Positions 1-64,000 of a DNA stretch of 64,000 bases are shown here, piece after piece. The DNA is taken from contig JAMCQI010000081.1 of the NCBI GenBank assembly GCA_023381515.1, forward strand, positions 62,001-126,000. Reading direction: 5' to 3'. The DNA comes from Chloroflexota bacterium (GTDB taxonomy: Bacteria > Chloroflexota > Anaerolineae > UBA4142). A program made the position numbers and the translations under genes. The notes beneath the pieces are model-generated. The model saw nothing but the letters and a program-made list of their open reading frames with translations, did no database searches and had not been told where the DNA came from. Position 1 is the stretch's first letter; each line of letters opens with the position of its first letter.

Positions 1-1650
<1,650 letters not shown>

Positions 1651-1707
1651 CTACTCGCGTCAGGTCATCTGGAAGCCACGGTTTCGCTTTCTTTCGACGG
1701 CGGCCGC

Positions 1708-2124
1708 TCAGGGCGTCGACGAATGACTCGCCTCGGTGTTTCCGGCCAGGTCCACGGCGCGATAGGTCAGCGTCGTCCCGGTGGCGACAAACAGCGGCGC
1801 ACTGTAGCGCGTCCAGAGTGTGGCGGCTCTGATCTGGTCCTCGATGCCCGCCACCCCGACATTGTCCGTCGCCGAAAGCGTCACGGTGACTCCGCCAGGC
1901 GCGGGCGCGGTCGTCGCCGTCGAGACGGGAGGGACCGTGTCTCGGAAATTGAACGTCGCGGCGGAACTCACCGCCGCGAGCTTGGCCTGCCCCGCAAGCG
2001 AGGGGTGGAAATAGTCCCGCGCGTTCACATCGCCAGTCTGGAACGGCGTCTCGAAGATCGCGTAGCCGTCAAAGTGACAATGGTAGGGATTTTTCCGAGG
2101 CGAATTGTAGCAGGTGCGCGGCAC
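1708..2124 (-). pseudogene. SGNH/GDSL-type esterase C-terminal remnant with Ig-like tail
   Basis: An open frame of 138 codons with the block-V motif of SGNH hydrolases (DYFHPSLAGQAKLA, the Asp and His of the catalytic triad) near residues 37-50. An Ig-like segment of the kind attached to secreted hydrolases follows (TLSATDNVGVAGIE, TYRAVDLAGN). The N-terminal block I with the nucleophile Ser is absent, and no signal peptide is present. The upstream sequence (2125-2250) does not continue the domain. This is most likely the 3' end of a decayed secreted esterase; a functional small protein is unlikely. Confidence 0.55.
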
Positions 2125-2255
2125 GTGGTCAAGGGGTCAATTTGACACGATTCTTATTTAGCATGAAACTATTGTCGCTTGCCTCCTTCACTCCACCGCG
2201 GGCAGCGGGAATACCTCCATGATCACAAATCCCCAAGATTGGCTAAAGTGAGGGC

Positions 2256-2286
2256 TTGACTCTCCCGTGGCGGGAGGGTGTATCGT
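2256..2286 (+). promoter_or_regulatory. MerR-type promoter and dyad operator
   Basis: The -35 TTGACT (2256-2261) and -10 TATCGT (2281-2286) are separated by 19 bp. The spacer holds a dyad, CTCCC-N5-GGGAG (2262-2276). The overlong spacer filled by a dyad is the hallmark of promoters that MerR proteins twist into an active form. It lies directly upstream of the MerR gene, so autoregulation is likely. Transcription would start near 2293, which rules out the upstream ATG at 2278 as the start of the regulator. Confidence 0.8.
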
Positions 2287-2313
2287 GTTGGCAGCCGTCC
2301 GCCGGAGGACCGC

Positions 2314-2829
2314 GTGTTCAAAATCGGTGACTTTTCCAAGCTCAGCCAGGTATCGGTCAAGGCCTTGCGCTACTACGACGAACTGGGTCTCCTCAAACCG
2401 GTGGAGGTGGACCGCTTTACGGGCTACCGCTACTACTCGGCCGACCAGCTGCCCCGGCTCAACCGCATTCTCGCGCTCAAGGACCTGGGTCTGACGCTCG
2501 AGCAGATCGCAGACCTGCCCGACCAGGGGCTGCCGGCCGCGCAACTACGCGGCATGCTCCGGCTCAAACAGGCCGAGCTCAAGGAGCAGGTGCGGGAAGA
2601 GCAGGCCCGGTTGGCCCGCGTCGAGACCCGGCTGAAGCAAATCGAACAGGAGGGTATGGTGCCAACCCAGGCCTACAACGCCTTCCTCTCCTGGGTCCAG
2701 ACGAACGGCTATCGCATTGTCGGGCCCAACCGCGAGATCTATCTCAAGACCGCGGCGTTCGCCGAACAGGTTCGTCAGGACGACGCTTCTTACGTGATCG
2801 AAATCCAGGTGCCCGTTCAAAAGATCTAA
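2314..2829 (+). CDS. MerR-family regulator with truncated GyrI-like sensor domain
   Basis: 171 residues from the GTG at 2314, chosen because GGAGG stands 5 nt upstream and the promoter excludes earlier starts. Residues 1-70 are a MerR winged helix (FKIGDFSKLSQVSVKALRYY, then GLLKPVEVDRFTGYRYY). A helical linker (about residues 80-118) leads into only the last third of a GyrI-like effector domain (AYNAFLSWVQTNGYRIVGPN, EIYL, EIQVPV). Family members normally carry about 100 more residues between the linker and this segment. The frame is intact, so this is a clean internal deletion rather than a frameshift. It probably still binds DNA but lacks most of the ligand pocket. The next gene encodes a complete GyrI-like protein. 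Confidence 0.88.
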   Translation: MFKIGDFSKLSQVSVKALRYYDELGLLKPVEVDRFTGYRYYSADQLPRLNRILALKDLGLTLEQIADLPDQGLPAAQLRGMLRLKQAELKEQVREEQARLARVETRLKQIEQEGMVPTQAYNAFLSWVQTNGYRIVGPNREIYLKTAAFAEQVRQDDASYVIEIQVPVQKI

Positions 2830-2865
2830 GAGAATCGCCGATTGAAATCAGCCCCCCGAGGGCCT

Positions 2866-2962
2866 CGCTGGAAAACGCGAGGTCTACGACCTACGGCCAA
2901 GCGTCCACGGAGGTGGACGCGGCTCCCGTCCCTGTAGATCGTAGACTCTGCGGTTTTCAGCG
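2866..2962. repeat. nested palindrome (large stem-loop)
   Basis: A 97-bp imperfect palindrome in three nested layers. The outer arms are CGCTGGAAAAC and GTTTTCAGCG. The middle arms are GTCTACGA-CCTAC and GTAG-ATCGTAGAC. The inner hairpin is perfect, GCGTCCAC-GGAG-GTGGACGC. It fills most of the gap between the MerR and GyrI-like genes. It could be an attenuator or a palindromic mobile element; no poly-T follows, so a simple intrinsic terminator is unlikely. Confidence 0.75.
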
Positions 2963-2990
2963 GAGGGGACGGTTGGCCAGCGGCCCAAGA

Positions 2991-3010
2991 GGGGCGACCT
3001 CGGTCGCCCC
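2991..3010 (+). promoter_or_regulatory. hairpin just upstream of the GyrI-like gene's ribosome site
   Basis: Perfect 9-bp arms GGGGCGACC and GGTCGCCCC with a 2-nt loop, ending immediately before AAAAGGAG and the ATG at 3025. The position would let it influence translation of the GyrI-like gene, but no alternative pairing with the ribosome site is evident. Confidence 0.5.
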
Positions 3011-3024
3011 AAAAGGAGAACGCG

Positions 3025-3678
3025 ATGAAGACGCTCGACCTGAAGAAAGAGCTCAAGCACTTGTACGTCCCCTCGGCCAAGCAAGTCGAGGTGGTGCAGG
3101 TGCCGCCCCTGCAATTCGCCATGATTGACGGCGCCGTCGAAAAGGGACACGAACCGGGCACCTCGCCCGGATTCCAGGAGGCCACCCAGGCACTCTACAG
3201 CATCGCGTACACGCTCAAATTTATGCTCAAGAAACGCAAGACCCACGCTGTGGACTATCCGGTCATGGCGCTCGAGGGGCTCTGGTGGGTCACAGGTGGC
3301 AATTTCGACATCCGCGTAAAAGACAACTGGCATTACACGCTCATGATCCTTCAGCCGGAAGTCGTCACCCAGGATATCTTCGCCCAGGGCTTGGACGAGG
3401 TACGCCGCAAACGCGGCGACAGCCCGGCGCTGGACCGCTTGAGGCTCGAGTGCTTTGAGGAGGGGCTGTGCGTGCAGGCGATGCACATTGGGCCCTACGC
3501 GGACGAGCCCGCCACGGTGGAGAGAATGAAAACCTTTGCGGAAGAGAACGGCTACCGGGATCGGGTCGGGTTGGGCGGCAAGCACCACGAGATCTACATG
3601 GGCGACCCGCGCCGCACCGACCCGGCCAAGCTCAAGACGGTCCTCCGGCACCCGGTGGAGAAGATCGCAAAGATTTAA
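3025..3678 (+). CDS. GyrI-like small-molecule-binding domain protein
   Basis: 217 residues, ATG preceded by AAGGAG. The sequence matches stand-alone GyrI-like proteins (SHS2/AraC effector-binding superfamily). It has an N-terminal MKTLDLKKELKHLY lead, a YPVMALEGLWW core, CVQAMHIGPYADEPATVER, and the terminal HHEIYMGDPRRTDPAKLKT block. These proteins bind or hydrolyse small cyclic or cyanine-like ligands; the substrate here is unknown. It lies 195 nt downstream of a MerR protein that has lost most of its own GyrI-like domain, which suggests a functional link. Confidence 0.85.
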   Translation: MKTLDLKKELKHLYVPSAKQVEVVQVPPLQFAMIDGAVEKGHEPGTSPGFQEATQALYSIAYTLKFMLKKRKTHAVDYPVMALEGLWWVTGGNFDIRVKDNWHYTLMILQPEVVTQDIFAQGLDEVRRKRGDSPALDRLRLECFEEGLCVQAMHIGPYADEPATVERMKTFAEENGYRDRVGLGGKHHEIYMGDPRRTDPAKLKTVLRHPVEKIAKI

Positions 3679-3743
3679 CATCGGCCTTACGCCACCATAC
3701 GGGTTGCGCACCGTTTTACACAATGGGATGGAGGACAAGCGAG

Positions 3744-4457
3744 ATGAGTCTTGAGAACCGTGTAACGATCGTTACGGGGGCAACCGGCAGCTTGGGCCGT
3801 GTGGTGGCGCGCCGTTTTGCGGAACACGGCGCCCGGCTCGCCCTCGTTAGCCGCGATGCCGAGAGACTCCAGGCGTTGGTACGCGAGCTGCGTCTGCCGG
3901 AGGACCGCGCGCTGATTCATGCGTCTGATCTCCGAAACGCCGTCGACGCACAGGCGGCGGCAAGCGCGGTCCTCGATAAATTCGGACGCGCCGAGATTCT
4001 ACTGCACTTGGTCGGCGGTTGGGAAGCCGGGAAACCGGTTGAACAGGTCGACGCGGATGAGATCGCGGCGATGCTTGAGCAGCATCTGTGGACCACCTTC
4101 CATATGGTCCGCGCGTTTGTTCCCCATCTCCGTGCGAACCAATGGGGCCGCGTCCTTGCCGTTTCTTCTCCGCAGGCTTTTCACCCCTCCGGACAAAATG
4201 CCCCCTACAGCATTGCCAAAGCGGCCCAGCAAGCTCTTTTGCTAACGCTCGCCTCCGAGGCCAACGCGACCGGCGTCACCGCGAACGTGCTGTTGGTGCG
4301 GACCATCGACGTGAACCATGAACGTGACCGCGAGCGAACGGCCGAAAATGCCGGGTGGACCACGCCGGAGGAAATTGCCGGAATGATGGTCTATTTGTGT
4401 TCCAAGGATGCCGGAGAAATCAACGGCGCTCAAATCCCCCTGTATCCGCTTGGATGA
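3744..4457 (+). CDS. short-chain dehydrogenase/reductase (SDR)
   Basis: 237 residues. The N-terminal Rossmann motif is TGATGSLG (residues 11-18), the catalytic Ser is in VSSPQAF and the Tyr-Lys pair in YSIAKAA. The usual NNAG segment is replaced by HLVGGW. It is a soluble NAD(P)-dependent oxidoreductase of the classical family; the substrate cannot be told from sequence. The ATG at 3744 was preferred over longer in-frame starts because the Rossmann strand begins at once (MSLENRVTIVTG), and GGAGGACAAGCGAG upstream can act as ribosome site. It is 65 nt downstream of the GyrI-like gene, possibly the same transcript. Confidence 0.92.
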   Translation: MSLENRVTIVTGATGSLGRVVARRFAEHGARLALVSRDAERLQALVRELRLPEDRALIHASDLRNAVDAQAAASAVLDKFGRAEILLHLVGGWEAGKPVEQVDADEIAAMLEQHLWTTFHMVRAFVPHLRANQWGRVLAVSSPQAFHPSGQNAPYSIAKAAQQALLLTLASEANATGVTANVLLVRTIDVNHERDRERTAENAGWTTPEEIAGMMVYLCSKDAGEINGAQIPLYPLG

Positions 4458-4465
4458 GGAGAGTA

Positions 4466-4503
4466 AAGGCGGGGGCGATGGTGGCCACCATCGCCCCCGC
4501 CTT
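4466..4503. terminator. perfect 19-bp inverted repeat between convergent genes
   Basis: Arms 4466-4484 and 4485-4503 are exact reverse complements with no loop bases. It lies just after the SDR stop and before the 3' end of ccdA on the other strand. It can serve as a bidirectional stem for termination or transcript stabilisation, although the flanking T-tract is weak. A second, imperfect pyrimidine/purine hairpin follows at 4514-4544. Confidence 0.65.
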
Positions 4504-4589
4504 CACTTGTTATCTCCCCCTCTCTCCTTGTGGGAGAGAGGGAGGGTCGAAGACTCCGCGTTCTCCAGCGGAGGATGGGAGAGTTCCGC

Positions 4590-5300
4590 CTACAGGAACC
4601 GGTACATCCAATCCGGCGTGAGGCGGAAAAAGAACGAATTCAGATATTGAAACTTGTCGCTGAGGAACAGCAACCCCATCATGAGGAGGAGGATGCCGCT
4701 CGCAATCTCCACTTTGCGCAAATGCGGGCTCAGTTTCTTGAGCCACTTGGTCGCGCTGCCCAGGCCGAACGCGACGAGGAGAAACGGGATGCCGAGCCCC
4801 GCCGAGTACACGAGCAGCAGCCCCGTTCCTTGCAGGACCGTCGTCTCCTGGGTCGCGAGCGCGATGACGCCGGAAAGTGTGGGCCCGATGCACGGGGTCC
4901 AGCCGGCGGCAAAGGCCATGCCGGTCAGGAGTGAGGTCGGATAGCCGAGCGGCCGCTGCCCAATCTGAACGCGCGCTTCTTGATAGAGGAACGGAATCCG
5001 GATGATGCCGATAAAGTGAATGCCAAAGATGATGAGGATGACGCCGGCAATATGGGCGAGGTCCGTTTTGGAGAGGAGGTTCGTGAGGACCGAAAGCGCA
5101 CTCCAGATCGCGACGAAGATGAGCGTAAACCCGAGCACAAAGGCGGCGGCGTGCGCCACGGCCTCACGCCGGACGGTCACGATCCCTTCCGGCGTCACCG
5201 CCGCGCCGCTGAGATAGCCGAGATAGATAGGCACCATGGGAAGGACGCAGGGCGAAAGAAAAGACAAGAGACCTGCGCCAAAGGCGATCAAGATAGACAT
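4590..5300 (-). CDS. ccdA: cytochrome c biogenesis membrane protein CcdA
   Basis: 236 residues, six predicted membrane helices. It transfers reducing power from the cytoplasm across the membrane to extracytoplasmic thioredoxins that keep apocytochrome c reduced. The two redox cysteines are visible in FLSPCVLP (helix 1) and GWTPCIGP (helix 4), the CcdA/DsbD signature. Length fits CcdA rather than full DsbD. It is the last gene of the minus-strand ccm operon, 29 nt after the glutaredoxin-like gene. Its electron partner is likely the TlpA/ResA-like lipoprotein two genes upstream. Confidence 0.95.
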   Translation of the reverse strand: MSILIAFGAGLLSFLSPCVLPMVPIYLGYLSGAAVTPEGIVTVRREAVAHAAAFVLGFTLIFVAIWSALSVLTNLLSKTDLAHIAGVILIIFGIHFIGIIRIPFLYQEARVQIGQRPLGYPTSLLTGMAFAAGWTPCIGPTLSGVIALATQETTVLQGTGLLLVYSAGLGIPFLLVAFGLGSATKWLKKLSPHLRKVEIASGILLLMMGLLFLSDKFQYLNSFFFRLTPDWMYRFL

Positions 5301-5329
5301 GCGATTTTCCTTCTATGACTGACGTTCGG

Positions 5330-5599
5330 TCAAGTGTTTCTCAAATGGGCGCGGGTGCTGTCTCCGGACAGCGCCGCGCGCACCTCCGCGACTCGGATCG
5401 GCGCGGTCAGCGTCGTGCGGTCGTCGATCACGACGACCGGGATCTTGTCCCGATACTGGTCGAAGAGGACCTGCTCATGCGTAATATCGCGTTCCTCGAT
5501 CCTTAACGGGAATTCACGCTCCAGCCCCTGGAGCAGCTGGTGCGCGATTTCGCAGAGATGGCACCCCGGCTTGCTATACAACACGACGCGGTGGGTCAT
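5330..5599 (-). CDS. glutaredoxin/thioredoxin-fold small redox protein
   Basis: 89 residues with an N-terminal CxxC (YSKPGCHLCEIAHQ) and a cis-Pro segment (DKIPVVVIDD), typical of the glutaredoxin-like family found beside TlpA genes. There is no signal peptide, so it probably acts in the cytoplasm. The start overlaps the tlpA stop by 4 nt (ATGA), indicating translational coupling inside the ccm operon. It may supply electrons to CcdA, an inference from position. Confidence 0.88.
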   Translation of the reverse strand: MTHRVVLYSKPGCHLCEIAHQLLQGLEREFPLRIEERDITHEQVLFDQYRDKIPVVVIDDRTTLTAPIRVAEVRAALSGDSTRAHLRNT

Positions 5600-6168
5600 T
5601 GGAGGTTGGCGACCTCTTTGTCGACGAAATCATCCGTCATCGGCCCCCCCACGATAATGTCGCGGACAATGCCCTTGCGGTCGATAAAGATGCTTGTCGG
5701 CAGACCGCTGATGCGGTACATCTCGCCGACCCGTCCGTCCTGATCGCGCACGATCGGAAAGTTCACGAGCGTGTTCCGCATAAACGTGCGCACGCCGTCG
5801 TCCGAGTTTTCGTCCTGATAGTTGACGCCGATGATGACGAGCCCCTGGTTTTGATACTGTTTGTATTTTCGAACGAGCGTGGGGAATTCTTCGCGGCAGG
5901 GGCCGCACCAGGTGGCCCAAAAGTTGACGATGACCGGACGGCCCTGCAGCTGGCTCAGCACGATTTGATCGCCCGTGAGCGACTTTAAATTGATTTCCGG
6001 AGCCGCCTGGCCGACCTTGACGGTCGTGGGCCGGCTTGAGCTTCCGGCCCCGGTGAGCGCGCTCGGATTCAGCGCGCTGCAGGCGCCGAGCAGGAGCAGA
6101 AGGAAACCCAGACCCGCCGCCATCCACCGGGGACGCCAGAGTGGGCCGGCCGGACCCCGGGAGATCAT
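5596..6168 (-). CDS. TlpA/ResA-family thiol-disulfide reductase, lipoprotein
   Basis: 190 residues. An N-terminal hydrophobic stretch ends in a lipobox (LLLLGACSAL), so the protein is anchored outside the membrane. The thioredoxin fold follows (GQAAPEINLKSL near residue 53), with active site WATWCGPCREEFP and the cis-Pro in SGLPTSIFIDRKG. This family reduces the haem-binding cysteines of apocytochrome c before haem ligation. It is coupled by 4-nt overlaps to ccmD upstream and to the glutaredoxin-like gene downstream. Confidence 0.93.
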   Translation of the reverse strand: MISRGPAGPLWRPRWMAAGLGFLLLLLGACSALNPSALTGAGSSSRPTTVKVGQAAPEINLKSLTGDQIVLSQLQGRPVIVNFWATWCGPCREEFPTLVRKYKQYQNQGLVIIGVNYQDENSDDGVRTFMRNTLVNFPIVRDQDGRVGEMYRISGLPTSIFIDRKGIVRDIIVGGPMTDDFVDKEVANLQ

Positions 6169-6368
6169 ACGCGCTCTTTCTCCGCCGGGGCGCCGTCATC
6201 CTCGTCGAGGGCTCGCTTCAGTTCCTCCACCTGGCTGCGCAGGTTCTGCTCACGCCGCGCCAGCGTGAACATATAGCCCAGGATAATGACCCAGATGACC
6301 GTATAGCCGTAGAACAGGTAGGACAGGTTGCGTACTTCGGAGAGAATATCTTGTAAAGTCACTTGCAT
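6165..6368 (-). CDS. ccmD: CcmD-family small membrane protein
   Basis: 67 residues: one membrane helix (LFYGYTVIWVIILGYMFTLA) followed by a charged coiled-coil tail (REQNLRSQVEELKRAL). In the Ccm system CcmD helps release haem-loaded CcmE from the CcmABC complex. Identity rests on size, topology and position directly after ccmC (8-nt gap). Confidence 0.85.
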   Translation of the reverse strand: MQVTLQDILSEVRNLSYLFYGYTVIWVIILGYMFTLARREQNLRSQVEELKRALDEDDGAPAEKERV

Positions 6369-6376
6369 CTTTCACC

Positions 6377-7132
6377 TCACGGGGAATCGCTCGATTGTGT
6401 CATGGCATACGCGGTCCGAGCGACCGGGCGCTCTTCACGGGAAGACACATTCTGGCGAAGAGAAACGAGCTCGTCCCGCAGCTCCTCGAGACGGACACGT
6501 TGAATGAGCAGGTAAACAAAGAGAAGCATCACCGCCGTTATGCAGACGACGAGCGTCTGCAGCATCTCCGGCGTCAGCCCGAACGTAAAGCCCTGCGCCG
6601 TCTCCTGAAACAGCACGGGGGAGATGGAGCGCCACAGTCGCGCACTCATGATGACGATGGGAACGTCCACCGCGCCGACGATGCCAAAGACCGCGGAAAA
6701 GCGTGCGACCCGGGGGTCGTCGGGCGCGGAGGCGCGCAGCATCAGATAGGCGATGTAAATCAACCAGAGAATCAGAAAGGAAGTGAGACGCGGGTCCCAT
6801 GTCCACCACACGCCCCAAATCGGCCGCGCCCAGATCGAACCGGTGATGAGGACAATCGTGCAGAACACGACGCCCAGCTCCGCCGAAGCCTCGGCGAGGC
6901 GGTCCCACGCCCGCGAGCCGGTGCGTAAATAGGCAATCCCCGCGATGAGGACGAGCACAATGCCCATAAAGCCGGCCGCGACCGAGCCCAGATGAAAGTA
7001 AAAGATGCGATAGACGAGGCCCATCTGCACTTCGGTCGGCGCATAGACAAAGGCCATGTAGAGACCGGCCACGATGGTCACGAGCGTGGCGAGGCCGAGC
7101 AGATCCATCCGGCGACTAGATTTCGGTTTCAT
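6377..7132 (-). CDS. ccmC: CcmC/CcsA-type haem handling membrane protein
   Basis: 251 residues with about six membrane helices. The tryptophan-rich haem motif WGVWWTWDPRLTS is present (near residue 115), flanked by the expected conserved histidines (FYFHLGS). CcmC presents haem to CcmE on the outer face of the membrane. The stop of ccmB and the start of this gene abut. No CcmE, CcmF or CcmH is in the window, so later steps must be encoded elsewhere. Confidence 0.94.
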   Translation of the reverse strand: MKPKSSRRMDLLGLATLVTIVAGLYMAFVYAPTEVQMGLVYRIFYFHLGSVAAGFMGIVLVLIAGIAYLRTGSRAWDRLAEASAELGVVFCTIVLITGSIWARPIWGVWWTWDPRLTSFLILWLIYIAYLMLRASAPDDPRVARFSAVFGIVGAVDVPIVIMSARLWRSISPVLFQETAQGFTFGLTPEMLQTLVVCITAVMLLFVYLLIQRVRLEELRDELVSLRQNVSSREERPVARTAYAMTQSSDSP

Positions 7133-7804
7133 CTATTCCTCTACGACATATTCGAATACGAGAAACGCGACGACGACAAAGACGACGTCGTACGTGACCA
7201 GGATGCTGAACCAATTCGAGACGTCGGAAAAAGCACTGACCTGAAACGCGCCCCCCGTTAACTTGACCGCCGCCATGAGCAGCGGGATCGCGACGGGAAA
7301 GAGAAGGATGGGCAGCATCACTTCGCGCATCTTGGTGCTCGCCGCGACGGCGCCGAGCAGAGTTCCCATCGCCGCAAAACCAATCGTCCCCAGGAGGATA
7401 TAGGGGACGAGTGGCCACCATGGCATGCCGGCGTTGTTCAGAATCGCAAAGAGAGGCAGGGTGACCGCCTCCATGACGCTGATAAAGATCAGGTTGCTCA
7501 GGGCCTTGCCCATGAAGATGGCGCCGCGGTCCACCGGCGAAAGGAGCAGCCCCTCCAGACTTCCCTTGTCCTTTTCCGCCGCAAACGAACGGCCCAGCCC
7601 CAGGATCCCGCTAAAGGTAAAGGCCACCCACAGGACGCCGGGGCCGAACACTTTGATGTCGACCCCCTGCAGCTCGAACGCAAAGTTGAAAATGATGAGG
7701 ACCAGCAGGGAAAAGACGAGCATCGCGCTGAGACTTTCCTTGGTCCGCAGCTCGGCGGCGATGTCTTTCTGCACGATCGCAAGAACCTGCCGGAGAAACT
7801 TCAC
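7133..7804 (-). CDS. ccmB: haem exporter membrane subunit CcmB
   Basis: 223 residues, about six membrane helices. CcmB signatures include DIAAELRTKESLSAMLVFSL near the N-terminus and FAAEKDKGSLEGLLLSPVDR. It is the permease of the CcmAB ABC transporter that drives release of haem-CcmE. Its start overlaps the ccmA stop by 4 nt. Confidence 0.94.
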   Translation of the reverse strand: MKFLRQVLAIVQKDIAAELRTKESLSAMLVFSLLVLIIFNFAFELQGVDIKVFGPGVLWVAFTFSGILGLGRSFAAEKDKGSLEGLLLSPVDRGAIFMGKALSNLIFISVMEAVTLPLFAILNNAGMPWWPLVPYILLGTIGFAAMGTLLGAVAASTKMREVMLPILLFPVAIPLLMAAVKLTGGAFQVSAFSDVSNWFSILVTYDVVFVVVAFLVFEYVVEE

Positions 7805-8574
7805 CGATGGATTTCCTGGTATTTAGATTCACGCGGGCCCCGTTGAGATACACCGCTTGAATGATCGCCCAAAACGTGCGCATAGATTTCCATAAAGCCG
7901 GCGAGGTCCTTCCACTCCGGGCGGGCGAGATCGTACACCATGCGTCCGTTCCGCAGGATGAGCGCGCGGTCGCAGATCGCGAGTCCCCGTTCCAGATCGT
8001 GCGTCGAAAACAGGATCGAGCGGCCTTCGGCTTTGGCCCCGAGCATGATTTGATCGAGCAGGTCCGACGCGGTCTTGTCCAGGCCGGTATACGGCTCGTC
8101 GAGCAACAGGACCACCGGGTCGTGGAGGAGCATGCGGGCGATCGTCAGTCGCTGCTGCAGGCCGCGGGACAGCGTCCGGGTCACATCGCCGAGACGATTT
8201 TCGATGCCGACCCGCCGCGCCGCCGCGTGCACGCGGTCGGGAATATCCTTCAGATCGTACAGGCGGGCGAAAAACAGCAGATTCTCTTCCGCCGTCAGAT
8301 CGTCGTACATGAACGTTTGATGGCCGACAAAACCGATCGCGCCGCGTGCGGCGTTCGCGTGCTCGGCGAGCGGAATCTTGCCGATATAGACCCGCCCGCC
8401 GTCCGGACGCGCGAGCGTGGCGAGAATGCGTAAAAGGGTGGTCTTGCCGGCGCCGTTCGGGCCCACCAGAGCTACGATTTCACCCTGCTGTACCCGGAAA
8501 CTGATACCGCGCAGCGCCCAGCGGGCGCCGAACGTCTTGTCCAGTTTCTCAACCGTAATGAGCGGTTCGATCAC
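7801..8574 (-). CDS. ccmA: haem exporter ATP-binding subunit CcmA
   Basis: 257 residues. All ABC ATPase motifs are present: Walker A GPNGAGKTT, signature LSRGLQQRL, Walker B VLLLDEPYTGLD and H-loop STHD. Position between a membrane protein and ccmB identifies it as CcmA rather than another ABC ATPase. The C-terminus is about 30 residues longer than in proteobacterial CcmA. It overlaps the upstream gene by 4 nt. Confidence 0.95.
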   Translation of the reverse strand: MIEPLITVEKLDKTFGARWALRGISFRVQQGEIVALVGPNGAGKTTLLRILATLARPDGGRVYIGKIPLAEHANAARGAIGFVGHQTFMYDDLTAEENLLFFARLYDLKDIPDRVHAAARRVGIENRLGDVTRTLSRGLQQRLTIARMLLHDPVVLLLDEPYTGLDKTASDLLDQIMLGAKAEGRSILFSTHDLERGLAICDRALILRNGRMVYDLARPEWKDLAGFMEIYAHVLGDHSSGVSQRGPRESKYQEIHR

Positions 8575-9833
8575 CCCTTGCCCTCTTGAGATTCTCCGTG
8601 GTCCTCCTGGAGCGCCAAGAGCCTGGCTTTGGTTGCGGCACGCCGCGCGCGATAGTCGGTCTCCGAGATCTTGTGTTCCTCGAAAGCATCGTCCAGGTCG
8701 GCCATCTCCTGGAGCAAATCTAGACGCCGGGCATCGACGGCTCCGACCGGAACGGCCCGCGCGCGCCGCCGCCGGAGGAGAGGATAGGCGAGGAGCCCGA
8801 TCGCCGCGAGCGCGGCCACGCCCAACATCACTCCGCCGGCGATTTGCACTTGATTGTTACTCGCGGTCGTCGAAGGGGCCGCGCCCGTCGCCGACGGGGG
8901 CGCCGCCACCGTCTGTGGAAGATTCGTAAAGGTCCCCGTCACCACGGTCCCCGCTTTTAGATTGGTCGCCGAGCTGAGCATGTAATTCTGGCTGCCCTGC
9001 GTGGGAAAAGACGTGGGGGCGGTGAGCAGCGGACTCTGCAGCGTCGCGCCGACATCGGCGTAGAGGATCCGGAATTGGTCCGAGGCGTAGGGCAGGGTCA
9101 TGCTAAAGGAGGCGGTCGGCGGGTTGAAGGGGATCGAATAGTTGGCGACAATCTGGTTGCTGGGATCGTCGCCCGGCAGGAACGGGAGGGTGTACGCCAT
9201 GCTCGTGGCGCCGCGGAGCGTGGACTCGTCCGCCGCGGGATTATCCAATTGGATGTTCTGTGCACCCGCGAGGAGCGGCAGGATGAGCGTCGTGCGGTGG
9301 GGGCTGTCGCTTGCTCCGACGAACGCGCGGTCGCTCGAGTTGTGCACCGCGACAATTTCCAGAACGTTAAAGACCTTGGTGGCAATATCGAAAACAAAGT
9401 GGGTCTGGCTCACGGTGACGACGGTGGGGTCGGTCGTCGTTTCATACACCGTCATCGTCACCGGCATCGTCGTCTGGCTCGCGCCAAAGTTCAGCACATC
9501 CGAATAATAGTTCACGCCGGCGTAGTTGGACTGCAAGAGATAGCGCGTGGTGGTAATGGTATCGAGATGGGAAAACGCGAAATGGCCGCTCGCGTCCGCC
9601 TGTGTAGTCTGAGAGACGGTCGTCGTCGCGCCGGCGGGCGCCGAATGCAAGGTGACGGTGAGCCCCTCGGCCGCCGAGAGCTTGGCGCCCTGAGTCCCGT
9701 CGACGAGCTGGCCCTCGATTTGTCCCGGACCGGGCGTCTGTGCCTTGGCGGGGGGCGTGGGCAGCGCCATCAGGGCGAGGGCAAGGAAACTAGAAATCAC
9801 GAGTACAAGGACGAGCTGGGCTTGTCTGGTCAC
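8571..9833 (-). CDS. exported membrane-anchored protein of the ccm operon
   Basis: 420 residues. A signal peptide (residues 1-31, ending AKAQT) leads into a beta-rich extracytoplasmic region with a carboxypeptidase-regulatory-like segment (GQIEGQLVDGTQG, DASGHFAFSHLDT). One membrane helix follows near residue 340 (GGVMLGVAALAAIGLLAYPL), then basic residues and a cytoplasmic helix (LLQEMADLDDAFEEHKISET). That last helix resembles a helix in the next upstream gene. Function is unknown; a role in cytochrome c assembly is inferred from the 4-nt overlap with ccmA. Confidence 0.8.
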   Translation of the reverse strand: MTRQAQLVLVLVISSFLALALMALPTPPAKAQTPGPGQIEGQLVDGTQGAKLSAAEGLTVTLHSAPAGATTTVSQTTQADASGHFAFSHLDTITTTRYLLQSNYAGVNYYSDVLNFGASQTTMPVTMTVYETTTDPTVVTVSQTHFVFDIATKVFNVLEIVAVHNSSDRAFVGASDSPHRTTLILPLLAGAQNIQLDNPAADESTLRGATSMAYTLPFLPGDDPSNQIVANYSIPFNPPTASFSMTLPYASDQFRILYADVGATLQSPLLTAPTSFPTQGSQNYMLSSATNLKAGTVVTGTFTNLPQTVAAPPSATGAAPSTTASNNQVQIAGGVMLGVAALAAIGLLAYPLLRRRRARAVPVGAVDARRLDLLQEMADLDDAFEEHKISETDYRARRAATKARLLALQEDHGESQEGKG

Positions 9834-9944
9834 AAAACTCCTTATTGGTAAAGCTTCATATCTGGGGTCATTTCCAGTGTGGGCTGCACATCCGAACCCG
9901 AAGCTTACATCCTGAGCAACGTCGCTACGGAAATATATCTTGAA

Positions 9945-10544
9945 CTAGAGCTTGTTGCCGCACTTGGCGCAAAAGCGGTCACCCGCCGTGTAACTCTGGC
10001 CGCACTTGGAGCAGCGCCGCTTGCCCCCGCCTCCGAGCGTGCCTCTGAGCCGCGCGACTTGGGCTTCGATCGCATCGCCCCCGTGCGCTCGGGACCGGCG
10101 CAGCCGCGCCACTTGGTCCTCAACCGCATCCTCGCCGGCCGGTTGGTGCGCGCGCAAACGCGCGACCTCTTGTTCGATTTCTGCTCCGGCGCCGTTCGTA
10201 TCGACACGGGCCTCCGCCGCGTCCATTTGCTGGAGCAGGGTGGCCGCGCGCGCCATGTACTGATCGCGCAGGAGCTGATAATCGCTCTGGGAGAGTTTGC
10301 CGAGTTGAAAGTCAAAGTCGAGGTCGCGAATGGCGTCGTAAAGTGCGTTGCGCTGGGCGATCAAAGCATCCAACGAATCCGCCGATGCCTCGGCCGAGCT
10401 CGATGGATCCGGCGTCCCCGTGCCTGCCGCCGGGCCCCGGCGTCTCATGCCAGGTGAAGTCTGCTCACGCGGAGAGGTAAAGAGCGGGTAGGCGATAAAC
10501 GCCAGGACGATCACGACCATTATTGCAATAACAAGGAATTCCAA
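9945..10544 (-). CDS. zinc-ribbon membrane protein at head of ccm operon
   Basis: 199 residues from a TTG at 10544, preferred because GAAGAGG lies 8 nt upstream and the membrane helix (FLVIAIMVVIVLAFIAYPLF) then begins at once; the ATG at 10607 would add an unhelpful lead. After the helix come a disordered stretch, a helical segment (ALYDAIRDLDFDFQLGKLSQ) like that of CcmI/CcmH-associated proteins, a coiled coil and a C-terminal zinc ribbon (CSKCGQ-CAKCGNKL). A zinc-ribbon CcmI-like protein of this type is typical beside ccmA in several non-proteobacterial genomes. The precise role is unproven. Confidence 0.82.
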   Translation of the reverse strand: MEFLVIAIMVVIVLAFIAYPLFTSPREQTSPGMRRRGPAAGTGTPDPSSSAEASADSLDALIAQRNALYDAIRDLDFDFQLGKLSQSDYQLLRDQYMARAATLLQQMDAAEARVDTNGAGAEIEQEVARLRAHQPAGEDAVEDQVARLRRSRAHGGDAIEAQVARLRGTLGGGGKRRCSKCGQSYTAGDRFCAKCGNKL

Positions 10545-10607
10545 TCTAGAAACCTCTTCACGGCAAACCTTGCGAAAGCCGCCAGGCGCCTCCGCAAGGC
10601 AACCCAT

Positions 10608-11005
10608 TATACACCCAATGGGGGCAAAGTTAAAAAAACGTGGCAGGCGGCATTCCGAGTTCTTCGTCCCCAGGACCGCCCGTAACGGCCGGGGCGGGGG
10701 AGAGAAAGCAGAAGGCAGAGAGCGTTTGGAACAAGAAGAACGCGAAAGGGCGCGAAAGGCGCGAAAAAGAGAAGGATGAAGGCGGAACCCCTGCTGGACC
10801 CCCGCAAAGAACGCGGGGTCTCGGGACCCGCTGTTCTTCGACTGTGCCCCGCTGGAGGGCGCGGGGCTCCGCTCAGAATGCGCGGGGCAGGCGGCGCGGG
10901 GCAGGTGATGAAGGATGAAGACGGCGCGGATGTAGGGGCGAGGCGTTTAAGGGATGAAGGCGGAACCCCGCTGGACCCCGCTGGAAAGCGCGGGGCAGGT
11001 GATGA
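10608..11005. repeat. low-complexity repeat-rich intergenic region
   Basis: No believable gene. The stretch is made of short direct repeats (gcgaaagg units, gatgaagg units) and repeated blocks containing ccccgctgga and gcggggcaggtgatgaagga. These also occur beside other decayed elements in this window (27620-27650, 37990-38010). It probably records repeated insertion and slippage near the decayed RAYT copy. Confidence 0.6.
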
Positions 11006-11387
11006 AGGATGAAGACGGCGCGGATGTAGGGGCGAGGCATTTGCCAGATCAATATGGTCATGGCGGCGAGATACGCTCGAGCCAGGCAGTTCTCTATCCG
11101 ATCTCGCGTTGGCAAATGCCTCGCCCCTACGCGCGGCATCCACACCCCTACCCGCGGCATCCACGCGTCCCCCGTCGTGCGTAATGACGACGATCGCGCG
11201 CGGATGATTGCGCATCACCACCCATTCATCAAATTTGATCTCGCGGCGAATCTCCGCCGACCGTTTCCACCCTCGTCTTCATCCTTCATCCCTCATCCTT
11301 CATCCTTCACTACGCGCCCGCCCGCGTGTAATCGTAACCGTGAAGGCGCGTCGATTTGCGGTAACGTTTGTCGGGATGGTGTTTCAT
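11006..11387 (-). pseudogene. decayed REP-associated (RAYT, Y1) transposase, copy A
   Basis: Starts at ATG 11387 with an unmistakable RAYT N-terminus (MKHHPDKRYRKSTRLHGYDY, then TRAGA) and hits a stop where the family continues YFVT. A run of gatgaagg heptamers replaces the middle. A second in-family fragment follows at about 11250-11160 (IRREIKFDEWVVMRNHPRAI). It corresponds to the motif normally reading VVMPNHxHGI, so the second His of the HUH site is lost. It then runs into the palindromic element at 11026-11130. Non-functional. Confidence 0.72.
11026..11130. repeat. 105-bp palindromic element, copy 1
   Basis: Perfect 21-bp inverted termini (11026-11046 and 11110-11130, starting GTAGGGGCGAGGCATTTGCC) enclose about 63 bp. 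The whole element recurs at 11883-11987 at over 95% identity by eye. It sits inside the variable region of a decayed RAYT transposase, as REP-type palindromes mobilised by such enzymes would. Confidence 0.85.
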
Positions 11388-11535
11388 GGAAGGTGGATGT
11401 TTGTAGGGGCGCCCCGATGTGGGCGCCCTTGTTGGGCGGCCCCCCAGGCGGGCGGCCATCCTTCGCGCGGCTCAGGACAGGCTCCGGGCCGCGCCTACGG
11501 GTTATCCGGTTCTGCGCGACCGCTGCCGGCCGCCT

Positions 11536-12090
11536 CTACAAGAGATAGGCGTCGCGGAGATAATCGTCAACCGTTCTGCGAGGGGCAGATTTCAGCGAAT
11601 GGATCGGGTTGTCGATATCGAGCGCCCACCGCGAGGGATTTGCGGCAATATACGCACGGACGGCCTCCCCTTCGCGTTCGTTGCGAATGATGTGGTCGTG
11701 GTAGCCGCGCTGCCAGACGGATGCACCTGCCGTATTGCGGAGGAGATTGATGCGCCGGGCCGTTGTGGATTTGAAATTGCCGATGATGGCGCCCAAGGAT
11801 CCGGCGGCCAGGGTGGGTCGTTGTAGGGGCGAGGCGTTTGAAAGATGAAGGATGAAGGCGGAAGGATGAAGACGGCGCGGACGTAGGGGCGAAGCATTTG
11901 CCAGATCATTATGGTCATGGCGGCGAGATACGCTCGAGCCAGGCAGTTCTCTATCCGATCTCGCGTTGGCAAATGCCTCGCCCCTACGCGCGGCATCCAC
12001 GCGCCTCGCGTCGCCCGCGATGACAACAATCGCATGCCGGCGGTCCGCCTCTGGGGCGTGCGACCCTAGCACCAATGCGCAAACGTGCAA
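11536..12090 (-). pseudogene. RAYT (Y1) transposase, copy B, N-terminally truncated
   Basis: 184 open codons whose C-terminal half is a classical RAYT tail: SLGAIIGNFKSTTARRINLL, then RNTAGASVWQRGYHDHIIRN (carrying the catalytic Tyr region), then AYIAANPSRWALDIDNP. The first half is only the end of the HUH segment (HAIVVIAGDARR) plus translated palindrome. The N-terminal domain with both metal-binding histidines is missing. Probably inactive alone, but the long open frame suggests recent decay. Confidence 0.75.
11883..11987. repeat. 105-bp palindromic element, copy 2
   Basis: Same element as 11026-11130. The arms 11883-11903 and 11967-11987 are 21-bp inverted repeats with one mismatch. It lies within the reading frame of RAYT copy B. 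Confidence 0.85.
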
Positions 12091-12182
12091 AAACGCACTC
12101 CGCGCGCACTACCCGAATCTCCCGGGCAAGGATTCCCGACGTGCAAGAGCGTCCAGCCTTTAAAATGTGCCCCGGCATTCTA

Positions 12183-13415
12183 GTACTCCGTCAATCAGAT
12201 ATTGAAAGGTTGCGAGATTTGGAGTATCGCTAGGCCCTTCGCCCTGAAGGCGGAGACCCAAGGAGGGCTCCATGTCCAAGAAATATGTCGTGCGGCTGCA
12301 AGCCGAAGAGCGCGCTTTGTTGCTGGACCTCACGCAACAAGGCCAAGCCCCGGCCAAGGCCTTGACCCATGCGCGCATTCTGCTCAAGGCGGATGGCGCC
12401 GACGGGCAGGATGGCTGGACCGATGAAGCCATCCGGGACGCCCTGGATGTGAGCATTGCGACCATTGAGCGGGTGCGACGCCGCTATGTCAGGCAGGGAT
12501 TCCAGTCCGCCCTCGCTCGCCAAGCACGCTCCCGCGAACGAAGTCGACGCCTGGACGGGAATCAGGAAGCGCATCTCATTGCGTTAGCCTGTCGCGAACC
12601 ACCGGCGGGTCATTCTCGGTGGACGCTCCGCCTGTTGGCGGACCAGATGGTCCAACTCGAGTATGCGGAGGAGGTTTCCCACGAGACCGTCCGACAGACG
12701 CTAAAAAAAACGAACTCAAACCCTGGCCGAACTCGGAATGGTGCATCCCGCCCAAAGCCAGTGCGGCGTTTGTTGCCCAGATGGAAGATGTGCTGGATGT
12801 CTACCAGCGTCCCTACGACGCCCGCTTTCCGCAGATCTGCATGGATGAAACCAGCAAGCAGTTCGTCGGTGATACGCGACCGTCCCTACCGCCCCTCCCC
12901 GGACAAGTGTCTCGCCAGGACTATGAGTATCAGCCCAACGGCGTCTGCAATCTCTTCCTCTGTTTCGTGCCGCTCCAGAGTTGGCGGCAGGTGCAGGTGA
13001 CCGACCGGCGCACGGCGGTGGACTGGGCCCGTTTCATGCAACAACTGGCGGACGGGAGCTATGCTCAAGCCGAGCGCATCATCGTGGTCCTCGACAACCT
13101 GAACACGCACGGACCGAGTTCATTCTATGAAGCCTTTCCACCCGCCGAAGCGCGGCGGTTGGCCGCACGCTTCGAGTTTCACTACACGCCCAAGCATGGT
13201 AGCTGGCTCAACATGGCGGAGATCCAATTGAGTGCTTTGAGTCGCACCTGCTTGGATGAGCGCATTCCGAACCGGGCCACCTTAATCAACCACGTCGCGG
13301 CGTGCGAACGTGACCGCAATGCGAATGGTGCGACGGTGGATCGGCGCTTCACAACCAGCGACGCGCGGATCAAGTTGAAAAAGCTTTACCCAACAATATC
13401 AGTCTGACAGAGTAC
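12183..13415 (+). mobile_element. IS630-family insertion sequence A
   Basis: About 1.23 kb bounded by imperfect inverted repeats of about 22 bp (left starts GTACTCCGTCA, right end reads TGACAGAGTAC). It is flanked by TA at 12181-12182 and 13416-13417, the target duplication expected of the IS630/Tc1 superfamily. It holds one transposase read in two frames. Its right TA is also the left TA of element B. Confidence 0.88.
12272..13407 (+). CDS. IS630-family transposase, -1 frame change at an A8 run
   Basis: The first frame runs from ATG 12272 (GGAGG-like site upstream) and carries the helix-turn-helix and linker. It changes to the -1 frame at the eight A's at 12703-12710, giving LKKNELKPW across the junction, the sequence normal for uninterrupted family members. 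The second frame contains the DDE triad: MDET, LDNLNTH and the Glu of NMAEIQLS. Total about 378 residues. The A-run is a good slippery site, so programmed frameshifting is plausible; a simple indel cannot be excluded. Confidence 0.85.
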
Positions 13416-13417
13416 TA

Positions 13418-14673
13418 GTGGAGCGTTTGATAAGTATTTTAAGATAGTCCGGCAGTCTGTCGCTCCACCCATCGTCGCATTTTGCGTCGAGTCCAAGTCC
13501 AGGCTACCGGGCATGCGAATAGGCGATTGTACTCGTCGCAACTGCCGAGCAAATGATCGATCAGGGCACAGCGACTGCGCCACTCACCGCGTTTCAGATA
13601 GCGCTCGCCAAAGCTACGCAGTAGCAGTTCTGACTGGTTCAGCCACGACGCCCGCGCCGGGGTGAACAGGACACGCAACCAGGGTTGGTAGTCCCGTAAG
13701 AAACGGCAGGTCGTTTCAGATACGTGACTCGGGCCGTTGTCCCAGATCAGATGCAAGCGGCGGACCTGTCGATAGCTGTTGAACAACTCAGCTAAAATCG
13801 GGCACAGGTGTTCGCTGTCATTGGCATCCAAACACCAGCCGTGCATCTTGCCATCATTCACGGACAGCGCCGCGACGAAATTCACCGTACCATGCCGGAT
13901 GTACTCAAATTCTTGGCGCTCAATCTGGCCCGCCCGCAGCCGCTGCGTCGGCCGGGTGCGCTCGGTGGCCTGCAGATTGGGTTTCTCGTCGACGCTGAGA
14001 ATGATCTCATCGTGCTGATAGAGCCGTTCGACCTGCCCATAACACCATAAAACACGGCTCGCCCGCTCTACGAACTCCGCATCGAGGGTGGGCGTCTTCC
14101 AGTACCGCGAGCGATGCGGTTGGAGATCCGCCTCTCGCAGAATCAGCGACACGGTCGAATGGGCCAATTTCGGACGATGGAGTCGCTGCCGGGCGATCGT
14201 CGTCAGACTGCGCGTCGACCAATGCGTCAATTCCAAGTTCAGACCCAGCGGGTCACAACAGGCCAACTGCTCGATCTGAACCCGTTCCAGGGCGGTCAGC
14301 TCGCGTGGACGCCCCGATCGTTCGCCGATGTACACGGCGTCCAGGCCGGTGGCCTCGAAGCGCCGGCAGACATACCAAACGCCGGTGGGCGTGTAGTCGA
14401 CCTGGGGGCGAGATCGCTGACCACGGTCTCGGGATCGCTCATCGCCAGCAAGATGCGGGCCCGACGTGCGACGCGCTGTTCCGTATGGCCGTCGCGGACC
14501 AGTTCATCCAATTCTCGACGTTCGGCCCGGCTCAACCGAACCGGACGAGGCGGGCGTCTTCTCATCCGAGCGCTCCTCACTTTCCAACTTGGGATTGGAG
14601 GAGAAGTATACGCCAAACGGCGCAGCATCATCGCCGCCCACGACTATCTTGAAATACTTATCGAACAGTCCAC
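13418..14673 (-). mobile_element. IS630-family insertion sequence B
   Basis: About 1.26 kb. The ends 13418-13449 and about 14642-14673 are imperfect inverted repeats of about 32 bp (sharing GATAAGTATTT and AAGATAGTC). It is flanked by TA at 13416-13417 (shared with element A) and 14674-14675. It carries a transposase unrelated at subfamily level to that of A. A and B are arranged tail to tail with no other DNA between them. Confidence 0.87.
13439..14565 (-). CDS. IS630-family transposase, -1 frame change at a C5 run
   Basis: The N-terminal frame begins at ATG 14565 (MRRRPPRPVRLSRAERRELD) and carries the helix-turn-helix start. Near 14415, at GCCCCCAG, homology moves to the -1 frame (VWYVCRRFEATGLDAVYIGE), which runs to 13439. 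The DDE residues are intact: SVDEKPNLQA, LIWDNGPSHV and SWLNQSELLL. As in element A, the change falls at a homopolymer, so either programmed slippage or a one-base deletion fits. Confidence 0.82.
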
Positions 14674-14675
14674 TA

Positions 14676-15237
14676 GAGAGCCGGTGGTACGCGCGCAAAG
14701 GAATGCCGGCGTTCGCGTAAGGAGCGGGCCCTTTAGAGTTGGCGCATGGCCCCAACGAGTCGGCCGAGATTGAGCTTATCTATCAGCACACGCTGCTCTA
14801 CGCGGTGGCGGCGGATCGCCTCCTTGCTTCAACAATGAGCCGAGCGGCAACCATGGGCGTCCGCCCGATCGCATATCACCGCGCACTACCGTCTGCGCCC
14901 CGTGGGTCCGCCGCATCGCCTCGCTGGAAAACCAAACGCGTACGGCCGCTACGGCCGTACGGTTCTCATTCCACACTTGCCTAGGTTCCCACCCCGCGCC
15001 CCCGCCCTCTAACCCTCGCACCTTGGTTGCCATTATCAACCAAGGGCTTGCGCTGGTCCTAACAAGGGGTTAGCGTTGCCTCAGTCGCCACGGCAACCCG
15101 CCCGCGCTTGGGGAGGCTAGAGCTAAGGGGGCTTACAATTCGCCGAGCAGAAACAGAAGCGGCAACTGGCCTTCTTGGAGCGCTGGGGGCATTGGGAGCT
15201 GCGGAAAGCGGCGGTGGGAGCTGTGCCTGGGTATAGC
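14676..15237. other. gene-free region with several perfect hairpins
   Basis: No supported gene. Perfect hairpins occur at 14940-14960 (GTACGGCCG arms) and 15021-15045 (CCTTGGTTG arms), with a small CTAAC/GTTAG pair at about 15058-15073. The segment separates the IS pair from the dndB promoter and may mark the left border of the defence island. Confidence 0.55.
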
Positions 15238-15274
15238 AACAGCTCTTGACAAACATAGGAAGAGCTGTTATACT
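15238..15274 (+). promoter_or_regulatory. sigma70-type promoter with embedded dyad operator for dndB
   Basis: The -35 TTGACA (15246-15251) and -10 TATACT (15269-15274) have an ideal 17-bp spacer. A perfect 10-bp inverted repeat, AACAGCTCTT (15238-15247) and AAGAGCTGTT (15260-15269), overlaps the -35 and abuts the -10. A dimeric regulator bound there would block RNA polymerase. DndB proteins are described as repressors of dnd operons, so autoregulation is a reasonable inference. Confidence 0.82.
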
Positions 15275-15314
15275 TGGTGAAGCGAGCTCGACACTAACCA
15301 ATGAGGAGGTCTAA

Positions 15315-16484
15315 ATGAAGGTCCAGTTCCCAGCGATGAGAGCTTGCATTGGCAAGCGAGACTACTATGCCACGACAATGGCGCTCGCAGAAATCCCTCG
15401 GTTCTTTAAATTCAATGACTGGTCCCAGTTTGAGCCTTCTCAGCGGGCTCAGCGGGTTCTCAACGAATCCCGGGTCCCCGAGGTAACGAAATATATACTG
15501 GACAACGAGGATGGTTACATCTTCTCATCGATCACGGCTTCTTTCAACACCAAACCCGAATTCCGTGCGATGGACCCGGAGGGCCAGCTCGGGATTCTTG
15601 AGATGGACCTTGAAACAATGGAGTTCATAATCAACGACGGTCAGCATCGTGCTGCCGCCATCGCCCGAGCCCTTAAGGAGAATCCAGAAATCGGTAAAGA
15701 GCGCATCAGCGTACTGCTTTTCCCGATGGAAGATCTGGATCGCCTCCAGCAGATGTTCTCGGACCTGAACAGGTTCGTTCACAAGACGTCAAAGTCGCTG
15801 GACATTTTATACGACCACCGCGACAATCTCTCTGCCTTAACTAAGGAGCTAGAGGAACTCGTCCCCGTTTTTCAGGGGGTGCTGGAGAAGGAACGCATGT
15901 CCACTGGTGTCCGCTCGCCCAAGCTCCTGTCCATGTCGGCCCTGTATGATGCGAACGCTGAATTGCTAGGTCCAAAGATTGGCAAACCGGGCAGCACCGA
16001 CTATAAGTCGAAACTCACGCAGGCTGCGGATTTCTGGAACGCTGTAGCGACAGCCATTCCGGACTGGCAGAGGGTCAAGAGGGGAGAATTGTCGGCACCC
16101 GCACTCCGCCAGGAGAAAATCAATACACATACAGTTGTTTTGCGAGCGATCGGTGGGCTTGGCAGCGCGATCTTCGAGTATCGCAGTGCGGACTGGCAGG
16201 CTTGTCTGCTGGGACTGAAGGAGGTAGATTGGCGCAAGGCCGTAGGGTCAAAGGTGAACCCGCTGTGGGACAACGTCTGCATCGTTGCGGGTTCGGTTGT
16301 ATCGAACCGCCAAGCTCGCGTTGCCACTCAAGGGGTATTAAAGGATCTGCTGGAACTGCCTCTTTCCAATCAGGAGAATCAGGTGATCAATGCGTTGCGC
16401 CACGCGGGATGGAAAGGAACAAGAACGCCCAAGGTGCAGCCTGATCAACAAAGCCGCCCTGGCGACGGCAAATCCACACGATAG
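15315..16484 (+). CDS. dndB: DndB-like DGQHR-domain protein
   Basis: 389 residues, with GGAGG 7 nt before the ATG. The family signature NDGQHR is at residues 107-112, preceded by AQRVLNESRVPEVTKYILDN and followed by MFSDLNRFVHKTSKSLDILY, matching DndB of phosphorothioate DNA modification loci along most of its length. DndB influences transcription and frequency of sulfur modification in known systems. No dndA, C, D, E or the restriction genes dndFGH are present here. Instead a GHKL ATPase follows 12 nt downstream in the same transcript, so this may be a repurposed DndB acting with that ATPase. Family call strong; role uncertain. Confidence 0.88.
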   Translation: MKVQFPAMRACIGKRDYYATTMALAEIPRFFKFNDWSQFEPSQRAQRVLNESRVPEVTKYILDNEDGYIFSSITASFNTKPEFRAMDPEGQLGILEMDLETMEFIINDGQHRAAAIARALKENPEIGKERISVLLFPMEDLDRLQQMFSDLNRFVHKTSKSLDILYDHRDNLSALTKELEELVPVFQGVLEKERMSTGVRSPKLLSMSALYDANAELLGPKIGKPGSTDYKSKLTQAADFWNAVATAIPDWQRVKRGELSAPALRQEKINTHTVVLRAIGGLGSAIFEYRSADWQACLLGLKEVDWRKAVGSKVNPLWDNVCIVAGSVVSNRQARVATQGVLKDLLELPLSNQENQVINALRHAGWKGTRTPKVQPDQQSRPGDGKSTR

Positions 16485-16496
16485 GGGAGAAACGAC

Positions 16497-18860
16497 GTGC
16501 ACCCAGACACCCTTTTTCAGAGACTCCTAAGAGCTGAAAACGAGGAGGAGGTAGAACTCGCGTTGTCTGACGCGAGTTATCTCCTTGAAGAGGAAGCCTG
16601 GCAGCCGCTTGGGTTCGAAAACAACTTTGCGGCTATTGGCAATCAGAATAGTGATCCTAGCGGCGCCCTCGTCGAGAAAGTGATTAACGCAATAGACGCA
16701 ATGCTAATGGGGGAATGTTATACCCGAGGCATCGACCCTGAGGGCACCCGTGCTCCGCGTACCATGTCCCAGGCAATTGAAAAGTTCTTTGGAGTTCGAG
16801 ACGGCCACATCGATAATCTCTCCGCAAGTGAGCAGACGGAGCTTGCAGACAACATCCACCTGGTTGCCTGTGGCAGCAAACAAAATCCGAATTACCTCAT
16901 CATAGACCGCGGTGAAGGGCAGACCCCGGCCAGATTTGCAGACACATTTGTGTCGCTCATGCGCTCGAATAAGATTCGTATACCGTTCGTCCAGGGCAAG
17001 TTCAACTCGGGCGGAACCGGAATCCTTCAGTTCTGCGGCGACAAAAACTATGAGTTGATTGCTTCGCGGAGGAGGCCCGGCTGCCCGGTTGCCCCCGATG
17101 ACGAAACCAGCGACTTGTGGGGCTTCACAATCGTCCGGAGGCTCCTTCCCTCTGGCGGGCGTCGGAGCTCTATGTATGTGTATCTGGCCCCCGGGGGTCG
17201 CGTGCCGTCCTTTCGCTCCGACTCCATTAAGGTCCTCCCCGGCAAGTCCAAGGCCAACCATCCGGCGCCACCGTACGCAGTTGACCTACCCTACGGCACG
17301 TGCGTCAAGCTGTACGACTACCGCTGGCCCGCGAGAAGCTCCCTCACCACGGAGGGGAGGTATGAATTAGAGCGGTTCCTCCACTCCCCGTGCCTGCCAT
17401 TCCGAATTACCGAAACCAGAGAATACAAAGCGCACTATTACAGTGCAACGGTTATCGGAGGGTGGGCCAGTGCGACGTCAGAGGATGAAGAGGGCGAAAG
17501 CCGGAAGCTTGAGGACGGATTCCCGGGATATGCAAGCCTGAACATCGAGGCCGTCGGGACGCTACCCTACCAAATTGCGGTTTTCAAGCCAGGGACGGAT
17601 CCACGCCATGTTGCCAACGGCGCCTTCTTTCTGGTCAACGGGCAGGTGCATGGGTCACTCCCGTCAGACTTCATTTCGAGACGGTTGAGGTTCGATTACC
17701 TCCTGGGCAAGAGGGGGCCATTGCTTGTATCAGTGGACTGCACGGCGATGGACGAACGGGTACGCGAAGACTTCTTCATGGCGTCACGTGATCGCATTCG
17801 CAAGAACGAGGTCTATAAGATCATAGAGGACAAACTCACGGAAGCGTTGCGGGCGCATCCAGGCCTTCAAGAAATCAACCAACAGCGACGTAAAGAAGAA
17901 CTCGAGAAGCACCTAAGCGGACAGGCGCCCGCCGATACCTTTCAGAAGTTGCTGCAGATTGATCCAACGCTCTCGCGTCTTTTCGCCGATGGAGAGACTC
18001 TCGTGACGGCCACTGGCCCGCTCCCAAGGCCGCCGTTCGTTGGAAGGAAATTCCCAACTTTCTTCCGACTGGCGAATGAGCCCCAGAACGGGCTGGTCAA
18101 ACACTGCGCGGTTAACCGGACCTGTCGCATCGAATTTGAGACAGACGCGTCAAATGATTACTTCATCAGACCAGTGGATCCGGGCCTTATCTCGGTAGAC
18201 CCTCCGGACCTGATCGAGCACTCTCACCTGTGGAACGGTCACTTCGACACTCGGTTCCGGGTTCCGTGGGATTCAAAGCCGGGCGATCAAGTATGTGTTA
18301 CCGTCACCGTTAGCGACGTCGAGCGCGAGGCCCGTGGGGGGCCGTTCGTTGCATCTTTCGTTCTTGTTGCTGCTCCGGAGATAGGCGATGCTCCGCACAC
18401 CGGGAAGAATCGTGGACGTCGGGCCCCGAGGGATGATGGGAACACAAACAGAGTGTCACTAGCGCTGCCTAAGGTTAGGGAAGTCCAAAAGGAAGAATGG
18501 GAAAAGTTCGGTTTCACGAAGTACAACGCGGTCGACGTAAGGAATGGTGCCGAAGGCGGGTATGACTTTTACGTAAACATTGACAATGCATTCCTGCTCA
18601 ATGAGCTGGCTAAGGCGAACGAGCAGGATAGGCCTCTGATCAAGTTTTGGTTCAGCTACGGCCTCGTGCTCGCGGGGCTAGGGATGGTTAAGCATCACAT
18701 GAGACTCCAGTCGGAGTCCGATCCGGACTCGGGCGAGGATGGCGAATCGGGAGAGGGGCCGAACTTAAGGGAGATAAGCCGGCACTGCGATGGGCTGGCC
18801 CAGGTCATCGTTCCCATCATCCGCAGCCTATCCCATGGACCCGTCTTGGCAGCAGGCTAG
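16497..18860 (+). CDS. large GHKL (Hsp90/MutL/histidine-kinase-fold) ATPase, putative defence protein
   Basis: 787 residues from a GTG with AGGGGAG upstream. The N-terminal third is a GHKL ATPase: N-box E60-xxx-N64-xx-D67 (ALVEKVINAIDAML), G1 box DRGEGQ (137-142) and G2 box GKFNSGGTG (167-175). The middle has a transducer-like region (RHVANGAFFLVNGQ, YLLGKRGPLLVSVDCTAMDE) reminiscent of MutL/Hsp90 second domains. The C-terminal half is unassigned, with an Ig-like beta region (about 540-640) and a helical end. It is co-transcribed with dndB. No nuclease motif was seen, so it may be a nucleotide-dependent clamp or sensor. Its 3' end overlaps the convergent methyltransferase by 44 nt. Confidence 0.8.
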   Translation: MHPDTLFQRLLRAENEEEVELALSDASYLLEEEAWQPLGFENNFAAIGNQNSDPSGALVEKVINAIDAMLMGECYTRGIDPEGTRAPRTMSQAIEKFFGVRDGHIDNLSASEQTELADNIHLVACGSKQNPNYLIIDRGEGQTPARFADTFVSLMRSNKIRIPFVQGKFNSGGTGILQFCGDKNYELIASRRRPGCPVAPDDETSDLWGFTIVRRLLPSGGRRSSMYVYLAPGGRVPSFRSDSIKVLPGKSKANHPAPPYAVDLPYGTCVKLYDYRWPARSSLTTEGRYELERFLHSPCLPFRITETREYKAHYYSATVIGGWASATSEDEEGESRKLEDGFPGYASLNIEAVGTLPYQIAVFKPGTDPRHVANGAFFLVNGQVHGSLPSDFISRRLRFDYLLGKRGPLLVSVDCTAMDERVREDFFMASRDRIRKNEVYKIIEDKLTEALRAHPGLQEINQQRRKEELEKHLSGQAPADTFQKLLQIDPTLSRLFADGETLVTATGPLPRPPFVGRKFPTFFRLANEPQNGLVKHCAVNRTCRIEFETDASNDYFIRPVDPGLISVDPPDLIEHSHLWNGHFDTRFRVPWDSKPGDQVCVTVTVSDVEREARGGPFVASFVLVAAPEIGDAPHTGKNRGRRAPRDDGNTNRVSLALPKVREVQKEEWEKFGFTKYNAVDVRNGAEGGYDFYVNIDNAFLLNELAKANEQDRPLIKFWFSYGLVLAGLGMVKHHMRLQSESDPDSGEDGESGEGPNLREISRHCDGLAQVIVPIIRSLSHGPVLAAG

Positions 18861-20064
18861 CTCGATCGCTGCGCGGGACGTGAAAGAGCAGCAATTCCTT
18901 GCGGGTGCGGCGCGTTTGAGTCGTCCGATTGTACCAGCTACGATTTGGAACAGTCCGCCAAAGTGTATCGCGGCTTGTGGAGATTGGGAAGGCCTCCTCG
19001 AAGCCCGCCGTTTCCATGGCTTGCAAGAATTCGGGAAGTTGGCTGTCGGGGTCATAGAACGAAACGACCTGGACGACCATCCCTCGCGGGTGCATGATCG
19101 ATCTCATAGATCGATATGCCCCCACAAGCATTCGGTAATAGGTTTCGCGCCCTGACCGCGCTCTAGTACCCATGGTGTAGTATGAAGGGGGATTCCCATC
19201 GCTTTCTCCGATGAACCAGTATGGAGCGGGCGTCTCTCGTCTGCCCGCCACCTGCCAACGATTGTACAGGACGTGCACGCTTGGGTAGGGGGGCGAAGTG
19301 AGGATTAACTCGGCCTTTCCCAGTATCGATTCTAAACGCGTATCTGTGTGCGCGTCCACTGAAGAGCGGTGTAGGATCACCCGCCGAGCGGTCAGGTCCC
19401 GTCTGGAATACCCATGCTCACGGGCGCAAGAGACCAGGTCCCTTAGCCCTGCAAGCATTGCTTCGACGGATGTGAGCAACTGGCTCTTCAACTCTGATCT
19501 TGCCGGAAAGGAGCTCTTCCCATCCATACACCACTGTCCCACACGCAGAAGACAGCAACGACCGAATCGCTGTTGTCTCTTCTTTGGAAGTTGATCCACC
19601 TGGAGAAGAGCCCTGCCAAATACCCGCTGCGCCCGCAGGCCCAGGTTTGTTACCTCTGGAGCCGTTCCCTCAGAGGCGTGCGCGAATTTTGATGGGGCCA
19701 AATCAAGTCCAGATGCCCACTTGCGAATGACTTCCTCATCGCGAGGGCTAAGAGGGGTCGTCTTCACTTCCGCTATGAAAGTTGCAAGGGAGTTGACATC
19801 AATTCCTACCGCTCGCCTGCCGCAGGCTATGGCCTCGACTACGCTTGTGCCCCCACCCATGAACGGGTCAAGCACGATGCCGCCCGGCGTGGTGAAAAGG
19901 CCTATCACCTCTCGCGCCAACTCAGGAGGCATTCTCGCTGGGTATCGGTAGAAACTATGAGTCAATCCGGCCTTTGATACAGGAGAAGACGAGTGGAGGG
20001 ACTTGAGCAGAGAGGACTTGCCTTCGGACGAGATTCCGGTTCGCGTAGAAGTCATTTCACCCAT
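18817..20064 (-). CDS. DNA methyltransferase (N4/N6 amino class)
   Basis: 415 residues. The AdoMet motif DPFMGGGT is at residues 66-73 and the catalytic TSPPY at 256-260, separated by a long variable region that probably recognises the target. A GVPxYPARM-like N-terminal segment (HSFYRYPARM) resembles methyltransferases of the PF01555 group. TSPPY is often associated with N4-cytosine enzymes, but the base cannot be fixed from sequence. It is tail to tail with the GHKL ATPase. It may protect host DNA from the McrBC pair encoded upstream on the same strand, or belong with dndB-GHKL. Confidence 0.87.
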   Translation of the reverse strand: MGEMTSTRTGISSEGKSSLLKSLHSSSPVSKAGLTHSFYRYPARMPPELAREVIGLFTTPGGIVLDPFMGGGTSVVEAIACGRRAVGIDVNSLATFIAEVKTTPLSPRDEEVIRKWASGLDLAPSKFAHASEGTAPEVTNLGLRAQRVFGRALLQVDQLPKKRQQRFGRCCLLRVGQWCMDGKSSFPARSELKSQLLTSVEAMLAGLRDLVSCAREHGYSRRDLTARRVILHRSSVDAHTDTRLESILGKAELILTSPPYPSVHVLYNRWQVAGRRETPAPYWFIGESDGNPPSYYTMGTRARSGRETYYRMLVGAYRSMRSIMHPRGMVVQVVSFYDPDSQLPEFLQAMETAGFEEAFPISTSRDTLWRTVPNRSWYNRTTQTRRTRKELLLFHVPRSDRASLLPRRVHGIGCG

Positions 20065-20540
20065 TCCCTTGGAAAAGGCTCAACGTGATGTCTCGCAACG
20101 GCCAATCCACATGCCAAACCGCCCCGACAACTGATCCGTCGAGAAAAATCGCTGCCGGGCGAAAACAAGGTGGGCCCGAGAAGGAGGAGGAGCAACCGAG
20201 CACTGCCTCCGTCCTTGGTGCCTTTCCGCCCCATCTCCTGGCCGGCTTGAACCGACGGCATGTGCCGCCTCAGGAGCAGCTCGCGTTGGCTTTCGATCAC
20301 AGTGCCAGCACTTGCGGGAGGAAAGCCCGCATCCCGCGAAACGTTTTCTCACACCGATAAGTCTCGGGAGTGGCGGCAACGAACCGCGCCAGCGAATTTC
20401 ATTCCTCACTTCGTTCGTTTTCATTATACAGCAAAACCCAGAACTCGTACCACACCGCTGCGACCATGATCGTTTCGGGGAGCGATTCCCGGCGGGGTTG
20501 GAAACGTCGAGCGCTATGCCTTCGCCATGTGCTCAAGGAA
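20065..20540. other. gene-free stretch between methyltransferase and toxin remnant
   Basis: Short open frames on both strands show no recognisable motif and no convincing ribosome site. It probably holds the promoter of the minus-strand methyltransferase near 20080-20150, but no clear -35/-10 pair was found. Confidence 0.4.
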
Positions 20541-20669
20541 CTATGCAGGGGAAACGGCGGGGATCGGAGACCGCTTATAGTGCGCGAGGATACGGGTGAC
20601 GAGAAATGCAGCTGCAAAAGCGATGGCGCTGGCCACCTGCAAGGCGTTCCTACCGAGGAGCACCTTCAT
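20541..20669 (-). pseudogene. internally deleted PIN-domain toxin remnant
   Basis: 42 codons beginning MKVLL, then jumping to ALQVASAIAFAAAFLVTRIL and ending at a TAG. The same protein is intact at 25561-25962, where about 85 residues separate the two parts. The deletion is in frame and removes most catalytic acidic residues; a stop then removes the last residues. It is a dead paralogue of the downstream toxin. Confidence 0.8.
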
Positions 20670-20740
20670 TCTTTGTCGACTTGGTAGTGCTCCTTGAGCG
20701 CCGCGAGACGCGCGTTGGGCTTGCGGGACACGACGACGCG
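20666..20740 (-). pseudogene. antitoxin C-terminal remnant
   Basis: About 24 codons (SRKPNARLAALKEHYQVDKE then TGA) corresponding to the end of the intact antitoxin at 25959-26204. The ribbon-helix-helix DNA-binding part is gone. The ATGA overlap with the toxin remnant is preserved, confirming that the pair was once an operon. Confidence 0.75.
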
Positions 20741-20768
20741 GGTCTGTTTTGAATAGCGATCCTACGCC

Positions 20769-21019
20769 TCATGGACGTGTAATCGCGCGAATCGCCCGCC
20801 ACCGCTCGACCTTGTCCCTGAGGGCAATCGCATTCGCGCCGCTGGTTGAGGCAAGCCGGACGGCATTGACGATGCCGCATCGCCCGGCGCGGTCCCGAGG
20901 ATGAGAACGCGCGAATTGGGAAAAACGACGGCGGGGAGTGCTCGCTTCTCATCCGTCGTGACCTCATCGACATCCACGACCATTGCGTCAGCCTCCGAGT
21001 GGCCTGATATTAGGGTCAT
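20769..21019 (-). pseudogene. remnant of a uracil/deoxyinosine-type DNA glycosylase
   Basis: The first frame, starting with ATGA overlapping the mcrC stop, reads PNSRVLILGTAPGDA, the N-terminal active-site strand of small uracil-DNA-glycosylase-superfamily enzymes. After a deletion and frame change the other frame gives VRLASTSGANAIALRDKVER then WRAI, matching the LPSTSPAN motif and following helix at the family C-terminus. The middle (about 100 residues) is missing. The link to mcrC suggests that the glycosylase was once part of the same operon. Based on motif memory only. Confidence 0.5.
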
Positions 21020-22485
21020 GGTCCGGACCCTTCCAGGGGCTCCCGAAGGACATCGAGCGTCTGTACCAGTTCCTGAGCGGGTTGCCCCGGTTGCAGCTGA
21101 AGAGGAAGCCCGAGTAGGCTCGTTTCAATCTGGCGGGTATGAGTAGGAAGCTTGGCTCTCACAACCGCCCGGTTTTGACCGGCGAGCGTTTTCCAGGTGG
21201 TGGGAAACAAGGGATAGACCAGGGATGTGACCACACGCGGGGTATCGAAGAGCGAAGCATAAGCGAGTGCCTGGTGGAAGTCGTGGCGGTGCTCCGATCT
21301 CAACTCCTCACCCAACTCTGACCACCTCTGGTCATCCAGCTCCTCAAAGTGCGCTTTGTACTTGGCGTCGAATACGTACGTCGAATCTCCCGCTTGCACC
21401 ACAAAATCAGGGGCTAGATCGCGGAGGCTCCCTGCTCCAGGGCGTTCCCAATAGATCGGGAAGCGAGCGTTGCCTTCTCGCGCTGTCGTGGTGGCGCCCC
21501 CAAAGTCGTGCGCCCACCTACGCACTATATTCTCGACCCAGCGCTCATAGAGCTCGCTCATCGGCAATCGCCAGGACAGGCCGTCCATTTCTGATAGCCC
21601 GGCCAGTCCCCGTTCATCGACAAGCCAGCCAATTGCCTCCAGCCCATCCCACAAGATGGATGTCGGCAAGGCCAGTTGTGTGGCCAATTGATCAAGTACA
21701 CGGTGCTGCGGAACCCGAGGGCATGTATCGCGTAGTCCCCAAAGGAGCCGATCAGCGATCTCGATTAGGTGTCGGGCCACCAGGTCGAGCGTTGCCCAGC
21801 CGGCAAGCGAGGAGCGTACCCGCTCGAGGCTCCAACGCAAGTAGGAACGTAAGAGCCAATCGGGGCCGAGTTCTGGGAACTGGCAAGGCAGTTGGTGATA
21901 CCGCCCGTGCGCCATCTGCTCTCCGACATACTTCGACCACAAGATGTGTCCGCGAGGCATTTGGCGGATTTGCTCTTCGAGGCGGAACCCGCGTGTGAGG
22001 TGGGTCAGCAACGCGCCGATCCGCTGTATGATGGGACCCGCTAGGACCCACGGAGGAACTTCACGAGCGCTGCCTGGGACAAGGGGATATTTGAGGAGTT
22101 GAGGTGCGGCTGTCCAACCAATTTCATTCAAGACCGCGCCAACCCCGTTCCAGCCGAAACGCGGTTTCACAACAACCCCGCCCGCAATCTTGTGCGAGTC
22201 GGGCGACTGAAGGGGAATGGCGCCGACAATCCCGGATGGACGCAGGACGAGACTAATCGTATCCGGTCGCGGAACAAGGCCGGTCTCGATCCCGAGCGAT
22301 TCGAACTGGGGTCGGTTCACACGCAGCAGATTATCTGCCCAGGCGTTCCAGGAGCGGTCCCGGCCCGAGATTCCTAGCTCCTCTGGAGAGATGTGCCGAC
22401 CGGCCCCGGTATCGGCGAGCACCCAGAACACGCGCTTTCGGGGTGACCGTGAGTAGGGTCTAGTTACGCGCGGCACGTTGGGCAA
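21016..22485 (-). CDS. mcrC: McrC-like restriction nuclease subunit
   Basis: About 489 residues from a TTG at 22485 (a GTG at 22476 is equally possible). The C-terminal PD-(D/E)xK nuclease core is visible as APDFVVQ then YVFDAKYK, with a later helix HDFHQALAYASLF, as in McrC/LlaJI-type subunits. McrC supplies the nuclease while McrB translocates DNA. It overlaps mcrB by 26 nt, so the two are coupled. The N-terminal half is poorly conserved, as usual. Confidence 0.87.
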   Translation of the reverse strand: MPNVPRVTRPYSRSPRKRVFWVLADTGAGRHISPEELGISGRDRSWNAWADNLLRVNRPQFESLGIETGLVPRPDTISLVLRPSGIVGAIPLQSPDSHKIAGGVVVKPRFGWNGVGAVLNEIGWTAAPQLLKYPLVPGSAREVPPWVLAGPIIQRIGALLTHLTRGFRLEEQIRQMPRGHILWSKYVGEQMAHGRYHQLPCQFPELGPDWLLRSYLRWSLERVRSSLAGWATLDLVARHLIEIADRLLWGLRDTCPRVPQHRVLDQLATQLALPTSILWDGLEAIGWLVDERGLAGLSEMDGLSWRLPMSELYERWVENIVRRWAHDFGGATTTAREGNARFPIYWERPGAGSLRDLAPDFVVQAGDSTYVFDAKYKAHFEELDDQRWSELGEELRSEHRHDFHQALAYASLFDTPRVVTSLVYPLFPTTWKTLAGQNRAVVRAKLPTHTRQIETSLLGLPLQLQPGQPAQELVQTLDVLREPLEGSGP

Positions 22486-23950
22486 TCTGTCCCTCTAACC
22501 AATCCACGTACGCATGAACCTCGCTCTCGCATGAGCCCAGACGTCCCTCTTGCAGATACTCATTGAGCAACGGGAGCAGTTCATACCGGAATCGATTTAG
22601 CAACTCCTCCTCGCTGGTCGCGAGAAAATAGGAATGACCGGGCATGAGCACAAGGGCCTCCTCAGGAGCGTACTGTGTGAAGAGGTCCTGCAGCTGGGCA
22701 AAGGCTTCTGTTGCGAGAGGCAAATTCTGTTCGGCGACCACTTTAATATCTGGCCACAGCGCAATGAAAGCAAATCGGCGTCGCACGGCGAGATCCAGAA
22801 TGGCGATGGAACGGTCCGCGCTGTTCATCGTGCCGAGGATGTAGAGATTCTCAGGAATCGTCAATTCCCGCGTCCCATCGTCCAGGCTCTGGGGAAGCGT
22901 TACGCGGCGTCCCTCCCCCTTCCGGATTTCGCCGCACTCGAACAAGTAGATCGCTTCGCCAAGCACGCGACCGAGGTCAGCCCGGTTTATTTCATCGATG
23001 TGCAGGAGGAATTTGCTCGAGGCTTGGCGCACGGCTTGAATTAGCCAGCCGGGTGAAACGCCAAACCGAAGGTTCGAGTTAGAAACATCCGGGCTGATGC
23101 CGGCGACGAAAGTCTCGTAGGTCACGGCAGGGTGGAACTGAACAGTCATGCCGTGACCGGCGAAATCCTGCTCCAGCACCTCCCTTGCCATCCGCGTCTT
23201 GCCGGTTCCAGGCGGGCCTTCCAAAATCACAAACTGGCGCTCGTAAAGCAGGTCGACCAGACTGTGCCGATCAACACGTTCAAACAGATTCGCCCGCAGT
23301 GCGCCGAGATAGGCTTCGACCTCGTTGGACGCGGCCTTTAAAGGACTCCAGCCCCGCTCCCAAGCATAGAGGTCGAGAAAGGCGGCGACAACCCGTTCTG
23401 CCTTTTCAGGGTCACGAGGTACGGGAGCCGCGCAATAGATAAAGCTACCGTAACGGCTGAAAACTGAAGCGAAGCCAGGGTACTGGCGGCGCACCGTCTC
23501 TGGGAGAGGCTGACTGAGATTCGTGGGATCGTATTTGGACCAGACGGAAACGCCTTGCTTGGAGAGATAGCGCCGGAGCGCGCGCAAATTGCGGGCGTGC
23601 CCGGGGCGACCGAGTATTTGCTCGTCGGGCGACAGGCCGCGTGTACCGCACACTAAAGTCAGAAGAGAAGCAGGACCGCTCTCGCCGTCCGAGGAGATGG
23701 GGAACCAAATGAGCGATGTTCCGCCATAGGCACCACTGGAGGGACTGTCGGGGTGCACAAAACCTGCGAAGGAGACATTATCGTCGCTCGGCATCAGAAC
23801 CACACGGATGCCGTGAGGGGCCCGGGCTTGGTAACGCTCTCCAAAGATCCCTTCCAACGCGTCCCGGCACCGTTTCCCAAGTTCGTCTCGGTTCGTCTTC
23901 TCGGGGAGTCCCTCGCGCACGAGACTAGCAAGTTCATTCAAGGCGGTCAT
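22460..23950 (-). CDS. mcrB: McrB-like AAA+ GTPase of a McrBC restriction system
   Basis: 496 residues from ATG 23950 with AGAGG upstream. Residues 1-215 are a target-sensing N-terminal domain of the kind seen in MrcB-type proteins. The AAA+ core has Walker A GPPGTGKT (245-252), Walker B LLHIDEINRAD and the McrB signature GTMNSADRS followed by ILDLAVRRRFAFI. McrBC cuts DNA carrying modified bases, or acts as a translocating type II-like enzyme when paired with its own methyltransferase. The nearby methyltransferase on the same strand makes the latter possible. Confidence 0.9.
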   Translation of the reverse strand: MTALNELASLVREGLPEKTNRDELGKRCRDALEGIFGERYQARAPHGIRVVLMPSDDNVSFAGFVHPDSPSSGAYGGTSLIWFPISSDGESGPASLLTLVCGTRGLSPDEQILGRPGHARNLRALRRYLSKQGVSVWSKYDPTNLSQPLPETVRRQYPGFASVFSRYGSFIYCAAPVPRDPEKAERVVAAFLDLYAWERGWSPLKAASNEVEAYLGALRANLFERVDRHSLVDLLYERQFVILEGPPGTGKTRMAREVLEQDFAGHGMTVQFHPAVTYETFVAGISPDVSNSNLRFGVSPGWLIQAVRQASSKFLLHIDEINRADLGRVLGEAIYLFECGEIRKGEGRRVTLPQSLDDGTRELTIPENLYILGTMNSADRSIAILDLAVRRRFAFIALWPDIKVVAEQNLPLATEAFAQLQDLFTQYAPEEALVLMPGHSYFLATSEEELLNRFRYELLPLLNEYLQEGRLGSCESEVHAYVDWLEGQIAQRAARN

Positions 23951-24062
23951 TTGCACCTCTGATGGATGTCCGGCTTTTGGTTCGGGGGATCAAGTTGTAA
24001 GGGTACGCACTGGATTACGCCTTGCTGTGGGAGACACAGCCCAAACGCGCAACTAAAAACAG

Positions 24063-24204
24063 AACGCCCGCCCTGGGTTGTGACCAGAGCGGGCGGCAAT
24101 GCAACACTCTCTTTCGCCTCAGGTGGTCAGCGCACCTCGGCTCGCGTCCCGCCGGTAGAGCGTGCCAACGCCCGGCGGGATCAGCGCCATTATACTACTC
24201 GCGT
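24063..24204. repeat. direct repeat flanking the DUF3800 gene, left copy
   Basis: Shares long identical blocks with 25416-25522: AACGCCCGCCCTGGGTTGTG, CCTCAGGTGGTCAGCGCACC and AGCGCCATTATACTACTCGC. This copy carries an extra 35-bp insert bearing its own inverted repeat (TCCCGCCGG and CCCGGCGGGA). The beginning can fold as a hairpin (CGCCCGC...GCGGGCG). Confidence 0.8.
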
Positions 24205-24346
24205 CCGCAGACGCAAACGCCAGGCGATACACAAGGTTGACAAACGTTTACCCGCGCGGTCAAACCTGATCAGCCCAGTCGTAATGGACCAACTGCTCCA
24301 TATGAAGGCGCCACGCGTCGAGCCCCACGTGAGAGGCACGAATAAC

Positions 24347-24373
24347 AACACCCATGCGTTCGGCATGGGTGTT
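24347..24373 (+). terminator. intrinsic-terminator-like hairpin
   Basis: Perfect 11-bp stem (AACACCCATGC and GCATGGGTGTT) with a 5-nt loop, followed by TAATT. It lies in the mcrB-DUF3800 gap and could end transcription in either direction. Confidence 0.65.
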
Positions 24374-24455
24374 TAATTCTGGGTGGAGGCGTCCGGCTTT
24401 TCATAATCGCGAAACCGGGGATTGCTTTTTTGGAACTATGCTGTATAATAAAGTC

Positions 24456-24525
24456 AATCCGTTTTGACGGAGCTGGATCGCCCGCAGGGGCGAGCGTAGA
24501 AGGGCCTCGAAAGAGGCTCTTTTAT
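24456..24525 (+). ncRNA. candidate small RNA with own promoter and terminator
   Basis: A consensus -10 TATAAT (24444-24449) with a TTGCTT -35 (24422-24427) should start transcription near 24456. About 70 nt later a strong terminator stem (AGGGCCTC-GAAA-GAGGCTCT, 24501-24520) is followed by TTTATTGTTTT. Between them are two small hairpins (24459-24470 and 24479-24492). No ORF of note is present. The terminator overlaps the 3' end of the convergent DUF3800 gene, so antisense effects are possible. Confidence 0.5.
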
Positions 24526-25352
24526 TGTTTTGGGTAGATTACAACGCCATAGCCATCCAGTCTATTATCGTAGAGATGGCGGTTGAATTTGGTTTCCACG
24601 CTTCGCATAAGGCGTTCGCAGAACGCGCCCAGGTCCCCCTCGATAAGGCCCGCTCGCTTCAACGCCCACTGTTTCACGGGATGTCCCAGTAGATCCGCGA
24701 GTTGCAGCCCGGAGATATTTGCCTTTTTCTGCTTCAGCTTTAGCTCCCGAGAGGTGAGCGCCCGCTGGAAAGATTCTGCACGCGTCATCCAGACTCCCCG
24801 TGTGAATACGTAGGAGTACGAGTCCGCGAGCAAGCGATCCTCTTTGCCTCCCCGCGCTTCTGCCATCACATCGCCCACCCGGTTGATATGGTTGAGATAG
24901 CCGGCATAGCGCTGCAAAAGAAAGCCAAGACCTAAATGGTAGGGATGCGCGGCCGCATCACCATAGGTGTTGTAGAGCGTCGCCTTGTCGATAATGACCG
25001 CGACAACTCGGAAGTCGGCCGCTTGGATGACGTTCAACAGGTCCTTGTCGAATTCCGCGCGTCTCGCGTCATCGCGTAGCACCTTGAACTCTCGCCGCGC
25101 GTTGATCATATCCTCGCGGTGCAAAATGGCCGGGTCGTCCGGGTGGTGGGGCAAGTGGCAGCGCTTGAGGGATTCCAGCGCCTCATGAAATCGCAGGTAC
25201 TCGGGATTCCGAAACCAGCAACCCAGCAGACAAAGAAAGCGGTGCGCCGGATTCGCGAAATCACGAAAGACGTGGTCGCCCGACTCATCCAGATAGAGGC
25301 GGTAACGATCCTCGAATTCAAATAGCCGAGGCGGCGCGTCCGTCAAACCCAA
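24522..25352 (-). CDS. DUF3800 domain protein
   Basis: 276 residues with the hallmark N-terminal YLDESGDHVF (about 20-29) and the C-terminal NISGLQLADLLGHPV block of DUF3800. That family has an RNase H-like fold and is common in defence islands and mobile DNA; its acidic residues suggest nuclease activity. An HREDM segment near residue 79 adds further conserved charges. The gene stands alone between two direct repeats (24063-24204, 25416-25522), which suggests acquisition as a unit. Confidence 0.85.
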   Translation of the reverse strand: MGLTDAPPRLFEFEDRYRLYLDESGDHVFRDFANPAHRFLCLLGCWFRNPEYLRFHEALESLKRCHLPHHPDDPAILHREDMINARREFKVLRDDARRAEFDKDLLNVIQAADFRVVAVIIDKATLYNTYGDAAAHPYHLGLGFLLQRYAGYLNHINRVGDVMAEARGGKEDRLLADSYSYVFTRGVWMTRAESFQRALTSRELKLKQKKANISGLQLADLLGHPVKQWALKRAGLIEGDLGAFCERLMRSVETKFNRHLYDNRLDGYGVVIYPKQ

Positions 25353-25415
25353 TTATTCGCTCCTCCCGGATTGCCAGGCCTTTCTCATCCGCGCCCGTGG
25401 GCGCGTCCGAAAGCA

Positions 25416-25522
25416 AACGCCCGCCCTGGGTTGTGACCAGAGCGGGCGACTACGCTCACTCACTTGCGCCTCAGGTGGTCAGCGCACCGGGGCTCACTTC
25501 AGCGCCATTATACTACTCGCGT
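25416..25522. repeat. direct repeat flanking the DUF3800 gene, right copy
   Basis: Same sequence as 24063-24204 without the 35-bp insert, in the same orientation, 64 nt upstream of the DUF3800 start codon. Confidence 0.8.
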
Positions 25523-25560
25523 TCTTGAAGGCAAATGTCGGGCGGGGCGTGGAGGAGCTA

Positions 25561-25962
25561 CTATCCCCTCGCCACATGCTCAAGGAACTGTGCGGGAGAA
25601 AAGGCAGGGAGGGGGGAGCGCTTGTAATGCGCGAGGTTACGGGTGACGAGAAATGTGGCTCCAAAGGCGATCGCGCTGGCCACCTGCAAGGCGTCCTCGA
25701 AATCGCCGAGCGACATTTCGAGGGCCAGGCGAGCCGACTCTGTGCTGACGGGGGCTACCTCGACAAACTGAAGGAGCTCTCGCAAAAACGGTCGCGCATC
25801 GGGGCGCACGAGATACGCGAGGTTCGAAAGCGAATGCCAGGCGACCCCGGCTTGACCCGGCTCGGCTTCAGCCCATTCGAGGACGCGGGCGCTCGCCTCG
25901 TAGAATTCGCGCCGAAAGAGGGCAACGTCGAGCAGGACATCGGTATCGAGGAGGACCTTCAT
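25561..25962 (-). CDS. PIN-domain (VapC-like) toxin
   Basis: 133 residues. PIN fold acidic residues: LDTDVLLD at the N-terminus (D6, D8), DFEDAL (D87, D90) and TRNLAHY near residue 108. VapC-type toxins cleave RNA such as tRNA. It overlaps its antitoxin by 4 nt (ATGA at 25959-25962), the normal order antitoxin then toxin. A deleted paralogue exists at 20541-20669. Confidence 0.9.
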   Translation of the reverse strand: MKVLLDTDVLLDVALFRREFYEASARVLEWAEAEPGQAGVAWHSLSNLAYLVRPDARPFLRELLQFVEVAPVSTESARLALEMSLGDFEDALQVASAIAFGATFLVTRNLAHYKRSPLPAFSPAQFLEHVARG

Positions 25963-26204
25963 TCTTGGTCGAGTTGGTAGCGCTCCTTGAGCGCCGCGAG
26001 TCGAGCATCGGGCTTGCGAGATCGAGTCACGCGGAACTTGCCGGCCCAGCGGCGGGCAAACGGCTCGGAGGCCGGCGAAGCGCCCGGGGCGGCACGGACC
26101 AGGCTCTCGATGAGCGCGGAGACATTGGTGCCGCGCGCGTGGGCCAACCGCTTGGCTTTACGAGCGACGGCCGGGTCCATCGTGAGGGTGATTCGTCTCT
26201 TCAT
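25959..26204 (-). CDS. ribbon-helix-helix antitoxin
   Basis: 81 residues from ATG 26204. The N-terminus MKRRITLTMDPAVARKAKRL is a ribbon-helix-helix DNA-binding element followed by NVSALIESLVRAA. The C-terminal half (KFRVTRSRKPDARLAALKER) is the likely toxin-binding tail. It should neutralise the PIN toxin and repress the operon. Longer in-frame starts to 26459 overlap the next gene and are rejected. Confidence 0.85.
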   Translation of the reverse strand: MKRRITLTMDPAVARKAKRLAHARGTNVSALIESLVRAAPGASPASEPFARRWAGKFRVTRSRKPDARLAALKERYQLDQE

Positions 26205-26299
26205 GTATGCATTATAGCATAAAGTATGCACAGTCGCAAGGACGAGGGCGTATACCGCACAACCGATATGGCCTTGCGAGCTCCGCCACTCCACCCTGC

Positions 26300-26788
26300 C
26301 TATGCCTTGCTCCTCATCAATTCGGCAGCAATTTGAACCGCGCTGATGATCACGGCGGCGCACGCCTCGCGCCCCCCGGCCGATAGATACTCGACGGCCT
26401 CGCCACCATCGGCGAGATTGAACCGCTTGCCGAGCTTGGCTTCCAGAATACTCCCACACACCGTGCTGCCGTTCTCCTTCTCAAAGCGCCGGCAGAACCT
26501 TCGCGCGGCCGGGAGAGAGGCGATGTATCCGTCCCAGTCCTCCAAATCTTCCCTCCCGAAGACGAGACCCAGCGCCATCAGGCTGCCTACGACCGCCCCG
26601 CAGGTTTCGCCTCGCAGCGCGATTCCGGGAAATGGAGTGAGCGCCTTGAGGATTTGCTTCCCATCCAGGCCGAACTCTTCTTGAAGAACACTAAAAGAGG
26701 TCTGGGCGCAATTACCCGATCGCTCAAGGGTCTCTCTGCAATTTGCGGCGAGCAGATCCACTCGATCTTGACCAGTCTCAATCGTCAT
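26300..26788 (-). CDS. C_GCAxxG_C_C family redox protein
   Basis: 162 residues from ATG 26788 with GAAAGGAG upstream. It carries CAQTSFSVLQEEFGLD and ETCGAVVGSLMALGLVFG plus a later FCRRFEKENGSTVCG, fitting the family named for this cysteine pattern. Members are thought to bind metal or redox cofactors and occur near transporters and oxidoreductases. No partner is adjacent here. Confidence 0.75.
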   Translation of the reverse strand: MTIETGQDRVDLLAANCRETLERSGNCAQTSFSVLQEEFGLDGKQILKALTPFPGIALRGETCGAVVGSLMALGLVFGREDLEDWDGYIASLPAARRFCRRFEKENGSTVCGSILEAKLGKRFNLADGGEAVEYLSAGGREACAAVIISAVQIAAELMRSKA

Positions 26789-26934
26789 TGGGATCGCTCC
26801 TTTCCGCAAGCCCGGGTGAGCGCTCAGCCAAGCGCACCCAGTACCCCAGGCTTGCCTGTGGAACATATAGTGCCGGCATTGCTCGGCCCCCCGTGCGAAA
26901 CGCTGTCGAATCAATTATAGCACGGTTCTCGTAG

Positions 26935-27033
26935 ATCACGTCTCACGCTTTACTCTTCCCACTTGTCACCCTCAGGTCCGAGCACCCCCAACGCCCACGA
27001 GGGGCTATGCTACGCAACCCGACTATCCGACTC
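26935..27033. repeat. degenerate heptamer-repeat element after terminase remnant
   Basis: Contains CACGTCTCACG, CACTTGTCACC and GGGGCTATGCTACGCAACCC, all closely matched inside the terminase gap at 27595-27720. It is one copy of a dispersed element rich in TCAC heptamers. No gene. Confidence 0.6.
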
Positions 27034-27594
27034 CTAAACCACAAACGCGATGAGCGGCCCCGGCACCGGCGCGAACGCGAGGACGAGCGCATCCGCCAAA
27101 TCCGTGGAGCGCCCGATCCGCTTTTTGATCTCGCCCTTGTCCTCGACGCGGATCCGCCCCGCCGAATCATACCCGTACCGGATCGCCGTCAGCTCCCCTA
27201 CCAGCCGCTCGTACAGCTCGCTCGGCATCTCCGCGAGCGAAATCTCGCCCAGGCGGAAACGCTCGCGCAGGTTCCAGTAGAGCTCGGCGCGTTGATTGCA
27301 AAACCGGTCAGACGCACTCGCCGCCTCGGCCAGGTTGATCCCCGCGCAGGGATACTCCTGCTCGAGCAAGCGGTCCACCACCCCCGCGCCAATCCCGATC
27401 ACATCCACGTTCACATGCACTCCGCTCGCCTTGACGCGGCCGCAGGTCCACATCGTATCCTTGCCGTGCCAGGTCTCGGCGAGCACCACGCGGTTCCCTT
27501 CCCGAATGACGAATGCCGATTCGTCATCCCCAAAGCGCGCCACGTCGAGTCCTCCCACGCGATCAGTGTCCATGCTGCCCCCCTGTATGGGCAA
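27034..27594 (-). pseudogene. phage terminase large subunit, nuclease half
   Basis: 186 codons with the RNase H-like terminase nuclease motifs: GLDVARFGDDESAF near residue 14, VDVIGIGAGVVDRL, and STDLADALVLAFAP at the end, giving the three acidic metal ligands. It should continue directly from the ATPase half at 27690-28499, but about 95 nt of repeat with stops interrupts the gene. Unlikely to act alone. Confidence 0.85.
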
Positions 27595-27689
27595 GTTTCA
27601 AGTTAAAAGTAAAGACCACGCGCACAACCCCGCTGAGGAGCGCGGGGCAGGTGCGCTATGCTACACGACCCCCTCTCACGTCTCACGTT
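27595..27689. repeat. repeat insertion splitting the terminase gene
   Basis: AT-richer sequence with tandem variants of CACGTTTTA and CACTTGT, an inverted CCCCGCT...AGCGCGGGG pair, and GCGCTATGCTACACGACC, shared with 26935-27033. The boundary with the coding sequence is approximate and may extend to about 27730. Confidence 0.65.
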
Positions 27690-28499
27690 TTACGTTTTAC
27701 ACTTGTCACTTGTCACCCGCGCCGCTTCGATCCACGCAAGGCTGAACATCCCATCCTCGCTCTCATCCGGAAACTCTCCCAGCACCCGCTGGGCATACAC
27801 CGGCGAGTCCTTCCCCCACTGCCGCTCCCGGTCCGCCGCCCATTCCCGCGATACGCGCCCCGCCGCGAGCGCTTCCTCCAGCGTCACGTGCCGCACCCAC
27901 CAGTCCTCCAAGCCCGGCGCCCGCCGCTGTATCTCAAAAAAGCGGCCCGAGCGACCTCCCGGCGTCGAGATCGCGAGGGCATAGCCGGTGCCGCTCGCAA
28001 AGGCGCCTTCGATCGCATCCCAGATGGAGCTCGGAATCGCTTTGGCTTCGTCGAGGATATAGAGGAGGTGAGAAGCGTGCGCTCCCTCGATCAGCTCCGC
28101 CTGGTCGGTCGCCACGGCAAACGCCTCCACCTGCTCTCCCATCCGCAGCGAGAGCTGGAGAAGTTGAGGGGCCCGGGCCGTCTTGGTCCAGTCCGCCCGC
28201 CGCGCCCATTTATGGATCTCGGGCCAGAGAAAGTGGTCGAGCTGCCGCCAGGCGGAGGCGGTGGTCGGGATCTTGGCTTCGGGGTAGAGGGTCGCGAACC
28301 AGAGGACGGCCCAGGCGGCGAGGGCGGTCTTGCCCAAGCCGTGCGGTCCGCGCACGCACACCCTCCGGTGCTCGGCGAGGGCCCGGAGGATCTCGGCTTG
28401 ATAGCTTACCGGCTCGACGCCGAGCACCCGGCGGACGAATTCGACCGGGTCGGGAAAGGTCTCAATCGGGCGGGATGAGATTTTCCGGAGGCTTGCCAT
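27690..28499 (-). pseudogene. phage terminase large subunit, ATPase half
   Basis: 269 codons from ATG 28499. Walker A RGPHGLGKTALAAWAV, Walker B LLYILDEAKAIP and a C-motif-like ALAISTPGG are present. The terminase packages phage DNA into heads. After SLAWIEAA the frame runs into repeat DNA and stops, so the nuclease half is separated. It overlaps the small-subunit gene by 38 nt. No portal, capsid or tail genes are near, so this is an orphan fragment of a prophage or gene transfer agent. Confidence 0.85.
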
Positions 28500-28908
28500 C
28501 ATCGCAAGCCAGGGCCGCTGTAGCTGCCGACTCCGTCGGGATGAGTTCTGCGACAAGGGCCAGTCCCTCCACCGCTTGCTTCCAACCATTAGGATTGGTA
28601 CGTTCGATCTCGCGGATGCTTTTCAACGCGATTGTGTCGATCCCGTGCAAGAGCTTGGCCATCGTGTGGCGGTTCGCTTCGAGCATCACGGCGCGATCGT
28701 AGGCGCGCACGCGTTCGACCCAGCGCCACCTTTTGCTTTGGAAGCGCCAACCGCCCGCCTGAGTGTGACGCGCCTCGGAGGCCGGCCTGTCGTGGTAGGC
28801 ACAGTAGGCCTTTCTCAGTGAACGGCTCGGTCCCATTCCCAGATAGAAGAGAAACCGGTTGTAGGTCGCATCCGGTTCGCCTTCTTGCTGGTCCCATGGA
28901 TTTGGCAT
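28462..28908 (-). CDS. probable phage terminase small subunit
   Basis: 148 residues from ATG 28908, chosen because AGGAGG lies 8 nt upstream. The N-terminus (PNPWDQQEGEPDATYNRFLF) and W/R-rich helix (FQSKRWRWVERVRAYDR) resemble small phage packaging or DNA-binding proteins upstream of terL. It probably recognises phage DNA. Assignment rests mainly on its overlap with the terminase ATPase gene. Confidence 0.65.
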   Translation of the reverse strand: MPNPWDQQEGEPDATYNRFLFYLGMGPSRSLRKAYCAYHDRPASEARHTQAGGWRFQSKRWRWVERVRAYDRAVMLEANRHTMAKLLHGIDTIALKSIREIERTNPNGWKQAVEGLALVAELIPTESAATAALACDDGKPPENLIPPD

Positions 28909-29383
28909 ATGGAAACCTCCTTTGAAATTGATTCTCATAAGAGATGATTAGGAAAAGGCAGGTTGGGTGTGAAAAAAAAGAGAGCCGTGCTCTGATGCTC
29001 CATCCGCCTGAGACATTGATATTATAACACGAACATTAGTTCTAGTCAAGGGGGTGTTTTTCTCAAGTATGTTCATGCGGCGACGGCTTCCAAGGCAAAC
29101 TCGTCCAGATGGTTGAGGACCGAAACACGAAATGGCGTCGCACTGTTACGATGAGACATTGGCACCCGCTTGGCCGACCGCGTCGGCACAGATCGAAGGT
29201 CCTCGGGGACACCACGTTCTTGGACTGGAACAAACGCCCACAAGGTAAGCTACGCAACCTATCAGTTTTCCGCCTTCCGCTCTATGCCTTCTGTCTTCTG
29301 CCCACTACCCTCTCCTTTGCTCCTTTCTTCATCCTTCATCCCCGCTGGGGGTCGCGGGGTCTGCGACCTTCTGATTTCATCCT
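28909..29383. other. gene-poor region with possible transposase scrap
   Basis: Contains an A8 run near 28972 and, around 29190-29250, a plus-strand reading GDTTFLDWNKRPQGKL that looks like a piece of a degraded transposase, although the family is uncertain. TTCATCC heptamers and a palindromic CCCCGC-tggggg-tCGCGGGG motif follow at 29330-29365. No supported gene. Confidence 0.4.
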
Positions 29384-30250
29384 TTACGGGAGCACCGTGG
29401 TGCCGAGGACGCCATAGCGCAGAAGCGAGAGCGCGCCGAGCTCGAGGAGAGCCAAGACGACGCCGGCGGCAAAGGGATTCAGGGCATCCCGCCAGGTCAC
29501 CGCCGACCCTTCCTGCCGAAAGAGGGAGAGGACGAAAACGAGGTTGATGAGCGCGATCAGAATAATGACACTCGCGCTCGTTACGATCGCGAAGGGATAG
29601 AAAAAGAGGCCGATGCGCGATTCGTTGATGACAAAGAGGACCGCGGCGAGGCCGAGCGCGCCCGCCAACTCTTTCCATCCGCTCATGGCCGGGCGGGGAT
29701 CGATCTCCCGCCAGAGTGAGTAATTGACCACCGGGACGAGAAAGCCGGCAAACGCAATCCCGCAGAGGAGCCCCGTCGCCAGGCGCAGCTCGAGACGAGG
29801 GGTGTAAAGATGCGGTACGACCCGCAGGTCGTAGAGAAAGGCATTCACCCCATCCGCGCCCATGATCGCCACAAACGCGACGAGCACGAACATTAACCAG
29901 GGGGGCGGCATCCCCCGCGCGCGGCCGCGGCCCAGGAGGATCAAATAGCCCCAGGTGACGAGAAAGCCGACGTACATGCCAAAGTCACGCGCTTCGAGCG
30001 GGAGCTGAAGCGGCGTGGCCGGGTCGAGGGCGGCATAGCCCGGTACAGACTGTCTCAGGAACGCTTCCCCCGGAAGCGTCGTGCCACCCAGAGCGTACGA
30101 GTGGCTGGGACGCTGCGGTCAGATGCCAAAGCAGACGGCGTCGAGCTTGCCTTTGAGCCCCCACGGGGCGACGAAAAAGACTCCGGCGAGGGCGAGCAAA
30201 AAGGCCGGCGCGAGCCAATTCATGAATGATTTACGAGAGACTTGAATCAT
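29384..30250 (-). CDS. DUF2085 membrane protein with in-frame TGA at the conserved Cys
   Basis: 289 codons from ATG 30250 (AGGTGAG 7 nt upstream), or 280 from ATG 30223. After an N-terminal helix (WLAPAFLLALAGVFFVAPWG) the frame meets TGA at 30119-30121. It continues PQRPSHSYALGG, LPLEARDFGMYVGFLVTWGY and four or five more membrane helices to 29384. In DUF2085 proteins, including the one at 30995-31675 (TCHQLAYRSFFLFG), the position of the TGA is an invariant Cys. So the gene either has a nonsense mutation or reads TGA as selenocysteine. The part after the TGA could also restart at 29977. Confidence 0.7.
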
Positions 30251-30287
30251 TACGACTCACCTTTGCTTGATTTGAGAAGCAGTAGTG

Positions 30288-30410
30288 TTTGTCATTCTGA
30301 GCGGAGGCCGCTGCGTCCTGAGCGGAACGAAGTGGAGTCGAAGGAGCGGCCGGCATGCAGGATACTGACTGCATATGCGAACGAGACTCGCACCTATCAT
30401 GCACCGGTCA
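30288..30410. repeat. repeat left of the GIY-YIG gene
   Basis: Begins TTTGTCATTCTGAGCGGAG and includes GCCGGCATGCAGGATACTGA and ACGAGACTCGCACC. It is matched at about 80% by 30887-30984, and together they bracket the GIY-YIG gene. Confidence 0.7.
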
Positions 30411-30710
30411 TTACTCCGCCTCGCCTCGATGCCAGTCCTCGCTGAGATCGCGCCAGTTCGGATTTATCGATTCGATGAGCGCAATCTTTTTGGAGCGCAG
30501 CCAGCCTTTCACCTGCTTCTCTCGGGCGATTGCCTCGCGGATGTCGGCGTACACTTCAAAGTAAACGAGCCGAGAGAGATGGTACCTGCTCGTGAACCCG
30601 GGCAGGAGTTTATGCTTGTGCTCATAAAGGCGCCGCTCCAGGTTGTTGGTGACCCCCGCGTAGAGAGTGCGCGAATGGTTGCTCAGTATGTAAAAGTAGT
30701 ATTCACGCAT
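30411..30710 (-). CDS. GIY-YIG nuclease-fold protein
   Basis: 99 residues, the standard size for single-domain GIY-YIG proteins of the UPF0213 type. YFYILSN and LYAGVTN form the GIY-YIG strands (here YI and AGVT), followed by NLERRLYEHK with the catalytic Arg and REKQVKGWLRSKKIALIES. It may be an endonuclease active on branched or modified DNA. It stands alone between two similar repeats, as small mobile endonuclease genes often do. Confidence 0.88.
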   Translation of the reverse strand: MREYYFYILSNHSRTLYAGVTNNLERRLYEHKHKLLPGFTSRYHLSRLVYFEVYADIREAIAREKQVKGWLRSKKIALIESINPNWRDLSEDWHRGEAE

Positions 30711-30886
30711 ACGCGCCTGTCCGAGTGATTGATGCGGGTCTCACTCGCATATGGCGTTGTCTTTCTGCGGGAGGAGCCGCGAGACCCTTCGCCACGCTCA
30801 GGGTGACAAGCAAAACTGGCTCAGGGTGGCAAGCATCCGCAATTCGCGCATGCAACTACGTGATCCCCGCTTCTGACCGGGTCCCG

Positions 30887-30984
30887 GTTGTCATTCTGAG
30901 CGGAGCGAAGAATCTCGCAGCCGGCACGCAGGATACCAATTGCGTATGCGACCGAGACTCGCACATCTCCTACAGCGGTCAGGA
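30887..30984. repeat. repeat right of the GIY-YIG gene
   Basis: GGTTGTCATTCTGAGCGGAG, then GCCGGCACGCAGGATACCAA and CGAGACTCGCACA, parallel to 30288-30410. The first 30 bp belong to a dispersed family ending in TCATTCTGAGCG (see 40917 and 61209). A further CGCTCAGGGTGACAAGC copy lies near 30796. Confidence 0.7.
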
Positions 30985-30994
30985 CTTCGGCCCT

Positions 30995-31675
30995 TCACCG
31001 TGCGCGCAGAGCGGCCTCGTGCGCTCGCGCGCGTTCCCATTGGGTTTGGGCCAGGCCGGCCGCTTCCCGCATGGCCATTTCCAAATGCGGAAACAGAGTC
31101 CACACCGAGCCGACTCCGAACAGGACCCCCGTAATGACGCGCAGCTCGTAGGTGCTTTCCCGCCAGCCGAAAAGTTGCGTGAATCCGTCAATCGCCATCG
31201 GCGTCATGAGCACCAAATAGAGGCGCCAATCGAGCGGCTTGACGCGTGTCCGCACCAGCCCAAAGATAAGCGATGAGATGAGCATCGAGCCGTAGATCGC
31301 CGCGTCACGTTCGCACCAGGCCATCTTGTAGCCGAGGACCAGGTTCCCCTGGAAAAAGGTCCAGTAGAGAAAATCCTCGTTGTGGACGGATAAGAGCGCG
31401 CGCAATTGGTCGATCGTATAGGCCGATTGTTGCCCGAAGAGGAAAAAGCTGCGGTAGGCGAGCTGATGGCAGGTGAGCTTGTAGGTTCGGTAAATGAGCT
31501 CGGCCGGACCGGTATAGCCATAGTGCATCAGGATGGGCGCCAGGAACGGCAGCCCGATAAAGACAAAGAGGGATACGTTGGCGATCAGCAGCCAGTGCCG
31601 GGCGATGAACATGACGGCGTGATCGACGGAGACGATGAACCGGCGCATGGCCGGGGAGACGGGTTGAGGGGTCAT
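30995..31675 (-). CDS. DUF2085 membrane protein
   Basis: 226 residues with about four membrane helices. The DUF2085 cysteine motifs are intact: KLTCHQLAYRSFFLFG (near residue 69) and YKMAWCERDAAIYG (near 127). The function of the family is unknown; the cysteines and charged residues suggest metal or redox chemistry. The C-terminus is an Arg/Ala-rich cytoplasmic helix. It serves as the reference for the disrupted paralogue at 29384-30250. It lies 36 nt after the TolB-like gene and is probably co-transcribed with it. Confidence 0.87.
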   Translation of the reverse strand: MTPQPVSPAMRRFIVSVDHAVMFIARHWLLIANVSLFVFIGLPFLAPILMHYGYTGPAELIYRTYKLTCHQLAYRSFFLFGQQSAYTIDQLRALLSVHNEDFLYWTFFQGNLVLGYKMAWCERDAAIYGSMLISSLIFGLVRTRVKPLDWRLYLVLMTPMAIDGFTQLFGWRESTYELRVITGVLFGVGSVWTLFPHLEMAMREAAGLAQTQWERARAHEAALRAR

Positions 31676-31711
31676 TGGATTTTCCTGTGTGACTCGGCGA
31701 TACGACCGGGA

Positions 31712-33562
31712 CTAGGGACCGAGCGCGAACCAGCGCCACGCGCTCGGAGGCGCGGGAATGCCTTTCAAAAAGAGCACATACGGATCATACCCGGAACGTT
31801 GGACGAGCGTATTCCAATCGGCGAGCGATTTTAATTCGCTCTCCGAATAGACCTCGCGCATGGCCCGGTACCATTTCATCCCCTGCATCTGCTGGAAATG
31901 CCAATACTCGGCGGCGATGCTGTCCGTGCGCCAATCGAAACCCTCGTCGTCGTGTGACGAGATGCGGTCCCAGCCATATTCGCGCGCCAGCTCGGTAAAG
32001 TCGACGTAAAAGCCGTACGGCACCGGCTTCGGTACGCCCCCTTCGCCGCGGCCGACGATCCAACGGGCCCGGTAACTCAAATTCCAGGGCGCCTCTTTCA
32101 TCGGCTCGCCCATCGAGCCATCCTGCGCCGTGGTTTTCAAAAAGATGCGCCAAAAGGTCTCGCCCTGCTCGTCTTCGCGGACCAATTCCAGTGCGTTGCC
32201 GACGCGCGCATCGGAATAATCCAGACGGCTGTCGAACGCCCGGCCCGCCTTGTGCCAGCTTAACGTGTCGCACGTGACATCGCAGCGCAAATCGAGGGGC
32301 CGGGCCATGTCGGACAGGATCCCGAGGAAATCATAGCCGAGCTCTTGCTTGGCACGGGTCTGTAGAGCGACAAAGGAATCGGCCACCCGGCCGTTCAGCT
32401 TGTTGATGCCGGGGTTGAGCTGAGTCGAAGTAATGCGGCGCATCTCGTACGGATGCCCTTCGCCCGCCGCCGCCGCATCGCTCTGGGCCGAGTAGAGGGG
32501 ACGCGGAAGATCTCCGGGTCCGTCGCTCGGAGAAGCGTCCTCCGCCGACCAGGTCACCGAGGCGGCAAACATCGACTCGTCGGTCAGCGCGTGGGGAATG
32601 CCTCCGTCGGCGCTGGCGATGTAGATCGGCTGGCGGGCAGGCCGCGCCGAGACAAAGGCGATCCATTTCCCGTCGGGCGACCACGCCGGCGCCTCGTCCC
32701 AGCCGGAGAAAGTGATCCGGTGTGCATTGGCCAGGCCCGCCGGGGACCAGTCCGCGACGTAGATGGCTCGCTGCCCGTCGCGGTCCGACACGAACGCCAG
32801 CTTTTTCCCGTCGGGCGACCAGACCGGCTCTTGATCGTCGAACTTGTTCTGGCTGAGGTTGATCGCCTTGGGGCAATCGCTGCCTGCGCAGCTCGAGTTG
32901 GCAGAGACGGCGAAAATCTGTTGGGCGCCGGTCCGCCAACTGGTGAACACAATCCATTGGCCGTCCGGCGACCAGGCAGGGCCGTAATCATAGCTGCGCG
33001 AGTCGCCGGTCAGGTCGACGGCTTGTGTGCCGTCGGCATTCATGACCCAGATGTCCAGGTCGCCGCGCGCGTAGGATTCAAACGCGATCTTTTTGCCGTC
33101 AGGAGACCAACTGGGTGCGGCGCTGTACGTCATCCCACGCGTGAGCTGCGTCGCCGTCGAGCCTCCCGCCGTCGGCAGCGTGTAAATCTCCCAATAGCCG
33201 GCTCGATGGGAGCGAAAGGCCAGGGTCTTGCCGTCGGGAGAAAGGGCCGGGTCGCGCGCGGGGGCATAGTTCGGAGCAAGCTTCTGCCACGCGCCCCCGT
33301 TCGGATCCGCCGTGTACAAATTCCAGGAGCCGCCGTTTTCGGCGGAGAAAATCAAGCGACCGCTCGGGAGGCCCGAAGCCGTCTCACCCGACGTGGTGGA
33401 GACGGCGCCCGCTCCGCTTCCGCGATCTGCGAGGGTCTGCGGGATAGAGTCCCACGGGACGTCGCCAACTGCGCTCCCCGCAGCGACACAAGACTCTGTG
33501 AATGGGGCGGAAGCAGCGGCGGAGGTGGGCGAGATAGAGATTGGTATCAGAGCGTAGAGCAA
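31712..33562 (-). CDS. exported TolB-like beta-propeller protein
   Basis: About 616 residues. Residues 70-330 contain at least six WD40-like PD40 repeats (SPDGKTLAFRSHRAG, SPDGKKIAFESYARG, SPDGQWIVFTSWRTG, SPDGKKLAFVSDRDG, SPDGKWIAFVSARPA), forming a TolB-type propeller. The C-terminal 260 residues form another domain (DIRCDVTCDT-like, then YGFYVDFTELAREYGWDRIS and YWHFQQ) of unknown role. The TTG start at 33562 gives a short signal-like helix. The promoter at 33638-33666 allows an earlier start, but no ATG or GTG lies in frame. Confidence 0.8.
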   Translation of the reverse strand: MLYALIPISISPTSAAASAPFTESCVAAGSAVGDVPWDSIPQTLADRGSGAGAVSTTSGETASGLPSGRLIFSAENGGSWNLYTADPNGGAWQKLAPNYAPARDPALSPDGKTLAFRSHRAGYWEIYTLPTAGGSTATQLTRGMTYSAAPSWSPDGKKIAFESYARGDLDIWVMNADGTQAVDLTGDSRSYDYGPAWSPDGQWIVFTSWRTGAQQIFAVSANSSCAGSDCPKAINLSQNKFDDQEPVWSPDGKKLAFVSDRDGQRAIYVADWSPAGLANAHRITFSGWDEAPAWSPDGKWIAFVSARPARQPIYIASADGGIPHALTDESMFAASVTWSAEDASPSDGPGDLPRPLYSAQSDAAAAGEGHPYEMRRITSTQLNPGINKLNGRVADSFVALQTRAKQELGYDFLGILSDMARPLDLRCDVTCDTLSWHKAGRAFDSRLDYSDARVGNALELVREDEQGETFWRIFLKTTAQDGSMGEPMKEAPWNLSYRARWIVGRGEGGVPKPVPYGFYVDFTELAREYGWDRISSHDDEGFDWRTDSIAAEYWHFQQMQGMKWYRAMREVYSESELKSLADWNTLVQRSGYDPYVLFLKGIPAPPSAWRWFALGP

Positions 33563-33637
33563 GAGCGCGGCGACGCTTGCAAGCGCGCGGGGACGGACGA
33601 TGCTAGAGATAGGCGCACTCCCTATTAAGCTGGCCCG

Positions 33638-33666
33638 ATTATACCCCAGATGGAGAGGAGGGTCAA
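33638..33666 (-). promoter_or_regulatory. sigma70-type promoter of the TolB-like gene
   Basis: On the minus strand TTGACC (33666-33661), 17 bp, then TATAAT (33643-33638), close to consensus. Transcription should begin near 33631, about 70 nt before the TTG start. Confidence 0.75.
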
Positions 33667-33678
33667 AACAATTTCTTT

Positions 33679-33717
33679 CAAAAAAAGACGTGCGGTGGTC
33701 AGAACCGCCGCACGTCT
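33679..33717 (-). terminator. intrinsic terminator of the DoxX gene
   Basis: On the minus strand AGACGTGCGGCGGT and ACCACCGCACGTCT form a 14-bp stem with a 4-nt loop, followed by seven T's. It is placed 23 nt after the DoxX stop. Confidence 0.88.
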
Positions 33718-33739
33718 CTTGACGAGGAGAAAATGTAGG

Positions 33740-34258
33740 TTATGAAGTTTCAGCCGTCTGAGCCAACCGCTCCGGCCACCAGGGCAGCTTGGGCAGGCGA
33801 TTGTACACGAATTGCTCGAGGCTCAGGACCTTGCCGGCGCCCGAGAGCAACAAGATCACGGACACACCCGCCATCGCCAGGTTCACGGTCTCGGTGCTCG
33901 CGCTCGTCCAACCGGCGGCGAACAGGTACGCCAGGTTCATGATCAACCCGGCGGTGATGCCTACCTCGCTAAAGACGCCGAGCAAGAGGGCGATGCCGAC
34001 CAGGATCTCGCCGTACATCGTCAGGTTGCCAAAGAGCGCCGCATTCGGCGTGGCGACGTTCAGCAAAAAGGCCTTCTCCCAGCCGTAAGGGTTCTTGCTC
34101 GCAAAAGCGGCGAGCGTCTTGCCCATGCCGGAGACAAAGCCACCGCTCGTCAGTTTTTCGATTCCGGCCTGCAGCCAGAGGAAACCGAAAAAGATGCGAA
34201 CGAGGGCGAGCCAGATGGCCGAATCATTCGTGCTGACCGCTTTCTTTATGGGGGACAT
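33740..34258 (-). CDS. DoxX-family membrane protein
   Basis: 172 residues from ATG 34258 with AGGAG upstream; a much longer upstream frame is spurious. Four helices with the DoxX pattern: LALVRIFFGFLWLQAGIEKL at the start, GEILVGIALLLGVFSEVGI and AGWTSAS...NLAMAGVSVILLL. DoxX proteins belong to membrane redox systems (thiosulfate:quinone oxidoreductase-like) or have uncharacterised roles. Single gene with its own terminator. Confidence 0.9.
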   Translation of the reverse strand: MSPIKKAVSTNDSAIWLALVRIFFGFLWLQAGIEKLTSGGFVSGMGKTLAAFASKNPYGWEKAFLLNVATPNAALFGNLTMYGEILVGIALLLGVFSEVGITAGLIMNLAYLFAAGWTSASTETVNLAMAGVSVILLLSGAGKVLSLEQFVYNRLPKLPWWPERLAQTAETS

Positions 34259-34519
34259 TTTATTACTCCTAGTAATTCTAGAGATTTGGATTTCTTGTTC
34301 GTTCTGGTAGGAGTATAGCACACCTCTATTTGTGACGTAAGGGACAATTGTCCCGAATGGGGTGGGGAGAATGTTCTGTAAGTAAAAGGACATTTGACCT
34401 GCGGGAGACGTGACGAACGTCCTGCTCGGCCTCCGTAAGCAGATTGTAACCCCGACTTCCTTGCGATTTCCTTGCGATGACATGGTAGGATGGGGCCATC
34501 CAACTGGGGGGATAGCAAG

Positions 34520-34741
34520 ATGGCCAAACAACCGCATCCGTACTGGGCCTTTATGCTGCGCTTGTGGCAAGTGAGGAGCGGTAGCGCCGTGGCCTGGCGG
34601 GCGTCGCTCGAAGACCCCCACACGGGCGAACGCAAGGGGTTTGCCGACCTGGAGAGCCTTCTGGCGTTTCTCCAGGAGCGAACCGCAGGCGGCAGCGGCT
34701 CTGCTTCTCCGATCGACAGAGAAAGGAATGACAATGGCTAG
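34520..34741 (+). CDS. small conserved protein of unknown function
   Basis: 73 residues from ATG 34520 (GGGGGGATAG upstream). PYWAFMLRLWQVRSGSAVAW, then RASLEDPHTGERKGFADLES and LLAFLQ. Short proteins with this layout (a strand pair, then F-x-DLExLLxFL) are common in Chloroflexota, a family impression from memory. The stop overlaps the next gene's start region by 8 nt. Confidence 0.72.
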   Translation: MAKQPHPYWAFMLRLWQVRSGSAVAWRASLEDPHTGERKGFADLESLLAFLQERTAGGSGSASPIDRERNDNG

Positions 34742-35366
34742 GACGGCGCCGATTTCGCTCGGTGGAGCAGCGAATTTACACCTGCCCTTGCGGGCGGCGG
34801 AAGGGTTCGCCGGAGCTCTCTTGCTCGCTCTGTCCTTCGCGCTGACCGCGTGCGGCCTGTGGCAACCCAAGGTTCCCGGCCCCGCGGCCCCCTGCGCGGT
34901 GACGATTTCCAAGCCGGCGGCGGATGCGCTCGTGCAGAGAATCGACGCCCAGACCAGGACCCACGGCAGGACCGTGACGATCACGGCGACGAGCCAGGAG
35001 ATCACCTCGCTCCTGAACCTGTTTGTCGACGCCGCCAAGCAGCAAGACCCCTCGATGGTCGCGACCATGCCGATCGACCACCCGGTCGTCTGCTTTTCGA
35101 GCGGCCGGATGACGCTTTATGGCGAGGTCGGGTACATGGGCGTGAAATCGACTGCCCTGATTACGATTGCTGCGGCGTTGAGTGATGGGCGAGCCGCCTT
35201 TCGGGTCGAGCGAGTGGACCTCGGCCCGGTGTCGGTGCCGCAGGACCTGGGCACGCTCGTATCGGGTTTGATCAACGACGTCCTGAATCAGAACCTGAGC
35301 CAAATTCAATTGACGCAAGTGCAGATTACGCAGAACCAGATCACGCTGAGCGGACGCGCGCGGTGA
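34734..35366 (+). CDS. secreted lipoprotein of unknown function
   Basis: 210 residues from ATG 34734 (AGAAAGGA 6 nt upstream). A signal sequence with lipobox (LLLALSFALTACGLW) is followed by a mixed domain starting AVTISKPAADALVQRI and ending with a repetitive NQNLSQIQLTQVQITQNQIT strand. This plan resembles LmeA/DUF2993-like lipid-binding lipoproteins, a guess from the Q/T-rich terminal strand. It overlaps the preceding small gene. Confidence 0.72.
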   Translation: MARTAPISLGGAANLHLPLRAAEGFAGALLLALSFALTACGLWQPKVPGPAAPCAVTISKPAADALVQRIDAQTRTHGRTVTITATSQEITSLLNLFVDAAKQQDPSMVATMPIDHPVVCFSSGRMTLYGEVGYMGVKSTALITIAAALSDGRAAFRVERVDLGPVSVPQDLGTLVSGLINDVLNQNLSQIQLTQVQITQNQITLSGRAR

Positions 35367-35455
35367 CGGTTCGCACAGGCGCCGCCGACCTGCACCGTTC
35401 GCCCGTTTTATGGATTTCGAGGCCTTTCACTGCAATGGAAGCACAAGGAGGAACC

Positions 35456-37855
35456 ATGTCACACCCACGCCGTTCAATCACGATCCCGATCCTTCGTTTC
35501 GCGGCGCTAGTCCTCGCCGGCTTGGTGCTGCCAGCCCTCTCTCCTGCATTATCCGTGCGGGCGGCGCGACCCTCGGACGCAACGAGCCGCCTCTCCGACC
35601 TGCCCTCGGCGGCACAGTCCACCATTGCGGCGGCCATTGGTCGCGACCAACCCGACTATGTTATCACCGAAGATGACGGCACCTATCGCGCGGTCAATCC
35701 CGCGCAGGGTCTTGCGGCATCGTTTGAGGCGGCGGGCGCGCGTATCGAGGCGCCGGGCGGCTTGTCGTGGAACCCGCGCGTGCGCGCGATTGGTCGGGAT
35801 GCAAGGCCTTCGAGGTTTCCGGACCCTTCGACAAGCTCAGGGCAGGCTCCTTCGAGAATCCTTCGGCTTCGCTCGGGACAAGGCCCAGGGCGAGCCTCGA
35901 AGGTCCCAACCCCGCGAGTGGTGAAGGGGAATCGGGTGGAGTACCGCTACTCGGGTCTCACCGAATGGTACGTCAATGGACCGTTCGGCCTGGAACAAGG
36001 CTTTACGCTGATGGGTCCGCCGCCCGCTTCAAGGGAAGAGGGAGCGGTGACATTGGTGCTCGATCTGGGCGGGAATACGGCGAAGCTGGACGCGGGCGGT
36101 CGAGGTGTAACGCTGCTCGGGGAGGACGGCGAAGGGGGGCTGCGCTATACCGGGCTGTCGGCGTGCGATGCGGCGGGGAAGGCACTGCAGGCGTGGCTGG
36201 AAATCGCAGGTGGGTCACTCCTCGTGCGGGTGGACGATACCGGGGCGCAGTATCCTATCATGATTGATCCCTGGATTCAAGCGGCGAGACTGACAGCTTC
36301 CGATGGGGCCGCTTATGACATTCTCGGGTATTCGGTCGCGATTGACGGCGACACAATAGTGGCGGGCGCGTCAAATGCCACGATCCACTCCAACCAATCC
36401 CAGGGTGCCGCGTACGTGTTTGTCAAACCGGCGGGCGCGAGCTGGGCGACCGCGACAGAGGCTGCCAAGCTCGTCGCCTCGGATGGAGCGGCGGGGGATG
36501 AGTTTGGCAGCGCGGTCGCGATCCAAGGCGATACGATTGTCGTCGGGGCATGGCATGCTGCGATCGGAGCCAATGTGGAGCAAGGCGCCGCGTATGTCTA
36601 TTACCGTCCCCCCACCGGGTGGAAGGGGTATACAACGGAGAGCGTCAAGCTCTTTAAAAAGGATGGCTTGCCGGAGGAACGCTTTGGCATGTCCGTCGCC
36701 GTCGACAACCATATTGTTGTGGTCGGCGCGCCCAACGCTCTTGATGACAACCCCGGCGGCGTTGGGCAAGGCGCCGCCTACATGTTCGTCAATCCAGGTA
36801 TCGGACCACCGGCGGCGGGAGGGGCGCCCGGGCAGTATTATACGCTTATGGCCTCGGATGGACAGCAGAGTTGGTACTTGGGCGCTTCGGTCGCGATCAG
36901 CGGCGATACGGTCGCGGTTGGCAGTTACAACAGCCAAGTCGGCAATAACTATGGCCAGGGCGCCGTCTATGTCTTTGAAGGACCGGGGAGCGGGGGTCCG
37001 GGGACCGCCGGTACGTACACTGTCACCGAGTCGACAAAGCTCACCGCATACAACGGAGGAGCCTTGGATTGGTTCGGCATGAGGGTTGCGATGAGCGCCG
37101 ACACGATTGTGGTCGGCGGGCGCCATGCGGACGGCTACAATTACTGGCGCGGTGCCGCGTATGTCTTTGTTCGACCGGGTCTCCACTGGACGAATATGAC
37201 CGAGACCGCCATGCTCACCCCGTCGGACTTTGAGGTGGATGATCGATTCGCCAGTAATGGGCTTGCGATCAGCGGCGACAACATCGTCGCCGGGGCGTGG
37301 ACATCGAACGGAGGCACCACCAGCCACCAAGACACTGCCTATCTGTTCGTCAAGCCGAGCACGGGCTGGGCGAGCGCGACCGAAACGGCCAAGTTCAGCC
37401 CCGGGGGTAGCCCCCTTGACGCTTATCACGCTCCGTCGGTCGGCGTCAGTGGGAACGTGGTCGTCCTGGGGTCGTTGTATAGCGTTGTTGGTGCCAACGA
37501 CCAACAGGGGGCGGCATTCGTGTTCACGCGGGCGCGCACCACGACGACGATCACGTCCGTGAGCCCCGAGCCTTCCACCGTCGGTCAAGCGGTGACGGTG
37601 CATTTCTCTGTGACGTCGGGCGCGAGTGGCACACCCACCGGGAACGTGACCGTGAGCGACAGCGCGAGCGCCGCGACGTGCACTGCGACGGTGGCGGCTG
37701 GAAGCTGCAGCATGACGTTCAGCACGGTCGGACCGCACACGCTGGTCGCCCATTATGCGGGGGACAGCAACTATGACGCGAGCGACTCGGCGGGGGTGGC
37801 GCACACGGTCAAGAGCGCGCTGCAACAATTGTATCTGCCGCTCACGATTCGCTAG
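35456..37855 (+). CDS. secreted FG-GAP repeat protein with Ig-like domain and LYLPL tail
   Basis: 799 residues from ATG 35456 (AAGGAGG upstream). Signal peptide to about residue 40 (ALSVRAARP). The core has seven FG-GAP-type repeats of the pattern 'FGxSVAIxGDTIVVGA...QGAAYVF' (residues 270-690), forming an integrin-like propeller. An Ig-like domain follows ([20 protein letters not shown]). The protein ends LYLPLTIR. Residues about 118-150 are translated from an inserted palindromic repeat. Probably surface exposed, with a role in adhesion or binding inferred from the fold. Confidence 0.88.
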   Translation: MSHPRRSITIPILRFAALVLAGLVLPALSPALSVRAARPSDATSRLSDLPSAAQSTIAAAIGRDQPDYVITEDDGTYRAVNPAQGLAASFEAAGARIEAPGGLSWNPRVRAIGRDARPSRFPDPSTSSGQAPSRILRLRSGQGPGRASKVPTPRVVKGNRVEYRYSGLTEWYVNGPFGLEQGFTLMGPPPASREEGAVTLVLDLGGNTAKLDAGGRGVTLLGEDGEGGLRYTGLSACDAAGKALQAWLEIAGGSLLVRVDDTGAQYPIMIDPWIQAARLTASDGAAYDILGYSVAIDGDTIVAGASNATIHSNQSQGAAYVFVKPAGASWATATEAAKLVASDGAAGDEFGSAVAIQGDTIVVGAWHAAIGANVEQGAAYVYYRPPTGWKGYTTESVKLFKKDGLPEERFGMSVAVDNHIVVVGAPNALDDNPGGVGQGAAYMFVNPGIGPPAAGGAPGQYYTLMASDGQQSWYLGASVAISGDTVAVGSYNSQVGNNYGQGAVYVFEGPGSGGPGTAGTYTVTESTKLTAYNGGALDWFGMRVAMSADTIVVGGRHADGYNYWRGAAYVFVRPGLHWTNMTETAMLTPSDFEVDDRFASNGLAISGDNIVAGAWTSNGGTTSHQDTAYLFVKPSTGWASATETAKFSPGGSPLDAYHAPSVGVSGNVVVLGSLYSVVGANDQQGAAFVFTRARTTTTITSVSPEPSTVGQAVTVHFSVTSGASGTPTGNVTVSDSASAATCTATVAAGSCSMTFSTVGPHTLVAHYAGDSNYDASDSAGVAHTVKSALQQLYLPLTIR
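35807..35903. repeat. palindromic repeat inserted in frame in the FG-GAP gene
   Basis: Bounded by CCTTCGAGG and CCTCGAAGG. It contains CCCTTCGACAAGCTCAGGGC and CTTCGGCTTCGCTCGGGACA, typical of dispersed REP-like elements. It is translated as a Ser/Arg-rich linker without breaking the frame. Confidence 0.75.
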
Positions 37856-38113
37856 GAGGGCACTGAAAAACCCTCTCAACCGCAGAGAGCGCCCCCCGCT
37901 GTCCTTCGACTGCGTGGCCTCCTTCGACTCCCGCCGCAAGTGCAGCGGCGTCCGCTCAGAATGCAGGCCACTCCGCTGCACCCCGCGTAGGCCCGCGGGG
38001 CAGGTGATGCGCGGGGTCTTCGAGAGAACGCAAAGAAGTATGTATTCAAAGCTGGGGTTTTTCTGAAGCTTTCAGGGTCACGAGAGTGCGCCCCGCAACC
38101 TTGTGAGGAGAGA
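37856..38113. other. intergenic region with repeat fragments
   Basis: Pieces of dispersed repeats (CCTTCGACTGCGTGG, CCGCTCAGAATGC, GCGGGGCAGGTGATG) but no gene. A GAGGAGAG ribosome site for the next gene lies at 38105-38112. No convincing promoter was identified. Confidence 0.5.
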
Positions 38114-40813
38114 ATGAATCGTAAATTGCTGCACGTTCCTGTCGGTCTCGTTGCAGCCATCCTTGCGCTCATCGCAATGACGTCGCTCGCCGGCGCGGCA
38201 AGCGCGCCACAACCGCGTTCCGTTTCGTCGCTCGCCGCGCCAAAGACGGCTCCGCTGCCCGTCTGGCTGGTCACCTGGACCGCGACGGGCACGGCGTTCT
38301 CGGACGTCACGGACAGCTCCGGCACAAGGACTGTCACCAGCCGCAAGGTGACGATGTACGGCGCTGCCATTCAGAACCAACTCTCCACGGGGGGCCAGGA
38401 CAGCTATCCGTTCGCTTTCATCGTCAACGATGAGGAAACAAAGGACGAGAGCGGGCCGTGCCAAGCCGGCGGCTGGTACCGCCACGACGCGGAGAACCTC
38501 ATCGACCCGGGGCGCTATAACGGCGGACCAGACTATGGGCTCCTCGTGGGACAGCCCATGCAGCGCGCGGACGGCAGTTGGTACATGCTCGATCCGTTCG
38601 TCAGCTTTTACGTGGATCGCGTGTTCACGTATCGCCTCACGACGGATGCGGTGTACTGCGGCGGAGATAGATACTCTTCGACGGACGACTGGCCGCTGGG
38701 CAACTATGGCGCCTTATTGGGGCCAGGTGATATCAACGGCGACGCGCAGGGCAAGGTATTCACCAAGTCGATCCAGTTCTCCGATTCGGCGTACGCGAAC
38801 CCGCCCCTGGCGGTGCAGTGGAATGTCACCGTCCGCAGGCTCGAGGGGCGCGACCTCACGGTCCGGGACCTCGAAGTGACACAAGGGCTGCAGGACGAGG
38901 CGGGGACGGAATCGCTCGTGCGCGGGCGGCGCACGGTCGTACGGGCCTACCTGGACGTCGGCGCCGATCGGGTCCCGGTCGCCAATGTGACGGGCAAATT
39001 GACAGCCTACAACGGCAGCGGCACGGTCCTGGGGTCGGTCGCCCCGTTCAATCGCGGAGGACGCATCACGGCGCCGGTCTGGCCGGACTGGCAGCAGATC
39101 GATCAGACCTTGAATTTTGAACTGCCGTATGCGTGGACACTGGAGCCCGTGCTGCGCCTCGAGGTGGAGGTCAACCCGGATCACAGCGTGGCCGAGATCA
39201 ACTATGACAACAACAAACGGAGCACGCTCGTCGATACACAGTCGTGCACGGGCATGGGCATCGCCTACGTGCCTATCCACTATGCGCCCCCGGGCGGCTA
39301 CACGCCCGCGGACCCGAGCGGCAACATTGTCCGCGGACAAGAGTTCCTTCGCAAGATATTCCCCGTCCCGGACAAGGCGCTGATATATTATCCCCAACCC
39401 GTTCTGACGACGACGTATGACATAAACACCCCAAGTGGCGCCGGCGCCATGCTGGTAGCATTGGCGGAACAACTGCTGTCCTCCAGCGCGCCGCGGGCAG
39501 ATCATATCTACGGTTGGCTCCCATCGCTCGCATTCAAAGGAAATGGTTTAGCACCTTTGGGGGGCGGGGTGGCGTTCGGCAATGACACCGAAAGCCCCGA
39601 CAAGTGGCGGCGCACCTTTGCGCATGAGCTCGGCCATAATTTCAGGTTCTTACACGACACGCTGACGACCGCCGGCACTCACTGGTTCGACGTGTACGAC
39701 CGCGTGATCAAGCTGGTGCCAGCGAGTCTCGGTGGGGAAGATCTCCTCGACTTCATGGTGCCGGAGCGCCTCGAGTCCGAGGCGTGGATCTCGCAAAAGA
39801 ACTATGAACAGCTGGTCGGCCAAATGTGTGGTGGGGGTGCGAGCGCGGCGCCGGTGCAAGCCAAGGCGCCCCAGACAGCCGATACGCTCCTCGTGACCGG
39901 CATTATCAGCAACACCGCGCCGGCGACCGGCACGCTCGATCCGCTGTTCAAGCTCTCAAACGTGCCGACGTACACGCTGCCGGTCGGCTCGCAGTACTGC
40001 GTCAGGCTGAAGGATGCGGCGAGCGCGACGCTCGGCGACTACTGTTTCAACGAGAGCTTTGAGGATGATTCAGCCACTCCGGCGCCGGTGGCACCCTTTG
40101 CCATGGTCGTGCCGTACCCGTTGGGGCTGAACCGCGTCGAGCTCTATAACGTCGCGACACTGCTCGGCTCGCGCACGGCGAGCGCGCACCCGCCGACCGT
40201 GGCGCTCAAGTACCCGAATGCAATCGGACTGACGCTGAGCGGGATTCATGATGTCGTCTGGACCGGCTCGGACCTCGACGGGGATGCGCTGACCTACACC
40301 GTCCTCTACAGCCGCGACAATGGGGCGACCTGGATGGGAATTGGGAGCGGAATCACGGGCGGGCGCTACAGCGTGGATTTCTCGGGGTTGCCCGGGACGA
40401 CAGGCGCGAGCGGGCGGATCAAGGTGATGGTGTCGGACGGGTTCTATTCGGCGGAGAGTCTGCCGGGCGCGGCGTTTACGGTCGCGAACAAGCCGCCCAC
40501 GGCCGTCATCATCTCGCCGCCCGACGGTGCGGATTTCACCGTGGGTCCGAAGGTAGTGCTCGAGGGGATGGGTGTCGACCTCGAGGACAAGACGTTGGGG
40601 GACAGTGCGCTCAGTTGGACCTCGAGCAAGGACGGGGCGCTGGGGACGGGACAATTGCTCGAAGCGAATCTGTCGGTGGGGACGCATACGATCACGCTGA
40701 CGGCGAAGGATAGCGGCGGGCTCACCGCGACGGCGACGATCCAGGTGAGCGTGTCCGCGCCTACCGCCGTCACCGGCGGCGGTAGATTGTTCCTGCCGTT
40801 CGTGAGACGATGA
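38114..40813 (+). CDS. secreted zinc metalloprotease-like protein with LFLPF tail
   Basis: 899 residues. Signal peptide about 1-32 (ALIAMTSLAGAASAPQ). A CARDB-like adhesion module lies around 285-380 (VEVNPDHSVAEINYDNNKRS). The zinc site HELGHNFRFLH starts at residue 504; it matches HExxHxxxxxH, as in metzincins, although Arg replaces the usual Gly. C-terminal Ig/PKD-like repeats follow (DVVWTGSDLDGDALTYTVLY, ITLTAKDSGGLTATATIQVS). The end is RLFLPFVRR. Likely an extracellular protease or surface protein; activity unproven. Confidence 0.83.
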   Translation: MNRKLLHVPVGLVAAILALIAMTSLAGAASAPQPRSVSSLAAPKTAPLPVWLVTWTATGTAFSDVTDSSGTRTVTSRKVTMYGAAIQNQLSTGGQDSYPFAFIVNDEETKDESGPCQAGGWYRHDAENLIDPGRYNGGPDYGLLVGQPMQRADGSWYMLDPFVSFYVDRVFTYRLTTDAVYCGGDRYSSTDDWPLGNYGALLGPGDINGDAQGKVFTKSIQFSDSAYANPPLAVQWNVTVRRLEGRDLTVRDLEVTQGLQDEAGTESLVRGRRTVVRAYLDVGADRVPVANVTGKLTAYNGSGTVLGSVAPFNRGGRITAPVWPDWQQIDQTLNFELPYAWTLEPVLRLEVEVNPDHSVAEINYDNNKRSTLVDTQSCTGMGIAYVPIHYAPPGGYTPADPSGNIVRGQEFLRKIFPVPDKALIYYPQPVLTTTYDINTPSGAGAMLVALAEQLLSSSAPRADHIYGWLPSLAFKGNGLAPLGGGVAFGNDTESPDKWRRTFAHELGHNFRFLHDTLTTAGTHWFDVYDRVIKLVPASLGGEDLLDFMVPERLESEAWISQKNYEQLVGQMCGGGASAAPVQAKAPQTADTLLVTGIISNTAPATGTLDPLFKLSNVPTYTLPVGSQYCVRLKDAASATLGDYCFNESFEDDSATPAPVAPFAMVVPYPLGLNRVELYNVATLLGSRTASAHPPTVALKYPNAIGLTLSGIHDVVWTGSDLDGDALTYTVLYSRDNGATWMGIGSGITGGRYSVDFSGLPGTTGASGRIKVMVSDGFYSAESLPGAAFTVANKPPTAVIISPPDGADFTVGPKVVLEGMGVDLEDKTLGDSALSWTSSKDGALGTGQLLEANLSVGTHTITLTAKDSGGLTATATIQVSVSAPTAVTGGGRLFLPFVRR

Positions 40814-40916
40814 GCGTATGAAACGGAGGGCGGGTGAGGCCAAGAGATCACGGAAGCGCCTCGCCGGCGAAGAGGACTGCGCGCATAGGGAGTTGGTTCT
40901 TGGAGAGCGCGGCCGC

Positions 40917-40973
40917 GAGATTCTTCGTCGCATCGCCATCTGCGATGGCGCAGGCGCTCCTCAGAATGACAGT
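40917..40973. repeat. dispersed REP-like element (half copy)
   Basis: GAGATTCTTCGTCGCATCGC...CTCAGAATGAC, homologous to the right half of the element at 61209-61324. It lies between two secretome genes. Confidence 0.75.
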
Positions 40974-41023
40974 TAACAAGACGTGCAAGGCAGCCACGAT
41001 TCATGACTGGGAGGCAAAAAAGT

Positions 41024-43558
41024 ATGTCAAAGTTGACTAACCAACTTGGCTTAACGTGCGCACTGCTATTTCTACTGTTCCAACTTGCCCCGGCCGCATA
41101 CGGCTGGTCGGCGCCCGCAACCCCACGCGCGGCGCGCACCGTGCCCGCCGCGCCCAACGTGGCCCAGTGGTATGACGGCATGAGCACGGCGTCCAGCATC
41201 ACGAATTGCGCGAGCATCATCCAGGGAATGCCCTACCAGGAAGATGGCATCCGGACCTACGTCGGGTTCAATGCGGACCCGGCCGTCCCCAATCCCGCCA
41301 TTAACCAGGTCTACTATGTCCACGTCGTCCTGTGGAGCATGGGCAACTCGTGCGCCGGCCAGCGCGCCTATATCGACATCTCTCTGCCCGAGAACACCTC
41401 GCTCGCGAACGATGCGAGTCATCTTATCTATTGCTTTTACGACGGCAACCCCTTCACGTCCGACTGCCCGCAGACCCTTCACAATTCCTCCTACAACCAA
41501 GGGTGGTACGAGGTTCCGGCGCCGGCGAGCTCGAGCTATACGTGGCCGATGCTGCAGGGGCACAATTTCGAATTCCAAATCCCGGTCAAGTCGAGTACCA
41601 AATTGAGTAACAGCCTGTTCCAGGCGAAGGTGTGGGTGCTGGACGGCAATATCAGCCCGTGGCTCAACCCGCAAGTGGGTGTCTATGTCTTTAGCAACCA
41701 GATCACCATTCTCTACGACACGCCCTCGACCACCGGCATCACCGATGTACATGCCTTGTCGACCGCGACCGTCTACACTTATGGCACCGGGGGAACCAGC
41801 TACTTTGATATCGGAACGGATACGAACTATAGCCTCTACCACGATTCGGGACCACTCTCATCCGGACAGGTCGGATGGATCGTCACGGAAGACTGGACCT
41901 CCCCTCCCGGAGGGCCGTCGGTGCTCCAGCCCGATACCTTGTATCATTGGCGCGTTCGCTACGTTACCGGGGGGCAGACCTATTATGGTGCGGACCAGAC
42001 TTTTCACACTCTGCGGGCCGGCACGGCCACCGTGGGGAATGGCCAGGCCTCGAGTTGCACGCAGGCGGCTCTGGCGAGCCAACTCGCGCTGGGGACGACG
42101 AAGCGGGTGGACTTTGATTGCGGCACCCTGCCGATGACGATCACGTTGAGCAGCCCGCTTGCCATTTCCTCCGACGTGACGATCGACGGTGGCAACAAGG
42201 TGACGCTGGATGCAGTCGGCACGTCGAGCCATATCCAATTCCAGGCGAGCAAGCATCTGACCTTGACGCAAATCTCACTGGTCAATGGGTTCGGAGGCAA
42301 TTGCGGCGGCTCGATCACCGTCCCGGGCGGCGCATGGCTGACGCTCGACGAGGCGCGTTTTCTCAACAACAAATTGCATAGCACCGTATGGAACATAAGT
42401 GGGGCCGGCGCGGTGTGCGTGCTCGCGAACGGCAAGGCGGATGTGAATAACAGCTTGTTCACGAACAACAAGGGATATTTAGGTGGAGGCATTGCGAATT
42501 ACGGCACGACGACGATCACCCACACCGTGTTCACGACGAACACGGCCTCTTCCGGCGGCGCCCTCTATAACGAGTCTGCGGCCTTGAGCATCGCCGGGAG
42601 CGTTATCTCGGACAACAAGACTACCTGGGGCGGTGGCGGCGGGCTCGCGAACGAAAGAGGGACGGCAATTGTCCAGAGGAGCACGGTGTCAGGCAACATG
42701 TCCCAGAGCACGGGGGGAGGTGTGTCCAGCAGCGGCCACCTGGATTTGACGAACAGTACCCTTTCCGGCAACTCGGCCACCACCAACGGCGGCGGCCTGG
42801 AGATCCAGGACGACAATATCGCGACCACTGTGACGACGCTGCTGAACAGCACGCTCGCGAACAACACCGCCGGCGGGCAAGGAGGCAATATCTACCGAGG
42901 GGCTGTGGCGAGCGCCAAGGTCAAACTCAAGAACACGCTCGTGGCCTTCGGCAGTCCGAACAATTGCGACAGCGGCGTGACCTCTCAAGGCAACAATCTC
43001 GAAAGCGCGAACACCTGCGGCCTGACGGCGGCGGGCGACAAGACGAGCACGGACCCCAAACTGGGTCCACTGCAGAACAACGGCGGGCCGACAAACACGC
43101 GCGCTCTCTTGTCGGGCAGTCCCGCGATCGACGCGGGCACGAACGTCGGTTGCCCCGCGACGGACCAGCGCGGCATTGCGCGCCCGCAAGGGAGTGCGTG
43201 CGACATCGGTGCGTATGAAGTGCAGGTGCCGGCTGCCACCACGACGACGATCACGTCCGTGCAGCCGGAACCGTCGGTCATCGGTCAAGCCGTGACCGTG
43301 CATTTCTCCGTGGCGTCGGGCGCGAGTGGCACGCCCACCGGGAACGTAACCGTGAGCGACAGCGCGAGTGCCGCGACCTGCACAGCAACGGTGGCGGCTG
43401 GAAGTTGCAGCATGACGTTCTCGGCGAAAGGGACGCGCACTCTCAAGGCGACCTACAGCGGCGACGCCAACTTTCACGGGAGCGCCTCTGCGCCCGTGAG
43501 CCACATGGTCAATGCTCCTGCCGGCAACCGGCTCTATTTACCGATGCTCGTGCGGTGA
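41024..43558 (+). CDS. secreted parallel beta-helix protein with Ig-like domain and LYLPM tail
   Basis: 844 residues from ATG 41024 (GGGAGG upstream). Signal peptide, then an N-terminal beta domain (to about 330). A right-handed beta-helix follows (340-700) with Asn/Gly ladders such as [20 protein letters not shown], and the 'choice-of-anchor Q' type block [20 protein letters not shown] with CDIGAYEV. An Ig-like domain nearly identical to that of the FG-GAP protein and the terminal RLYLPMLVR complete it. Probably a surface polysaccharide-binding or adhesive protein. Confidence 0.88.
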
Positions 43559-43588
43559 TTGCTCGTCATTGTTTCATAGCTAGATTTC

Positions 43589-43627
43589 CGAAATCGGCGT
43601 TCTTCGAGCGCTTGGGATTTCGCAAGT
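43589..43627. repeat. 39-bp intergenic repeat, copy 1
   Basis: CGAAATCGGCGTTCTTCGAG continuing CGCTTGGGATTTCGCAAGTC; the same sequence with two changes is at 48798-48837. Its ends form an imperfect inverted repeat (CGAAATC and GATTTCG). Both copies lie just after secretome genes. Confidence 0.8.
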
Positions 43628-43749
43628 CTGCAGCCCGAATTTCCTTGTTGAAGCACAAAGATTTTCCGTTCGTGACTTGCTCTCCCACTCTGCTTCGCTG
43701 CGGGGACTGTAGTAGCGGGCAGCCCCGCCAAGGTCCGGCTGTAAATCGC
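43628..43749. other. intergenic sequence without features
   Basis: No gene or clear signal is seen between the 39-bp repeat and the hairpin cluster. Together with these it makes the 339-nt gap before the MauE-TlpA gene. Confidence 0.4.
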
Positions 43750-43845
43750 GCCCCGCTGCCCTTCGCGGGGCTCGGTTCGCCCCCTTATGGGGGCGGGATC
43801 CATGATCCCGCGGGTCGCTAGACCCCGCGACCCCTGCGGGGGTCT
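43750..43845. repeat. four consecutive hairpins upstream of the MauE-TlpA gene
   Basis: Stems at 43750-43771 (GCCCCGC/GCGGGGC), 43779-43794 (GCCCCC/GGGGGC), 43793-43811 (GCGGGATC/GATCCCGC) and 43820-43845 (AGACCCCGC/GCGGGGGTCT, one bulge). The array is too dense to be chance. It may terminate read-through or be a palindromic repeat cluster. Confidence 0.75.
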
Positions 43846-43897
43846 GCGGGGCGCTAGGGTCGTGTCCTTCATGGAGGATATTTCCAAAGGAGGCATT

Positions 43898-45430
43898 ATG
43901 GATGTCGCTCTGCTCGCATCACGGTTGTTGCTCGCACTGGTTTTTGTCGTCGCAGGGCTGGCGAAACTGGCTGATCGCCCGGGTTCTCGCCACGCGCTTG
44001 TCGACTTTGGCCTCCCCGGCCGTCTCGCGGAGCCGCTCGGTGTTCTCCTCCCACTCGCCGAACTCGTCGTCGCTTTCGCTCTCCTCCCCATCGCTACCGC
44101 TTGGTGGGCAGCGCTCGGCGCATTCGCTCTTTTCGCCTTGTTTATCGCGGGCATCAGCTTTAACCTGGCGCACGGGCGTAAGCCGAACTGCCACTGTTTC
44201 GGCCAGCTCTATTCTGCGCCTGCCGGCCCGGAGACGCTCGCTCGCAATAGTCTCCTGGCGGTGGTCGCTCTCTTTGTCATCTGGCGGGGGCCTACCGACC
44301 CGGGACTGAGCATGGGTGCCTGGCTTTTGAGCATGACCGCGGCCGAGAGAGTGGGGCTGCTCGGTGGATTCGCCGCCCTCACGCTCATCGCTCTCGAAGG
44401 TTGGTTCCTCGTACAGCTCTTTCGGCAGCACGGTCGCCTGCTTGTCCGGCTCGACGCGCTCGAAGCTCAGCTTGCGAGTGGAGGCCCTGTGCGGAAGCCC
44501 GCTCCTCCTCGCCGGCAAGTCGGGCTAAAGATCGGCACTCCTGCTCCCACCTTTGAGCTCCCCGACCTTCAGGGGCACAAGCTCTCCCTCGATGCTCTGC
44601 GTTCCGCCGGCAGGCCCCTCCTCCTCGTCTTTTCGGATCCGGGCTGCGGTCCCTGCAGCGCGCTGTTGCCCGACCTCGCCCGCTGGCAGCGCGAGTTCGC
44701 CGAGCGGTTGACCATCGCGCTCGTCAGTCAGGGGAGTCGCGAGGCGAACCTCGCGCGCAGCACCGAGCATGGCCTGGGTTCTCTGCTTCTCGAAGCGGGC
44801 CATGCGATCGCCGATGCCTATCAAGTGACCGGCACGCCCACCGGCGTCCTGGTCCGTGCAGATGGGACGATGGGCAGCTTGCTCGCCGAAGGTCCGGAGG
44901 CGATTCAGGAACTCGTCGCCCACACTTTGGGACTGCCCGTCCCCACTCACGAGTGCAACTGCGGCAAGCACAATGGCAACGGGAACGGGCATTCGGGCGC
45001 TCAGCAGAGTCTCGCCATCGGAGCGCCGGCTCCCGCGCTCCAACTGCCGAATCTGAGCGGTCAGGTAACGGACCTCGCCGACTTGCGCGGCCGCTCCACG
45101 CTCCTTGTCTTTTGGAATCCCCAATGTGGCTTTTGCGCCCAGATGTTGGACGCGCTCAAGGCCTGGGAGAGCCGGCCGCCCGTCGGAGCGCCCGAACTCC
45201 TGGTCGTGTCCACCGGCACGGTAGAAGCAAATCGGGCGATGGGTCTTCGCTCTCCGGTCGTTCTCAACCAGGACGCGAGCCTCTTGCGCTCCTTTGGCGC
45301 CGAGGGCACCCCCTCCGCGATTCTGGTGGACGCGCAAGGTCGCATTGCTTCGGCGATGGCCGTGGGGGCAGATCAGGTCTTGGCGCTGGCCAGAGCAGGT
45401 CAAGGGCCGGTCCCATCGGCCGCCGGCTGA
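43898..45430 (+). CDS. MauE-like membrane protein fused to two TlpA-type thioredoxin domains
   Basis: 510 residues from ATG 43898 (AAAGGAGG upstream). Residues 1-170 are a four-helix MauE/DoxX-like domain with the CHCFG motif (98-102). A fifth helix near 155-175 leads to a first thioredoxin domain with DPGCGPCSALL (CGPC 250-253) and a second with NPQCGFCAQML (CGFC 410-413), separated by a Gly/Asn/His-rich linker. MauE and MauD are needed to form disulfides in methylamine dehydrogenase small subunit. Here the functions are in one chain, placed 20 nt before a 50-cysteine exported protein, its probable client. Confidence 0.88.
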   Translation: MDVALLASRLLLALVFVVAGLAKLADRPGSRHALVDFGLPGRLAEPLGVLLPLAELVVAFALLPIATAWWAALGAFALFALFIAGISFNLAHGRKPNCHCFGQLYSAPAGPETLARNSLLAVVALFVIWRGPTDPGLSMGAWLLSMTAAERVGLLGGFAALTLIALEGWFLVQLFRQHGRLLVRLDALEAQLASGGPVRKPAPPRRQVGLKIGTPAPTFELPDLQGHKLSLDALRSAGRPLLLVFSDPGCGPCSALLPDLARWQREFAERLTIALVSQGSREANLARSTEHGLGSLLLEAGHAIADAYQVTGTPTGVLVRADGTMGSLLAEGPEAIQELVAHTLGLPVPTHECNCGKHNGNGNGHSGAQQSLAIGAPAPALQLPNLSGQVTDLADLRGRSTLLVFWNPQCGFCAQMLDALKAWESRPPVGAPELLVVSTGTVEANRAMGLRSPVVLNQDASLLRSFGAEGTPSAILVDAQGRIASAMAVGADQVLALARAGQGPVPSAAG

Positions 45431-45450
45431 CCCGGGGAGAGAGGTGACTC

Positions 45451-47232
45451 ATGGACAATCGCCAATTCGACGATCTTGCTCGCCTGCTGGCTACCGGCAT
45501 GTCCCGGCGCCGGGTCCTTCAGGTCCTCCTGGGCGGCGCGGGCGCCGGCCTACTCGCCCTGATCGGTCTTGATTGGGGGAAGAATAGCTACGCGACCGCG
45601 GGCCCGTCCGCCGCTCCGACGTCTGCCTATCATGTGTTCGTCCCCCTGGTCCAAAAGGCCTGTTCGGTCGCCTCCACCTGTGCGAACAAGGTGTTTTGCT
45701 CCGCCGACCAGGTCTGCCGCTGTATCAAGAGCGCCGAAGGCCCCATCCTCTGCGGCAAGGTGCCGGACTGTAATATCCTCCACTGCAAGACGAGCGCCGA
45801 TTGTGCAAGCCTCGGCCCCGGCTATTTTTGTGATACCCCGAATAGCGGTTGCTGCTCGGACGGTGAACTGCAGCGCTGCATTGCGCCGTGCATTCCCCCC
45901 GGCTGTCCGCCGGAGCGCACCTGCGGGAGCAATTGTTGTCCGGAAGGACAGGTCTGCGTCGGCACCACCTGTTGTCCCACGGCGCAGGCCTGCGGGACCA
46001 CCTGCTGCCCGACCGGAAACAACTGTGTCAACGGCAAATGCGTCGTCACCTGCGCGAGCGACCCGGTCACCTCGGCCTCGCTCGACACGGCCCTCGCCGC
46101 GTTAGCGGGCGGGGCCAACCAGGTCGCGCTGAGTCCTAACGGTTGCCTGCAGTACAAGCGCGCCTTCTACAACGGTACGTTGAACTATGAGGAGATCAAA
46201 GTCACAGGGGGTGCATACGTTTCGTGGTGGAATCACTACTCGGACGAGTCTTATGGCTATCAGGACGCGGACCTGGACGGCTTTGCCGAGCGAAAAATTG
46301 TGATCACCCGCGGGGCCACCGTCAACGACGATAAAATCGTGATCACGCACTATATGCCGGCCGCTCAAAATACGATCTCCAGCCGCACCACTGTGACACG
46401 GACGGACGACATTATTCACGTCCAGGAGGAGCACGCCGACGCGAATGGCGTGCTGCAGGTGGTCGACCAGTACGATCAGAATGTCTGGGTGTCCACTGTA
46501 GGCCCGGCCAGTTCACCGGCCCATGATGACGGGCCGGCCAATCGTCCGAGTGCGGTTTGTTCGCAGGCCGACTGCGACCCGGCTGAAATTAGGCGCAAGT
46601 TCCAAGCTGCCGTGGATCACGGCCTGCTGTGTCTAAACATGAAAGGGGCCAACGATCTCTACACCGATCCTGATGGAGTTCTGTTGCGGGGCACGATTAC
46701 CTTCAAATGCCTTTCCATACCTGACACTCCATCAGGAGCGGTGTTGGCGAGCACCCATGCGGCGTGGCCTACCGACGCGATCCCGAAGCCGGAGATGGAC
46801 ATCAACCAGGACGCTTTTTGTGATCTGGGTGCCAACGACCAGCTCGCAGTCTTGTTTCATGAAAGTATCCATCTCATCTTTTTGGCCTACCACAACCCCT
46901 GGAAGGAAAAGTTGTCGCCAGACAGAAGAAGAGATGTGGACCGGTTTTACGCGTGCCAGCGGCTTTGCTTTTATCCGCCGTCACAAAACACGCAGTGCAC
47001 TTGCGCGACCTGTCTGGGCACCACCAAGTGTGATCAGCGCTGTGCCACTTCGTTGGGCTTCCAGACTTGCTCTGACGACTTTGGGGCATGGTGCCCCTGT
47101 CCAACCAGAATCAGGTGGTACCCATCGTGCACGGAATGCTTGACGAATTGCCCCAGCGGGCTTGGTTGCTTCTTCATCCATTTCTGTTTACCGGACAACG
47201 ACCGCCGCTGTGCACCCACCACGTGTCCTTAG
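45451..47232 (+). CDS. Tat-exported cysteine-rich protein with HESIH motif
   Basis: 593 residues. The N-terminus has a twin-arginine type signal (MSRRRVLQVLLGGAGAGLLA, residues 17-36) followed by HVFVPLVQK (61-69), a variant of the LYLPL motif. I count about 50 cysteines in two blocks: residues about 70-210, with CCP repeats (CGSNCCPEGQVCV, CGTTCCPTGNNC), and the last 90 residues. Between them lies a cysteine-poor domain containing HESIH (470-474), a possible zinc-protease site. Many disulfides must be formed after export; the adjacent MauE-TlpA fusion is the obvious candidate catalyst. Confidence 0.82.
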   Translation: MDNRQFDDLARLLATGMSRRRVLQVLLGGAGAGLLALIGLDWGKNSYATAGPSAAPTSAYHVFVPLVQKACSVASTCANKVFCSADQVCRCIKSAEGPILCGKVPDCNILHCKTSADCASLGPGYFCDTPNSGCCSDGELQRCIAPCIPPGCPPERTCGSNCCPEGQVCVGTTCCPTAQACGTTCCPTGNNCVNGKCVVTCASDPVTSASLDTALAALAGGANQVALSPNGCLQYKRAFYNGTLNYEEIKVTGGAYVSWWNHYSDESYGYQDADLDGFAERKIVITRGATVNDDKIVITHYMPAAQNTISSRTTVTRTDDIIHVQEEHADANGVLQVVDQYDQNVWVSTVGPASSPAHDDGPANRPSAVCSQADCDPAEIRRKFQAAVDHGLLCLNMKGANDLYTDPDGVLLRGTITFKCLSIPDTPSGAVLASTHAAWPTDAIPKPEMDINQDAFCDLGANDQLAVLFHESIHLIFLAYHNPWKEKLSPDRRRDVDRFYACQRLCFYPPSQNTQCTCATCLGTTKCDQRCATSLGFQTCSDDFGAWCPCPTRIRWYPSCTECLTNCPSGLGCFFIHFCLPDNDRRCAPTTCP

Positions 47233-47259
47233 CGATGAGACTTTCCAAGGAGGAAACCG

Positions 47260-48750
47260 ATGAGCACGCCAAGACGATCCGTAGTCAAATTTGCAGTTTT
47301 CGCTCTCGTTCTAGTCTTATTGTTGGCGGTCTTGACGCCGCTGCTGCCGCGCGCCTATGCGGACGAGAGGGGCGGCCATCTGCCATCTGCGCCTCTCTCG
47401 TATGCCGCGAGTGCGAGCAAACTGTACCTGCCCCTGCTTATGAAAGGCGGCAGCCAGCCCGGTCCCGGCGCTACGAACACGCCGCTCCCGCACCCGGGCG
47501 CTACGAACACGCCCGTGACTCAGCCGGGCACCTCGGGCGGTCTCTTTATGAACGAGACCAACGAGACCGTCAGTCCCAAGGTCGCTATAGACGCCTCGGG
47601 CGGCATCCATATGGCGTATAACACCTATAGTACGGCCGATAGCCCGGCCTACTATGCCTACTGCGCCGCCAACTGCGGGACGATCTCGAGCTGGAGCATC
47701 GTCAATCTCGGCGGCTACATTGAGAATACCGAGCTGGCGCTCACCAAGAGCGGTCACCCGAGATTGCTCTTGAGTGATGACCATGACACCAGTAATATTG
47801 GTACTGTCTTTTGGTATGCAGCCTGCGATACGGGGTGCACGACGGCTGCCGGCTGGAAAATTGTTCAAGCGGCGAAGAACACCGACATCCCCCTCCCCGA
47901 GATCGAGTTGGGCCGTTCTCACTTTGCGTTTGCCCTTGACAATCTGGATCGCCCACGGTTCATCTTTGTGGATAATGTGAACGGCGGAGTGGACTATGCC
48001 TACTGCGATGCGTCTGACTGCACCGCGAACGGCGCGTGGTCGACGGTACAGCTTTTTGACACCAAATATGATTTCCAACAACCCTCGCTCACCTTTACGA
48101 GCGACGGCAAGGCTCGCCTCGCGGCGGACGTCTGGCAACTCGGCGTTTCTAACCTTGTTATTGCTTATGGGGGATGCGACTCTGCTTGTGATCAGCCCGC
48201 GAGTTGGATCTTGCATGGGCTGTTCAATGGAGACGGTGCCGAGTTCGTCCTCCGGCTGGACTCGCAGAATCGTCCCCGGCTCGCTTTGTACCAGCAGGTC
48301 AACGGGTACCTGTTTTACGACATGTGTGATACCAACTGTTCAGAGCAGGCCAACTGGTCATGGACCGACATTGGTTTGGCCAAGGACCAAGCGACCGTGA
48401 TGGATCTGGCGCTCGACGCGCAGGGGCGGCCGCGCATGGCTTATCGGGACGTGGTGAACGACGGCTTGGGGTATGCTTGGTGCAATGCGAACTGTACAAG
48501 CGGCGCCGCCAGCTGGCAGCACACACTGGCGGAATCCGATCTCATTCTCGCAGCTGAATTCAACCCACCCATTCCGGCGAATTGCACCGCGTCTACCTGG
48601 GCCGACGGTTATCGGCCCTCGCTTGCTCTGAACAGTGCGGGGAATCCCCGAGTCGGGCATGAGGCGGAACAAATTGTCAGCGGCGACAACTGTCCCAGCA
48701 CGCCCCCACACTTTCAAGCCGTGCGCTTTACGTTCTTCAACAATCCCTGA
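47260..48750 (+). CDS. secreted repeat protein with paired cysteines
   Basis: 496 residues. Signal peptide to about residue 35, then KLYLPLLMK (54-62) and a P/T-rich linker (GATNTPLPHPGATNTPVTQP). At least six repeats follow, each with a C-x(2-3)-[DN]-C-type pair followed by a Trp: YCAANCGTISSW, ACDTGCTTAAGW, YCDASDCTANGAW, GGCDSACDQPASW, MCDTNCSEQANW, WCNANCTSGAASW. They alternate with BNR-like strands (DASGGIHMAYNTY, DAQGRPRMAYRDV). This suggests a sialidase-like propeller stabilised by disulfides. It lies 27 nt after the Cys-rich gene and is probably matured by the same redox protein. Confidence 0.8.
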   Translation: MSTPRRSVVKFAVFALVLVLLLAVLTPLLPRAYADERGGHLPSAPLSYAASASKLYLPLLMKGGSQPGPGATNTPLPHPGATNTPVTQPGTSGGLFMNETNETVSPKVAIDASGGIHMAYNTYSTADSPAYYAYCAANCGTISSWSIVNLGGYIENTELALTKSGHPRLLLSDDHDTSNIGTVFWYAACDTGCTTAAGWKIVQAAKNTDIPLPEIELGRSHFAFALDNLDRPRFIFVDNVNGGVDYAYCDASDCTANGAWSTVQLFDTKYDFQQPSLTFTSDGKARLAADVWQLGVSNLVIAYGGCDSACDQPASWILHGLFNGDGAEFVLRLDSQNRPRLALYQQVNGYLFYDMCDTNCSEQANWSWTDIGLAKDQATVMDLALDAQGRPRMAYRDVVNDGLGYAWCNANCTSGAASWQHTLAESDLILAAEFNPPIPANCTASTWADGYRPSLALNSAGNPRVGHEAEQIVSGDNCPSTPPHFQAVRFTFFNNP

Positions 48751-48797
48751 GCGAGACCGGTACTCTGACGGGAAAATTCTGCGGGGTTGCAGACTTA

Positions 48798-48837
48798 CGA
48801 AATCGGCGTTCTTCGAGCGCTTGGGATTTCGGAAGTC
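48798..48837. repeat. 39-bp intergenic repeat, copy 2
   Basis: Second copy of the element at 43589-43627, here preceded by ACTTA so that the arms ACTTACGAAATC and GATTTCGGAAGT form a longer inverted repeat. Confidence 0.8.
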
Positions 48838-48921
48838 CAACTGCTCTAGTCAGACAAGGAAGAAAAGTCCGGCCGCGCGGCTGTCGTGAACCATGCCTAC
48901 CCCGCGTCTCTGGAGGTGCGA

Positions 48922-51900
48922 ATGCTCAAGCATCTTGTTCCTGCGACCGCAAGTCAAGCCTGGCGCGGGTCCCTGGCCCTCTTCGTCCTGCTCGTCGGCC
49001 TCGGGCTCTCGGGCGCGGCGGCTCATGCCGCGCCCGAGAAGAACCCACCGGGTGCTCCGGCCCCGGCGCTCGCGAGCTTTCTGGCTTCCGACGGCACGCT
49101 GCATCTACCTGCCGGCTTTCGCGGCAGCCTGGATGCGCGGGGCTGGGACCTCGTGAGCGGCGAGAACGAGGCGCCCCGCTTTGCTCCTCGAAAGGTGCAA
49201 GACCGCGGGGCGGGCAACGCGGTGCCTCAGGTCCCGCGCTTTCTGGCGGGGTCTGCGGCGCCGCGCGTCGCAGGCGATGAACGGTGGGCGGATAACTTTG
49301 CGCCGAATGGCGTGTCCGGGATGGTATTCACGCTGGCGGTGGATGGGGGCGGGAGTCTCTACCTGGGCGGCCACTTTATCGCCGCGGGTGCCACCATTGT
49401 CAACCACATTGCCAAGTGGAACGGAAGCGGTTGGTCCGGCTTGGCTTTTGGATTCGACGGCGATGTCCAGTCTCTCGTCGTGGACAACGGCGGCCATCTC
49501 TATGCCGGAGGTCTCTTCTCGCATCTCTGTGGCGACTCGACCTGCAATCCTGCCACGAACGTCCCCATGAACCACATGGCCAGGTGGAACGGAAACTCCT
49601 GGGTCGCGGTCGGCAACGGAGTGAATGGTAGCGTGTACGCCCTGGCCATCGACGACGGGAGTGACCTTTATGTGGGCGGGTCGTTCACGCACGTCTGCGG
49701 AAATCCCGCCTGCAACAGCGGAAATACGCCGGCCAATCGGATTGCCAGGTGGAATCCGAGCGCGGCAAGTTGGTCCGGCCTCGGCAACGGGTTGAATTCT
49801 GTGGTCTATGCGCTCGCGGTCGACAGTAGCGGCAATGTCTACATCGGCGGCGACTTTACGAACCTTTGTGGAGATTTGACATGCGTCGCCCCGGGCAATC
49901 CGCTGCACTATATTGCCAAGTGGTATCGCACGCCGGGGAACTATGGAGACCTGCAGGGTGGGCTCAAGGGAGGTGTGCGCGCCCTCGCCGTGGACGGGAA
50001 TAACAACGTTTACGCGGGGGGCTTTTTTCAATTTCTCTGTGGAAATTTTAATTGCACGACAAACGGCACACGCGTGAACTATATTGCCAAGTGGAATGTA
50101 AGCGGCTTTGGCAGTTGGTCGACGGTGGGAAACGGCTTGACCGGGGGGTATGGCGTCTGGGCGCTCACCTTTGATCCGACGAACAACAGTCTATATGTCG
50201 GCGGATCGTTTACGGGTACCTGTGGAGACCCGACCTGCGGAACGACAGGCCTCCAGGTGAACCATGTGGCGAAATGGAATCCGGCCGGTGCCGGCACTTG
50301 GTCAGCTCTCGGCAAGGGCATGCCCGAGGACATGGTGAGGGCCCTCCAACTCAAAGCGGGGAATCTCTATGCGGCGGGCAACTTTATCATCGCCGGAGAG
50401 ACGGGGGCCAGTCACGTTGCCGTTTACGACGGCAGCGTTTGGTCAGCCCTCGGTTCCGGCGATGGGCTGAACGCCTCGGCTATGTGCGGCAGGACTACGG
50501 TTTATGCGATTGCCGCCGATGGACAGGGCAATGTTTACGTGGGAGGCACTTTCAACACCGCAGGCAGGGTGGTCGCAAACAACGTTGCGAAATGGAATGG
50601 GAGCGTGTGGACGTCGCTCGGGTATGGCGTGCATGGCGAGGTTGACGCGCTTGCCATCGATAGTGCGGGCAGCCTTTACGCGGGTGGCTATTTCGATTTC
50701 ATCTGCGCGGACCTGATGTGCGCGACTCTAGGTGCCAGGGCGAACAACATTGCCAAGTGGAATGGAAGCAGTTGGTCCGGTGTTGGAGATGGATTGAACA
50801 ACGCCGTGGAGGCTCTCGCCGCGGACAGCGCCGGCAATCTCTATGTCGGCGGGGATGCTATCACGCGGGCGTGCGGCAATTCGGATTGCAGCAGCCTCGG
50901 TCTGTGGGTGAACCACATCGCCAAATGGGATGGAGCCGGTTGGTCGCCCTTGGGCAATGGGCTGAACTCAGGCGTCTATGCCCTTGCCGTCGACAGCAGC
51001 AACAATATCTATGCGGGCGGCGTCTTTGACCATTTGTGCGGCGATGCGACCTGTGGTAGCCTGGCCGCCCCCATGAATCGAGTGGCCAAGTGGAACCCGG
51101 CCGGTTCTGGCGCCTGGTCACCTCTGGGCTATGGCGTGAACCAGCGTTTCGTCCTAGCGCTGGCTGTGGACACTCGCAACAACCTCTATGTCGCCGGCGA
51201 TTTCCAGTTTTTGTGCGGAGATGCCGCGTGCACTAGTAATGGTGCGCAGGTCAACAATATCGCGAAATGGAATCCGACCGGCGCGGGGAGTTGGTCATCG
51301 CTGGGAAATGGTTCAGGCAACGTTGTCGAAGCGCTCGCGATTGATTCTAACAATCAGGTGTTTGTCGGTGGTTCCTTCACCAAACTGTGCGGAGAGACTG
51401 CGTGCAGCGGACCGGGCACCTTGGCGAACTATATCGCCAAGTGGAACCCAACCGGCGCGGGGAGTTGGTCGACTCTCGGCAGCGGAACGAACGACTACGT
51501 GTTGTCGCTGGCCGTCCGGGCCGGTACCCTCTACGCCGGGGGGCGCTTTGACCGGGCGGGAGGTAAGCCGTCCGTTGTTTTCGGCCGGTACACGGACAAT
51601 TACCCGCCGACGGTCTCGAATGGAGCGGTCGCGGGGAACCTGAACAAGCCCTTGATTTTCAGCGCGGCGAATTTTCCGCTGTCCGATGCGGAGGGTGAGC
51701 CACTAACGAGGATACGAGTCACCTCGCTCCCCGCGCATGGGACGCTTGCGTGGAACGGGACGGCGGTGACGGTGAATCAGGAAATCGCCGCCGCCGACCT
51801 GGGGCAGTTAGTCTTTGTGCCGGCGGCCGGTTGGGCCGGAACGACGAGCTTTGGCTGGAATGGATCCGACGGGGTCTCTTACGCCGTGAGCGGCGTCACC

Positions 51901-51954
51901 ATGAATATCACGATTAGCGGCAGCTCGATCTACCTTCCACTCGCAATCCGTTAG
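48922..51954 (+). CDS. secreted beta-propeller repeat protein with IYLPL tail
   Basis: 1010 residues from ATG 48922 (GGAGGTGCG upstream; an ATG at 48886 is possible). Signal peptide to about residue 37. About fifteen repeats of the pattern VYALAVDSxGNxYxGGxF...CGDxxC...VNxIAKWNxxxWSxLGxG span residues 140-890, each with a Cys pair in an extra loop. A cadherin-like domain follows (PLSDAEGEPLTRIRVTSLPA), then SSIYLPLAIR at the end. Likely one or two propellers on the cell surface. Convergent with the SARP gene. Confidence 0.87.
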   Translation: MLKHLVPATASQAWRGSLALFVLLVGLGLSGAAAHAAPEKNPPGAPAPALASFLASDGTLHLPAGFRGSLDARGWDLVSGENEAPRFAPRKVQDRGAGNAVPQVPRFLAGSAAPRVAGDERWADNFAPNGVSGMVFTLAVDGGGSLYLGGHFIAAGATIVNHIAKWNGSGWSGLAFGFDGDVQSLVVDNGGHLYAGGLFSHLCGDSTCNPATNVPMNHMARWNGNSWVAVGNGVNGSVYALAIDDGSDLYVGGSFTHVCGNPACNSGNTPANRIARWNPSAASWSGLGNGLNSVVYALAVDSSGNVYIGGDFTNLCGDLTCVAPGNPLHYIAKWYRTPGNYGDLQGGLKGGVRALAVDGNNNVYAGGFFQFLCGNFNCTTNGTRVNYIAKWNVSGFGSWSTVGNGLTGGYGVWALTFDPTNNSLYVGGSFTGTCGDPTCGTTGLQVNHVAKWNPAGAGTWSALGKGMPEDMVRALQLKAGNLYAAGNFIIAGETGASHVAVYDGSVWSALGSGDGLNASAMCGRTTVYAIAADGQGNVYVGGTFNTAGRVVANNVAKWNGSVWTSLGYGVHGEVDALAIDSAGSLYAGGYFDFICADLMCATLGARANNIAKWNGSSWSGVGDGLNNAVEALAADSAGNLYVGGDAITRACGNSDCSSLGLWVNHIAKWDGAGWSPLGNGLNSGVYALAVDSSNNIYAGGVFDHLCGDATCGSLAAPMNRVAKWNPAGSGAWSPLGYGVNQRFVLALAVDTRNNLYVAGDFQFLCGDAACTSNGAQVNNIAKWNPTGAGSWSSLGNGSGNVVEALAIDSNNQVFVGGSFTKLCGETACSGPGTLANYIAKWNPTGAGSWSTLGSGTNDYVLSLAVRAGTLYAGGRFDRAGGKPSVVFGRYTDNYPPTVSNGAVAGNLNKPLIFSAANFPLSDAEGEPLTRIRVTSLPAHGTLAWNGTAVTVNQEIAAADLGQLVFVPAAGWAGTTSFGWNGSDGVSYAVSGVTMNITISGSSIYLPLAIR

Positions 51955-52022
51955 CGGGGCGGATCTTTTTGATTTGCCCCTCCATACGACCGGTTGGCAA
52001 CCCGGCCCGCGCAGTCCCCCGC

Positions 52023-54887
52023 TCACTCCGAGGGTGAATGCGGGGCGTCGAGATCGTTCAGCGCCAAGTGGATCGCCTGTTCGATTGTCATCGCGCGCCC
52101 TTCCTCCCACGCGGCCGCAAAGGCGGCCGGGGTCAGTTGCTTCTGCACCCGCGCGACGATGGGGTCATAGTAAGCTCGGTTCACCGGAGTCATCTCTGCC
52201 TGGATCGTCTGACGGATGGCCGCCGCGGCCCCAAAGAGTTGAGCGGCGCGGAGAGGCTTTTGCTCCAGTCCGGCCACTCCGGCCAATCCCTCCAGACAAA
52301 AGACCGTGCCGATGTGATCCCCCAGTTCCCGGAAAATGCCGAACGATTCAACGAGATAGGATAAGGCACGCGCCGGGTCGCCGGCAACCAGAAAGGACCA
52401 TCCGAGGTTCAGAAGGGAAGAGGCCACCATGTGCCTGTCTCCGCACTTGCGGGAGTGGACGAGACTCTCTTCGTGGAGGGCGAGCGCTGCCGGAGTATCG
52501 CCTTGATCGAAGGCGAGGTTGGCCAGGTTGTCGAGACTGCGCGCGAGCCCGTCTTCATCTCCGAGGGCTCGAAAGAGCCCAAGGCTCTCCTGGAGATAGC
52601 TCTTGGCCTGGGCGGTGTCTCCCTGGTCCGAGGCGATGACTCCAAGGCCGTTAAGCAAAACGGCAATCGACCTGGTATCCTTCAATTCGCGCTGGAGCGC
52701 CAGAGCTTGCTCCGTGAATCGGGTGGCAACCGCATAATCGCACTGAGCAGAGGCGATCCAACCAGCGCCCGCGAGCGCCTTGGCTCTGCTCGCGGGCGAT
52801 ACCGCTCCGCTGTACTCGAGCATCTGTTCCAGCCACCGCCGCCCCTCTACCATTCCGCCGCGAATATACCAAAAGCGCCACAACGCTCCGGCCAGTCTCA
52901 GCCCGGCCTCGACCTGTTGGCTCTCCAGCGCCCAACCGAGCGCCGCGCGTAGATTGTCGTGTTCGTCGTGCAGCCGGTCCAACCATTCCTTTTGGCGCGG
53001 TCCCGTGAGGTGGGGTTCGGCTTGCTCGGCGAGATCAACCCCATACGCCAGATGGCGGTCGCGCGTGGCCTCGCATTGTCCCCTTTCTGCCAACCTTTCC
53101 TCTGCAAACTGTCTCAGCAACTCGTGCAGGTCGTAGCGGTCGGCGCCGTTCGAGCGGACAAGCGATTTGTCGATCAAAGCCGTCAGGATCGAGAGCGAGG
53201 CTCCGGCAATTTGCTCTGCCGCCTCGCGCCGAAATCCGCCGCGGAACACGGACAGCTTGCCAAAGACGCCTTGTTCTTCTTCGCCGAGGAGGCCCCAGGA
53301 ATGTTCGAACACGGCGCGCATACTGCGATGCCGCTCAGGCAGATCGCGCGGTCCGGCCGTCAGAAAGCCGTAACTCTTTTCGATCTCCTCCGCGATCTGC
53401 CGGCAGGATAGACTGCGGACCCACGCGGCGGCGAGTTCGATCGCCAGCGGCATCCCTTCGACCAAACGACAAATGCGAACGATACAAGATTTCTCCTCAT
53501 CCGAGAACGAGCAGCCGGAACGCCCCCGGCGTGCGCTCTGCAGGAACAATTCCACGGCGCTGTATTGTTCGACCTCGGCGACCGTCCGTCCTTTCGGAAC
53601 TTTCAGGCCCGCGAGGTCCAAGACCCATTCTCCCTGCAGGTTCAAGCGTTCCCGTGAGGTCACCAGAAGCGCAACGTGGGGCGCCTTCCGCAGCAGCTCC
53701 GACAGCAGAGGGGTCCCGCCCACCAAATGCTCCCAGTTGTCGAGGAGAAGCAGCACCTCGCGTTCTCGCAGGTAGGCGAGCAAGTGGTCTTTGGGATCAC
53801 GCGGCCCCTGAGGAGGAACGCCGAGTGCGGCGAGGATGGCGGAAATGACAAGGTCGGGAGAGCTGATTGAGGCAAGCGGAACGAAGGCAACTCCGTGACG
53901 AAAACCCACGGCCTCTTCCGCGGCGGCCGCGAGCGCGAGACGCGTTTTCCCCACCCCGCCCGGCCCTACGATCGACACCAAGCGGCACGCGGGATTGGTC
54001 AACAGATTAGCCAGTTCCGCTAACTCCGCTTCTCGGCCGATGAAGGGCGTCGGAGGAGTTGGAAGCTGTAGCGTCCCACTTCCAACGTCTAACGTCCAAC
54101 CTCCAGCCTTAATCCCCTCGTAGAGCGCCGCGGTCTCTGCCGAAGGTTCGACCTTCAACTCCTCGGCCAGCACGCGACGGCAGGTCTCGTACTGCGCCAG
54201 CGCGGCGCGGCGCTGTCCGCTCAGAGCCAAAGAGTACATCGCCTGGCGGTGGGCCTCTTCTCTCCAGGGGTCGAGCTCCAATTGGCGCCGGGCAAAGCGG
54301 AGCGCTGGCCCATGGGCTCCCCGGCGCGCGTGGTACTCGGCCAGGGTGGTCAGAGCCTCCAGGATGCGCCGGCGCAGGCTCTCGCGTTGGACCAGAGCCC
54401 ATTCCTCAAAGGGCGCGCTATCGTTCAGAAAGAAATGGTCGAGCAAGTCGCCGCGATAAAGCTCGACCGCTCTTTGCATCCGGTCGGCACAAGGCTTGCA
54501 GCCCTCCGGATGGCGATGCGCGTGGCTGGCGCAAGTAGCGAGCAGGCGGCTAAAAGTATCCAGGTCGAGTGTGTGGTCGCTCGAGGTCTGGAACTGGATC
54601 GCGTCCCGGGTCACGTGGAGAAAGGGATGTCCTGGGGATGTGCGGTCGCCGATGACTTGACGGATGTTGGCGAGCGTCTGGCGGAGATTGTTGCGGGCGG
54701 ACCGATCGGACTCGTCGGGCCAGAGGAGGCCTGCAAGAGCGTCGCGGCTATGGGGACGATCCGACTCGACGGCGAGATAGACCAGCAGTGCGCGAGCCCT
54801 GGCGGACTCGAACCCGGTCACGGGTTGCCCGTCCAGCGTCACGTGCAACGCTCCAAGCACGGAGATGGATAGAAGACTCAAAGTCAT
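52023..54887 (-). CDS. AfsR/SARP-family transcriptional regulator with NB-ARC and TPR domains
   Basis: 954 residues. Residues 1-100 are an OmpR-like winged helix (ISVLGALHVTLDGQPV, LAGLLWPDES, RNNLRQTLANIRQVIG). Residues 100-250 form the bacterial activator domain (AVELYRGDLLDHFF, EEWALVQRESLRRRILEALT). An NB-ARC ATPase follows (GPGGVGKTRLALAAA near 310, LLLLDNWEHL near 380, GLPLAI-like EGMPLAIELAAAW). A TPR array ends the protein. Such STAND regulators sense a signal through the TPRs and activate transcription. The target is unknown; the convergent secretome cluster or the divergent Tad locus are candidates by position only. Confidence 0.92.
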   Translation of the reverse strand: MTLSLLSISVLGALHVTLDGQPVTGFESARARALLVYLAVESDRPHSRDALAGLLWPDESDRSARNNLRQTLANIRQVIGDRTSPGHPFLHVTRDAIQFQTSSDHTLDLDTFSRLLATCASHAHRHPEGCKPCADRMQRAVELYRGDLLDHFFLNDSAPFEEWALVQRESLRRRILEALTTLAEYHARRGAHGPALRFARRQLELDPWREEAHRQAMYSLALSGQRRAALAQYETCRRVLAEELKVEPSAETAALYEGIKAGGWTLDVGSGTLQLPTPPTPFIGREAELAELANLLTNPACRLVSIVGPGGVGKTRLALAAAAEEAVGFRHGVAFVPLASISSPDLVISAILAALGVPPQGPRDPKDHLLAYLREREVLLLLDNWEHLVGGTPLLSELLRKAPHVALLVTSRERLNLQGEWVLDLAGLKVPKGRTVAEVEQYSAVELFLQSARRGRSGCSFSDEEKSCIVRICRLVEGMPLAIELAAAWVRSLSCRQIAEEIEKSYGFLTAGPRDLPERHRSMRAVFEHSWGLLGEEEQGVFGKLSVFRGGFRREAAEQIAGASLSILTALIDKSLVRSNGADRYDLHELLRQFAEERLAERGQCEATRDRHLAYGVDLAEQAEPHLTGPRQKEWLDRLHDEHDNLRAALGWALESQQVEAGLRLAGALWRFWYIRGGMVEGRRWLEQMLEYSGAVSPASRAKALAGAGWIASAQCDYAVATRFTEQALALQRELKDTRSIAVLLNGLGVIASDQGDTAQAKSYLQESLGLFRALGDEDGLARSLDNLANLAFDQGDTPAALALHEESLVHSRKCGDRHMVASSLLNLGWSFLVAGDPARALSYLVESFGIFRELGDHIGTVFCLEGLAGVAGLEQKPLRAAQLFGAAAAIRQTIQAEMTPVNRAYYDPIVARVQKQLTPAAFAAAWEEGRAMTIEQAIHLALNDLDAPHSPSE

Positions 54888-55020
54888 CCTTGGTGAGGCC
54901 CGAAAGATGAATGGCTGGCCGGCGCAGCAAAGGGAGCATTTCCATTATACAACCAAATCCGGGTTCAGACACTATTTTGCCCAGGGCTGTTGCCCAAGTC
55001 GCCCTTGTGTGTCACTGCGA

Positions 55021-55110
55021 GAGTTCGCCCACAGGAGCTTGGGGTAGGCGAACTCGTCCCGTGGCACTCAACGGGCGCAATCTCACCGACACACTGGAGA
55101 TTGCGCCCGT
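55021..55110. repeat. two adjacent perfect hairpins
   Basis: GAGTTCGCC (55021-55029) pairs with GGCGAACTC (55047-55055). ACGGGCGCAATCTC (55071-55084) pairs with GAGATTGCGCCCGT (55097-55110). They may be structured leader RNA, terminators or protein sites; neither has a T-tract. Confidence 0.75.
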
Positions 55111-55210
55111 CAATCCATGCCGACAAGACATAAACGACAGGATATGTAGACTCAATTCCTCGCGACATCTTTTTAGCCATGCGATCAGAGCAAGCCCGGG
55201 ATGACCCATA

Positions 55211-55230
55211 AGAATTTCATATGAAATTCT
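55211..55230. promoter_or_regulatory. perfect 20-bp palindrome, putative operator
   Basis: AGAATTTCATATGAAATTCT is its own reverse complement and lies 36 nt before a TATAAT. AT-rich palindromes of this length are typical dimeric repressor sites. The likely target is the tad operon starting at 55635 or the SARP gene. Confidence 0.65.
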
Positions 55231-55634
55231 AGGTATACTCTAAGACAATTCCTTGCTTGACCCGCTATAATGGTTGCCAAGCCTCTGTAACTGGCTTGTT
55301 ACCGCCGTGAAAGCGCTGGACGTATGCGGCTTGTAACTATTCTTTACGAAATCGTTACCCGCCCGTAATGCACAATGACAGAATATATGCTATGATGGGG
55401 CCTGCTACGGTTCGTAGCTTTTGCGAATGAACAAGAGCCAAGTGCACAGCGATCATATCGACGTTTGATCTTTTCTCTCTAACCCGGATGCCTTGATCCG
55501 CGATTTGTTCCAATTCGGCCACCTAGAATCGCGGGGAGCTAGTGGTGAGACCGGCCAGTTTACTTGAGACGGACCTTTTTCCTCCGATGACGGCCCAAGT
55601 CGCCTGATCATCGCTCTCCATCCCAGGTCTCACA

Positions 55635-56093
55635 ATGACGCATTCCAGGACCAACCGTCATCTAAATCCTCTCGCGAGCGCAAGGGCTCAGAGCTTGGTT
55701 GAGTTTGCGCTCACCCTGCCCCTCCTTTCCCTCCTTCTCTTGGGCACCGTCGACCTCGGTCGCGTGTTTAAATTATATGTTACCATCACAAACGCCTCGC
55801 GCGAGGGCGCCCGCTATGGTATTCAAAACCCCGCGGACACGCCCGGGATTCAGGCCCACGCGATTCAGGAAGCCTCCTCTTCCGGTGTCCTACTGACACC
55901 CTCGGATATTACAGTGGCATGTTCCGACTACGGCGGCGGTTCGTCCGTCGCTTGCGATGCGGCTTACAACGGCGATCGCCTGCAGGTGACGGTCACACAA
56001 GATTTCCAGCTCTTGTCTCTCCTGGACCGCGCGAGTATCCATCTCTCAAGTTTTACCGTGATGCCCATTATCAATGGTGTAACATCTCCATAG
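55635..56093 (+). CDS. TadE-like pseudopilin
   Basis: 152 residues. The TadE motif is at the N-terminus (ARAQSLVEFALTLPLLSLLL, LGTVDLGRVFKLYVTITNAS, REGARYG): a short charged lead, the conserved Glu in the hydrophobic stretch, and then a helix. TadE proteins are pseudopilins of the Tad/Flp pilus machine. First gene of the tad operon; 7 nt precede the next. Confidence 0.92.
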   Translation: MTHSRTNRHLNPLASARAQSLVEFALTLPLLSLLLLGTVDLGRVFKLYVTITNASREGARYGIQNPADTPGIQAHAIQEASSSGVLLTPSDITVACSDYGGGSSVACDAAYNGDRLQVTVTQDFQLLSLLDRASIHLSSFTVMPIINGVTSP

Positions 56094-56100
56094 AGGAACG

Positions 56101-56538
56101 ATGAGTAATATGCCTTTGCGCGGACGGATCAACCGGGGCGAGACCGGCCAAGCATTGCTCGAGTTTGCCCTTGTCATCCCACTGCTGATGCTCATGGTGG
56201 TGGGTCTCTTTGATCTCGGTTACGCGGTTTTCGTCAACAACATGATCTCGAACGCGGCCCGCGAAGGCGCGAGGGTCGGTATCATCCAAATGAATACGAA
56301 CGCCGACATCTGTAACCGGGTGATTGCTGCAGCGCCGGGATTGAATTTGAGTTGCCAGCCCGGCTCCATTGACATCGATCCCTCGCCCACCCGGGATTAT
56401 GGCAAACCAATCACTGTGACGGTTACTTTTACCTACACACCCATGACACCGCTGATGGGCCAATTCGTAGGCGGTGGTCTACGCCTTTCCTCTTCATCCG
56501 TTATGGTGACGGAGGGGGTGCTTCAGTTCCAGCCGTGA
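56101..56538 (+). CDS. second TadE-like pseudopilin
   Basis: 145 residues with the same plan: GETGQALLEFALVIPLLMLM, VVGLFDLGYAVFVNNMISNA, AREGARVG. A paralogue of the preceding protein, co-transcribed with it. The C-terminal half forms a small extracytoplasmic domain with one Cys pair (ICNRV, LSCQPG). Confidence 0.92.
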   Translation: MSNMPLRGRINRGETGQALLEFALVIPLLMLMVVGLFDLGYAVFVNNMISNAAREGARVGIIQMNTNADICNRVIAAAPGLNLSCQPGSIDIDPSPTRDYGKPITVTVTFTYTPMTPLMGQFVGGGLRLSSSSVMVTEGVLQFQP

Positions 56539-56556
56539 GCAGCCCAGAAAGGAATC

Positions 56557-57870
56557 ATGCCTTCCCAATCCCGGTACGAGTCTCTTGAGTGGAGGACGAG
56601 CAGCATGCGTCGCCGATGCCCTGGACGCGATTCGGCGAATGACTCTGAACGCGGCCAATCGCTCGTCATCATCGTCTTGCTCATGTTTGGGATGATAGCT
56701 TTCCTCGGGCTGGTCATTGACGGCGGCGGCGTCTTTATGGACCGCCGGCGTGCTCAGGATGCCTCCGATGGCGCCGCCTATGCCGGGGCGCGCCAGCTGG
56801 CACTGCGGCCGGATGATTCGGCGGCGAGCGAGCGGGCGGTGTGGAACAATGTCGTCGATTATGCGAAGGCCAACGGCGTGGCGAGCGCTTCCGATGTGAC
56901 GGCCACCTTCCTCGATGGGAGTGGCACGGACATCTGCCAGATCAATCAGAATTGCTTTGGTGTACCCACCGATCCGCTTGCAACCGGAGTCCGCGTCACC
57001 ACGACGCTCGACTTGCAGCTCTACTTTATCAGCTTGATTATAGGCAAGCAGCCGATTCCGGTTTCCGCCATCGCCGCGGTGCAGAGTGGGCCCCCCGCGG
57101 TCGCAACCAATTTGATGCCGATGACCCTCAAGTGGCCGTGTGATACATACGATCCGAATAATCCTGACAACTGCCCAAAATTGACATATGGAGTGCCCTA
57201 TGTGCTCATGGGCAGCCCACAGCTACCCGGCGGATTTCAGTGGACGAGCTACGATTGTGCATCATCCTCCCAAGATATCTTTCAGTATCTCACGCTGCAA
57301 AAGCCCCGCACCGCGGTGATGGCGGACCAGAGTGATACCTATTACAATCCGCTGAATCCGACGCAATACAATACGCCCCCGCCTTCGCCGAACCCGTGGA
57401 TCTGTAGCGGGCCGGGCGTACAACCGGACAGTAGCATTTCGACGGCGCTCGACTGCTGGATTAACCTGGCCTCTGGCTGCTGGCAGCCCTCATGGGGGCC
57501 CGAGCCGCCGGACAACACGTGGACAGTTCCAGTCTATGACCAAAACAACGGTCAAACCGGGTCAAATGCTATGTATCACACCGTGATGTTTGCCGAATTC
57601 AAACTCCTCGGATATTGGTTTGGAAACAATCAGTGCAATTGGGTCGGAAAGACCGGAGCACAGAGTTGTAATCCCAACCAGCCTGATCTTCAGACGTATG
57701 CACCGGAACTTTACACGTGTGCGACGACCCAGGATCCGAATGCGCCCCCCGGCCAAAAGATGAAATGCATCATGGGCATGTTCCTGAAGAAAGTAACTGA
57801 CCTGCAAATCTTTGCGGGCAAGTGCAATACGATCGGGATCAACATTTGCGGCATGAGCCTGTCACAATAA
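56557..57870 (+). CDS. TadG-like pilus assembly protein
   Basis: 437 residues (421 if ATG 56605 with GGAGG 9 nt upstream is used). The N-terminal TadE/G motif ERGQSLVIIVLLMFGMIAFL, then GLVIDGGGVFMDRRRAQDAS and DGAAYAGARQLAL. The long C-terminal domain is Cys- and Trp-containing and extracytoplasmic, without a von Willebrand domain that I can recognise. It is probably a minor pilin or tip-associated protein of the Tad system. Confidence 0.87.
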   Translation: MPSQSRYESLEWRTSSMRRRCPGRDSANDSERGQSLVIIVLLMFGMIAFLGLVIDGGGVFMDRRRAQDASDGAAYAGARQLALRPDDSAASERAVWNNVVDYAKANGVASASDVTATFLDGSGTDICQINQNCFGVPTDPLATGVRVTTTLDLQLYFISLIIGKQPIPVSAIAAVQSGPPAVATNLMPMTLKWPCDTYDPNNPDNCPKLTYGVPYVLMGSPQLPGGFQWTSYDCASSSQDIFQYLTLQKPRTAVMADQSDTYYNPLNPTQYNTPPPSPNPWICSGPGVQPDSSISTALDCWINLASGCWQPSWGPEPPDNTWTVPVYDQNNGQTGSNAMYHTVMFAEFKLLGYWFGNNQCNWVGKTGAQSCNPNQPDLQTYAPELYTCATTQDPNAPPGQKMKCIMGMFLKKVTDLQIFAGKCNTIGINICGMSLSQ

Positions 57871-57946
57871 CGGCGTGCGTCGACGGCGTTTCGGGGGACA
57901 GCGCCGGGAAAAGCAGTGAATCGTCAGGAAAGGAACAGGATAGAGG

Positions 57947-59155
57947 ATGGAGCAAAACGAAACCTTTGAAGAGGTAATGGCCCAGGGCCAAGAGGCGCTT
58001 GACACCGGCGACAAGGCCCGCGCGCACACTTTATTTGCTACGGCCACTCAGATCCATCCGGGTGAGGAGAGCGCATGGCGGCTGCGGGCAGAAACGGCAG
58101 AGGACCCGGCCGACGCGGCTCTGTGCTACGAAAAGATTGTCGCGCTCAATCCCGCCAACGCGCAGGCGCGCGAAAATCTGCTCGACCGGCGATTAAACAC
58201 GCTCCAGGAAAGCGCCAAAGCGGCCCCCTCCCCCAAATCGCCGCTCCTTTCCTCTGGCTGCCGCAGAGCGATCCTGCTGACGGGCGCCGCCTTCCTGGTG
58301 ACCTTGGTGCTTGGGAGTCTCGCGGTCTTCGCGTACACCCAGCTTACACTCGCACGCGCGTCCGCCGTTGCGCAGGCTCCCCTCGACATTCCGGCTCTGA
58401 ACCTGCCTCCCACCTGGACGCCTACTCCCACCCGGACCCCGACGCGGACACCCGTCATCGTCGTCGACACGCCGACGCCGACCGCCGCGCCGAGCGCCAC
58501 GCCGACCGCCGCGCGAGCTGTGGGGTGGGCGACCATCACCAACCTGAATGTGCGCGCCGGGCCGGGGGTTGGCTATCGCATTGTCGGCGTCTTGCAACAA
58601 GGAGAGCCCGTAGCCGCGGTCGGCCGCATCTCCGATGCAAGCTGGCTGCAAGTTGATTATGTGCAAGGCACCCGGCTCGCCTGGGTGGCCAGGGCCTACG
58701 TTTCGGTAACCGACAGTCAAGTTTCAGCCTTGCCGATCGTTTCAGGAATTCCTGCCGCCCTCCAGCCGACCGCGGCGCCGACGGCGCTTCCGGCACAGCA
58801 GATGGGTTTTGTTCTCGGGCGGCCGGCCGAACTCTCTGCCGACTGCAATAAACCCTGGCAAGTCTTGGGAACCATCTATAGCTCTCAGACGGGCAATCAG
58901 CGCCTGAACGGTGTTCTCGTGCGCATTTGGGCCTTTAACCAGGTCCAAGGCACGGTGAGCAGCGGAAGCAGCGATCCGAAGAGGACCGGTTACTGGGAAT
59001 GGTCCTTCAACCGAGGTCTCGACGTGACCGGCCAGGTGGCCGTGGTCGATCCGGACGGGACGCTGCGGTCAGACCCCGTCAACTTTCAGTTGACGGGCAA
59101 ATGTGACGGGAGCGGAGCGGTAACCCGAGCGGTTTTTGACTTTGTCGGCAGGTAG
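57947..59155 (+). CDS. TPR-SH3 membrane protein in the tad operon
   Basis: 402 residues. Residues 1-85 are TPR-like (EVMAQGQEALDTGDKARAHT, CYEKIVALNPANAQARENLL). A membrane helix follows at about 105-130 (AILLTGAAFLVTLVLGSLAV). A P/T-rich spacer (TPTPTRTPTRTP) leads to a bacterial SH3 domain (ITNLNVRAGPGVGYRIVGVL, 195-260). The C-terminal domain (LNGVLVRIWAFNQV, VDPDGTLRSDPVNFQL) is Ig-like. It probably binds the cell envelope and helps place the pilus apparatus, an inference from context. Confidence 0.83.
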   Translation: MEQNETFEEVMAQGQEALDTGDKARAHTLFATATQIHPGEESAWRLRAETAEDPADAALCYEKIVALNPANAQARENLLDRRLNTLQESAKAAPSPKSPLLSSGCRRAILLTGAAFLVTLVLGSLAVFAYTQLTLARASAVAQAPLDIPALNLPPTWTPTPTRTPTRTPVIVVDTPTPTAAPSATPTAARAVGWATITNLNVRAGPGVGYRIVGVLQQGEPVAAVGRISDASWLQVDYVQGTRLAWVARAYVSVTDSQVSALPIVSGIPAALQPTAAPTALPAQQMGFVLGRPAELSADCNKPWQVLGTIYSSQTGNQRLNGVLVRIWAFNQVQGTVSSGSSDPKRTGYWEWSFNRGLDVTGQVAVVDPDGTLRSDPVNFQLTGKCDGSGAVTRAVFDFVGR

Positions 59156-59234
59156 GCGGAGGAGCCTACCCCAAGCGAAAGAGAAGAGTCTCGAGACGGA
59201 CGTGCTCTGCTCGATTACGTTGTGAAGGATTCCC

Positions 59235-60413
59235 ATGAATCAGACCGACCAGCCTTGTGTCCTCATCGTACAAGACGAGGCCACCACTCTCCAGATAGAG
59301 GACTTGTGCGCGACGATGCATTACTCGGCGATCGCCACCGCTTCCGGGGAAGCGGCGCTCACTCAAGCCGCGGCCCGGCCGCCCGACCTGGTCATCACCG
59401 AGATCGACCTGCCCGGAATGAACGGGTATGATCTGTGCCGGAAATTCCGAGCGAATGAGGCGACTCGCCATATCCCTCTCCTCGTCCTTACTTCAAAGGG
59501 CGAGGTCCGAGAAAAGATTGCCGGGTTCGAAGCCGGCGCCGATGATTATCTCGCCAAACCCTTTGTGGCTGAGGAGCTGGCCTATCGCATCAAGAGCTTG
59601 CTGGCGCGGCGGGACAATCATTCCGAAGCGCGCGGTTTGCCGGCGAAACGCGGTCATGTGATCGCCCTGTTCGGCACCAAAGGCGGCGTGGGGCGGACGA
59701 CGATCGGGGTCAACCTGGCCCTGGAGCTCCAACACTTGACGCGAGGCAGAACGGTGCTCTTCGACGCCGACTTTTTCTTTGGCGATATCGCGCTGCACCT
59801 CAACGTGCCGCCCGCTCATACGATTTTGGATCTGATCGGACGCATGGATCAACTCGACCCGGAGCTGCTGGACCAGGTTCTCGTTCCCCACAGCTCGGGC
59901 GCACGCGTGCTTCTTTCCCCGCGCAATCCGGAAGATGTGGAGACGATCCAACCGGTTCATATCAAGAAATTGCTGGATGCTCTGGCCGCTTTCTACGATT
60001 ATATCGTGGTCGACTGCCAGTCCATCTATGACGAGCGCACCCTGACCATCTTGGAAAAGGCGGACGCGATCCTGCTGGTCATCAAACCGGAAGTCGGCTG
60101 CGTCAAGAACATGGCCGTCTTCTCCGAACTGGCCGTCAAGTTGGAGCTGCCCTTTGAGAAAAAAATCCACATTGTCCTCAACCGGTCGAATACGAAATCC
60201 GGAATCGGCGCCAAAGATATTGAACGTATTTTCAGGCGCCCGATCGCCTTTCATGTTCCGAGCGGCGGCAATGCAGTCGTGATGAGCGTCAACCGCGGCG
60301 TTCCGCTGGTGATCGAGCAGCCGAACCACCCCTTCTCAGTTCAGGTCACCCAGATGGCTCGCGCTCTGGCCCAGGCTCTGCCCGTATCCAAGCCGGCGAC
60401 CGTCCCAGAATGA
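59235..60413 (+). CDS. tadZ: TadZ/CpaE: pseudo-receiver plus MinD-like ATPase
   Basis: 392 residues. Residues 1-125 form a receiver domain in which the phospho-acceptor Asp is replaced by Glu56 (PDLVITEIDLPGMNGYD) and the acidic pair reads QDE; Lys108 is kept. This fits the atypical receiver of TadZ/CpaE. Residues 140-375 are a MinD/ParA ATPase with deviant Walker A KGGVGRTT (149-156) and DADFFFGDIALHL. TadZ marks the pole and recruits other Tad proteins. Lies 79 nt after the SH3 gene. Confidence 0.92.
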   Translation: MNQTDQPCVLIVQDEATTLQIEDLCATMHYSAIATASGEAALTQAAARPPDLVITEIDLPGMNGYDLCRKFRANEATRHIPLLVLTSKGEVREKIAGFEAGADDYLAKPFVAEELAYRIKSLLARRDNHSEARGLPAKRGHVIALFGTKGGVGRTTIGVNLALELQHLTRGRTVLFDADFFFGDIALHLNVPPAHTILDLIGRMDQLDPELLDQVLVPHSSGARVLLSPRNPEDVETIQPVHIKKLLDALAAFYDYIVVDCQSIYDERTLTILEKADAILLVIKPEVGCVKNMAVFSELAVKLELPFEKKIHIVLNRSNTKSGIGAKDIERIFRRPIAFHVPSGGNAVVMSVNRGVPLVIEQPNHPFSVQVTQMARALAQALPVSKPATVPE

Positions 60414-60441
60414 TTTCACCTTGCAGATCTAGGAGTTTACT

Positions 60442-61197
60442 ATGACGCGTGCAGGCAGGATTCTGTTTCTGTTAGGCATCCTCATCTCTCTGGGGGCGGG
60501 ATTTGTCATTTACATGTCGCTTTCGTACAACCAGCCCAAGCCGGTGGAGGTGCCGACGACCAAGCTGGTGGTGGCGTTTCAAGAGATTTCGCCGCGGAGC
60601 GAGATTGGGCCGGGGTATGTCGGCGTGGCCGATTGGCCGCGTGCCCTGCCCACCCCGGTGGGAGCTTTCACCGAGCCGGACCAGGTGGTAGGGAAACTGG
60701 CCACCGCCTCCCTGTCGCCGGGGCAGCCGATTACGGCCAAGATGGTCGTGGACAAGAAAGATTTGCAGGAAACCCACAGTAACGCGGCCCTCATTTTGGA
60801 AAAAGGGATGGTCGCCATCGCGATGCCCATCAGCATCAAGTCGGACGTGGCCGATGCGGTTCAGCCCGGAGACCGGGTGGATATTATTGCCACCTTCCGG
60901 TCTCAGAACACGAATAACCAAGGCGGCGTGGCCACTCAGCGCGTGCTTGGCGACGTGCTCATCTTGCAGGTCGGTCCCTGGCCGAGTGCCGGCGCCAAAG
61001 CCCAATCCGGCGCCGCGGCGACGGTCGTGACTCTACAGATGAAAGAGCAGGACGCGCTGGCGCTGCAATACACTCTGGATTTCGCGTCGTCTGTCACGCT
61101 GGCGCTCCGGCCCGCCAACGATCATGACCTCATTCAACTCGAGCCGGTGACTCTGGACTATATCAACCAACGCTTTAATTTCAGACTGCCCAAGTAG
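60442..61197 (+). CDS. cpaB: Flp pilus assembly protein CpaB/RcpC
   Basis: 251 residues. One N-terminal helix (ILFLLGILISLGAGFVIYMS), an SAF domain (VVAFQEISPRSEIGPGYVGV...GQPITAKMVV), then the RcpC region (MVAIAMPISIKSDVADAVQP-GDRVDIIATF). CpaB is an extracytoplasmic assembly factor that works with the outer-membrane secretin in diderms. Its role in a Chloroflexota envelope is less clear. Confidence 0.92.
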   Translation: MTRAGRILFLLGILISLGAGFVIYMSLSYNQPKPVEVPTTKLVVAFQEISPRSEIGPGYVGVADWPRALPTPVGAFTEPDQVVGKLATASLSPGQPITAKMVVDKKDLQETHSNAALILEKGMVAIAMPISIKSDVADAVQPGDRVDIIATFRSQNTNNQGGVATQRVLGDVLILQVGPWPSAGAKAQSGAAATVVTLQMKEQDALALQYTLDFASSVTLALRPANDHDLIQLEPVTLDYINQRFNFRLPK

Positions 61198-61208
61198 GGA
61201 CCTAACTG

Positions 61209-61324
61209 TCATTCTGAGCGCCCCGCGGGGTTTGCGGGCAAGCGAAGAATCTCTGGAAGACGCTTGTGGGGGATTCTTCGGTCGCATCGCCATCGGAGAT
61301 GGCGCCTGCGCTCGCTCAGAATGA
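61209..61324. repeat. full-length REP-like palindromic element in the tad operon
   Basis: The ends TCATTCTGAGCG and CGCTCAGAATGA are exact inverse repeats. The interior has AAGCGAAGAATCTC and GATTCTTCGGTCGCATCGCC. The right half matches 40917-40973. It separates cpaB from tadB and may modulate expression of the distal operon genes. Confidence 0.85.
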
Positions 61325-61346
61325 AAGGCCCCGAGGATGAGGTTGG

Positions 61347-62297
61347 ATGGGGATGCAGAATATAGATCCCAACGTACTGGTGAGCGTTTTCTTCGCCCTC
61401 GGTCTCGCCACGCTCTTCCTGGGATTGGACTTGATTATTTCCGGCCGCCGAGTGCGACTCGAGAACCGCATCGACAGATACGAGACTCCGCGCGACGCAC
61501 GGGAGAACGCGGAAGGTGAAGACAAGCGCGCGGATCGGAAAAAGGATGCGAGCTGGCGGTCCAACCTCGCCACGGACCTCGCCCGCGCGGACCTCCTCGT
61601 CACTCCGACGGAGTATGTCTTTGCGACTCTGGTCTTGGCGCTGGTGCTCGTCGTATTCTGTCTGGCGGTTCTCAAGAACCCTCTGGTGGCGGCCGTCGGC
61701 GGCGTGGCCGGGTTGATTTCTCCGCGAATGTATTTGCAGTATCTCCAAAGGAGACGGTTGGCCGCCTTTGATCGCGAGCTCGACGGCACGATCACCATGC
61801 TCGCCACGACTCTCCGCACGGGCTATGGGTTAAGCCAAGCCATAGAAGCGGTCGCGAAAGAAGTGGCCCCTCCCATGTCAACCGAGTTGAGTCGGGTTGC
61901 CCGAGAAGTGGCCTTGGGTCGGACCGTCCAGGACGCACTGGACAACCTGGCCCGCCGGAACCCCAGTTTGGATTTGTCCATGATGATTACGGCCATCAAC
62001 ATCAACCATGCCGTGGGCGGAAACCTGGCCGAAGTGCTAGAACGGATCGCCACGACGATCCGAGAACGGGTGCGCCTGATGGCAGAAATCCAGGCGCTGA
62101 CCTCTCAACAGAGACTCTCCGCCGTCGTTCTGGGCGTCTTGCCGTTTGCTCTCAGCCTAATCGTCTATGTGATCAGTCCAGGCTATATCTCCGAGCTGTG
62201 GAAAAGTACTTGCGGGCTCGCCTTGATGGTCACAGGATTGTTCCTCATGGCCATCGGTTACTTGTTCATCCGGCGCCTTTTGGCGTTCAAGTACTAG
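61347..62297 (+). CDS. tadB: TadB inner-membrane platform protein
   Basis: 316 residues. Two N-terminal helices, a charged loop, then the type II secretion F domain (LDGTITMLATTLRTGYGLSQ-AIEAVAKE, VGGNLAEVLERIATTIRERV-RLMAEIQALTSQQRLSA) and C-terminal helices. TadB and TadC form the membrane platform driven by the TadA ATPase. TadA is expected next to it but is not in this window. Confidence 0.93.
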   Translation: MGMQNIDPNVLVSVFFALGLATLFLGLDLIISGRRVRLENRIDRYETPRDARENAEGEDKRADRKKDASWRSNLATDLARADLLVTPTEYVFATLVLALVLVVFCLAVLKNPLVAAVGGVAGLISPRMYLQYLQRRRLAAFDRELDGTITMLATTLRTGYGLSQAIEAVAKEVAPPMSTELSRVAREVALGRTVQDALDNLARRNPSLDLSMMITAININHAVGGNLAEVLERIATTIRERVRLMAEIQALTSQQRLSAVVLGVLPFALSLIVYVISPGYISELWKSTCGLALMVTGLFLMAIGYLFIRRLLAFKY

Positions 62298-62311
62298 GTT
62301 CGCATGAGAAG

Positions 62312-63226
62312 ATGATGAGCATCCTGCTTCCTACTCTCTTAACGCTAGGCATCCTCTTGATCTTTTTTGGTCTCGCCAGCAGTTTCCGCGAAACCAAACG
62401 CATGGACGCGGTGGCGCAGCAGTACGGCAGGGCCTTTTCCCTGGAAGAAGCCGAACTCGCCCAACCGTTCAGCGTGCGAGTCGTGCGACCCGCCCTGCGC
62501 GCGTTGGCACAGCTTCTCAATCATTTTACGCCGCAGCAGATGATGGAGACCACACGCGTCAAGCTGGACCTGGCCGGCAACCCCCTGGATTTGCCGCCGA
62601 CCGAGTTCTTGGGTTTGAGAGGCCTTGCCACCGCGCTTGGCGCGCTGCTGTTCATCGTGCTATCTGCCTCCTTGCATGCCAGTGGACCCCTCTTTGCCCT
62701 ATTGATTGTCGCCGGGGCTGGGCTCGGTTTCTATGCCCCCCTCCTGTGGCTCAATCTAAAGATTCGCCAGCGGCAGGCCGAGATCCGCTACGCGCTGCCC
62801 GATGCCCTGGATCTTTTGACGGTCAGCGTAGAAGCCGGCCTGGGTCTGGACGCCGCCATCGCTCAGGTGGTCGACAAGTGGGACAATCAACTGAGCCGTG
62901 CCTTTGGTCGCGCCAGCCGTGAGATCCGCCTCGGCCGGCCTCGCCATCTGGTCCTCCGCGACATGGCCGATCGCGCCGCCGTCCAAGAACTCACCAATTT
63001 CGTGGCCTCTTTAATTCAGGCCGAACGCTATGGCACGGGCATTGCCAAGGTCTTGCGGATTCAGTCGGAACAGATGCGCGTGCTCCGGCGACAGCGCGCC
63101 CAGGAGGAAGTGAACAAGATGCCCATCAAGCTGCTGTTCCCACTGATCTTTTTCCTTTTTCCTGCCATCTTTATCGTGCTGCTCGGGCCTGCAGTGCTGC
63201 GCCTCATGGGCGGGTTCTTGCCCTAG
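62312..63226 (+). CDS. tadC: TadC inner-membrane platform protein
   Basis: 304 residues from ATG 62312 or 62315, chosen over an earlier in-frame ATG inside tadB because the first helix (SILLPTLLTLGILLIFFGLA) begins here. The T2SS F domain reads ALPDALDLLTVSVEAGLGLD-AAIAQVVDKW with RELTNF-like VQELTNFVASLIQAERYGTG. Partner of TadB, 14 nt downstream. Confidence 0.92.
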   Translation: MMSILLPTLLTLGILLIFFGLASSFRETKRMDAVAQQYGRAFSLEEAELAQPFSVRVVRPALRALAQLLNHFTPQQMMETTRVKLDLAGNPLDLPPTEFLGLRGLATALGALLFIVLSASLHASGPLFALLIVAGAGLGFYAPLLWLNLKIRQRQAEIRYALPDALDLLTVSVEAGLGLDAAIAQVVDKWDNQLSRAFGRASREIRLGRPRHLVLRDMADRAAVQELTNFVASLIQAERYGTGIAKVLRIQSEQMRVLRRQRAQEEVNKMPIKLLFPLIFFLFPAIFIVLLGPAVLRLMGGFLP

Positions 63227-63336
63227 AGAGGCTCGAACGCGGTGGCGGGGCCGCGTGAAAACCAAGGCTTTCGGACAGGCCGAACCGGAGGACTGGTGCA
63301 TCTGAATGTGTCTTGACGCTTCGTCTGGGAGGAGGA

Positions 63337-64000
63337 ATGAAGATACTTTTGGTCGATGACGACCGCGATCTGGTGGATTTGCTGCGGTACGCGCTCCAGC
63401 GGGAGGGTCATACCATCGTCACCGCGTATGATGGCGAAGCCGCGCTGCGCACTTTTCTAGCCGAATCCCCGGATCTCGTCATTCTCGATATCATGATGCC
63501 CAAGCGATCGGGATTCGACGTCCTCCAGGACATCCGGCGGGCAGGCCAGGTGCCCGTCGTCATGTTGACGGCATTGAGCGATGAGGAGACCGCCGTCAAG
63601 GCGCTCCGGGCGGGCGCGGACGATTGTGTCTCCAAGCCCTTCCGGCTGCGTGAATTCAAGGCGCGGGTAGAGGCCCTGCAGCGGCGGAATCGAATTTGGA
63701 ATCGAACCGAGGACAAGTATCGCGCGGTCATGAGCTATGGGGATGTCACGCTGGACCCGCGCGGCCGGTCGGTGATTGTGGGCGGCCAGCCCGTGAATCT
63801 CACCCGCACCGAGTTCGCGATGCTCCAGTATTTGATGATTAACCGGGATACCGTTGTCAGTGTCAGCGATATTATCGCGAATGTTTGGCAGTATGATGCG
63901 AATGAGGGCGATGATGTGGTCAAGGTCACCATCTCGCGTCTCCGCCGCAAGATGGAGCAGGATCCTTCGCGCCCGCGCTATATCCTCAATGTCCCCGGGG
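63337..64000 (+). CDS. OmpR-family response regulator, cut by right edge
   Basis: 221 complete codons seen; the stop is beyond the window. The receiver domain is complete (LLVDDDRDLVDLL, phospho-Asp in LVILDIMMPKRSG, LTALSD, SKPFR). The winged helix follows (TRTEFAMLQYLMINRDTVVS, VWQYDANEGDDVVKVTISRL-RRKM). ATG 63337 has GGGAGGAGG upstream. It is 110 nt after tadC; a sensor kinase may follow outside the window. A role in tad expression is possible but only positional. Confidence 0.93.
   Translation, partial: MKILLVDDDRDLVDLLRYALQREGHTIVTAYDGEAALRTFLAESPDLVILDIMMPKRSGFDVLQDIRRAGQVPVVMLTALSDEETAVKALRAGADDCVSKPFRLREFKARVEALQRRNRIWNRTEDKYRAVMSYGDVTLDPRGRSVIVGGQPVNLTRTEFAMLQYLMINRDTVVSVSDIIANVWQYDANEGDDVVKVTISRLRRKMEQDPSRPRYILNVPG

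Follow-up and report, generated by a model that had tools for sequence, protein, structure and literature searches.

What does a DndB protein control when the genes that it usually accompanies are missing? DndB is regarded as a component of phosphorothioate systems, in which its function is a matter of debate (PMC10853773). In the window, i.e., the whole 64,000-nucleotide stretch of a Chloroflexota contig analysed here, a DndB gene is followed by a GHKL ATPase gene, and in tblastn searches neither the window nor the surroundings of the ATPase at the loci examined gave a match to dndC, dndD or dndE. The gene cluster probably serves immunity against foreign DNA. The reading that we favour, with somewhat better than even confidence, is a defence module of three genes, guarded by modification and arranged like a restriction-modification (R-M) system under C-protein control, with a controller, an effector and a convergent protective DNA methyltransferase (MTase).

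Architecture of the Locus

The proposed controller (15315..16484, forward strand, 389 aa) matches PF14072 over residues 5–348 (E 2e-94, 316.8 bits), passes the TIGR03187 cut-off, falls narrowly below that of TIGR03233 (325.3 against 328) and matches the PADLOC DndB model (E 8e-104). This full-length PF14072 match, together with the DGQHR signature (NDGQHR at residues 107–112), places it in the DndB/DGQHR family. The proposed effector, a GHKL ATPase of 787 aa (16497..18860, forward strand), starts 12 nt past the DndB gene. It has the Bergerat fold and the S5-like transducer domain of the GHKL superfamily, backed by model and fold matches, and its three boxes are conserved on the forward strand: the N box LVEKVINAIDAMLMG (residues 58–72, 16668..16712; strict motif in 73 of 79 alignment rows), the G1 box DRGEG (residues 137–141, 16905..16919; 75 of 79) and the G2 box GKFNSGGTG (residues 167–175, 16995..17021; 62 of 79). 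A sequence-only reading of this DNA had already pointed to the DndB with its NDGQHR signature, to the ATPase with intact boxes 12 nt downstream and to a strong promoter with a 10-bp dyad. All three are confirmed here, the promoter matching the consensus and the ATPase by its fold as well, and the dyad turns out to belong to a larger array.

That reading had also suggested modelling the C-terminal half of the ATPase. The model gives an Ig-like beta sandwich at residues about 517–634 (18045..18398, forward strand) and no clear nuclease fold. The protein has no match to a nuclease family in Pfam, the TIGR models or PADLOC, and none to the DUF4263 nuclease domain (Pfam E 0.1, PADLOC E 0.01).

What the sequence-only reading overlooked, in describing a two-gene module, is a third gene that converges on the ATPase gene and overlaps its 3′ end by 44 bp. 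This gene (18817..20064, reverse strand) encodes a 415-aa N6/N4 DNA methyltransferase (PF01555, E 3e-15) with the motifs DPFMGGGT and TSPPY, which we propose as the self-marking enzyme. McrBC-like genes are also present in the 64-kb window.

Methyltransferase and First Gene in Related Loci

The locus was compared with relatives from a contig search using the ATPase alignment, of which the best 80 of 109 loci were taken, and with further loci added from other genome and plasmid searches. In total, 102 loci were scored with profiles built in this analysis; some are incomplete, and 18 names that were duplicates, second pieces or loci lacking the ATPase were removed. The sample is biased to relatives of the query because the best loci alone were retained, and the related genomes are mostly drafts, possibly incomplete.

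A DNA methyltransferase is the commonest recurring partner of the ATPase family, and DndB is one of several swappable upstream genes. A relative of the MTase is linked in 47 of the 102 loci (41 convergent, 5 upstream, 1 downstream), and it lies behind an interrupted ATPase gene in L005 and L062, which brings the total to 49. Where 1.3 kb or more is available downstream (77 loci), it is found in 44 and is convergent in 41 (L005 and L062 counted), while the remaining 33 have no linked relative, including L002, which carries both DndB and the ATPase. In those 33 loci the self-mark may be supplied elsewhere, or the MTase may not be essential across the whole family. Convergent ATPase and MTase 3′ ends (n = 41) are separated by a median of 5 bp, and 39 lie within 50 bp. 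DPxxGGGT and TSPPY are among the alignment columns conserved in 85% or more of 47 MTases. Pairwise distances of MTase and ATPase are correlated (r 0.38, 43 loci; none of 2000 permutations reached this value), which may be partly due to shared ancestry. The 40 downstream neighbours at loci scored as MTase-less include two matches to D12 methyltransferase (L017, convergent; L027, assigned by sequence), one type ISP C-terminal domain (L019, assigned by length) and the two MTases of L005 and L062.

The gene directly 5′ of the ATPase in the same orientation belongs, across the 102 loci, to an 85-aa family (small85, 18 loci), c2 (16), c3 (13), PIN (7), DndB (6), Mrr_N (3) or c32 (2), and 37 loci have no such class; one of these 37, L013, has a DGQHR protein above the PF14072 cut-off. 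An AbrB-like ORF sits just 5′ of PIN in five of the seven PIN loci; it is absent in L009, and the L004 record opens inside the PIN reading frame. Both AbrB-like ORFs tested match MazE_antitoxin, and PIN loci with this ORF have a toxin–antitoxin pair 5′ of the ATPase. Of two c2 proteins examined, one gives a weak, below-cut-off match to Mrr_N close to its C-terminus; the N-terminal part of c2 resembles, in our reading, a ribbon-helix-helix protein.

The upstream class switches at least 25 times on the ATPase tree (96 rows, some classes being hand-labelled), and the ATPases of L088 (c3) and L040 (c2) are 81% identical despite their different first genes. Such swapping across the tree suggests a first position reserved for some control or sensing gene. 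Three points count against a controller in every branch of the family: members of small85, c3 and c32 were tested without any DNA-binding domain being assigned, no shared operator emerged for the non-DndB upstream classes, and 37 of the 102 loci are unclassed.

DndB without Phosphorothioation Genes

The DndB–ATPase pair is conserved in other genomes: it recurs in five further loci (L001, L002, L003, L075 and L103), and DndB stands 5′ of the ATPase in 6 of the 102. In these six, both genes are on the same strand, from a 4-bp overlap to a 55-bp gap. As the sequence-only reading had it, dndCDE are not alongside. Five related genomes, all possibly incomplete, have no DndC above cut-off, and one weak match occurs in G004; four of them carry the DndB–ATPase pair and the fifth carries a DGQHR–ATPase pair that is more distant. 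Each of the five has a single PF14072 match, which is the paired gene. By linked dndC, dndD and dndE, and genome-wide by DndC in these five genomes, the module falls outside the Dnd phosphorothioation systems.

On the ATPase tree, five DndB loci and L005 form one clade of six (SH-aLRT 100; L075 was too short and was omitted). On the DndB tree (14 rows), five ATPase-linked DndBs and L114 lie on one side of a 100/100 branch and eight rows, six with dndC beside them, on the opposite side, so that the window DndB lies outside the group of dnd-linked DndBs. Across 95 + 396 genomes of two phyla, the DndB profile gave four matches above 300 bits, namely the ATPase-linked gene of G001 and three dndBCDE operons. 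Seven weaker matches were examined: L205–L207 adjoin Ssp-type genes, L201 and L203 are near dndA- or dndC-like genes, L202 is near a DUF262 relative only, and L204 is near neither Ssp nor dnd genes.

An AGCT Array over the Promoter

The dyad (15238..15269, no strand assigned) makes up two elements of a five-site array whose AGCT cores are exactly 22 bp apart. This operator-like array (15197..15288, no strand assigned) has cores at 15197, 15219, 15241, 15263 and 15285, in the contexts GAGCTGC, GAGCTGT, ACAGCTC, GAGCTGT and GAGCTC; the dyad corresponds to sites 3 and 4, and the sigma-70 type promoter TTGACA-17-TATACT (15246..15274, forward strand) lies within the array.

ACAGCTC/GAGCTGT half-sites flank TTGACA in four DndB–ATPase loci, i.e., the window and three draft genomes: L001 (Methylomirabilota), L003 (a groundwater bacterium) and L075 (Acidobacteriota). 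In that order, the 150 bp upstream contain 3, 3, 2 and 4 exact half-sites, a sum of 12 that was reached in 0 of 2000 dinucleotide shuffles (shuffle maximum 2). The core spacings are 22, 22, 22, 22 in the window, 22, 22, 22 in L001, 22, 22, 22, 22 in L003 and 45, 22, 22 in L075, and the number of AGCT pairs 21–24 bp apart was equalled in none of 6349, 809, 1991 and 457 other segments, respectively. The array contains the only AGCT triples at 22-bp pitch within the window, and the genomes G001, G003 and G005 have the exact three-site pattern nowhere but at the DndB–ATPase promoter. The array is absent 5′ of the distant DndB of L002, and the L103 record starts inside DndB. Two exact half-sites within 30 bp were found in none of 10 other DndB-hit loci, including the three dndBCDE operons L198–L200. 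L198 has two AGCT 21 bp apart in a different sequence context.

A DndB of the same lineage shows the array away from the ATPase. On a plasmid of Neorhizobium sp. SOG26 (L114), DndB has neither dndCDE nor the ATPase with it and is divergent from a TIR-domain gene; the intergenic region holds seven AGCT cores spaced 22, 21, 22, 45, 22 and 23 bp, a pattern unmatched in 1455 other segments. Since arrays are found 5′ of related DndBs with or without the ATPase, the array appears to travel with the DndB clade.

In Salmonella, DndB is an autorepressor acting on two TACG-N10-CGTA palindromes (PMC4507180). As in dndBCDE operons, DndB is here the first operon gene under palindromic sites, but dndC, dndD and dndE are missing and a 22-bp AGCT array takes the place of the Salmonella palindromes (PMC4507180). 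As far as sequence can tell, the array points to transcriptional control, and DndB may well bind it and regulate the promoter; its conservation there is consistent with the earlier proposal that DndB sets the dose of the ATPase. The MTase does not come under the array, since the window has no exact half-site from 15262 to 27213.

Proposed Mechanism and Alternatives

We build on the gene order, the folds, the recurrence of the MTase, the exchange of the upstream gene, and an array that is conserved and, in three genomes, unique. From these observations we infer a binding of DndB to the array, a protective role for methylation, an action of the ATPase on DNA and an antiviral function of the module. 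The MTase would methylate the cell's own DNA as a self-mark. The ATPase would be the restricting side, a dimeric, ATP-driven clamp closing on unmodified incoming DNA, which it would hold or compact, or pass to a nuclease; closure on unmarked DNA is proposed by analogy with MORC ATPases on chromatin (PMC8277788). DndB would bind the array over its own promoter, probably cooperatively, at a spacing of two helical turns and in an ATP-dependent manner. It would thereby hold down expression of the DndB–ATPase operon for as long as the genome is still unmarked by the separately transcribed MTase, as C proteins can delay the restriction enzyme on entry into a new host (PMC3874152). Alternatively, infection could release the operon by altering the nucleotide state of DndB. 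A DndB-like protein binds ATP and GTP (PMC12704722).

The gene order is that of C-controlled type II R-M: a proposed controller gene directly 5′ of the effector in one operon, a separately transcribed MTase and repeated sites over the operon promoter, the regulation by DndB being read from the array. What differs is that the first gene belongs to DndB or another family and no C protein is present, and that the effector is an ATPase with no recognised nuclease. In 2008, Iyer et al. reported GHKL ATPases encoded in R-M operons (PMC2292703). Those prokaryotic MORC/paraMORC proteins, of which the paraMORCs are described as five families (paraMORC1–5) and which are compared here by their description, are likewise GHKL and S5-like ATPases linked to DNA methylases, and the present ATPase is also near restriction genes. 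They differ in that here no helicase or endonuclease emerged from the neighbour clusters as a constant partner, the MTase is tail-to-tail, the upstream gene is swappable and the C-terminal domain is Ig-like. MORC proper is defined by the motif GhXhhpXXRhl in the S5 domain (PMC2292703), and the consulted portion of that paper does not mention DndB. VcSduA, a GHKL Shedu protein annotated as paraMORC3, uses its ATPase in phage defence and has a C-terminal PD-(D/E)xK nuclease, whereas none is recognised here; the consulted portion of its description mentions no MTase partner (PMC12137116). With no DUF4263 match, the present protein is not of Shedu type I-D (VcSduA-like). None of the titles and abstract openings listed in literature searches describes a DndB/GHKL ATPase/MTase module, and a term search of the main text of the 2024 dnd reappraisal found no occurrence of GHKL, MORC, MutL or Hsp90 (PMC10853773).

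We consider it unlikely that the module is instead a modification-dependent (type IV or Ssp-like) restriction system, in which DndB would sense methylated or phosphorothioate DNA through a ParB-like NTPase fold, like SspE and GmrSD, with the ATPase as partner effector and the MTase incidental. The DGQHR domain resembles DUF262, and a ParB/Srx fold has been assigned to GmrS (PMC4619093); the McrBC-like genes of the window would also fit, as would the Ssp-type genes that adjoin distant relatives of the ATPase in five loci (L058, L107, L115, L116 and L117). Against this, dndC, dndD and dndE are absent beside the DndB–ATPase loci, and DndC was above cut-off in none of the five genomes. Moreover, other gene classes occupy the DndB position in 59 of the 102 loci, the array suggests transcriptional control, and the MTase recurs.

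A role outside defence, which we find quite unlikely, could take one of two forms. The module might act epigenetically or organise the chromosome, in the manner of MORC or topoisomerases, or it might be a selfish addiction pair in which the ATPase damages cells once the MTase is lost. Eukaryotic MORC ATPases do entrap and compact DNA (PMC8277788, PMC12216690). However, the distribution of the ATPase is scattered (9 of 400 and 8 of 396 genomes), with plasmid copies too, and integrases make up 4 of the 132 neighbours of ATPase loci and none among the 25 control families listed, which suits a mobile conflict system over housekeeping. Addiction and defence are, in addition, not mutually exclusive. 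The enrichment of defence genes near ATPase loci, which the sequence-only reading had asked for, is only suggestive.

A two-gene DndB–ATPase defence pair excluding the MTase is improbable: the two genes are close in six loci and L002 has them with no MTase, but a convergent MTase is present in the window, L001, L003 and L103 (the L075 record ends inside the ATPase).

A Possible Wider Family with Differing Self-Marks

The ATPase family comprises 1416 proteins at E 0.001 or better (7995 scored). No Pfam domain was found among the 120 listed of the 1416, nor does any model of the libraries used exceed its threshold, so that finders built on those libraries would overlook the family. Extending the favoured three-gene reading, we tentatively conjecture an undescribed group of immune modules built around a GHKL ATPase that lacks a nuclease and traps unmodified DNA. 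Self would be marked by base methylation in many of them and by backbone phosphorothioation in others, and a plug-in first gene would act as the switch. In one branch, a DndB clade that left the dnd systems, forming an NTP-gated assembly on phased 22-bp AGCT sites, would control at least two effectors, the GHKL ATPase and the TIR protein of the Neorhizobium plasmid. DndB here looks like a controller that can be transferred together with conserved sites of its own, which would let its DNA binding and nucleotide switching be tested without sulphur chemistry. The linkage of the ATPase to both methylation and Ssp-type genes suggests a single restriction principle across differing self-marks.

A distant ATPase relative lies beside Ssp-type genes in three of five plasmid matches (Ensifer, Devosia and Hymenobacter). 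The names PAPS reductase and DUF4007 at Ssp-type loci are record annotations, the latter being presumably SspB. On the Hymenobacter plasmid, the ATPase gene faces a convergent operon that contains SIR2, DUF262 and Ssp-type genes and lies where the MTase is found at other loci.

Genes surrounding the operon in the window

Beyond the convergent DNA methyltransferase gene, on the reverse strand, lie a McrC-like gene (PF10117) and a gene for a McrB-like AAA protein (21016-23956), which possibly form a modification-dependent restriction pair within the same island. They are followed by a DUF3800 protein gene (24522-25352) and a DUF6364/RHH and PIN pair (25561-26210), both also on the reverse strand. 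A shortened, decayed copy of the latter pair, with 84-88% DNA identity to it, is placed between the methyltransferase and McrC genes (20514-20725, reverse strand).

Two further reverse-strand ORFs (27034-28589) resemble, by eye, the phage terminase large subunit. Pfam searches returned no match for the first ORF and only weak P-loop matches for the second. A prophage may start near this position.

To the left of the DndB-ATPase operon, the region 12272-14335 holds transposase pieces (PF13565, PF13358), one of them broken across two frames; we take these pieces to be IS630-like. The segment 10894-12033 contains duplicated sequence: a 146-nt repeat (97% identity, copies 857 bp apart) and further repeats of 35-58 nt.

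Related genes and additional neighbors in other genomes

On the plasmid of Neorhizobium sp. SOG26 (L114), a TIR-domain gene and a solitary DndB gene are divergent (5866-7912) and separated by an array of seven AGCT cores. The same plasmid, which lacks the ATPase, encodes a relative of the 85-aa family otherwise found directly upstream of the ATPase (1631-1891, reverse strand) and, therefore, this small family also occurs alone.

At two loci, L115 (4321-8696) and L116 (11536-16038), a gene annotated as a "sensor histidine kinase" (≈780 aa) and a hypothetical gene adjoin Ssp-type genes and the ATPase; these two genes are perhaps the HEF_HK pair of PMC8011034. In a Methanophagales archaeon (L014, 6967-9090), a second protein that looks GHKL-like by eye is encoded downstream of the ATPase. 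At locus L028, a gene that appears SIR2-like by eye (4769-6729) overlaps the end of the ATPase gene, and at locus L117 a SIR2-annotated gene likewise overlaps the ATPase gene.
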